Virus record (IMG/VR): IMGVR_UViG_3300045997_000077
Span: 1 to 29,971 of that record
DNA from: a virus
Length of the DNA stretch: 29,971 nucleotides
Strand: one strand, 5' to 3'
The notes under the pieces are model-generated. The model was not told the DNA's origin and searched no databases. It saw nothing but the letters and a program-made list of their open reading frames with translations. This document shows positions 1 to 29,971 of this stretch, piece after piece. A program made the position numbers and the translations under genes. Numbering within the stretch: position 1 is the stretch's first letter; each line of letters opens with the position of its first letter.

Positions 1-2
1 CT

Positions 3-461
3 TCAATGGCAAAGTTGCTGGAACTTGATCTTGACGATCAGACATTCAAAGACACGGTAGAAGGAATGTCTGGCGAGATCGAAGCCAAAGCCATCAATGT
101 TGCCGCGTTTATTCGCAATGTGGAATCGTCTGCTGCTGCCATAAAGGAAGCCGAAGGCCGCATGAAGGCGCGACGCGAAGCATTGGAAAAGAAGACTGCA
201 TGGCTGATGGATTACCTCAAGCGCAACATGGAGGCTTGCGGAATTACCAAGATCGAGTCTCCAGAGTTGTCACTGTCGATCCGTAAGAATCCGCCTTATC
301 TGGTGGTCGATTGTGCCGCAGCGATTCCCGACTATTATTGGACTGATCCGCCAGTTCCAGAAAAGGTGTTGGACAAGAAAGGCATCAAGGAAGTCATTGC
401 AGCAGGTCACGAGGTTGCCGGAGTGCATCTGGAACACGGAACTCGTCTTGAAATCAAATGA
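3..461 (+). CDS. Siphovirus Gp157-family protein (5' end probably cut by window edge)
   Basis: The protein reads as a Gp157-family phage protein, a group found in early regions beside ssb and recombination genes; its biochemical role is not firmly established. From the first ATG at position 6 there are 151 codons. The pattern fits the family: an acidic start, EGMSGEIEAKA, a charged helical middle (residues about 40-75, likely coiled coil), then SIRKNPP, a DKKGIKEVIAAGHEVAGVHLE segment and a basic end. Family members usually carry 10-20 more residues at the N-terminus, and the frame is open to the left edge, so the true start is probably outside the window. The stop overlaps the start of the next gene (ATGA). 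Family call is good; function is unknown. Confidence 0.8.
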   Translation, partial: SMAKLLELDLDDQTFKDTVEGMSGEIEAKAINVAAFIRNVESSAAAIKEAEGRMKARREALEKKTAWLMDYLKRNMEACGITKIESPELSLSIRKNPPYLVVDCAAAIPDYYWTDPPVPEKVLDKKGIKEVIAAGHEVAGVHLEHGTRLEIK

Positions 462-994
462 AGATCGATATTCCTTTATCCCTTTTGCGAAGACTATATA
501 TAGATGAACAAAAGAGTATCACTGATATTGCCAAAATGTATGGATATTCACTCTCAACAATTCGCAGCAGGCTTCTTGAACACGGACTATTGAGATCAAT
601 AAATGAGTCCTTAAAGATTGCTCGTTTACAAGGAAAATTCCCTTCTAAACGTGGGATAGCTATAGGTCCAATGTCATCTGCCACAAAGAAGAAGCTGTCG
701 TTATCGCAGTTTGCAAACGGTGAGCGAAAAGCAAAAGGAATATCTTTGAAGCCAGCCGGTTATTTTGAAATAACTAGAGGAAATAACAAAGGCAAGTTGT
801 TGCATAGGGTCATCATGGAGCAGCATTTAGGGAGGACGCTGAGACATGATGAAATTGTCCATCATAAAGACAGAAACAGGGAGAACAATGACATATCCAA
901 TTTACAAGTAATGACAAAGAAGCAACATAGCCGTCATCATGGTTTAGAGAATTTAACTTTTCGGAAAAGGAAAAAAAATGGCCAGTTTATGTAA
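458..994 (+). CDS. HNH endonuclease with N-terminal helix-turn-helix (probable homing-type)
   Basis: This 178-residue protein has two recognisable parts. Residues 15-45 resemble a helix-turn-helix (ITDIAKMYGYSLSTIRSRL), which would bind DNA. Residues 116-161 form an HNH nuclease core with His135-His136, Asn148 and further His at 157 and 160. The middle (about 50-95) is basic and looks like a modular DNA-binding linker of homing enzymes. The gene starts in an ATGA overlap with Gp157 and ends inside ssb. It is clearly AT-rich (about 37 percent GC over 481-660, against about 60 percent for a line of the upstream gene), which suggests recent acquisition. The last ten residues are encoded by the ssb leader itself. 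A free-standing homing endonuclease is the likeliest role; a packaging-associated HNH is less likely away from the terminase. Confidence 0.87.
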   Translation: MKIDIPLSLLRRLYIDEQKSITDIAKMYGYSLSTIRSRLLEHGLLRSINESLKIARLQGKFPSKRGIAIGPMSSATKKKLSLSQFANGERKAKGISLKPAGYFEITRGNNKGKLLHRVIMEQHLGRTLRHDEIVHHKDRNRENNDISNLQVMTKKQHSRHHGLENLTFRKRKKNGQFM

Positions 995-1391
995 AGTCAT
1001 GCTTATAGGGAATATCGGGCACGATCCTGAAATGCGTTACATGCCTAGCGGCGAAGCTGTCTGCAACTTCTCGATGGCAACATCGGAAGAATGGAAAGAC
1101 AAGAATACGGGCGAGAAGAAGGAAGACACTTCATGGCACCGCATCAGCATGTTTGGCAAACTTGCCGAGATCGGCGAGAAGTATCTCAAGAAAGGAATGC
1201 AGGTTTACATCGAAGGCCGACTGAAATATCGGGAATACACCGACTCTGCTGGCGTCACCAAGATGTCGGTCGAAATCAAGGCCGATACGATGAAGATGCT
1301 GTCCAGCAAGTCATCGCAGGACTCTGCTGCCAAAGTCGCACCATCTAAAGCGGCCGAGCAGGAAATCATCGAAGACGATATCCCTTTCTAG
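978..1391 (+). CDS. ssb: Single-stranded DNA-binding protein
   Basis: An OB-fold SSB of 137 residues. It opens with MASLCKVMLIGNIGHDPEMRY, the classical SSB strand 1 and loop, followed by the conserved WHRI and GMQVYIEGRL strands (residues about 51-85). A flexible linker rich in Ser, Ala and Lys leads to the acidic tip EDDIPF, which in bacterial SSBs recruits repair and replication partners. It coats single-stranded DNA during phage replication and recombination, which agrees with NinB downstream. The start at 978 is preceded by a CGGAAAAGGAA leader and overlaps the HNH gene by 17 bases. A weak hairpin terminator follows the stop. Confidence 0.97.
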   Translation: MASLCKVMLIGNIGHDPEMRYMPSGEAVCNFSMATSEEWKDKNTGEKKEDTSWHRISMFGKLAEIGEKYLKKGMQVYIEGRLKYREYTDSAGVTKMSVEIKADTMKMLSSKSSQDSAAKVAPSKAAEQEIIEDDIPF

Positions 1392-1415
1392 CATAAGCAA
1401 GTAGCGCAAATAAGG

Positions 1416-1450
1416 ATGGTCAGAATTAGAAACTCTGATCATTCTTTTTA
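1416..1450 (+). terminator. Weak intrinsic terminator after ssb
   Basis: Bases 1416-1424 pair with 1434-1442 (core GGTCAGA with TCTGATC, one G-T pair), leaving a 9-base loop, and a T-rich stretch CTTTTTATT follows. The stem is AT-rich and so weak. It lies between the ssb stop and the -35 box of the next promoter, a sensible place to separate two transcription units. Confidence 0.45.
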
Positions 1451-1479
1451 TTGACTATGTGAGAATTTGTGGCTAGAAT
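1451..1479 (+). promoter_or_regulatory. Sigma-70-type promoter for the small-gene operon
   Basis: A TTGACT -35 box (1451-1456) and a TAGAAT -10 box (1474-1479) are separated by exactly 17 bases. Both are one mismatch from consensus. The initiation point would fall near 1486, about 40 bases before the first small start codon at 1527. It probably drives the plus-strand run 1527-4950. No obvious operator palindrome overlaps it. Confidence 0.75.
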
Positions 1480-1526
1480 CCTTACATACCAGCTAACATT
1501 AACTACCTACGGAAAAGGAAACAACC

Positions 1527-1610
1527 ATGAAAACAATCACCACTATCACCAAATATTACATCCTAGTCGAAACTGAAGACGGGATGCTGATATCAATCAC
1601 CACACTCTAA
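1527..1610 (+). CDS. 27-residue microprotein
   Basis: A short reading frame of 27 codons, Thr/Ile-rich at the start and then acidic (LVETEDGML). It is the first frame after the strong promoter and has the same leader as its neighbours: GGAAAAGGAAACAACC directly before the ATG. That conserved leader is the main support for real translation. There is no signal peptide or recognisable domain. It could be a small regulator, or a leader peptide for the downstream cistrons. Confidence 0.5.
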   Translation: MKTITTITKYYILVETEDGMLISITTL

Positions 1611-1632
1611 TTACTTTCGGAAAGGAACAATC

Positions 1633-1833
1633 ATGTCACATCTGATCAGACTCGAAACCACCAAGACTTATGCGACTGAGGCCAATGCAGTGAAGGCCTT
1701 TGAAAAGATCTTCGGCAACGACGAAATTCGCTACATCATTCTTCGGACAGAAGATGGTCGGTTCTTTCCTGCTGCGCTCGGACAATCTGCCATTCAAGCT
1801 GGCGTCCATTTCCACTTTCATGTTCTTGGCTAA
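1633..1833 (+). CDS. Small phage protein of unknown function (66 aa)
   Basis: Sixty-six residues with a CGGAAAGGAACAATC leader before the ATG. It begins MSHLIRLETTKTYATEANAVKAFEKIFG, continues with a short beta-rich part (IRYIILRTEDGRFFPAALG) and ends in HFHFHVLG. The layout suggests a small alpha/beta fold; proteins of this look recur in phages of Burkholderiales-type hosts, but I know no function. It sits between the microprotein and an exported protein with 20-35 base gaps, so it is one cistron of the same operon. Confidence 0.75.
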   Translation: MSHLIRLETTKTYATEANAVKAFEKIFGNDEIRYIILRTEDGRFFPAALGQSAIQAGVHFHFHVLG

Positions 1834-1865
1834 TCAACTTCACATATCTTCGGAAAGGAAACATC

Positions 1866-2186
1866 ATGAACTTCTCAAAACAACTCCTGATACCACTCGT
1901 GATTTCGACAGCAGTCTTCGCGTCTGACTGCGCCCGTGCAGGAGATCTTTCCTGCCTCCAGATGAGCCAAGTAGCAGTTCTTGCAAATACAGCAAAGGCA
2001 CAAGACATGCCTGAAAGAGTAGTGAAACTGATGATTGCGGACAGTTTCAAAGACGCAACCATGAGAAAACAGGCAACTGCTGTTTCAGACTTCATCTATG
2101 CCAGCGAAACTTTTACCGATGATCAAGCCAAAAAGAAAGTCCTGCTTCTCTGCATGGAAGCCCGTCATGGCAAGACCATCAAGTAA
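1866..2186 (+). CDS. Exported (periplasmic) protein of unknown function
   Basis: The 106-residue product starts with a Sec-type signal peptide: Lys near the N-terminus, a hydrophobic core LLIPLVISTAVFA, and a likely cleavage after the ARA at residues 23-25. The mature part is about 80 residues, helical and charged, with two Cys (LSCLQM near the new N-terminus and LLCMEAR near the end) that could form a disulphide in the periplasm. The leader CGGAAAGGAAACATC decides the start. A phage-encoded periplasmic protein in an early operon could act on the host envelope or on superinfection, but nothing in the sequence fixes this. Confidence 0.75.
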   Translation: MNFSKQLLIPLVISTAVFASDCARAGDLSCLQMSQVAVLANTAKAQDMPERVVKLMIADSFKDATMRKQATAVSDFIYASETFTDDQAKKKVLLLCMEARHGKTIK

Positions 2187-2212
2187 TCACTCAACCACGG
2201 AAAGGAACTGAC

Positions 2213-2533
2213 ATGAGCAAATTTTCCCTCGAACTATTCTCGGATTTTCACAAGGATGTCTATGGCTTCCGTCCGAACATGCACCACCCGTTCTACACGA
2301 TGTCCGACGCGGAGCGACAGGCTGAATGGGAATACATGCAAGTCACGCTTCGTTCCAATGAAGAACGCAGCAGAAAAGAGGAACAGATAGCAATCGAACT
2401 TTTCGAGCGCAACATTCCGCATGGCAAACGCGACGACTACATCGCAGATCTCATCGAGAACGAAGGATTGGGCGACCCAGACTTTGCCTGTTTCCTCCGA
2501 AACTTGCCCTACGGATACCTGACCAAGAAATGA
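2213..2533 (+). CDS. Hypothetical acidic phage protein (106 aa)
   Basis: A 106-residue, strongly charged protein with the leader CGGAAAGGAACTGAC. An aromatic N-terminal part (FSLELFSDFHKDVYGF) is followed by a charged helix (residues about 38-75) and a C-terminal segment DLIENEGLGDPDFACFLRNLPYGY. No catalytic motif, membrane segment or signal peptide is seen. The stop overlaps the NinB start by ATGA, so the two are translationally coupled, and a role in the same recombination or replication setting is possible but unproven. Confidence 0.7.
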   Translation: MSKFSLELFSDFHKDVYGFRPNMHHPFYTMSDAERQAEWEYMQVTLRSNEERSRKEEQIAIELFERNIPHGKRDDYIADLIENEGLGDPDFACFLRNLPYGYLTKK

Positions 2534-2955
2534 AGAAGTTTTTCATTCTCCGTGACGACGGGGCGTATGAACTCATGCGCTCCTTCATCGCTGCAAACTG
2601 GAAAACATGCGCCTCTGCAGATGCTCCATTAGCAGTCGCCATTTCGCCTTATAAGCCCTCTAGGACGCTGGAACAGAACAATCTGATGTGGGCATTGCTT
2701 GAGGAAGTTTCGCAGCAGGGATGGGTCGCCAAGCGCAAGTTTTCATCAGAGGTTTGGCACGAGCATTTCAAGAAATCCTTTTTACCAGATGTCAATTCTA
2801 AAGGAGACTTGAAATGGACATTACTGCCCGACGGATCACGCATTTGCACCATGAGTACCACGCGCCTCAATACACAGGAAATGTCCGACTACTTGTCGGA
2901 AATCATCGCTTTTGCAACTACTGAGTTAGGAGTCAAGTTCCATGAAAAAGGATAG
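2530..2955 (+). CDS. ninB: NinB/Orf-family recombination protein
   Basis: The 141-residue product fits the NinB (lambda Orf) family, a recombination mediator that binds single-stranded DNA and SSB and helps load recombinase. Family marks are the central R-T-L-EQNN-MWALL segment (residues about 48-58), the K-FS-EVWHEHFKK stretch (about 71-84), the polar S-T-RL-TQEMSDYL segment (about 110-122), and a length close to lambda Orf (146). It starts in an ATGA overlap with the previous gene. An ssb gene 1.1 kb upstream supports a shared recombination function. Confidence 0.9.
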   Translation: MKKFFILRDDGAYELMRSFIAANWKTCASADAPLAVAISPYKPSRTLEQNNLMWALLEEVSQQGWVAKRKFSSEVWHEHFKKSFLPDVNSKGDLKWTLLPDGSRICTMSTTRLNTQEMSDYLSEIIAFATTELGVKFHEKG

Positions 2956-3112
2956 CTGGATGTCTATACGTCTGGCAGATGACTTGAAGGAACGCATCAA
3001 GATGTCTGCCGAAAACGATCACAGGTCACTTGCTTCGCAAGTGGTTTATCTGGTGATTTTTGCTCTGACCATTATCGAGGATAACAACCATGGGAAATCT
3101 CGGAAGGCTTGA
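2942..3112 (+). CDS. Arc-like ribbon-helix-helix DNA-binding protein
   Basis: Fifty-six residues. Positions 6-45 match the ribbon-helix-helix layout: a short strand WMSIRLAD, a first helix DLKERIKMSAENDHR, a Ser at the turn (SLASQ), and a second hydrophobic helix VVYLVIFALTII. Such dimers bind operators through the paired strands. AGGAG lies nine bases before the ATG, and the start is inside the last 14 bases of ninB. The last residues are basic. The target could be an early or late phage promoter. Confidence 0.7.
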   Translation: MKKDSWMSIRLADDLKERIKMSAENDHRSLASQVVYLVIFALTIIEDNNHGKSRKA

Positions 3113-3248
3113 AGTGTTGATCGAACTTGCGATCAAAAACCAGAACTATCCACGGGCGCTGAGTTACCTGAATCAAGCTGGCGCGGAACTCAATAAGCTG
3201 ACCTTCGAAGTCGTCAAAAAGATGGAGGCAAACCATGAGCCTGTGTGA
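3090..3248 (+). CDS. Small helical hypothetical protein (52 aa)
   Basis: A 52-residue frame that overlaps both neighbours: its ATG is inside the Arc-like gene and its end runs into the next start at 3235. The protein looks like two or three amphipathic helices (RLEVLIELAIKN, RALSYLNQAGAELNKLTFEVVKKME). No domain is recognised. The tight overlap and consistent codon use support it as coding, but the size keeps this moderate. Confidence 0.55.
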   Translation: MGNLGRLEVLIELAIKNQNYPRALSYLNQAGAELNKLTFEVVKKMEANHEPV

Positions 3249-3507
3249 GTACAAAATGGATTTGGGCGAAGCGGGCGAGTTCGACTTCATCATCGAGTAC
3301 GCCTACTTTCCTGCCAGCACTGCACGCTGGCCGGGGGAGAAGGATGAACCAGAATGCGTCGTCGTCGAGAGCATCACTTTCGGCGGCATCGACTGGACGA
3401 GCCAGTTAGCCCCCATCATCCGCAAGGACGAACGGTTTCTCAAGGCGTGCCGCGACGAGTGGCTCGATGAGGTGGCAGAACATCAGATGGCTCTGGCGGG
3501 GGTGTGA
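3235..3507 (+). CDS. Hypothetical acidic protein (90 aa)
   Basis: Ninety residues, acidic, with a beta-looking first half (GEFDFIIEYAYFPAS and CVVVESITFGGIDWTSQL) and a helical end (DERFLKACRDEWLDEVAEHQ). Similar small proteins sit in phage accessory trains, but no function is known to me. GGAGG (3222-3226) lies in front of the ATG. Its stop overlaps the next start (GTGA), so it is co-translated with its neighbours. Confidence 0.65.
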   Translation: MSLCEYKMDLGEAGEFDFIIEYAYFPASTARWPGEKDEPECVVVESITFGGIDWTSQLAPIIRKDERFLKACRDEWLDEVAEHQMALAGV

Positions 3508-3698
3508 TGCCACTATATTACGTCAGCCTGTTCGCAGTTATCGACGGTGAGGGTTTCAACATTCATACCGACATCCATGCGGTCAATGGTGCAGAGGCCG
3601 TAATGCGCGTTGTGCAGTCCCTCAACAACCCAGATGGTCACATCCAGCGCCTGACCGTGGTGTGCCGTCCTGATTACGATGGAGTAACAATCAAATGA
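3504..3698 (+). CDS. Hypothetical small protein (64 aa)
   Basis: Begins with GTG at 3504 in a GTGATG cluster; the ATG at 3507 is an equally good start. The product is a compact alpha/beta sequence: strand PLYYVSLFAVID, an HTDIHAVNGAEAVMRVVQSLN helix, then strand RLTVVCRPD. This order resembles small phage proteins with a ferredoxin-like or double-stranded-RNA-binding-like outline, but that is only an impression. It joins the next gene by ATGA. Confidence 0.6.
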   Translation: MMPLYYVSLFAVIDGEGFNIHTDIHAVNGAEAVMRVVQSLNNPDGHIQRLTVVCRPDYDGVTIK

Positions 3699-3883
3699 CA
3701 GATACACCAGAACAACGCAAGCAGAAAGCCAAGGACGCCGGTTACACGAATCCGTTTTGTGCCGCGTGCGCGAACCTGAGTTCGCCCTCCAGCAAAACGT
3801 GCCGACAGTGCATTGCTGCCACGCCGAATTTTACGAAAGCTGCACGACAGTTTTTGGAAGGATGGAAAGGAACCATGCAATGA
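3695..3883 (+). CDS. Small zinc-ribbon-like protein (62 aa)
   Basis: Sixty-two residues with two Cys pairs, CAAC (about residues 22-25) and CRQC (about 36-39). The 10-residue spacing between them is what a short zinc-binding knuckle would need. The rest is basic and helical. The gene starts in an ATGA overlap and ends in another, in the middle of a closely packed train. The metal-binding idea rests on the four cysteines only. Confidence 0.55.
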   Translation: MTDTPEQRKQKAKDAGYTNPFCAACANLSSPSSKTCRQCIAATPNFTKAARQFLEGWKGTMQ

Positions 3884-4038
3884 GAAAGTGGTTTTTGAAA
3901 TTCCTGCGCTTCGGCCTGTGTGTCGACGAGTATTGCGCCCGTGTCAGCGGCAACCATGAGTTCCGTGCCGACAGCGTGCGGCGCATTGCCGAGATCGACC
4001 GTGAGCTTGACCTGTTGTCTTTGGAGGGGCGAGGATGA
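3880..4038 (+). CDS. Small hypothetical protein (52 aa)
   Basis: Read from the ATG at 3880, which overlaps the previous stop as ATGA; an ATG at 3757 in the same frame would only lengthen it into the upstream gene. The 52 residues begin with a basic hydrophobic segment (MRKWFLKFLRFGL), perhaps membrane-associated, followed by a charged amphipathic helix (VRRIAEIDRELDLLSLEG). No family is recognised. Confidence 0.5.
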   Translation: MRKWFLKFLRFGLCVDEYCARVSGNHEFRADSVRRIAEIDRELDLLSLEGRG

Positions 4039-4280
4039 CTGAAGAACAACTCACTAACCACATGGCACTAGTCGCATCACTTGAGAAAGAACGCGACACA
4101 TGGCGTCAGAAAGCCATCGAGCTTGGGTTGGAGACATCTGCAAAAGACAAACTGTTGAAGCAGTGCAAAGACACGCTTGAGGTACTAGCTAAGTTAGGTA
4201 ATGGAAACGCATACGGAAATAGTCGAGGAAACGAGATTGCCATACGAGCACTCGCCGCAATCGAGAAGGAGGGGCTGTGA
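4035..4280 (+). CDS. Hypothetical coiled-coil protein (81 aa)
   Basis: Eighty-one residues. The first 50 are a charged helix with coiled-coil character (LVASLEKERDTWRQKAIELGLE), then comes the segment LGNGNAYGNSRGNEIAIRALAAI, a glycine/asparagine patch followed by a helix of a kind often seen in Ea22-type accessory proteins. It starts in an ATGA overlap and its stop overlaps the GTG of the Ea22-like gene, so the two are probably made together. Confidence 0.6.
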   Translation: MTEEQLTNHMALVASLEKERDTWRQKAIELGLETSAKDKLLKQCKDTLEVLAKLGNGNAYGNSRGNEIAIRALAAIEKEGL

Positions 4281-4630
4281 AAATCACCGAACTCGAAGCA
4301 CTGGCGAAAGCTGCAACACCGGGGCCGTGGGAAACAGTTACAGGGCGAACCGCTGTTGGTAGACCGTTTGCCGTTGTTGTCTCTAACAACGTAGAGATTT
4401 GTGATGAACCAAGCGTTGATGTTCCACTTAGTAATAAAGCATTTTTAGATGGGAACGCATATTACATCGCCGCAGCCAACCCCGAAACAATCCTATCCAT
4501 GATCTCTCTGCTGCGGGAGATGGGAGAGGCATTGGAAACGGCTGATAAATATCTTTATCCAGACGACATGCACGATGAAGATGTGGTTCAGCTAAAGTCG
4601 GTCTTTGAAAAATATAAGGAGACGACATGA
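4277..4630 (+). CDS. Ead/Ea22-like phage protein
   Basis: A 117-residue protein with the signature of the Ead/Ea22-like group: an N-terminal LEALAKAATPGPWE, a central beta part, then the YIAAANPETILSMISLLREM helix. Lambda Ea22 lies in an early accessory region and has been tied to regulation of development, but the function of most members is unknown. The start is GTG, supported by GAGAAGGAGGGG just upstream and by overlap with the previous stop. The next gene begins in its ATGA. Confidence 0.75.
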   Translation: MKITELEALAKAATPGPWETVTGRTAVGRPFAVVVSNNVEICDEPSVDVPLSNKAFLDGNAYYIAAANPETILSMISLLREMGEALETADKYLYPDDMHDEDVVQLKSVFEKYKETT

Positions 4631-4950
4631 GTCCATGGACAGTTCTGGTGGCATCGCTGACCGACAAGCCCGAGAATCATCCAGTGTCTAAAACACATTG
4701 TCTTGAGAATCAGAGAGCGGCGACCGAGGCAGCACGGGCAAAGGCGGCTATCCGCAAGCAGGAACGGTGGGAGGCAGTCAGGGCGGTGCTGGGGATGCAC
4801 CCTGCCGGTCGCACGCTGGATGAACTGGTGCAGGATGTTCCCTACACCAAAACCTATCTGAGCAACATACTCAATCGCATGATGTCGAAGGGGCTGGTGC
4901 GCTTCACCAAGGCAATGAACAGCAACGTACGACACTGGAAGCTATCTTGA
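4627..4950 (+). CDS. Winged-helix DNA-binding-like protein
   Basis: A 107-residue protein. Residues 48-107 read as a winged helix: helix RWEAVRAVLGMHPAG, helix LDELVQDV, recognition helix KTYLSNILNRMMSKG, then a wing LVRFTKAM...VRHWKL. The first 45 residues are polar and helical. It is the last gene of the rightward operon and converges on the tail fibre gene. A transcription regulator is the natural reading; the fold is inferred from pattern, not shown. Confidence 0.6.
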   Translation: MSPWTVLVASLTDKPENHPVSKTHCLENQRAATEAARAKAAIRKQERWEAVRAVLGMHPAGRTLDELVQDVPYTKTYLSNILNRMMSKGLVRFTKAMNSNVRHWKLS

Positions 4951-4952
4951 CA

Positions 4953-4986
4953 TCCTCGCTGAAGGTAAAATCACCATCAGCGAGGA
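4953..4986. other. Strong hairpin between convergent operons
   Basis: Ten perfect base pairs (4953-4962 with 4977-4986), an A-A mismatch, then GGT with ACC around a 6-base loop. It lies in the 59-base gap where the rightward early genes meet the leftward tail genes. Neither strand has a T-run directly after the stem, so it is not a classical intrinsic terminator; it may instead stabilise 3' ends or pause polymerase. Confidence 0.55.
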
Positions 4987-5009
4987 AAACTCAAAGAAAT
5001 TTTTGGCAG

Positions 5010-6752
5010 TTACGCTGACGGACGAATTACGGTGTATCTGACCTCGAACGCCTCTGCAAGCGCGTTGGAAGTTATATTTTCTACATGTACATCTACCTGC
5101 CCTTGCGTGATTTCTCCTGCCCACACACGATATTTTCCAGCAGTAGCTACGTTATATTCTTTGACAATGAGACAGCTATCTTGGATGCCGATGTTGTTGT
5201 TGAGAAACGTGAATGTTGCAACGGCATTTGCTGCAAGACTTTCATCATTGATCGAGATTAGACCTGCATCTGCATCAACAGAAACTCCCGTAGATTTGCT
5301 CGTTGCTTGGTTCGTTGTCCCGCCCCACGAAGGGGTACCGCCTCCGCCACCACCGCCAATCTCATCCCACTCAGCGGCGTTGAAAGCAGCGGCAGCAACT
5401 GCCGCCTTTGCACGGTAAATCTTCCCTGCCTCAACGACAAGATCATTGGTGACGTATGCAACCGTTGAGTCAAATGGCTGAATTGGCGAAACCAATGAAA
5501 TTGCACGCCAACTGGCCGGCCAGAATGCGCCGTTACCTGTGACTGCGGTCGCGACATATATCTGGCCATTGTATAAAGCTAACTGACCCTTTTGATAGAG
5601 ACTCTGTGCATCGTATTCAGGGGCAACCGGATCCGGCGTGATGTTCACCCAATGCACAGGGTTGAATGGTCCAGTGCCGACGGTGCTTTTTGCCCTGTAA
5701 ATCTTTCCATCGCGGACAACCAGAGCCGCGCCTGCATAATCTTCTCTCGGGTCAAAACTTGGAACTGCTGTTTCACCAATTTCATACCAGAGTGCTGAAT
5801 TCCACGGCCCGCCAGCCACGGCTGACATCGCACGGTACAGCTTGCCGCTGTACACGACGACGTCATCTATGGCATATGCCTCATTTATCGAGAACGCAGT
5901 TATCGGGCCTGCGGCTCCACCGCCAGCACCGATCTCGTCCCAATCAGCGGCATTGAACGCGCCGGCCGCGAGGATTGCTTTAGCGCGATAGATCTTGCCA
6001 GCCTCGACCACCAAGTCATCTGGTGCATATGTGGCTGTAGCAGAAAATGCAGTTATCGGACCGACAGTTCCGCCGCCGCTGGCGCCGATTTCATCCCAAT
6101 CAGCAGGATTGAATGCTCCGGCAGCGACGGCCGCTTTGGCACGATAAAGTTTTCCCGTGTGAACGACCAAATCATCGACGGCATATGCCTTCGTTGTGTC
6201 GAAGAGGCCAAGTGCAGGCGCGGCAGCAGAACTAGCCCATGCAGTGCCATCCCATATCTTCAGCATAGCCGGCGCAGTAGTGTCGTACCACGCAGTTCCT
6301 GTTGATGGAGAAGTCGGCGCAGTTGCTCCAACAGTAATTACAGCAATGCCAGATCCTCCGCCGCCACCACCAGTACCAGCACCAACTCGGTAATCTACAT
6401 AGCTTGTGATCATTGTTGCCCCAACGATTACTTCATACAAGCGAAGATTAGCCACCGTGTCATTCCAGTCAGCCACGTTGGTGCTTACTTTGACAGCACC
6501 ATCTGACATGCTTGCCATGATGTAATTTGTGACGTTGGGAGTCAGGGCAACCTCTCCATTAGGAATTGCAAATACACCCAGACTTGCCTGAACATTGCCG
6601 CCGTAATATCCCCATTTCAGACCTGTCGTAGTAAGTTGGCGACGTCCATAAATTGAAGCCACAGACATGGCGTCAAACAATGCGTTGATAGTTATATCCT
6701 TGCCAGCTTGCGATTGAGCGAGAAGATCCAAATTGCTATTGCTGTTTGCCAT
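5010..6752 (-). CDS. Tail fibre / receptor-binding protein with six carbohydrate-binding-like repeats
   Basis: A 580-residue fibre. Residues 8-50 (LDLLAQSQAGKDITIN onward) resemble the attachment end of phage proteins of the DUF2793 kind. A poly-Gly hinge (about 126-135) precedes a T-P-S-TG-AWYDT segment. Six repeats of about 40 residues follow (184-223, 236-275, 287-326, 333-372, 380-418, 427-466), each with Tyr-x-x-Asp-Asp-Leu-Val-Val, a Gly-Lys-x-Tyr-Arg-Ala strand and a Phe-Asn-x-x-x-Trp end. This is the pattern of the CBM5/12 (chitin-binding) fold. A second poly-Gly hinge leads to a C-terminal beta domain (about 475-580) like that of trimeric fibre tips. It would bind a surface glycan on the host. 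It starts 12 bases after the tail hub stop and is the last gene of the leftward operon. Confidence 0.8.
   Translation of the reverse strand: MANSNSNLDLLAQSQAGKDITINALFDAMSVASIYGRRQLTTTGLKWGYYGGNVQASLGVFAIPNGEVALTPNVTNYIMASMSDGAVKVSTNVADWNDTVANLRLYEVIVGATMITSYVDYRVGAGTGGGGGGSGIAVITVGATAPTSPSTGTAWYDTTAPAMLKIWDGTAWASSAAAPALGLFDTTKAYAVDDLVVHTGKLYRAKAAVAAGAFNPADWDEIGASGGGTVGPITAFSATATYAPDDLVVEAGKIYRAKAILAAGAFNAADWDEIGAGGGAAGPITAFSINEAYAIDDVVVYSGKLYRAMSAVAGGPWNSALWYEIGETAVPSFDPREDYAGAALVVRDGKIYRAKSTVGTGPFNPVHWVNITPDPVAPEYDAQSLYQKGQLALYNGQIYVATAVTGNGAFWPASWRAISLVSPIQPFDSTVAYVTNDLVVEAGKIYRAKAAVAAAAFNAAEWDEIGGGGGGGTPSWGGTTNQATSKSTGVSVDADAGLISINDESLAANAVATFTFLNNNIGIQDSCLIVKEYNVATAGKYRVWAGEITQGQVDVHVENITSNALAEAFEVRYTVIRPSA
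5355..6203 (-). repeat. Six-fold repeat region of the tail fibre gene
   Basis: Six diverged coding repeats spaced 141-156 bases apart. Units 1, 2 and 6 are very close at the protein level (K-YRAKA, AFN-A-WDEIG) while 4 and 5 are the most diverged. The similarity also shows in DNA: near-identical stretches such as ATCTCGTCCCAATCAGCGGC recur at the unit ends. Such repeats can change number by recombination. Confidence 0.75.
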
Positions 6753-6764
6753 GATTGCGTCTCC

Positions 6765-9700
6765 TTACGAGTTGATGGTTGCGTGCAACGGATAGCCGCG
6801 CCCACAAAATTCGCTGAGTTGATAAATGCTGATGCTAAGTTTTCCTTGAGATATTGCAAAATCAGCACTTTCATCTGCTGCTGTATAAAAGAACTCTTGG
6901 ACGTTGCTTTTCAGTGTGCGCAACACTTGCCCTGCGCTGTCAAGGATGTCCATCTCATACGCCTCAACGCGCTCACCAAGCAAAGCGTCCGTGCTGTCTC
7001 GCAACTCACCGCCAATTCTGGTTCGACGATGGAAAGTTATCTTCCAGCCATTGGCATCACGATAACCAGATGGATGAACTGGCGAATAGCATTCCAGATT
7101 GACCCCATGATAAATCCAGTCTTGAGTTACACCAAGATCTTCGTCTGCACCAAGAGACTGAGTCAACCAGCGCATTTGGCGATCAATGAGGCTTGATTCC
7201 ATAGGAACAAAGACTTTGGCTGATTCAAAATCAATCGGAACGACATAATCTCCGACGCGATGCGTATCATGTGCCCATTCTGTGCCATACCGTCCGCGAA
7301 GAAGATCTGATAACAGATATGTCTTGTCTGCGAGTAACACGCAATTCTTTGCAGCAATCACTTCCCAACGACCGTCATTGCCAATCAGGAAATGATTTTG
7401 TCCGTTGAGGACGCTAATTTCAGATGCACTCGATAGCACTCCTGAACTCATCTTTACCGTAACTGACTTTGAAGTATCGAAGATGGTAAATGTTCCTGCT
7501 GACTCGAGAGCATCCTCTGTTGTCCCGATGACTGCAGATGGTGCTTCAGTTGAAGCAACCAACTGATATGTTCCTCCTGCATCTCCAGACATTTGTAATG
7601 CACCGCCGCGCCAGTATTGCGTAAAGCCTCTCTGGGCAACAACAAAGCCGGGGGCATCAAGCGCACCCAAAACGGCTGGCCCATCTATCAGCAATGAAGT
7701 CGTTGGTCCGACAGCGACAATCGTATGACTTCCAGCTATCTCACCTTCCTGACCGATTGACACAGGAAGATAAATGGCAGAGCGATTTGGCTTTGCCATA
7801 CATACTATTGTGCCGTCAGACTGATATTCGACATTCGTCAAACGCAGTTCATGCCGCTGACCGTCAGCATTCAAGGCGATAACGTCAGCAGGCTCCAGCT
7901 TGCTCCATTCAGCCCCTAATGAGAAACTATAGTGATATCGCTCTGCCCATGCCAGATACAGCAGCACCTCTGCGATACCGGCTGCTTCATTCGCATCTAG
8001 ATTGATCGCAAGCTCCATCTCACGAATATGCTCTGTCTCGCCGTTAATACGTTCCGCATACTGCGCATTGGTGTCGTATTCGCGGTTTCGATCATAGTAT
8101 TGGATGATAACTTTGCTTGGAAGTTGGGTTGTCATCTCAATTTCGGTAGTCAGCAGAGGTGACGGATCGCCACTATCGCTCATCGTACCAAGTGCGCTTT
8201 GCGGAACAATAGTCGTCACTGGACGGCCGCGTGGGATGAACCGCAATCTGTACCCTGATTGCACAGCATCAAAAGGATACGCCGCACGCAATGGCTCAAG
8301 GCCACCACGAATAGCTGCAACCTTCGTGATTTTGTAGCCACAAACGACGGAAGTCAGTTGGCTTGTATCAATGTCCATTGGATACAATTCTTTCAACTGC
8401 AAACATTCCGCACGCACAATTGATTCGAGCGTCGTGCAGTGAGTCAGCACATCTGCAAGTTTTATGATGTGAACAGATTGACACGGCTGAGTCTGCGATC
8501 CCGGTGTGCTGATAAGTCGCACACCTTCAAGCCAGATGCCGGGGCGACTTCCAATCCAGACAAAATTTACCTGATGGCCCATGCTTCCGTCTGAATAAAC
8601 TAGGTTCGCTTGTTGTGCGCCTGTGACACTGGCAACCGTAAAATCGTGAATGTTGGCTCCCGGTGCCCAACATTCGTCTGGAGGACGACCAGATACGCCG
8701 ACAAGACCTGCTCCAGCAGCAGCAACAGCGGCAGGAAGATCAGCCGAGCTAGCATAGATGTTTCCGCACGCTGCATAAAATGCGAGATCTTGCGGATTCC
8801 AGCATGGATCTGTAGCCATTGCTGGATCTAATACCCATCCTCCAGCGGTGTCTGGAGGACGCACTTCAATCCAATACCGTTCTTCTGTCAAAGACTGCAT
8901 GAAGTCACTGCCGCAACAGCGATTTCCACCAACTATTACTGGTGGTGGTGCGACAGGCGGAGTCATGCTGGTGTGTGAAAGGCCCGTCTCCATGCCGTTC
9001 AGATTGCCGACGCTGATGCGAATCTCTTCACGCCACACGCCAGCCACAGGAGCCGTTCGCTTGAAACGCGCAAAATCCCACTCGATTTGAAGGCAAGATC
9101 CTCCAGCCGAACGAATCATCATGTGGACGGTCGATGCATCTGATGCGCCTGAAGTGAATGCTGCCACTGTAGTTACGCCGTCTGGATGGCCGGGACAGCA
9201 TAGGTACCAATTGCCGGGCGTCTTGTACGTCGTTCCGATGGCGGGCGCAAATGCAGCAGCAAGATTTGCAAGAACTGCCGTGAAGTCTAAAGACCTGTCA
9301 TATGAACTCTGATATTGCAGTTGTGACTTGATAAAGGCATTCATGTCGGCTCGACAAGAATCGAGCGTGGTAATGTCTTCCTCCAGCCATGTGTCAGCTT
9401 GAATCGGAGCAACCTCCATTACCCAGCGAGTCTGCGTGACAGCCATGCCTGCCGTTGAGCCGCTGCCACATGGCGCAGCAATAGCAGGATTAGCCAAAGG
9501 TTCCGCCATTCCGGTAAATTTACCGCCAGTAGGACGCCAATCATGGCCGATACAAGGCGCCGAAACCGATTCGCAGTTTATCGATTGGTGCCGCACCCAC
9601 AACGGCCAGATAAGGTGATCTCCGCCTCCTGTATTACCTAGAAGCGGCTGATCAGATTGCCCCAAAAATTCCACTGTTGCTGCATCGACAAGCCAGAATG

Positions 9701-11063
9701 AATGACCTTGCCGTACGACGACAGAATCAAATCCTTTTTCACGAATAACAACCTCACCTCCGCTGGCATTGATCGGGCCGAGCGCGGCAATGTTTTGGCT
9801 CCAAAGCTGCACCAGTGCGCGGGAATAGCAGACAAGAGTTTTCGAGTCATAGATCGCAAATACATAACTCGAGGTAATACAGATGTCATTCAGCATTCCA
9901 TGCGGAGCAGATGCAGGCGTTGTATCCATCAGCACTGATGCTGTCCTGCCGCTTACATCGAGAAGGTAAGTGTTGCCAAGCGACGTTTCCATGACAACAT
10001 ATTTTGTGCCGCCCAGCTTGTGATAAATGAATGACACTGGATCTTTCAAAACCATCATCGGCAACGCGACGATGTCTCTTGGCCCGTCTCCGCTATCGAT
10101 GACAAGCTGTCTCGTTACGCTGTTGTATGAAACGAATTCATTTTTGTCTGACCATCCAGTTGCCAAATAATCGGCTGCAGTTGCAAAAACTAGGTTTTCT
10201 GCATTAGCTGATTGAGAAGGAATAAATGCTCTTGTAAGTTGCGCGGCCTCTGCATTGCTTGCAGGGTTCAAGGAAACCTGCCACACGTTGAGAACACCAT
10301 CCGCAGTCATGTTTAGGCCTGATCCGTCATCTGCGCCCGGCATTGCCTTCAGCGGGAATGTTGCGATCTCGCGCACTCCGTTGTACTGATCAACGATATC
10401 AGCAACCTCAACCCGCACTTGAAGGTTCGCGGCTGAATTTCCGAAGTCCGTCATATCGATGTCATACAACATCAAGTAGCATATTCCTCGATATGCTGGA
10501 GTATTGGCAACGCCAAGTGTTGCTTGCATTCTTGAGTCAGGCGGCTGGTTGACATTGCCAGAGTAAAACTTGAACTTCTTGCTATTTCCATTGCTTGCCA
10601 TGATGGCAGCTATATCATCGCTGCCAGCGTCGTACCATAGAATGTCACTTAGCCAGATGCGGCGAACGCCAGAAATCTCTCCATGAGCCAATGCAATGGC
10701 ACAGGTCAAATAGTAGGTGTAAGTAGTGACCTTGGATTTTGTTTTCCCTTCTCCGACTTTCTTTGTCGTCTTCACTTCCTTGAGTCGATTGTTCTCGATC
10801 CAGAACATTGTTCCGTAAGTTCCCATCGACCCGTATATGCGAGGAACGTGCGCCCCGTAAGTGGCTAGCTGTACGCTAGTATCCTCGAGCCGTGGGCCGG
10901 TCACATCTGGCCCCGGAGGCGGATCAATCATGCCGCCGATAGTCATACCAAAGGATGCGCCTTGCAGCACGCTTGATGCCATTGCTGCCCAGCCAGCACC
11001 AGCAGTAAAGAAGCCCGCAACGGCTCCTATAAGCAATCCAAGTTTTTGACCACCACTAGACAT
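6765..11063 (-). CDS. Tail tip hub / central tail protein (gene-transfer-agent 'megatron'-like)
   Basis: A 1432-residue baseplate hub at the end of the tail, of the kind that follows DUF2460, DUF2163 and NlpC/P60 proteins in gene-transfer agents and related siphoviruses. The N-terminus has a glycine-rich hydrophobic stretch (residues 8-50) followed by PRIYGSMGTYGTMFW, typical of hub proteins. Residues about 250-480 look like repeated beta blades (NTYLLDVSGR, YVFAIYDSKTLVCYSR, HSFWLVDAATVEF). Residues about 500-860 are rich in Cys, Trp and Pro. Residues about 880-1100 carry the phage-tail_3-like core (LPSKVIIQYYDRNREY, then ADVIALNADGQRHELRLTNVEY). The C-terminus is beta-rich. It forms the central channel and cell-puncturing end and carries the fibre encoded next. 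Confidence 0.85.
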   Translation of the reverse strand: MSSGGQKLGLLIGAVAGFFTAGAGWAAMASSVLQGASFGMTIGGMIDPPPGPDVTGPRLEDTSVQLATYGAHVPRIYGSMGTYGTMFWIENNRLKEVKTTKKVGEGKTKSKVTTYTYYLTCAIALAHGEISGVRRIWLSDILWYDAGSDDIAAIMASNGNSKKFKFYSGNVNQPPDSRMQATLGVANTPAYRGICYLMLYDIDMTDFGNSAANLQVRVEVADIVDQYNGVREIATFPLKAMPGADDGSGLNMTADGVLNVWQVSLNPASNAEAAQLTRAFIPSQSANAENLVFATAADYLATGWSDKNEFVSYNSVTRQLVIDSGDGPRDIVALPMMVLKDPVSFIYHKLGGTKYVVMETSLGNTYLLDVSGRTASVLMDTTPASAPHGMLNDICITSSYVFAIYDSKTLVCYSRALVQLWSQNIAALGPINASGGEVVIREKGFDSVVVRQGHSFWLVDAATVEFLGQSDQPLLGNTGGGDHLIWPLWVRHQSINCESVSAPCIGHDWRPTGGKFTGMAEPLANPAIAAPCGSGSTAGMAVTQTRWVMEVAPIQADTWLEEDITTLDSCRADMNAFIKSQLQYQSSYDRSLDFTAVLANLAAAFAPAIGTTYKTPGNWYLCCPGHPDGVTTVAAFTSGASDASTVHMMIRSAGGSCLQIEWDFARFKRTAPVAGVWREEIRISVGNLNGMETGLSHTSMTPPVAPPPVIVGGNRCCGSDFMQSLTEERYWIEVRPPDTAGGWVLDPAMATDPCWNPQDLAFYAACGNIYASSADLPAAVAAAGAGLVGVSGRPPDECWAPGANIHDFTVASVTGAQQANLVYSDGSMGHQVNFVWIGSRPGIWLEGVRLISTPGSQTQPCQSVHIIKLADVLTHCTTLESIVRAECLQLKELYPMDIDTSQLTSVVCGYKITKVAAIRGGLEPLRAAYPFDAVQSGYRLRFIPRGRPVTTIVPQSALGTMSDSGDPSPLLTTEIEMTTQLPSKVIIQYYDRNREYDTNAQYAERINGETEHIREMELAINLDANEAAGIAEVLLYLAWAERYHYSFSLGAEWSKLEPADVIALNADGQRHELRLTNVEYQSDGTIVCMAKPNRSAIYLPVSIGQEGEIAGSHTIVAVGPTTSLLIDGPAVLGALDAPGFVVAQRGFTQYWRGGALQMSGDAGGTYQLVASTEAPSAVIGTTEDALESAGTFTIFDTSKSVTVKMSSGVLSSASEISVLNGQNHFLIGNDGRWEVIAAKNCVLLADKTYLLSDLLRGRYGTEWAHDTHRVGDYVVPIDFESAKVFVPMESSLIDRQMRWLTQSLGADEDLGVTQDWIYHGVNLECYSPVHPSGYRDANGWKITFHRRTRIGGELRDSTDALLGERVEAYEMDILDSAGQVLRTLKSNVQEFFYTAADESADFAISQGKLSISIYQLSEFCGRGYPLHATINS

Positions 11064-11475
11064 TGGTCATTCCTTTGCAACGATACCCATGAATAATGCG
11101 AGACCGCCATCTATCGCTCAGTCGCTGTTCGCACACTTTTCCGATAGCCTCATAGGAATGAATCATGTTCTCCCCCGCATGAATAGCAAGATGATTTGGC
11201 GCGCCAAACATCATTAACAAAATGACGTCGCCCTCTTTTACTTCATGCGCAGGAATTTTGACAAATGCGCTCTGTCTATCGATGATTCTCGCCAGCGTTC
11301 CATCTTCTGGAGGCGATGCATAGTTTTGCTCGTCGTAACATTCGACACCGACAGCCGAGAATGTCTTGACGATAACGCCAGCGCAATCGAGAGCCACATT
11401 AGGCATTCTTCCTTGGTGATGAAACGGAGTGCCGATCATGCTTCTGGCTGAATCAATGATGTCCTTTGGCTTCAT
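11056..11475 (-). CDS. NlpC/P60-family tail peptidase
   Basis: A 139-residue cell-wall peptidase of the tail tip, which would open peptidoglycan during DNA entry. The catalytic Cys31 lies in ALDCAG, His95 in PNHLAIHAG, and a third polar residue is probably His106 in MIHSYE. The ATG at 11475 is chosen because it overlaps the DUF2163 stop by ATGA; the frame is open further upstream only through that gene. The 3' end overlaps the hub start by 8 bases. The order DUF2460, DUF2163, NlpC, hub is the standard gene-transfer-agent-like tail tip order. Confidence 0.9.
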   Translation of the reverse strand: MKPKDIIDSARSMIGTPFHHQGRMPNVALDCAGVIVKTFSAVGVECYDEQNYASPPEDGTLARIIDRQSAFVKIPAHEVKEGDVILLMMFGAPNHLAIHAGENMIHSYEAIGKVCEQRLSDRWRSRIIHGYRCKGMTNV

Positions 11476-12290
11476 TTTCTTCCGACTGAGGCATAAGTGG
11501 TTGAAGTCGGGACGTTCGGGAATCCGCCAAAGTTGATCACGTTGTTCCACTTGTCACGACAATCAGACAGTCGCTTGCGGCAACCTGCAGTCATCTCATA
11601 AGTGTCGCCAGCTTGTAATGGGTAGTAGAACGGTTCATACACCTCGACATTTCCTGATGCCGTGTATGCTTTGATTTCACGCGGCTTAATATTGACGTTC
11701 TTGCCAGAAGTGATTGCGATAGTCCCGTATCCAAAATAATCGTCTGGCTCAGTTCTGCCGCCTACAATAAAGTTCGCATTGTCTGTCGCAGATACAATGA
11801 TTCCTGCGTATTTTGTCAGCGGCACACGGCATATCTTGTCACCAAATGTATGGCGACATTGCGGCCTCACTGTCATGCCAATAGACTGGCCCAACAGATC
11901 GATAAGTGACATTTCCTCGATGCGATAACGGCCATCAACCAGCGCTGTCTTGCCAAAGATAGAGCATGTCATTGGCTCGTTATCTACAATCGGATTGCGC
12001 CAATCAACAGCGAACAAGTAACAACGTGCACCGTCAAACAGACCGCTAGCCACCACATCGCGATCTATTCCTGCATATCCTGCGATACCTTCAAGATCGA
12101 TGACATCTCCTGTCATGTCTGCATTTGCGCTGTAGCCTGTAAATTGATACCCAGATGATGTTTTGTATGTATCCCCTGTGTTCATTACCAAGTCGCGCGG
12201 GAAGTCAGTCAGCAATACTGGAGGAATGATCTTTGGCACGATCCGCAAACACAAGGCCCGATAATGAGAGTCAACGGTCAAAGGTTTCAT
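11472..12290 (-). CDS. DUF2163 / BR0599-family tail tip protein
   Basis: A 272-residue hub-associated protein. N-terminal residues 1-160 are beta-rich with SGYQFTGYSANADMTGDVIDLEG and DGARCYLFAVDWRNP. The C-terminal part carries the family's Cys-rich mark: QCRHTFGDKICRVPLTKYAG around residue 140, then later TAGCRKRLSDCRDKWNNVINFGGFP. The closing CRDKWNN-NFGGFP is diagnostic of this group and probably binds a metal. In gene-transfer agents the homologue sits between the distal tail protein and the hub. Start and stop overlap the neighbours by 4 bases each. Confidence 0.9.
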   Translation of the reverse strand: MKPLTVDSHYRALCLRIVPKIIPPVLLTDFPRDLVMNTGDTYKTSSGYQFTGYSANADMTGDVIDLEGIAGYAGIDRDVVASGLFDGARCYLFAVDWRNPIVDNEPMTCSIFGKTALVDGRYRIEEMSLIDLLGQSIGMTVRPQCRHTFGDKICRVPLTKYAGIIVSATDNANFIVGGRTEPDDYFGYGTIAITSGKNVNIKPREIKAYTASGNVEVYEPFYYPLQAGDTYEMTAGCRKRLSDCRDKWNNVINFGGFPNVPTSTTYASVGRK

Positions 12291-12907
12291 GGCGTAAGCA
12301 GTTCGATCAGGTCGATTTGATTGGTGTCAGCATAATCCGGCTTCCCATCAAGAGGCGTTATTTCCAATGCACTATCGAATCGAGCAGGAATGTCAAACAG
12401 GCATCCACAGGTAACTGATATTTCTGATGGATCGCTTGTTATTGTGAAGCGTCCAGTGGTGTAATCAACCGTGTCTGGCACAATCGTTGCGCCATTTACC
12501 GCAACCAGCACCGTGTTGGCGCGCGGCTTCCATATGGTTCTCATGCCGCCTGTGGTGCCGTAGATTTTCGTCATCTGATACAGGCCAGTGCCTAGCTTTT
12601 TCACGGGCTGATCCAGCGCAGTCGGCACGCCGTCCTGACCGTTAGTGCTGAAATCGTCATAAGCCTCGACACGAAAGCCGATAAATCTTCCTGCCATCCT
12701 GTGGTAAAACTTCACGAGTTCGTCATAGATTTCACGGCGTGCTTTTGTGTAATAAACCGTCGTGCGCCGGCGTGGGAATGGATGCACAAGCCGGCGATGC
12801 TCCTGTCCTGAGGCAGTGGTTGTCACCTCGACAGAATATTCCTCAAGCCACTTGGATCCAAGGCGCACACACACCGGCAGCTTTTCTTCAGAAAACGGAT
12901 TTGGCAT
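12287..12907 (-). CDS. DUF2460-family distal tail protein
   Basis: A 206-residue protein of the DUF2460 family, the distal tail adaptor linking the tube to the hub in gene-transfer-agent-like tails. Visible marks are the early PRRRTTVYYTKARREIYDELVKFYH segment, the GRFIGFRVEAYDDFS strand, the IWKPRANTVLVAVNG segment in the second half, and the end CGCLFDIPARFDSALEI. It begins in a 1-base stop-start overlap with the tape measure and ends in an ATGA overlap with DUF2163. Confidence 0.88.
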   Translation of the reverse strand: MPNPFSEEKLPVCVRLGSKWLEEYSVEVTTTASGQEHRRLVHPFPRRRTTVYYTKARREIYDELVKFYHRMAGRFIGFRVEAYDDFSTNGQDGVPTALDQPVKKLGTGLYQMTKIYGTTGGMRTIWKPRANTVLVAVNGATIVPDTVDYTTGRFTITSDPSEISVTCGCLFDIPARFDSALEITPLDGKPDYADTNQIDLIELLTP

Positions 12908-14940
12908 TATGCGTACCTCTGCGAAGCAGCGAACATCGATAGCGCCTCTCTGGCACCGGAACCTACGGCCCTCCGCAGATCGCTGCTGCCAGAAGTTCCG
13001 CTGATGTATTGGTTGATCGTCACATTGACATTGCGGCTGCTTTGGTTACGCATGTCCTGATTGGAAATGATGCTTCCATTTTGATTCGGGACGAACAACT
13101 CTTTTCCTCTTTCTCCAACCAGATAAGCGCGGCCTGCCTGTACTGGCCCTCCATCTGCACGCGCCCCTCCTAATAGACCGCCAAGAAAGCCAATGAATCC
13201 TTTACTGCCACCGCCAAATGACTTTAACGAATCTTCTACAGTTTTCATTATTGTCATCTGTATGATCATTTTCCCGATGTCCTTGAGAAAAGCCTCTGCA
13301 AAATCCTTGAAACTTATTTTGGCTTTGCCAAGGTTATCAATGAGGCCATTTACGGCGGTATTGAGTGACTGGCCGATCTTGTCATTGATGGCATCTAACA
13401 ATTCGAGAGTTTTGTCAGACCCTTCTGCCATAGTGGCAAATGGATTCTTGCCTTGCATAGCAGTAAGCTGTGTATTCATGGCTTCCAGACTGATTGCGCC
13501 TGACTCCCATGCTTTGATCAATGCCTCAACGGTCGGCACATAATTTGACCATTGCGTATCGAGTGCCTTGGCAGCGATCACTGTATCCTCGATGGCCTTT
13601 TGCTGCTCCTCCCACATCTTGACCTGCTGATCCATCAACGGCATGCCGGCTTGGTTGCGCAGCTTGTCCATCTGCGCGGCAATCTGTTCGGTGGTCACGC
13701 CGAAGGATTTCAGGAACTCGATGTAACGCGGGTCGGCCAAGGCTTCCAGTTGCACTTTGGCAGATCCCACGCCTTCGGCGATCTTGGCAAAGTCTGCCGT
13801 AAGTTGCTGCTTCGGCGTCAAGGCATCAAAGAATTCCTTAGCGGCTTTGGTTGCAGTCGATGCCCCCACCGAAGTGCGTAATATTTTCTCCAGTTCAGTG
13901 TTGGTACGCGCAATCTTGGGCGCCGCCTTTTCTGACGACTGGCCCATGCCCATGATGCGCTCACTCAATACATCAACTTCCTTGCGCGCCCGTGCGGCAT
14001 CTTCTTTCATTGCCGTGCCGATAGCGGCTGCGCCTTTGAAGTCAAGCTGCGCCACCAATGCCGCTTGCGCTGCAAGACCACCTATTTCGTTTCCTATCTG
14101 CTTGATGACATAGCCGGTGTTGACTGCCAGCACGGCAACTACCTTCAGGACTTCTGCAATTCCTTTGCCAATTACTTTGAATTCATCGCCGACTTTATTT
14201 GCGTCAGCAAAGTCTGCTGTCATATTAGACAGTGCTGGCATCATTCCAGACAGTATTTCATTGGCCACACCTCTCATTGCTTTGCCAATATCATCCATTG
14301 CATCGCCAAACTTTGTGAAGCTGTCGGCAGTTTCTTTCTTGACGACCAAGCCAAGTTCTTGAGCACGCTGCATCAACTTTTTGATGCCATCTTCTCCTTC
14401 ATTGAGAAGCGGCACAAGATCCGCACCCGACTTGCCAAAGATTGCCATCGCAACTGCGGCTTTTGTAGCACCATCAGGGATTGACGAAAGCCCTTTGGCA
14501 ATCTTAAGGAATGCCTCTTCTGTGCTGTCTTTTGCAGTGACGCCCAATGCGCGCAATGCCTTGGCAGCATCATTCGTTCCCTTGTCGACATCAGCCAGAT
14601 TCTTGCTGAGTACCTTCAGGCCGATTTCCAGCCCCTCAAAACTGGAGCCTGATTGTTCCGCTGCATAGCCAAGCGCAGACAATGCCTCAGTCGTTACTCC
14701 GAGTTTCTGACTGGACTTGTTGATCTTGTCCATGTCAGTCACGATCTTGTTGAATATCTGCACGGCCATTGTGCCTGCGCCAATTCCAGCCAGTGCCGCA
14801 CCAAATGACTTCAATGATCCAGTCGCACCATTGACGTTTCGATTGAGGCGATTGAGGTCGCGGGTGACTCGCCCCATTCCTTCCTCAAACTTGGCTGTCT
14901 GCAATTCAAGCTGGACTTGTAGTGCTGCCAGATCGGCCAT
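12907..14940 (-). CDS. Tail tape measure protein
   Basis: A 677-residue tape measure, which sets tail length and is extruded during infection. The N-terminus is a coiled coil (LQLELQTAKFEEGMGRVTRDLNRLNRNVNGA). A lambda-like domain follows with LGVTTEALSALGYAAEQSGSSFE and ALRALGVTAKDSTEEAF, then hydrophobic helices (about residues 225-300). The C-terminus has the standard signature GGPVQAGRAYLVGERGKELFVPNQNG. At the usual ratio of about 1.5 angstrom per residue it would give a tail near 100 nm. It is the longest gene upstream of the tail tip set, and the chaperone pair is close by, as usual. Confidence 0.93.
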   Translation of the reverse strand: MADLAALQVQLELQTAKFEEGMGRVTRDLNRLNRNVNGATGSLKSFGAALAGIGAGTMAVQIFNKIVTDMDKINKSSQKLGVTTEALSALGYAAEQSGSSFEGLEIGLKVLSKNLADVDKGTNDAAKALRALGVTAKDSTEEAFLKIAKGLSSIPDGATKAAVAMAIFGKSGADLVPLLNEGEDGIKKLMQRAQELGLVVKKETADSFTKFGDAMDDIGKAMRGVANEILSGMMPALSNMTADFADANKVGDEFKVIGKGIAEVLKVVAVLAVNTGYVIKQIGNEIGGLAAQAALVAQLDFKGAAAIGTAMKEDAARARKEVDVLSERIMGMGQSSEKAAPKIARTNTELEKILRTSVGASTATKAAKEFFDALTPKQQLTADFAKIAEGVGSAKVQLEALADPRYIEFLKSFGVTTEQIAAQMDKLRNQAGMPLMDQQVKMWEEQQKAIEDTVIAAKALDTQWSNYVPTVEALIKAWESGAISLEAMNTQLTAMQGKNPFATMAEGSDKTLELLDAINDKIGQSLNTAVNGLIDNLGKAKISFKDFAEAFLKDIGKMIIQMTIMKTVEDSLKSFGGGSKGFIGFLGGLLGGARADGGPVQAGRAYLVGERGKELFVPNQNGSIISNQDMRNQSSRNVNVTINQYISGTSGSSDLRRAVGSGAREALSMFAASQRYA

Positions 14941-15416
14941 TACCGCCTCCTATTCTTGATGCCGAGACTGCGACGATGAATGCGCGCTGCCTCTGCATAA
15001 ACGGCCTTGCGCGTTTCATCGACAATCATCTGGGCAATCATGTCCTTGTTCATGTCCCATGCGCCTTGAAAAAACGGACGCAGTGCCTTGCCGCGTGCGC
15101 TGTCAAATTCAAGGGTCTTGTAGTAATAACGAACCTGAGAACCACCCTTGAAAGTCACGACTTCGCCGGGGATCTTGCGCAATCCAACCTTGAGGATCGG
15201 GTTAAGTTTGTTGGCCGTTTTGACCTTGCTGATGCCGAGTGCTTTGCGCAGTCGTCCTGTCTGCGCTGGAGCCATGTGCCGCAAAGTTTTACGGAACCTG
15301 ATTGCGGCTTTCATTAAGCCCTTACGCGCTGCCGCCTCGGATACCTTGCGCGGATATTCAGCAAGCAATGCTTTTAGCTCCAGCGCGCCTTCTAGGACGA
15401 TTGAGGCGCTATCCAC
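14940..15416 (-). CDS. HK97-gp10-like neck/tail completion protein
   Basis: A 158-residue protein resembling the HK97 gp10 group: an N-terminal helix with LEGALELKALLAEYP, a basic middle AAIRFRKTLRHMAPAQTGRLRKALG, a beta part, and VRYYYKTLEFDSARGKALRPFF. Family members act at the head-tail neck or in tail completion. GTG at 15416 is chosen as start because AGGGG lies seven bases upstream and it overlaps the chaperone stop by 8 bases; the open frame further upstream is antisense-free but lies inside the chaperone gene. Its place after the chaperones, rather than before the tail terminator, is unusual. Confidence 0.78.
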   Translation of the reverse strand: MDSASIVLEGALELKALLAEYPRKVSEAAARKGLMKAAIRFRKTLRHMAPAQTGRLRKALGISKVKTANKLNPILKVGLRKIPGEVVTFKGGSQVRYYYKTLEFDSARGKALRPFFQGAWDMNKDMIAQMIVDETRKAVYAEAARIHRRSLGIKNRRR

Positions 15417-15597
15417 CGAACATCCCCTGTAACTGATCGGCAGACGCATTCGCCAGATCGATGCCCGCCTCTGCTTGTGGCTTGTGATATTCATACCACT
15501 CCAGCACTTCACTGACCGGCATGGCGTGCGTGAGTTGGTGCACGGTCATGCCGAGGTTGCTGGCAAGGGTGAACAGGGAACGGCGGGCTGGCGTCAT
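15409..15597 (-). CDS. Tail assembly chaperone, second frame (gpT-like part)
   Basis: Sixty-two residues from the ATG, beginning MTPARRSLFTLASNLGMTV and carrying VSEVLEWYEYHKPQAEAG. This is the look of the C-terminal extension of tail assembly chaperones, which recruits the tape measure. It lies in the -1 frame relative to the upstream frame and overlaps its stop (ATGA). A canonical slippery heptamer just before the junction (15600-15606) suggests it is mainly made as a fusion with the upstream frame, though an ATG also exists. Confidence 0.8.
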   Translation of the reverse strand: MTPARRSLFTLASNLGMTVHQLTHAMPVSEVLEWYEYHKPQAEAGIDLANASADQLQGMFGG

Positions 15598-15803
15598 GCC
15601 TTTGGGAATAACTTTCCTGAGATGGCGTTCATCAGCGGCAGCACTTCTTCCAGCGGGATGGAGTCACCAACAAGCGCGCCGTCCTTGTAAACCGACACCT
15701 TGATCAGTTCGCCTATTAGCTTTTTAGGACTATCAGCCAGATCGAAGAACTGCGGGAAAGCTGCCAGCATCGGCAACTTGATTTCGTATCCATTTACTTC
15801 CAT
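15594..15803 (-). CDS. Tail assembly chaperone, first frame (gpG-like)
   Basis: Read from the ATG at 15803, preceded by AGGAG; an in-frame upstream extension lies in a GC-rich structured spacer and is not protein-like. The 69 residues have the N-terminal part of siphovirus tail chaperones: VNGYEIKLPMLAAFPQFFDLADSPKKLIGELIKVSV, then a helix VLPLMNAISGKLFPKA. It would bind the tape measure protein during tail assembly and is not found in the virion in related phages. The gene is immediately downstream of the tail tube gene and upstream of the tape measure, the standard place. Confidence 0.82.
   Translation of the reverse strand: MEVNGYEIKLPMLAAFPQFFDLADSPKKLIGELIKVSVYKDGALVGDSIPLEEVLPLMNAISGKLFPKA
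15600..15606 (-). promoter_or_regulatory. Programmed -1 frameshift slippery site in tail chaperone
   Basis: Read on the minus strand, the codons before the stop are TTC CCA AAG GCA TGA. The heptamer C CCA AAG fits X XXY YYZ exactly. A -1 slip gives CCC AAA GGC ATG ACG, which stays open through the second chaperone frame. The site lies four codons before the stop, as in lambda G/GT (GGGAAAG). The fusion would be about 132 residues. Confidence 0.72.
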
Positions 15804-15829
15804 TGCAATCTCCTGTTTTATCGTTTGGT

Positions 15830-15887
15830 GGGCGGTCGACGAACGGGGGGATGCCCGTGCCGGCCTTACGGTTGCGGCCAACCGCCC
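15830..15887 (-). other. Structured spacer between tail tube and chaperone genes
   Basis: This 92-base gap (15804-15895) is long for an otherwise overlapping operon. An outer stem pairs 15830-15836 (GGGCGGT) with 15881-15887 (ACCGCCC). Inside, 15843-15847 (ACGGG) pairs with 15854-15858 (CCCGT), and two GGCC boxes could form a third arm. A three-way RNA structure is possible. There is no T-run, so it is more likely a pause or RNA-processing site than a terminator. Confidence 0.45.
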
Positions 15888-15895
15888 GTTGCTCA

Positions 15896-16549
15896 TCAAT
15901 GACGCCAGACGATCTTCTGGGTCTGAGATCCAGTGATCGTGAAACCGACAGCGCCCTCGAGCGGAACGGTCATGCCGAATCCACTGAAAGTGACTTGACC
16001 GACGAGATAGCCGTTGTCATTCGGAAGAACGATCTCGAAATAGCGTGCCGCGCCGTCTTCATCTGCAAGGATCAACTCAGCAAGACCAACATCGGTCTTG
16101 TCGGCATAGCCGGTCAGCGAAAGAGATCCCGGAGTGGCTTTTCCGGGCAACGATGCAACGCCGCAGAAGGTCGATACGTCGATCTCAGAGGTGCTAGGCT
16201 GGCCGATCTCGATGCCTGACAAGCATAGCTTGACTTGATCGGCCGCTTTGTAGACAGAGGCTTTCGGCGAGGAACCGAGAGTGCCAGTGGTATTGGTAGT
16301 GTCTCCGCCAATGACTTCGAAGGTATTGGCGGTTCCATCGACTGTGCCAACTACGAAAGTCTTGCCATCCAACTCTGGAAAGCCGGTGGTTTCGAATGTG
16401 ACTACATCGCCTTTAGTTACGTTAGTGGCGGAAGCCACGGTGACGACAGCGGGATTGGCGCTGCTAATAGCGGTTGGCACCAGCGACTCGGCAGTGGCGT
16501 CACCTTTGCTGATGTAAATTGCTACGCCTTTTGTGTTGATGATCGACAT
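15896..16549 (-). CDS. Major tail tube protein
   Basis: A 217-residue tail tube subunit. It begins STKG-type (INTKGVAIYISKGD), has a middle with LCLSGIEIGQPSTSEIDVSTFCGVAS and ends in a beta sandwich (YFEIVLPNDNGYLVGQVTFSGFGMTVPLEGAVGFTITGSQ). The E-D-S-F segment and the closing strands are typical of phage tube proteins. Residues about 28-90 form an inserted beta module (NPAVVTVASATNVTKGDVV, then DGKTFVVGTV, then NTFEVIGGD) seen as an add-on in many tube proteins. AGGAGATCCTC precedes the ATG. It is followed by the structured spacer and the chaperones. Confidence 0.87.
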   Translation of the reverse strand: MSIINTKGVAIYISKGDATAESLVPTAISSANPAVVTVASATNVTKGDVVTFETTGFPELDGKTFVVGTVDGTANTFEVIGGDTTNTTGTLGSSPKASVYKAADQVKLCLSGIEIGQPSTSEIDVSTFCGVASLPGKATPGSLSLTGYADKTDVGLAELILADEDGAARYFEIVLPNDNGYLVGQVTFSGFGMTVPLEGAVGFTITGSQTQKIVWRH

Positions 16550-16560
16550 GAGGATCTCCT

Positions 16561-16947
16561 TTACTTGCGATATTGATAAGTGACGGCGATTTCAACGACG
16601 AACCATGGTCCGTCCTGCGCGCCGAATTCATCCGGGGGATCGATACTGGTAAGCACGAGCCGCCCGGCCGGATCGGCATTACCGTAAAACTGCGCTGCTG
16701 CTGATTCTGCTGCTTGAAACAAGGCATCGTATCCTGCGCCAGACTGTCCAAAGAACACCATCCGGATTTCGCCATCCTCAGTAAATGTGTCGCAATAGCT
16801 GTCTTTCGTCGAGCCAAACGAGTCCCATTCCAGAGTGAACCACAAAGGATCTGTCGGATCTTGCTCCATGTTCACCGTAGGATGGAATGGCACGGGCAAA
16901 CCCGCCGCCCATTGCTCGGAGAGTTGGCGAACGTAACGGCTGGACAT
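16561..16947 (-). CDS. Tail terminator-like protein
   Basis: A 128-residue protein with an N-terminal helix (MSSRYVRQLSEQWAAG), then beta strands WFTLEWDSFGS and IRMVFFG, a central helix DALFQAAESAAAQFYG, and a final strand pair (VVEIAVTYQYRK). This is the alpha/beta outline of gpU-like tail terminators, which cap the tube and join it to the head. Its place just before the tube gene fits. The assignment is by fold outline and position; sequence alone is not decisive. It overlaps the upstream stop by one base. Confidence 0.65.
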   Translation of the reverse strand: MSSRYVRQLSEQWAAGLPVPFHPTVNMEQDPTDPLWFTLEWDSFGSTKDSYCDTFTEDGEIRMVFFGQSGAGYDALFQAAESAAAQFYGNADPAGRLVLTSIDPPDEFGAQDGPWFVVEIAVTYQYRK

Positions 16948-17276
16948 CAGTGCCCTTTCGAATACAGGGTGTAACTTACCGGCGCACCGCTGCCACGCGC
17001 CGTGTGCAGGACAACATGCTCGACTACATGCCGCTTGCCGCGTGTATCGACTATCACATCGAACTTCTCAGGAGGCACGGCAAACAATGCAGCAGGCACC
17101 TGAATGCTGAAACCGCTGATGCCGAAAGCGTTGACGATCGGTTCGGCAGCTTTGGATAGGCTGGAGAGAATGGCATACGGCACTGCGATAGTCGCTTGTG
17201 GCGGCTTTGTCTGCGTGAAGGTGACAGGTTCGCCGGTCATCTGCGCAAGCTGGAGGAATTCATTTGCGGTCAACAT
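16947..17276 (-). CDS. Probable head closure (stopper) protein
   Basis: A 109-residue protein between the connector and the tail terminator. The C-terminal half has the beta layout of small head-closure proteins (PPEKFDVIVDTRGKRHVVEHVVLH, then VSYTLYSKGH). The first half contains a short helix (ANEFLQLAQM) and an IAVPYAIL strand. A closure protein of this size is expected here in the HK97-like order. The start overlaps the connector end by 7 bases. Moderate confidence, because the call leans on context. Confidence 0.5.
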   Translation of the reverse strand: MLTANEFLQLAQMTGEPVTFTQTKPPQATIAVPYAILSSLSKAAEPIVNAFGISGFSIQVPAALFAVPPEKFDVIVDTRGKRHVVEHVVLHTARGSGAPVSYTLYSKGH

Positions 17277-17938
17277 AATTTCCGCCGGTAGGCTTCAAGC
17301 ATTCCGAGGAAGGCGGCAGGCATGCTGGTCGCGGCATCAAGGCCGGAGGCGACTGCGCCACCATTACTTGTATCGAACTCGATACGCGCGCCATCTTGAC
17401 TGATTGCTCTGACTGCACCTCCGCCGACTGCTACTTGCCCTGCTCCTGCATAACCTCCCCATAGCGTGTCGAACAGCGCCAGCACTGGCACCAGCATGAT
17501 TCCGTTTAGCGGAGGATTGGCGGTATAGCTGACGACCACCTCATGGCTGATCAGCGTGCCGTCGAAATGCACCAGTCCTGTCAGCGGCTCGACGTGATAA
17601 TCAATGACATCCGCGCCGAAACTATTGATGATGGACGCTACTGCCGTCACCGGATAGCCCTTGAGGCTGATGACGTTGCGCACGACATGGGTGAAAGTTT
17701 CAACGTAGTCGCCCGGACGCAGGTAGCGGTCAAGGTAGTTCTCAAGGCTGACGATGGCGCCGTCCCAGATCATCTGGATTTCCAGATCGCGGCTGGTGTC
17801 CGTGGCCAGCAAGCCAATGCGGACGCGCAGCAACTCGAACGGAATTCCGGGCAGCGGAGGCTGTGCTGGCGGTGTAGCCAGCAGCGGAATGCCGGAAAGC
17901 GTGGTGATGGTGCTGCCAGAGAGCGTGGTGAGTGCCAT
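17270..17938 (-). CDS. Head-tail connector (gp6/gp15-like adaptor)
   Basis: Read from the ATG at 17938, two bases after the preceding stop; the open extension upstream is inside the previous gene. The 222 residues contain the adaptor pattern: helix-linked segments (LENYLDRYLRPGDYVETF), then NVISLKGYPVTAVASI followed by a beta strand and VVVSYTANPP. The R-LKGYPVTSV strand is common in connector proteins that dock on the portal ring. The first 30 residues are Thr/Leu/Pro-rich. The last 60 (with AVGGGAVRAISQDGARIEF) are an extra C-terminal part not expected in the minimal family. Confidence 0.68.
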   Translation of the reverse strand: MALTTLSGSTITTLSGIPLLATPPAQPPLPGIPFELLRVRIGLLATDTSRDLEIQMIWDGAIVSLENYLDRYLRPGDYVETFTHVVRNVISLKGYPVTAVASIINSFGADVIDYHVEPLTGLVHFDGTLISHEVVVSYTANPPLNGIMLVPVLALFDTLWGGYAGAGQVAVGGGAVRAISQDGARIEFDTSNGGAVASGLDAATSMPAAFLGMLEAYRRKLC

Positions 17939-17940
17939 GA

Positions 17941-18471
17941 TCAGGAGGCCTGCGTGAGTTTGACGGTCCAGTAAGATGCGCCGCTGACCCGCCAGACAAC
18001 TTCGTGCATCTTGGGCTGGCCGGTGGTGTCGCGTATGAAAAACATCCGGTCGGCCGTCTTGTCTAGTCCAAGCGCAGTCAGCGCGGCATCGCATTCAGCA
18101 GTAGTCGGATCATTGCCAGCTATGGTGCCGTCGTGGATCTTGATCTGCGACCAGATGGCACGAGCAAACGCCAGCAGCGTAACGGTGGCAAGCGATGTGC
18201 CATCACTCAGTAACAGCTTATCGGTCAGCACCGGCAGCGGCTTGTCGGTCAGCGAAGTGACTTCGGCAGTGAGATCATATTCAGGCACGGCTTCCAGCGC
18301 TGTCACGCGAGCATCCAGCGTGGTGTCGTCGTAAGAAGGCACCGCTGCTACTGCATGCGCAGTCAGATCGGCCACAGTCAGCTTGACGGTAGTCGCGCCT
18401 TGGTCAGCAGGGATCATCTCGATGCCGGTCAGGGAAGCGGCAGCGGGAAGGGCAGTAATGGTCGTGTCCAT
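17941..18471 (-). CDS. Structural protein of unknown role (176 aa)
   Basis: A 176-residue protein that opens with TTITALPAAASLTGIEMIPADQ, the recurring start of phage virion-associated proteins that precede fibres or decoration proteins. The middle has heptad-like repeats (YDDTTLDARVTALEAV, YDLTAEVTSLT), which suggest a trimeric coiled coil. The end (MFFIRDTTGQPKMHEVVWRV) is beta-like. AGGAA lies before the ATG. It is placed between the exported-protein cassette and the connector and could be a head fibre or decoration protein. Confidence 0.6.
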   Translation of the reverse strand: MDTTITALPAAASLTGIEMIPADQGATTVKLTVADLTAHAVAAVPSYDDTTLDARVTALEAVPEYDLTAEVTSLTDKPLPVLTDKLLLSDGTSLATVTLLAFARAIWSQIKIHDGTIAGNDPTTAECDAALTALGLDKTADRMFFIRDTTGQPKMHEVVWRVSGASYWTVKLTQAS

Positions 18472-18482
18472 GTTCGTTCCTG

Positions 18483-18758
18483 TCAGTCGTTCATTTCATT
18501 GTAATGCCTGTGATTACACCGCGCTTCAAGTGCAGCCTCACGGGCACTTTGCCATGCCAGTTTGGCATTGATTTCACGCAGCAACCTTTGATTCTTGAAG
18601 TGCAATTCCTCCAGTCGCTCGATGGCACGAAAGCACCCTTTTAGGTGATGCCACAAGACCTGCGGCGACGGCATGAAGTTGCCATCCGCAAGTCTTGCTT
18701 CCTCTATCAAGGCAAGTAGCATTTCATCGGATCTGAGTTCTGTTTGCAGTTCAGACAT
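18483..18758 (-). CDS. Hypothetical helical protein (91 aa)
   Basis: Ninety-one residues, almost all helical and charged (DEMLLALIEEARLADG, then a long helix FRAIERLEELHFKNQRLLREINAKLAWQSAREAALEARC). The ending CNHRHYNE carries a Cys and three nearby polar residues that could hold a metal, but this is weak. No signal peptide. The ribosome-binding site is poor; the gene starts nine bases after the previous stop, so it probably depends on coupling. Confidence 0.55.
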   Translation of the reverse strand: MSELQTELRSDEMLLALIEEARLADGNFMPSPQVLWHHLKGCFRAIERLEELHFKNQRLLREINAKLAWQSAREAALEARCNHRHYNEMND

Positions 18759-18767
18759 GGCGTTTCA

Positions 18768-19442
18768 TCACATCGGACAAGTGATAGTGGTAATGCCCTT
18801 GTCGATTTCTTTGCGGCATTCTTTCGATTGCGGCGCAGCGATCACGGGCGCAGGAGATACAGCGGCAACAGGTTGTGGCGCAGCTTCGACGGTGCCGGGA
18901 GCAGGGACGCCAACCTTGTCGCAAATGGTCTTCAATGCCTTGAATGCCGTTTCAGTAGCTTCCAGACATTCGAGGCGCGCCAAGGCGATGTTCCAATGCT
19001 GGGCTGCTTGCGGATCGCCGGATGATTGGCTAATGCGTGCATTCTCGCGCCAGTTACACTTGAGGTCTTCGACGGAGCCGCCGCCGGAAACACCGACGCC
19101 GACAACACTAAGGCCACCGGATAACGCGATGCGGCAGGGTGCTGTCACACCCATTGGCGGCGCATAGACCATCGGCACGGTTTCCAAAGTGCTGGTGCCG
19201 GAATGCTTTAGGCTACCGGAGTAATTCAGGTTTTGCGTTTGCGAGGACGGGACTGAACTGTTGAAGATGATGTTCTGTGCGTTTCCCTGCAAGGCAGCGG
19301 CCCCTGAGTAAGTGCTTCCAGATATAGCCTGTGCTCCAGAAGTTGAAGTTGCTCCTGAGAGTGAAGCTGCGTTTGCAGATGTTTGGGCAAAAGAGGGCGT
19401 GGCAAAAGCCGCAACAGCCAAGAAGAGAAATCGACGCATCAT
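18768..19442 (-). CDS. Exported Ser/Ala/Gly-rich protein (224 aa)
   Basis: A signal peptide is clear: MMRR, a hydrophobic core FLFLAVAAFA, and a likely cleavage at SFA-Q (residue 20). The mature N-terminal half is low-complexity (Ser, Ala, Gly, Thr, Asn). The second half is more ordered: APPMGVTAPCRIALSGG, a V-VGVSGGGSVE beta patch, a Cys-Asn-Trp-Arg-Glu motif, then a helix WNIALARLECLEATETAFKALKTICDK with several Cys. A Pro/Ala linker and a Cys-containing tail (ECRKEIDKGITTITCPM) follow. The export signal is odd inside the structural operon. Related phage proteins have this layout, but their function is unknown to me. GGAGAC lies before the start, with a UUCG hairpin upstream. Confidence 0.75.
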   Translation of the reverse strand: MMRRFLFLAVAAFATPSFAQTSANAASLSGATSTSGAQAISGSTYSGAAALQGNAQNIIFNSSVPSSQTQNLNYSGSLKHSGTSTLETVPMVYAPPMGVTAPCRIALSGGLSVVGVGVSGGGSVEDLKCNWRENARISQSSGDPQAAQHWNIALARLECLEATETAFKALKTICDKVGVPAPGTVEAAPQPVAAVSPAPVIAAPQSKECRKEIDKGITTITCPM

Positions 19443-19459
19443 TTTTAGTCTCCATAGCA

Positions 19460-19477
19460 GGGAGGCCGAAGCCTCCC
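19460..19477 (-). other. UUCG-loop hairpin upstream of the exported-protein gene
   Basis: A perfect 7-base-pair stem (19460-19466 with 19471-19477) around TTCG closed by a C-G pair, a very stable RNA hairpin. It lies 18 bases before the start codon at 19442 and just upstream of the GGAG ribosome-binding site. No T-run follows, so a processing or translation-control role is more likely than termination. Confidence 0.6.
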
Positions 19478-19495
19478 CACATTTTCAGTTTATGT

Positions 19496-19876
19496 TCAGG
19501 GATTCAGACCGAAGCCGATAGTTTGGAAACCGCCGGTCGCTGCGCCGAAACCGCCAGAACCGCCAGTGGCAGTGGAACCGCCCGTGGCGAAGCCGAGGCT
19601 ACCGGAAGCAGTTTGACTGCCGCCGAAGGCTTCGGAGACTTGACCGACGGTAACGCCAGCAGGGCTGATCGTGCCGCCAGCCTGCGAAGCCTGACCGGTC
19701 TGAGCTTGGCCGGAAGTTGCGTTGAGGCCGAGCAAAGCAGATTGCGAGGTCGAGGTCGAACCGGCCAGCGAACCACCAGCAGCAGTCGCATTGATCGAGC
19801 CAGAGAACAGGTTGCCGTCGATGGCGAAGGCGCTGGAAGATGCCGCCACGAGTAGTGCTACGAAAAATTGCTTCAT
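19496..19876 (-). CDS. Exported low-complexity Gly/Ser/Ala/Thr protein (126 aa)
   Basis: The signal peptide is MKQFFVALLVAASSSAFA, with a probable cut at SSAFA-I (residue 18). The mature part of about 108 residues is almost entirely Gly, Ser, Ala, Thr, Gln and Asn, with no Cys, no Trp and one aspartate near the new N-terminus; its end is GFQTIGFGLNP. It is predicted to be unfolded or fibrous, not an enzyme. AAGGAGAC precedes the ATG. It lies between a lipoprotein and a larger exported protein in the same operon, and the three look like one cassette. Confidence 0.7.
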   Translation of the reverse strand: MKQFFVALLVAASSSAFAIDGNLFSGSINATAAGGSLAGSTSTSQSALLGLNATSGQAQTGQASQAGGTISPAGVTVGQVSEAFGGSQTASGSLGFATGGSTATGGSGGFGAATGGFQTIGFGLNP

Positions 19877-19940
19877 TTGAGTCTCCTTGCAAGGATGCGA
19901 ACTGATGGAAAGTATGAAAGGCTGTTCGCGTAGCCCATCA

Positions 19941-20239
19941 TTATTGAAATCCTCCGCCAGTTTTGTTAGTGGTGGGAGAATAACTTTGTGTCATTGAGTT
20001 GGTCGTAGTCTGCGCTTCACTGGTATTCAATGATCCGCCTGTTCCCTGCGCCCTGACGCCTTCGCTGTTGTTTACAGTCGTGGTTGCCGTGCAGAACCAT
20101 AAGCAGGACGGCATAACCCGTTGCAACAGCAAAGCACGCGGATGCTCCTTGTTGGCCGTTTCCGCCTGATCGATAGTGATAGTCCGTTCGGCGACGGAGG
20201 TGCAACCAGCCAGCAAAGGAAGAAACATCAGTGCCCACA

Positions 20240-20240
<1 letters not shown>
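19941..20240 (-). CDS. Small lipoprotein (99 aa)
   Basis: Starts at 20240 in a TGATG overlap with the fibre stop; an ATG five codons further upstream is also possible. A lipoprotein signal is evident: MWALMFLPLLAGC, with the lipobox Cys at residue 13, so the product would be lipid-anchored in the envelope. The mature chain has a short helical part (AERTITIDQAETANKEHP), a segment with two Cys (MPSCLWFCTATTTV), then a Thr/Ser/Gln/Asn-rich tail. A role in an envelope lysis or exclusion step is conceivable, but it lacks a spanin's usual layout, so I leave function open. Confidence 0.65.
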
Positions 20241-22095
<1,855 letters not shown>

Positions 22096-22099
<4 letters not shown>

Positions 22100-23463
22100 G
22101 CGGCTTTCCTTTTGAACAACTCAATCACAAGTGCACGAGCAACTTCGTCATCGAATGCCTTGTCGTCTTCTGGTTTCGGCTCGGATTCTGGTTCGACTGC
22201 AACTGGTTCTGGTGCTGGTTTGTTCTTGGCCGCGATGTCGGCAGCGTGCAGTTCGGCCAGCAGGTCTAGCGGGATCTGCTGCTGCTGCATGGTAGGCATC
22301 TTTCCATATCCACCTTCAATGGCAGACAGCGATAAGACTGCGCGTGCCTCATCTGCCGCCATAATACCTCCAGTGACGAGTTCTTTAAGCCTCTGCGCTT
22401 CTTCATGCGGTGCCATGCGCAGCAGTGCATGGGTATCAAATTCGACGCACTCGCCGGTTGGCATCTCAAAAGCCTTTTCTAGCGCCTGTTCCCACATTTC
22501 GATATGCGCGCCAAGGCCGAGGCTTACCCATTCGCGGATAAGTGCGCTTGCATTGCTGGCTGTTTCATCGATGCCGAGCAGCGCCTTGGGCAAACCGAAA
22601 GCACGGGCGACATCTTCGACAGACAGATTGAAAGTCTCGACTAGCAAAGTATCGCCGGGCGCAGTGCCAAGCATTACGGGCTTTAGGCCGTTCTGCAAAA
22701 TCGGCGTTCCACCTGACTTGAGTGCCTGACTCTGTTCATTCCATGATGTGCGTAGCTGACGCATCTGCTCGGCAGTAAGTTGCGCTTCGGTTGACAGCGC
22801 GTAGCTTGGACTTGCGCGGTTATTCAGATAGCTCACTAGGAAGGCTGAAAGCGTGGCATTGGTAGCAAGCGCGGCGGCACACCATTCCAGCGGACTACGG
22901 CCACGCAAAGGCCCGCGACGGCCATCGGCATTGATGCGCAAGTGCAGAATATCTCTGGCCGGGATCAACACGCTGCTGTCAAACTCGCCATATTGCTGCG
23001 GCATCTGGACAGCATAGAACACTGCGCCAGAGACAGGATCTATGTGCGCAGACCAGTATGAAGCCCATGTAATGGTGCTGATTTCTGTCCGATCGTTTCG
23101 GTTTATGACGCCAACCGCATTGCCGGTTTCCATCAGTGCGCGTTCGCCTTCTGACATCCATTCTGCCAATGTCTGCCACGCATTGGGGCGACGAGTCCAG
23201 CGCGTAAACGCAGATGACTTGATGCGCTCAGTGCCGTCGTCGTCAAAATGTCCGAGCGGCATGGTAACGAGTGCGTCGGTATATTTGCTGATGGCAGCTT
23301 GAACGGCAGCAATAGCAGGATTACGCGGCAGATCTAGGTTGCGCTGAAAACCCTGCTCTGCGTAGAACTGAAATGGAGTACCAAGTTCACCGAAGCCCCA
23401 CGGCATGCCGCGATTGCTGCCTTCGAGGCCAAACCAACTTTTGACACGCTGGACAAGTTTCAT
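22096..23463 (-). CDS. Portal protein (HK97 family)
   Basis: A 455-residue portal, the dodecameric DNA gate of the head. Typical marks are NPAIAAVQAAISKYTDALVTMPLG near residue 50, then RRPNAWQTLAEWMSEGERALMETGNA, the VLIPARDILHLRINADGRRGPLRGRSPLEWC block (about 170-200), and the stem region LVETFNLSVEDVARAFGLPKALLGIDE. Length agrees with HK97-type portals. The C-terminal 60 residues are Pro/Glu/Lys-rich (PEPVAVEPESEPKPEDDKAFDDE) and probably flexible. The start follows the small basic protein with an ATGA overlap. The gene lies downstream of the major capsid, the reverse of the usual order. Confidence 0.95.
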
Positions 23464-23732
23464 TCTTCCACCTTGCGAGGACGGCCACGCTTGGGCGTCA
23501 TGACTTTGGTATCGTATTCGCCGACATCAGATGTCAGCACTTCTTCGGAGGCCTCTTTCCGCGCTTTGACTTTGCCATGACTGATCTCCTTGAGGTGATG
23601 GGCACCGACGTGCGGATCTTGAGCCTTGCCTTCAGCCAGCAACTTTGCAGCGATATTGGAATCGCAAATGACGAATCCTGTCTGTCCGTTAATGCGGTCA
23701 TCGGATGTATGCACCCAGATCCATGCTTCCAT
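23460..23732 (-). CDS. Small basic-tailed protein between capsid and portal (90 aa)
   Basis: A 90-residue protein with an N-terminal beta-like part (MEAWIWVHTSDD, TGFVICDSNIAAKLLAEGKAQ) and a basic, unfolded-looking tail. The tail ends TPKRGRPRKVEE, which contains the AT-hook core Arg-Gly-Arg-Pro, a motif that binds the minor groove of AT-rich DNA. CAAGGAG lies before the ATG, right after a hairpin. I recognise no family. Small proteins at this place often act in head assembly or head-tail joining; the AT-hook-like end suggests contact with DNA or simply with the acidic portal. Confidence 0.6.
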   Translation of the reverse strand: MEAWIWVHTSDDRINGQTGFVICDSNIAAKLLAEGKAQDPHVGAHHLKEISHGKVKARKEASEEVLTSDVGEYDTKVMTPKRGRPRKVEE

Positions 23733-23746
23733 TCAGTTCTCCTTGC

Positions 23747-23782
23747 GGTTTTCCAAATACACTCAGATGCACTTGGAAAACC
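23747..23782 (-). repeat. 10-base-pair inverted repeat before the small gene's ribosome-binding site
   Basis: GGTTTTCCAA (23747-23756) and its exact reverse complement TTGGAAAACC (23773-23782) flank a 16-base loop. On the minus-strand transcript the first arm reached is the T-run of the upstream terminator, so the two structures share bases and compete. The second arm ends four bases before the AAGGAG of the next gene. Confidence 0.65.
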
Positions 23783-23800
23783 GGCCACCGAAGTGGCCGG
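23775..23800 (-). terminator. Intrinsic terminator with UUCG loop after the major capsid gene
   Basis: On the minus strand the sequence reads CCGGCCAC-TTCG-GTGGCCGG-TTTTCC: an 8-base-pair GC-rich stem (23793-23800 with 23781-23788), a TTCG loop closed by C-G, and a run of four T. It lies 16 bases after the capsid stop and before the small gene and portal. The short T-run suggests partial termination, which would leave more capsid than portal mRNA. Confidence 0.85.
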
Positions 23801-23816
23801 ATACTGCATGAGACTG

Positions 23817-25157
23817 TTACCAAGCGACTGCGGTCAAGGTCTGAACTGCACCCGGACGGAGCGCGGCCCAATCGAGTTCCCAGACGCAACGCAAGGCTGC
23901 GCTGTTGGTCTGGAACAGCGAACGGACGGGTTTGGCTGGCGCGGCGGCGTCATCAATGATGGGCAGCGGTGTGGTGTCTTCCTCATGGATGGTTGCCACT
24001 TCGGTGCCCATGAAGCGCGGAGCACCGCCAGCGAAGGCGACTTCGGCGGCATCAATCAAGAACACGACTGCGGAGGGAACGTTGGTGCTGGTGACAACCG
24101 GATAGCCCATCAGCGTACCTGCGGCAGCTTCGGGGAAGGCGGGAGTGCCAGCGGCAGTGACAGCCAACTGCACACCGATCCAGCGCGCCGGATTCATGAT
24201 CCACACCGGACGACGGCCAAGGTTCTGACCCATCAACTGCTGCAAGCGTCCGCGCACATCGGTGATGATGTTGGCGGTAGTAGCACCAGCAGAGGCGGTG
24301 GTGTCAGCGCCCGAAGCATACGTCTGGAGACCAGCAGGAACGGTAATCGAGCCAGCAGTTGCGCCTAGGAAGGCGGTATCGAGCGCGGTAGCGGTGTCTT
24401 GAATCATCGCGTCACGAACGATGGCTTCGATCTGAGGCGTGCTGCGCTCCATCAGTTCAGCCGTCCAAGTGCCGATTACACCCATAGACTTCGGGGTGAG
24501 GATATGCGCGGTCAGTCCTAATGCACCGACCCTGATGGCGGCTCCCTCTGCACGGAATGCACCAGCCAGATTCGGCGTGGCACCATTACGCTGAGGAACC
24601 TTGATGCTGGCAGCGCCAGCGAACTCATAGCGAGTCAGCGGCAGACGCGGCACGACGGATTCGCCACGCAGGATGTCCATGAAGGCACCATACGATTCGC
24701 GGGTAAGTTCTTGCGCCCAACCAGCAACGTTGGTCATGGCTGGATCTTGCGCAGCTTTGGTGGTCATACCGGCAACGGCCTTGATAACTTCGTTGTCGCC
24801 ATAACGCTGCTCGATGGCTTGTGCCAGCGGGATGCGCTTGACGTAAGCATCGAAGGTGCAAAGCGCAGACTTGATCAGCAGATCAGCTTTGTCGCTGTCT
24901 TTGACCTTGGCGGCTGGATTGCTGTTGATGGCCGGAGCACCATTGCTGGCAGCACGGGCGACGGACTTGCTGATCGCGGCTTCGGCGGCTTTCAGGCGGT
25001 CGAGTTCGGCGGTAGCTTTTTCGACGGTGGCGGTGGCAGCTTGCACGGCGTCTTGCGACTCTTGGCTGTCATCCATCTTGGAGGTCAAGTCGACCAGTAC
25101 GTCACGGGCATTGACCAATTCGGTCTGCTTGGCGACGATTTGCTCATTCAAGTTCAT
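23817..25157 (-). CDS. Major capsid protein (HK97 fold)
   Basis: A 446-residue capsid protein. Residues 1-80 are a coiled coil (EQIVAKQTELVNARDVLVDLTSKMDD), corresponding to the delta scaffold domain that the protease removes; the next Pro/Asn/Gly-rich stretch (about 75-95) is a likely cleavage zone. The shell part has the HK97 run: SVVPRLPLTRYEFAGAASIKVPQRNG, a KSMGVIGTWTAELMERSTPQIEAIVRDAM helix, the A-domain with ARGRLQQLMGQNLGRRPVWIMNPARW, and GTLMGYPVVTSTNVPSA. The start overlaps the protease stop by ATGA, as expected. It is followed by a strong terminator. Confidence 0.95.
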   Translation of the reverse strand: MNLNEQIVAKQTELVNARDVLVDLTSKMDDSQESQDAVQAATATVEKATAELDRLKAAEAAISKSVARAASNGAPAINSNPAAKVKDSDKADLLIKSALCTFDAYVKRIPLAQAIEQRYGDNEVIKAVAGMTTKAAQDPAMTNVAGWAQELTRESYGAFMDILRGESVVPRLPLTRYEFAGAASIKVPQRNGATPNLAGAFRAEGAAIRVGALGLTAHILTPKSMGVIGTWTAELMERSTPQIEAIVRDAMIQDTATALDTAFLGATAGSITVPAGLQTYASGADTTASAGATTANIITDVRGRLQQLMGQNLGRRPVWIMNPARWIGVQLAVTAAGTPAFPEAAAGTLMGYPVVTSTNVPSAVVFLIDAAEVAFAGGAPRFMGTEVATIHEEDTTPLPIIDDAAAPAKPVRSLFQTNSAALRCVWELDWAALRPGAVQTLTAVAW

Positions 25158-25720
25158 TTGATTGCTCCTGTATTCAGGTAAAGCGTTTCGAGGGAGGTTT
25201 GGAGCGCGGCAACCGCCCGCTTCCTGATGTCTTCCTGCGATTCGCCCAGCGGGGCGGCAGGGAGATCAAAACTTTTGATTGCAGTGATTGATGCTTCGGC
25301 ATTGGCCGGAATGGTTACAGCCGATAACTCAAGCCAAGACCATTCCTTGAACCTTATGCCGTTGGTGCCTTTAATCGGCTCAGACTTGAGCGCCCGAAAT
25401 CCAATAGACAATCCGCGCACCAACCCTGCCTTGATTTGCATCCACGCCTTTTCGACGTAACCAAGGCCGGATTCCTTAGGAATATGCGCCTCGATCTCGA
25501 TGCCTTTGTCGGTAATGATTGCAGCAGTCACATGCCCGATAGGCGATGCGTGGTCATGCTGAGATAGAAGCGGAATAGGGAGATCGAACTTCGCCCCCTT
25601 TGGCTCAACGATGTCGCCTGTGCGATCTGTCGATGGGGTGCTTGCAATGCCGCGCAGGATGCGCTGTTCTTCGTCCAGACTTTTGATCGTTAGCGTCGAC
25701 CAACTTTTGATCTGATCCAT
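25154..25720 (-). CDS. Prohead protease (HK97 gp4-like, peptidase U35)
   Basis: A 188-residue serine protease that trims the capsid delta domain during head maturation. Catalytic marks are a histidine in SQHDHASPIG (His55 or His57), Ser105 in GLSIGF, and Glu131 in WLELSAVTIPAN. The C-terminus is variable. The start ATG (25720) is chosen for the strong AAGGAGG seven bases upstream; the longer open frame runs into the promoter region. It is the first gene of the leftward morphogenesis operon and follows a sigma-70-like promoter at 25776-25803. Confidence 0.93.
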   Translation of the reverse strand: MDQIKSWSTLTIKSLDEEQRILRGIASTPSTDRTGDIVEPKGAKFDLPIPLLSQHDHASPIGHVTAAIITDKGIEIEAHIPKESGLGYVEKAWMQIKAGLVRGLSIGFRALKSEPIKGTNGIRFKEWSWLELSAVTIPANAEASITAIKSFDLPAAPLGESQEDIRKRAVAALQTSLETLYLNTGAIK

Positions 25721-25775
25721 CCGGCAACCTCCTTGCAGAGAGGCCGGTATACCGTCGCCTATGAAATTACCCACG

Positions 25776-25803
25776 ATTGTATAAGCAAACAATGAATAGT
25801 CAA
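25776..25803 (-). promoter_or_regulatory. Leftward sigma-70-like promoter for head and tail genes
   Basis: On the minus strand TTGACT (25803-25798) and TACAAT (25781-25776) are 16 bases apart. They lie about 55 bases upstream of the protease start. The box spacing and closeness to consensus are good. It would make the head and tail operon independent of terminase transcription across the inverted island. Confidence 0.6.
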
Positions 25804-25816
25804 TAGAAAAAATAAG

Positions 25817-25845
25817 TTGACTTAGTTTTTGTGATGTGTAACAAT
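25817..25845 (+). promoter_or_regulatory. Rightward sigma-70-like promoter for the inverted island
   Basis: TTGACT (25817-25822) is followed 16 bases later by TAACAA (25839-25844), preceded by TG. It lies some 27 bases upstream of the HNH start, which has TAGGAGGT as ribosome-binding site. Its -35 box is the mirror image of the leftward -35 box, only 13 bases away, so one regulator could affect both. Confidence 0.6.
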
Positions 25846-25871
25846 CCTCATCTCATCATAGGAGGTCAAAC

Positions 25872-26720
25872 ATGAACTACCAACGCATCTACAACGACTT
25901 TATTGCGGATAGACGCATCAAGGAACAAACGCTCACTGGTTATAGCGAAAAACACCACATCCTCCCACGCTCGTTGGGAGGATTGGATAGTGCAGAAAAC
26001 CTAATCAGGATTAGTGCAGATGATCACCTTATGGCACACATGCTCCTAGCTAAGATTCATGGTGGAATAATGTGGCACGCACTTAATAGCATGGCATTGC
26101 CACATAGGAATTCGATGCGGTCATCTCTAACGACTACAAAAAGGTTGCGCTTAGCGTATGCCATGCGCGCAGCTAATTACGGAGCGGCGGTAAAAGTTCA
26201 ATTTAATGATGCTGAATTTCGCCAAAGGCACGCTGATGCAACATCAAAAGGAACAGCCAAAGCATTTACTGATCCGGTCACGAAGGCCAGACATCAAGCT
26301 GCATTGCTTGCATCCAGAAAATCACGCGGTATTGGTGTCTTCAGACAGGATGCGCACGTTAAAGCATACAAACAACATTTACTGAAGATTAGACGCAAAG
26401 AAGTCGGCGCAGAAAATGGGAAAACTCTTAAGTCCAAATATGCTGCTGGAGAATTGATTGGATTTAGGGCGCATCAGCCATCTTCGTCTGTTCTTTCAGA
26501 AGCTCAAAAGAAGCGCGCCAAGAACGAATCTGTAGATTTGCGACGCGCTCGGGGAATCGCAATGCACACGCCAGAGGCTATTGCAAAGCGAAAAGAGACT
26601 ATACGGTCTTCTGAAGCATGGGCAGCGTTTCAAGAACGTAATCGCCAGCCTAAGCCAAATCAATCTGGAGAGAACCATTGGCGCGCTAAAAAACGGCGCG
26701 CTGAAATGGAGGCCGCATGA
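25872..26720 (+). CDS. HNH homing endonuclease-like protein (282 aa)
   Basis: A 282-residue protein with an HNH nuclease at residues 1-65: YSEKHHILPRSLGG (His28, His29), then SAENLIRISADDHLMAHMLLAKIH with Asn43, His52 and His56. This variant, with a HHILP start, is seen in phage and mobile homing enzymes. Residues about 90-282 are basic and hold several short DNA-binding-like modules (AKAFTDPVTKARHQAAL, EAIAKRKETIRSSEAWAAF, and an RARR-type end), as in NUMOD3-carrying endonucleases. It has the only TAGGAGGT leader and is the first gene of the inverted island. It is likely a selfish endonuclease; a packaging-assistant HNH is a second possibility because the terminase is 2.3 kb away. Confidence 0.82.
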   Translation: MNYQRIYNDFIADRRIKEQTLTGYSEKHHILPRSLGGLDSAENLIRISADDHLMAHMLLAKIHGGIMWHALNSMALPHRNSMRSSLTTTKRLRLAYAMRAANYGAAVKVQFNDAEFRQRHADATSKGTAKAFTDPVTKARHQAALLASRKSRGIGVFRQDAHVKAYKQHLLKIRRKEVGAENGKTLKSKYAAGELIGFRAHQPSSSVLSEAQKKRAKNESVDLRRARGIAMHTPEAIAKRKETIRSSEAWAAFQERNRQPKPNQSGENHWRAKKRRAEMEAA

Positions 26721-26884
26721 AAACCAAACCACCAAGCTGGCAGAAAGAACCCACTGCTCAACGCCAGTCAGAACTTCGCGCCAGACGCAAAGAAGCCGGC
26801 CTAGTACCTATTCAGGTGTGGGTTCCGAAGGAACGCGCCGCAGAAATACGCGAGGCTATTGCCAAGATGGTTGAGGCGGGTTAG
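26717..26884 (+). CDS. Small ribbon-helix-helix-like protein (55 aa)
   Basis: Fifty-five residues joined to the HNH gene by ATGA, with GGAGG upstream. Residues 15-53 run: a basic helix (QSELRARRKEAGL), a beta strand PIQVWVP, then a helix ERAAEIREAIAKMVEAG. This strand-helix pattern, including the V-P-I-Q-V-W-V-P element, resembles small MazE/DUF3018-like antitoxins and ribbon-helix-helix operator binders. No toxin gene lies next to it, so a regulator of the phage or HNH gene is more likely. It shares its layout with the small protein at 28786. Confidence 0.6.
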   Translation: MKTKPPSWQKEPTAQRQSELRARRKEAGLVPIQVWVPKERAAEIREAIAKMVEAG

Positions 26885-27073
26885 GCAGATTTTTCTTCTG
26901 CTCATCCCTGATGTGCTTGGGAGGACGGTTTCTCGACATAGCGCACCTAAAAGAATGCAGGCAGAGCGCCCGCATAAGACCCCGCAATGGAGTGGTGGAG
27001 TAGTGCCGCCAATGTATAAGAACAAATGTGCGGTGTCAATCAAAACAAACAAAAACTTTTATACATATTTCTG

Positions 27074-27101
27074 TTGACTTATTCCTGATTACGCGTAATA
27101 T
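27074..27101 (+). promoter_or_regulatory. Island promoter with a palindrome over the -10 box
   Basis: TTGACT (27074-27079) and TAATAT (27096-27101) are 16 bases apart. The perfect 12-base palindrome ATTACGCGTAAT (27088-27099) covers the end of the spacer and four bases of the -10 box, a classic place for a repressor operator. The transcription start would lie near 27108, 40 bases before the next gene. The 189 bases upstream (26885-27073) hold no gene that I trust. Confidence 0.65.
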
Positions 27102-27149
27102 CTCATTCAGATACAGACCTTGCTGAATTACATGAGAAAGGAAACAACC

Positions 27150-27605
27150 ATGAAAACTACTACCACCACAACCGCGACCCGAGAACAGACTATCACCCGA
27201 CTCAGCTTGCTGCGTCAGATGGAACAAGAGAATCCTTGCGGCAACGGCTTTCGCTTCTACCTCGACAAAGCCATCGGATCTCATCTGTATTACGAAGGCG
27301 CGCATCCGACGAACTGGCAATCGACGCCCAAGAAGCTACGCGGCCAGATCAAGCAATCCGTCGGAGTGGTGGAACTAGTGAAAAGCGGAATATCAGACAA
27401 GGAGCTTGGCAAGCTGATCATTGCCGAACACGCCAACACGATGCGTGACATCAAAGAATTCGTCATGGCAGGTTTGTTCGATGAGGCAATCGCTGCTTAC
27501 GACGTCCGGTTCATTACAAAGGAGGAAGACTCCAGACTCAAGGCGGCTGAAAAAAACGGCGCCATCAACGGCCAGCGATACACAGTAGCGCAAGTGCTTT
27601 TTTGA
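27150..27605 (+). CDS. Hypothetical helical protein (151 aa)
   Basis: Read from the ATG at 27150, with GAAAGGAAACAACC just before it, the same leader as in the early operon; an upstream in-frame TTG is not needed. The first residues are Thr-rich (MKTTTTTTATREQ). The rest looks compact and mostly helical: TITRLSLLRQMEQENPCGNGF, HPTNWQSTPKKLRGQIKQSVGVVELVKSG, KELGKLIIAEHANTMRDIKEFVMAGLFDEAI. The NWQSTPKKLR segment and the DKELGKLI helix suggest a nucleic-acid or protein-binding role, but no family is recognised. Confidence 0.65.
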   Translation: MKTTTTTTATREQTITRLSLLRQMEQENPCGNGFRFYLDKAIGSHLYYEGAHPTNWQSTPKKLRGQIKQSVGVVELVKSGISDKELGKLIIAEHANTMRDIKEFVMAGLFDEAIAAYDVRFITKEEDSRLKAAEKNGAINGQRYTVAQVLF

Positions 27606-27644
27606 TTAGTCTCATTCATTACCACAACGAAAAAGGAGATTGAA

Positions 27645-27968
27645 ATGACAAACATGAAACGGATTGCCATCATTACTTCGGCAATTTACCTGTCTGGCTG
27701 CGCAGCGGTTCAACAGCGGCAGTATGACTGCCAGAAGGTCGCAGCAGCGCAGTATGACTATTGCCTCAAAGAGAATGAGCGTATAGCCGCAGAGAATCAG
27801 CAAGCGGCAAACAACGCTACTGCCGGAAACGTCTTGCTGGGCGTCGGCGCATTGCTGCTGATCGGCGCTGCCGCAGCCAATGCATCGCGTCCTACGACAC
27901 ATCACTCGAATACGACCTGCACGCATAGCAGGTATTCATCTTCATGTTCAAGCTGGTCCAACTACTAA
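27645..27968 (+). CDS. Lipoprotein with glycine-zipper membrane segment (107 aa)
   Basis: The start has AAAAAGGAG seven bases upstream. MTNMKRIAIITSAIYLSGC is a lipoprotein signal with the lipobox Cys at residue 19. A charged part with two further Cys follows (VQQRQYDCQKVAAAQYDYCLKENERIAAENQQAA), then a small-residue hydrophobic stretch (NVLLGVGALLLIGAAAANA, about 62-80) like a glycine-zipper transmembrane segment. The tail is rich in Ser, His and Cys. A lipid anchor plus membrane segment suits a superinfection-exclusion or envelope protein. Confidence 0.7.
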   Translation: MTNMKRIAIITSAIYLSGCAAVQQRQYDCQKVAAAQYDYCLKENERIAAENQQAANNATAGNVLLGVGALLLIGAAAANASRPTTHHSNTTCTHSRYSSSCSSWSNY

Positions 27969-27976
27969 GGAGACAA

Positions 27977-28225
27977 ATGATGTCAGGCACTATCAATCAC
28001 TATGCAGCTATTTCAGACTTGCCAAATAAAGACAACGAGTTCTTCTTCACCTTGATGGCTGACGACAGGGGCATCACTGAATTGAAGTTTCGCAAGAATG
28101 CGGCTCCATTATTCAGCACCTTGCTGGTTGCACTCGAGCACATCAACAGGTCTTTCGATAAGCCATATCCAACCGTCGGCGATTTTCTGCGCAATCTAGC
28201 AGATCTTGCCGACACGCTTGAATAG
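27977..28225 (+). CDS. Hypothetical protein (82 aa)
   Basis: Starts at 27977 or 27980 (ATGATG), with AAGGAGAC in front; the frame open from 27944 overlaps the lipoprotein and is not used. The protein has a beta half (SDLPNKDNEFFFTLMADDRGITELKFRKN) and a helical end (FSTLLVALEHINRSFDKPYPTVGDFLRNLADLADTLE). It has no Cys or membrane segment. No family is known to me. Confidence 0.6.
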   Translation: MMSGTINHYAAISDLPNKDNEFFFTLMADDRGITELKFRKNAAPLFSTLLVALEHINRSFDKPYPTVGDFLRNLADLADTLE

Positions 28226-28234
28226 GAAGTCAGC

Positions 28235-28360
28235 ATGGAAACTATCGGAACTGTCTTTGCGCTGCTGATCGTGCTTTACCTCTGGTTGTTCGATGACGAG
28301 CCTGAATCAGCCGCAGTCTTGGCAGTCTTTCTCGCAATCTATACCGTTTATCTGCACTGA
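28235..28360 (+). CDS. Small membrane protein (41 aa)
   Basis: A 41-residue frame with AGGAAG before the ATG at 28235. Two hydrophobic helices (TVFALLIVLYLWLF and SAAVLAVFLAIYTVYL) are joined by an acidic turn DDEPE. This is the layout of a two-helix membrane protein such as a small holin or exclusion protein, but 41 residues is short for a holin. It sits between two genes of the same island with tight spacing. Confidence 0.5.
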   Translation: METIGTVFALLIVLYLWLFDDEPESAAVLAVFLAIYTVYLH

Positions 28361-28388
28361 TTTACCCACCTACGAAAAGGAGATCCAC

Positions 28389-28784
28389 ATGAAAACCACA
28401 ATGTCCATCATCGCTTCCCTCGTTCTGACCGCTGGTGCCGCGCAAGCTGCGCCTAACGAAGTCTTCGAAACCACCACCGGCGTTAAGGTGACGATCTATG
28501 ATGCCAGCATCACCACGCTAACGAAGAATGCACGCGGTGATTTTGAAGTGAATTACACTTCAGAGTACGTAGGCAAGAAATTCGACAAAGACCGTTTCCA
28601 GAATGCTGCTACTTGCGCCGTAAATGGCGGCTATGTTGGCATACTGAATGACGATGGTTCTGTGTACAAGCAAGCGCCGTGGGTGCCGAATGGCCCGTCA
28701 TTGTGGGACCAGATCGCTACTCATGTCTGCATCCGCAGCATCGAGAAGACCAAGACTTCCGCAGTCAAGAAAACAGGCATCTGA
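28389..28784 (+). CDS. Exported protein of unknown function (131 aa)
   Basis: Read from the ATG at 28389, seven bases after AAAAGGAG. The signal peptide is MKTTMSIIASLVLTAGAAQA-A (cut near residue 20). The mature part of about 110 residues is beta-rich (EVFETTTGVKVTIYDASITTLTK, FEVNYTSEYVGKKFD) with two Cys (TCAVNGG and HVCIRSIEK), likely paired in the periplasm. Charged residues increase toward the end. No domain is recognised. It adds to the exported products of this phage. Confidence 0.7.
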   Translation: MKTTMSIIASLVLTAGAAQAAPNEVFETTTGVKVTIYDASITTLTKNARGDFEVNYTSEYVGKKFDKDRFQNAATCAVNGGYVGILNDDGSVYKQAPWVPNGPSLWDQIATHVCIRSIEKTKTSAVKKTGI

Positions 28785-28785
28785 C

Positions 28786-28986
28786 ATGACTTCTTCATCT
28801 CGGAAACAATCACTCCGTGTTGCCCAAGCTGCGTTTCGCTCTCGCAAAGCTGCGGCTGGCGAATCTGAGGTTAGAGGCATCTTTGCCCCAACTGCCATGC
28901 ATGTTGCCATCAAGAAAGCGGTGGCAGAGATGCTAGCCAGCGACAGCAAAGGGAAGACTGACGGAGTTATCCAATCCAGCAACTAA
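28786..28986 (+). CDS. Small basic protein, related in layout to the 26717 gene product (66 aa)
   Basis: Begins one base after the previous stop. Residues 12-52 read basic helix (RVAQAAFRSRKAAAGES), strand EVRGIFAP, then helix TAMHVAIKKAVAEMLASD. The segments FRSRKAAAG and IKKAVAEML line up with LRARRKEAG and IREAIAKMV of the 55-residue protein at 26717. A strand-helix DNA-binding dimer of ribbon-helix-helix type is plausible. The last 20 bases overlap the terminase 3' end on the other strand. Confidence 0.6.
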   Translation: MTSSSRKQSLRVAQAAFRSRKAAAGESEVRGIFAPTAMHVAIKKAVAEMLASDSKGKTDGVIQSSN

Positions 28987-29971
28987 CATCGACAACATTG
29001 CGCTTCATGGCAGTTCCGATTGCCATGAGGCTTGCAATGATCCCGTCGATCCTTCCTGTTGCCTTTGATTTGTCGCACTTTCGGTTGCCAGCAGGATCTG
29101 GAGTAATGATGGCATTTGACGCACACCATGTCAGGACAGGATTGCCATCATGCTTCAGTTTCTCATCGACAAGCTGCCTTTCGAATTCCTCGATGGCAGG
29201 CGACATCGATTTGTATCCTTGGCCGAACTGCACTATCGGAAGCGTTATTCCTTCGTCGTTCAGGACCATTTTGAAGTCTTCTATGCGCCACATGTCGAAA
29301 CCGATTTCAGCAACGTCGTAACTCGAGCAGATCTCAGCAATGCGTCGTGCCACATAAGTCTTGTTGACTGCTTTCCCGCTGATTGTCTCTAAGTGTCCGT
29401 CTTTTTTCCAGACATCATAAGGCACTCGATCTTTTTCCGACTTATCCTGTATGGTATCTCCGGGCAACCAGAACCACGCCTTGAGTCGCCACATCTCGTC
29501 ATTCTTGTCAGGCGGGAAAATTAGCGCAAACGCAGTCAAGTCTTGCGTGCTTGATAGGTCAAGTCCTCCAAAGCATTGCCTGTTGTACAAGTAGGATTCA
29601 TCAAAGTTTGTGTCTTTCGCGCCATGCCATGCCTCAGACGAGATCCACGGATTCGCTGCATCAACCCACTGGCAGAAGTTCAGCCGCCTGACAATGGATT
29701 CTTTGGATGGCATGCCTTTCGCTTGTGCAACCTGCTCCCGTATGTACTTGAGTCCGGGCAATCCATATTGCAGTGAAGGGTTTGCTTTATACCAGCACGT
29801 TTCGTCATTGAATGGATCGTCATCTTCGTCCAGACCGCTTACGAATGAAAAGAAGGAGTCGTCTTCCAAGATCCCGTTGCTGACTTTCTTTCCATAGTCG
29901 TGATACTGATAGCAGATCGATTGCCGGTTCGCGCCTGAGTTTGTGATCATGAAGACGATTGCCTGCTTTCT
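28967..29971 (-). CDS. terL: Terminase large subunit, 3' part (runs off the right edge)
   Basis: The C-terminal 334 codons of an HK97-type terminase large subunit, which pumps and cuts the DNA. The nuclease domain has the expected marks: FGGLDLSSTQDLTAFALIFP with the catalytic Asp, then IGFDMWRIEDFK, and IITPDPAGNRKCDKSKATGRIDGIIASLMAI with the closing Asp. The ATPase part lies mostly outside; the frame continues unbroken to base 29971, with RKQAIVFMITNSGANRQS just inside the edge. Strand and position show that the terminase is on the same strand as the head genes but separated from them by the opposite-strand island. Confidence 0.95.
   Translation of the reverse strand, partial: RKQAIVFMITNSGANRQSICYQYHDYGKKVSNGILEDDSFFSFVSGLDEDDDPFNDETCWYKANPSLQYGLPGLKYIREQVAQAKGMPSKESIVRRLNFCQWVDAANPWISSEAWHGAKDTNFDESYLYNRQCFGGLDLSSTQDLTAFALIFPPDKNDEMWRLKAWFWLPGDTIQDKSEKDRVPYDVWKKDGHLETISGKAVNKTYVARRIAEICSSYDVAEIGFDMWRIEDFKMVLNDEGITLPIVQFGQGYKSMSPAIEEFERQLVDEKLKHDGNPVLTWCASNAIITPDPAGNRKCDKSKATGRIDGIIASLMAIGTAMKRNVVDVSCWIG

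What the first reader, a model, noticed from the sequence alone, without database searches (positions are those of the whole stretch)
25721..28986. Inverted accessory island between terminase and head genes
A 3 kb block of small plus-strand genes splits a minus-strand packaging and head module. It carries its own promoters (25817 and 27074), two exported or lipid-anchored proteins, a small membrane protein, an HNH endonuclease and two small DNA-binding-like proteins. Such independently transcribed genes are typical of morons expressed from a prophage, and could include new exclusion or defence functions.
Basis: partly seen in the sequence, partly recalled or inferred. Interest (0 to 1): 0.65.

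Follow-up and report, generated by a model that had tools for sequence, protein, structure and literature searches.

The report
Reversed cargo genes in phage head operon
A phage of unknown host carries a 3.2 kb pocket of backward-facing extra genes between its DNA-packaging enzyme and its capsid genes; related phages have nothing there, or different extra genes (including a toxin-antitoxin pair), so this is a swappable cargo site of a known kind whose own genes are new and of unknown function.

Summary
Eight plus-strand genes (25872-28986) split the minus-strand terL and prohead protease genes. It is not one block. A minus-strand mini-gene (26856-26939) with its own promoter sits inside it, and relatives carry that mini-gene directly before the protease. 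This leaves two modules: A, an HNH homing-type endonuclease plus a MazE-like DNA-binding protein; and B, six small genes including a lipoprotein, a membrane hairpin and an exported protein, whose last gene overlaps the terL stop codon. In about half of 100 dereplicated related junctions terL and protease lie within 100 bp; 23 carry sense-strand genes and 5 (window included) carry reversed genes. Four truncated junctions also show reversed genes. Other reversed cargo includes a Gp49-type toxin with its antidote (L227) and a six-gene operon with a lipoprotein in an integrase-bearing phage (L222). Two near-identical relatives share sequence only from the -35 box of the head promoter onward. Best reading: a moron-type accessory pocket behind the head promoter, probably transcribed independently of the late genes. 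Expression in the lysogen and exclusion or defence activity are untested. Four module-B proteins searched widely had no detectable relatives, so their function rests on anatomy alone.

The parts
28967..29971 (-). terL, large terminase C-terminal part (cut by contig end); left flank of the pocket in transcription order
   Evidence: PF20441 E 1.4e-45; phrog_9 E 2.6e-98
28786..28986 (+). g8, 66 aa basic protein; CDS overlaps the terL stop by 20 bp (convergent)
   Evidence: gene call; weak RHH-like resemblance to g2
28389..28784 (+). g7, 131 aa exported protein (signal peptide ...TAGAAQA/APN)
   Evidence: sequence and gene call; no family; no relatives
28235..28360 (+). g6, 41 aa membrane protein, two hydrophobic segments
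   Evidence: hydropathy, gene call
27977..28225 (+). g5, 81-82 aa protein, unknown
   Evidence: gene call; no relatives
27645..27968 (+). g4, 107 aa lipoprotein (lipobox LSGC) with a second Gly-rich hydrophobic segment
   Evidence: sequence; no relatives
27150..27605 (+). g3, 151 aa, first gene of module B
   Evidence: gene call; no relatives; single-sequence model pLDDT 36, unusable
27074..27101 (+). promoter-like site for module B (TTGACT-16-TAATAT), perfect 12-bp palindrome ATTACGCGTAAT at 27088-27099 over the -10
27011..27039 (-). promoter-like site of the head module (TTGACA-17-TACATT), divergent from module B
   Evidence: equivalent promoters in L004-L007
26856..26939 (-). mini-gene MSRNRPPKHIRDEQKKNLPNPPQPSWQ, counterpart of the mini-gene before the protease in L004-L006 and L089
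26717..26884 (+). g2, 55 aa MazE-like / ribbon-helix-helix-type protein (module A)
   Evidence: PF11455 E 7.8e-6, 26.2 bits against cut-off 22; similar to a 58-aa gene of the L089 pocket
25872..26720 (+). g1, 282 aa HNH homing-type endonuclease (module A)
   Evidence: phrog_655 E 2.7e-29; T4 MobD-like matches; GC3 0.42 against 0.53-0.59 in the rest
25817..25845 (+). promoter-like site for module A (TTGACT-17-AACAAT)
25776..25803 (-). promoter-like site for the protease (TTGACT-16-TACAAT), back to back with 25817
25154..25720 (-). prohead protease (Peptidase_S78), right flank
   Evidence: PF04586 E 2.7e-11; start at 25720

Best explanation
This is a moron-type accessory pocket between terL and the head genes of a phage with D3-like head-gene order. 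Shown: the head module of the nearest relatives begins with its own sigma70-like promoter site and mini-gene (L004-L006, L089, window); cargo is added on the terL side of that promoter, in this phage facing backwards, so that it runs convergent with terL and away from the head genes. Two additions are present here. Module B (g3-g8) is a six-gene operon behind its own promoter-like site, in the codon dialect of the phage. Module A (HNH homing-type endonuclease plus MazE-like protein) is a separate insertion between mini-gene and protease with foreign codon usage. Inferred: module B is transcribed by host RNA polymerase independently of late transcription, in the lysogen and/or early in infection; its lipoprotein, membrane hairpin and exported protein act at the cell envelope, most likely altering the host surface or blocking entry of competing phages; the palindrome over the -10 is a repressor site; late transcription through the pocket would shut the cargo down by antisense and collision.
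For: Empty sites: L010, L011, L012 (terL 55-57%, protease 52-54% identical) have the two genes 5-8 bp apart; phage PAJU2, with the same order terL-protease-MCP-small gene-portal, has 59 bp. Variable, often reversed cargo: L089 (nearest protease, 64-67%; three reversed genes), L222 (six reversed genes, one a lipoprotein, last gene overlapping the terL stop, HNH-like gene before the protease), L227 (reversed exported protein, Gp49-like toxin and addiction antidote with their own TTGACA-17-TACACT), L215 and L119. Boundary: L005 and L006 (94% identical over 2.1 kb) share sequence only from the -35 box of the head promoter onward. Codon usage of module B fits the phage, module A does not. The module B leader shares 21 bases with an early-gene leader at 1514. 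Temperate kin: integrase over cut-off in the records of L222, L219, L229, L234 and L215.
Against: No RNA data. Promoter count over the region is at chance. No terminator-like site follows g8 before terL. No integrase in the window, a contig that lacks the usual place of the lysogeny region. No module B protein has a recognised function or relative. Most cargo at this junction in relatives is in sense orientation (23 against 5), so reversal is not the rule.
Confidence: 0.6

Rival explanations
1. Module B is an early lytic operon (host takeover or anti-defence) that happens to sit here, not a lysogen-expressed moron.
For: Its first-gene leader matches that of an early gene at 1528; promoter-like site TTGACT as at the early site 1451; the early module also has an exported small protein at 1866-2186; GC3 0.59 against 0.57 in the early genes.
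Against: The pocket is absent or differently filled in relatives, and in L227 it holds a toxin-antitoxin pair, typical of cargo kept in a lysogen.
Confidence: 0.25
2. The whole block is a selfish homing element: the HNH endonuclease drove insertion of a segment with hitch-hiking genes.
For: phrog_655 homing endonuclease, related to T4 MobD; an HNH-like gene also sits in the L222 pocket.
Against: Module B is separated from the HNH gene by the resident mini-gene and its promoter, and differs from it in codon usage; pockets of L089 and L227 have reversed cargo without HNH.
Confidence: 0.1
3. Assembly chimera or host DNA joined into a phage contig.
For: No relative of module B found, and only one contig carries it.
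Against: Reversed operons at the same junction in independent contigs; phage-like codon usage and a leader shared with the early region; the last gene overlaps the terL stop, as in L222 and L089.
Confidence: 0.05

Closest known systems
Moron loci, e.g. STMMW_20121 of prophage ST64B (PMC7067206)
   Same: Own promoter, antisense to lytic genes, absent from relatives
   Different: Here six genes in an operon, between terL and protease; expression not measured
[quoted passage not shown]
   Same: Small (1-5 kb) high-turnover locus between two conserved phage genes
   Different: Other site; no known defence gene in the window; a toxin-antitoxin pair only in relative L227
D3-like head module, Pseudomonas phage PAJU2 (AP009624)
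   Same: Gene order terL, protease, MCP, small gene, portal; protease 56% identical
   Different: PAJU2 has 59 bp and no cargo between terL and protease; the window MCP has no match in the phage collection
T4 MobD / phrog_655 homing endonucleases
   Same: g1 N-terminal HNH part and its family profile
   Different: g1 stands next to a MazE-like gene; homing not shown; Pfam HNH below cut-off
Superinfection-exclusion lipoproteins (Cor; Ltp, PMC3952083)
   Same: g4 is a small phage lipoprotein
   Different: No similarity beyond the signal peptide

Membership tests
Moron (phage accessory element) | Inserted between genes that are adjacent in relatives | tested here: met
   Empty sites in L010-L012, PAJU2 and about half of 100 dereplicated junctions
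Moron (phage accessory element) | Own promoter | tested here: inconclusive
   Promoter-like sites at 25817 and 27074, 9 of 12; overall count at chance
Moron (phage accessory element) | Own terminator | tested here: inconclusive
   No terminator-like site between g8 and the interior of terL; the scan is a simple consensus
Moron (phage accessory element) | Expressed from the repressed prophage | not testable with these tools
   Needs RNA-seq of a lysogen; no host or isolate known
Moron (phage accessory element) | Base composition unlike the flanks | tested here: inconclusive
   Module A GC3 0.42 differs; module B 0.59 against 0.53 (late) and 0.57 (early) does not
HNH homing endonuclease (phrog_655, MobD-like) | Family profile and HNH motif | tested here: met
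   phrog_655 E 2.7e-29; Pfam HNH 16 bits, under the cut-off of 21.4
HNH homing endonuclease (phrog_655, MobD-like) | Cuts the allele that lacks it and is copied there | not testable with these tools
   Needs an assay
Cor superinfection-exclusion lipoprotein (phrog_1119) | Similarity over the mature protein | tested here: not met
   Match only at residues 4-35, signal peptide and lipobox
Known anti-phage defence systems (PADLOC) | Credible match to a defence protein model | tested here: not met
   Best 0.0044 for an HNH stretch of g1, nothing else of note

The most novel reading that the evidence does not exclude
The module B transcript, which has no recognisable terminator and whose last gene overlaps the terL stop, runs on as a long antisense RNA over terL. 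In a lysogen this RNA would block the packaging gene of an incoming sister phage, an RNA-based exclusion like STnc6030 of phage BTP1 (PMC7067206), with the encoded envelope proteins as a second layer. The same convergent overlap with terL is seen in L222 and L089.
Probability: 0.08. Interest if true: 0.7.

Novelty: new member of a known kind. Interest (0 to 1): 0.4.

Why it matters
It defines a place, the terL-protease junction of phages with D3-like head-gene order, where unrelated cargo is repeatedly dropped in behind a head promoter, sometimes facing backwards. Known cargo families there (toxin-antitoxin pairs, a cytosine-methyltransferase-like gene, lipoproteins) suggest that the unknown genes found there are worth screening for exclusion or defence. 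The bounded site makes that a simple mining task in metagenomes.

Tried and rejected
No nucleotide match of the region in the phage collection. Relatives of module B proteins: none in phages, plasmids, 399 genomes of one bacterial order (positive control) or the viral contigs (these scans find close relatives only). Structure prediction of g3 and g7 gave pLDDT 36, so no fold search was run. Nothing in Rfam. The palindrome ATTACGCGTAAT is not repeated elsewhere in the window. The MCP profile found no prophage in genome contigs. 'Antisense' calls in L112, L141, L165 and L220 were shadows of the protease gene and were discounted. Cargo proteins of different pockets are not homologous to each other, apart from g2 and the L089 58-aa protein, and a sense HTH gene shared by L215 and L227, so there is no conserved payload. 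RBS dialect (AAAGGA) separates early and late genes only weakly. I considered and dropped 'one composition-shifted island': only module A differs.

Full report
The window is a whole IMG/VR contig of 29,971 bases, linear and incomplete. Early genes (Gam-like, HNH, SSB, NinB) run on the plus strand from 1 to 4950. Structural genes run on the minus strand from terL at the right end down to 5010. The head order terL, protease, major capsid protein, small gene, portal is that of the D3-like phage PAJU2.

Checking the observation. Between the terL stop (28967) and the protease start (25720) lie 3,246 bp with eight plus-strand genes, all found by a codon-usage gene caller. Families: g1 is an HNH homing-type endonuclease and g2 a MazE-like protein. 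g4 has a lipobox, g7 a signal peptide, and g6 two hydrophobic segments. g3, g5, g7 and g8 match no family worth crediting in Pfam, PHROGs, NCBIfam or PADLOC.

The block is two modules. On the minus strand at 26939-26856 there is a 27-codon gene, MSRNRPPKHIRDEQKKNLPNPPQPSWQ. L005 and L006 have MSRNRPGRDERTDQHKSGPTPQRP..., and L004 and L089 similar RTRP/RNRP peptides, directly before the protease in sense orientation. The opening 17 bases match L006 in 16 positions and nothing else in the window comes within three mismatches. Upstream of it is the best minus-strand promoter-like site, 27039-27011. So g1-g2 (module A) sit between mini-gene and protease, and g3-g8 (module B) between terL and the head promoter, facing away from it. 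Module A has GC3 0.42, module B 0.59, late genes 0.53 and early genes 0.57, so the two modules have different histories.

Relatives. The phages nearest in terL and protease (L010-L012) have the two genes 5-8 bp apart. Scans with the protease alignment (viral contigs; genomes) and the capsid alignment gave 132 loci with both genes, 100 after dereplication: about half have at most 100 bp between them, 23 carry sense genes, and 5, including the window, carry reversed genes once four artefacts (shadows of the protease gene) are removed. The window has the largest pocket. Reversed cargo: L222, with six genes including a lipoprotein and a last gene overlapping the terL stop, and an HNH-like gene before the protease; L227, with an exported protein and a Gp49-like toxin (PF05973; phrog_3445 'toxin', E 3.7e-29) plus addiction antidote (PF21716 E 1.7e-31) behind a TTGACA-17-TACACT site; L215, one membrane protein; L119, two small genes with weak coding scores. 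Four junctions cut by contig ends also show reversed genes: L089, which has the nearest protease of all and three reversed genes, L005, L221 (TnpB-like) and the L101/L103 pair. Sense cargo includes a HicAB-like pair in L225, a DNA-methyltransferase-like gene in L118, pilin-like genes in L093-L098 and ribbon-helix-helix-like proteins; these names come from reading the sequences, not from profile searches.

The boundary. L005 and L006 are 94% identical over 2.1 kb of protease and capsid genes, and the identity begins at the base before the -35 hexamer of the head promoter. Upstream, L006 has terL and L005 a reversed repeat-protein gene. A promoter-like site between terL and protease is also seen in L004 (its -35 overlapping the terL stop), L007 and L216. 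Across 20 junctions the best promoter scores exceed dinucleotide shuffles (sum 133 against a mean of 98; 2 of 200 shuffles reach it). The junctions were chosen by hand, so this is supportive only.

How it probably works. Shown: variable cargo, reversed orientation, separate promoter-like sites, two modules. Inferred: module B is read by the host polymerase independently of late transcription and its products work at the envelope. Temperate relatives (integrase over cut-off in the records of L222, L219, L229, L234 and L215) and a toxin-antitoxin pair in the same pocket (L227) favour lysogen expression. The leader shared with an early gene keeps early lytic expression as a serious rival. The site resembles known morons and hotspots, so the kind is known. 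What is new is this pocket and its payload: g3, g4, g5 and g7 have no relatives in the annotated phages, the plasmids and 399 genomes of one order, and close-relative scans of the viral contigs with module B proteins found none either.

Limits. The gene caller is home-made. Promoter calls are consensus matches. The host is unknown. g3 and g7 could not be folded usefully. The collections may leave out very near relatives.

Noticed in passing
L101 840-1650 and 223-795; L103 1-300; L121 7389-7890 and 6110-6892: A long degenerate GC-rich array (TTGCC/TGCC units, in L101 and L103 punctuated by 'ctaaaatcc') next to a 190-260 aa gene ('KGTTPLLCNKF...' / 'GDSPLIMNRI...'), inside the terL-protease junction of apparently different phages; looks like a gene plus repeat-array cargo unit.
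   Followed up: no
window 18768-20240: Three consecutive late-strand genes encode exported or lipid-anchored, Ser/Gly/Ala-rich proteins with no PHROG match, inside the structural operon.
   Followed up: partly
window 27088-27099: Perfect 12-bp palindrome ATTACGCGTAAT over the -10 of the module B promoter-like site, one of six such palindromes in the window; a possible operator.
   Followed up: partly
L007 2185-2335: Roughly 18-bp inverted repeat between terL and protease whose second arm contains the -35 box of a strong promoter-like site.
   Followed up: no
window 23817-25157: The major capsid protein has no match among 50,697 phage records although terL and protease do; MCP-portal and terL-protease have different nearest relatives, so the head module is a mosaic.
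   Followed up: partly
window 1528-1608: A 26-codon gene (MKTITTITKYYILVETEDGMLISITTL) behind an early promoter-like site at 1451 shares its leader with module B gene g3.
   Followed up: partly
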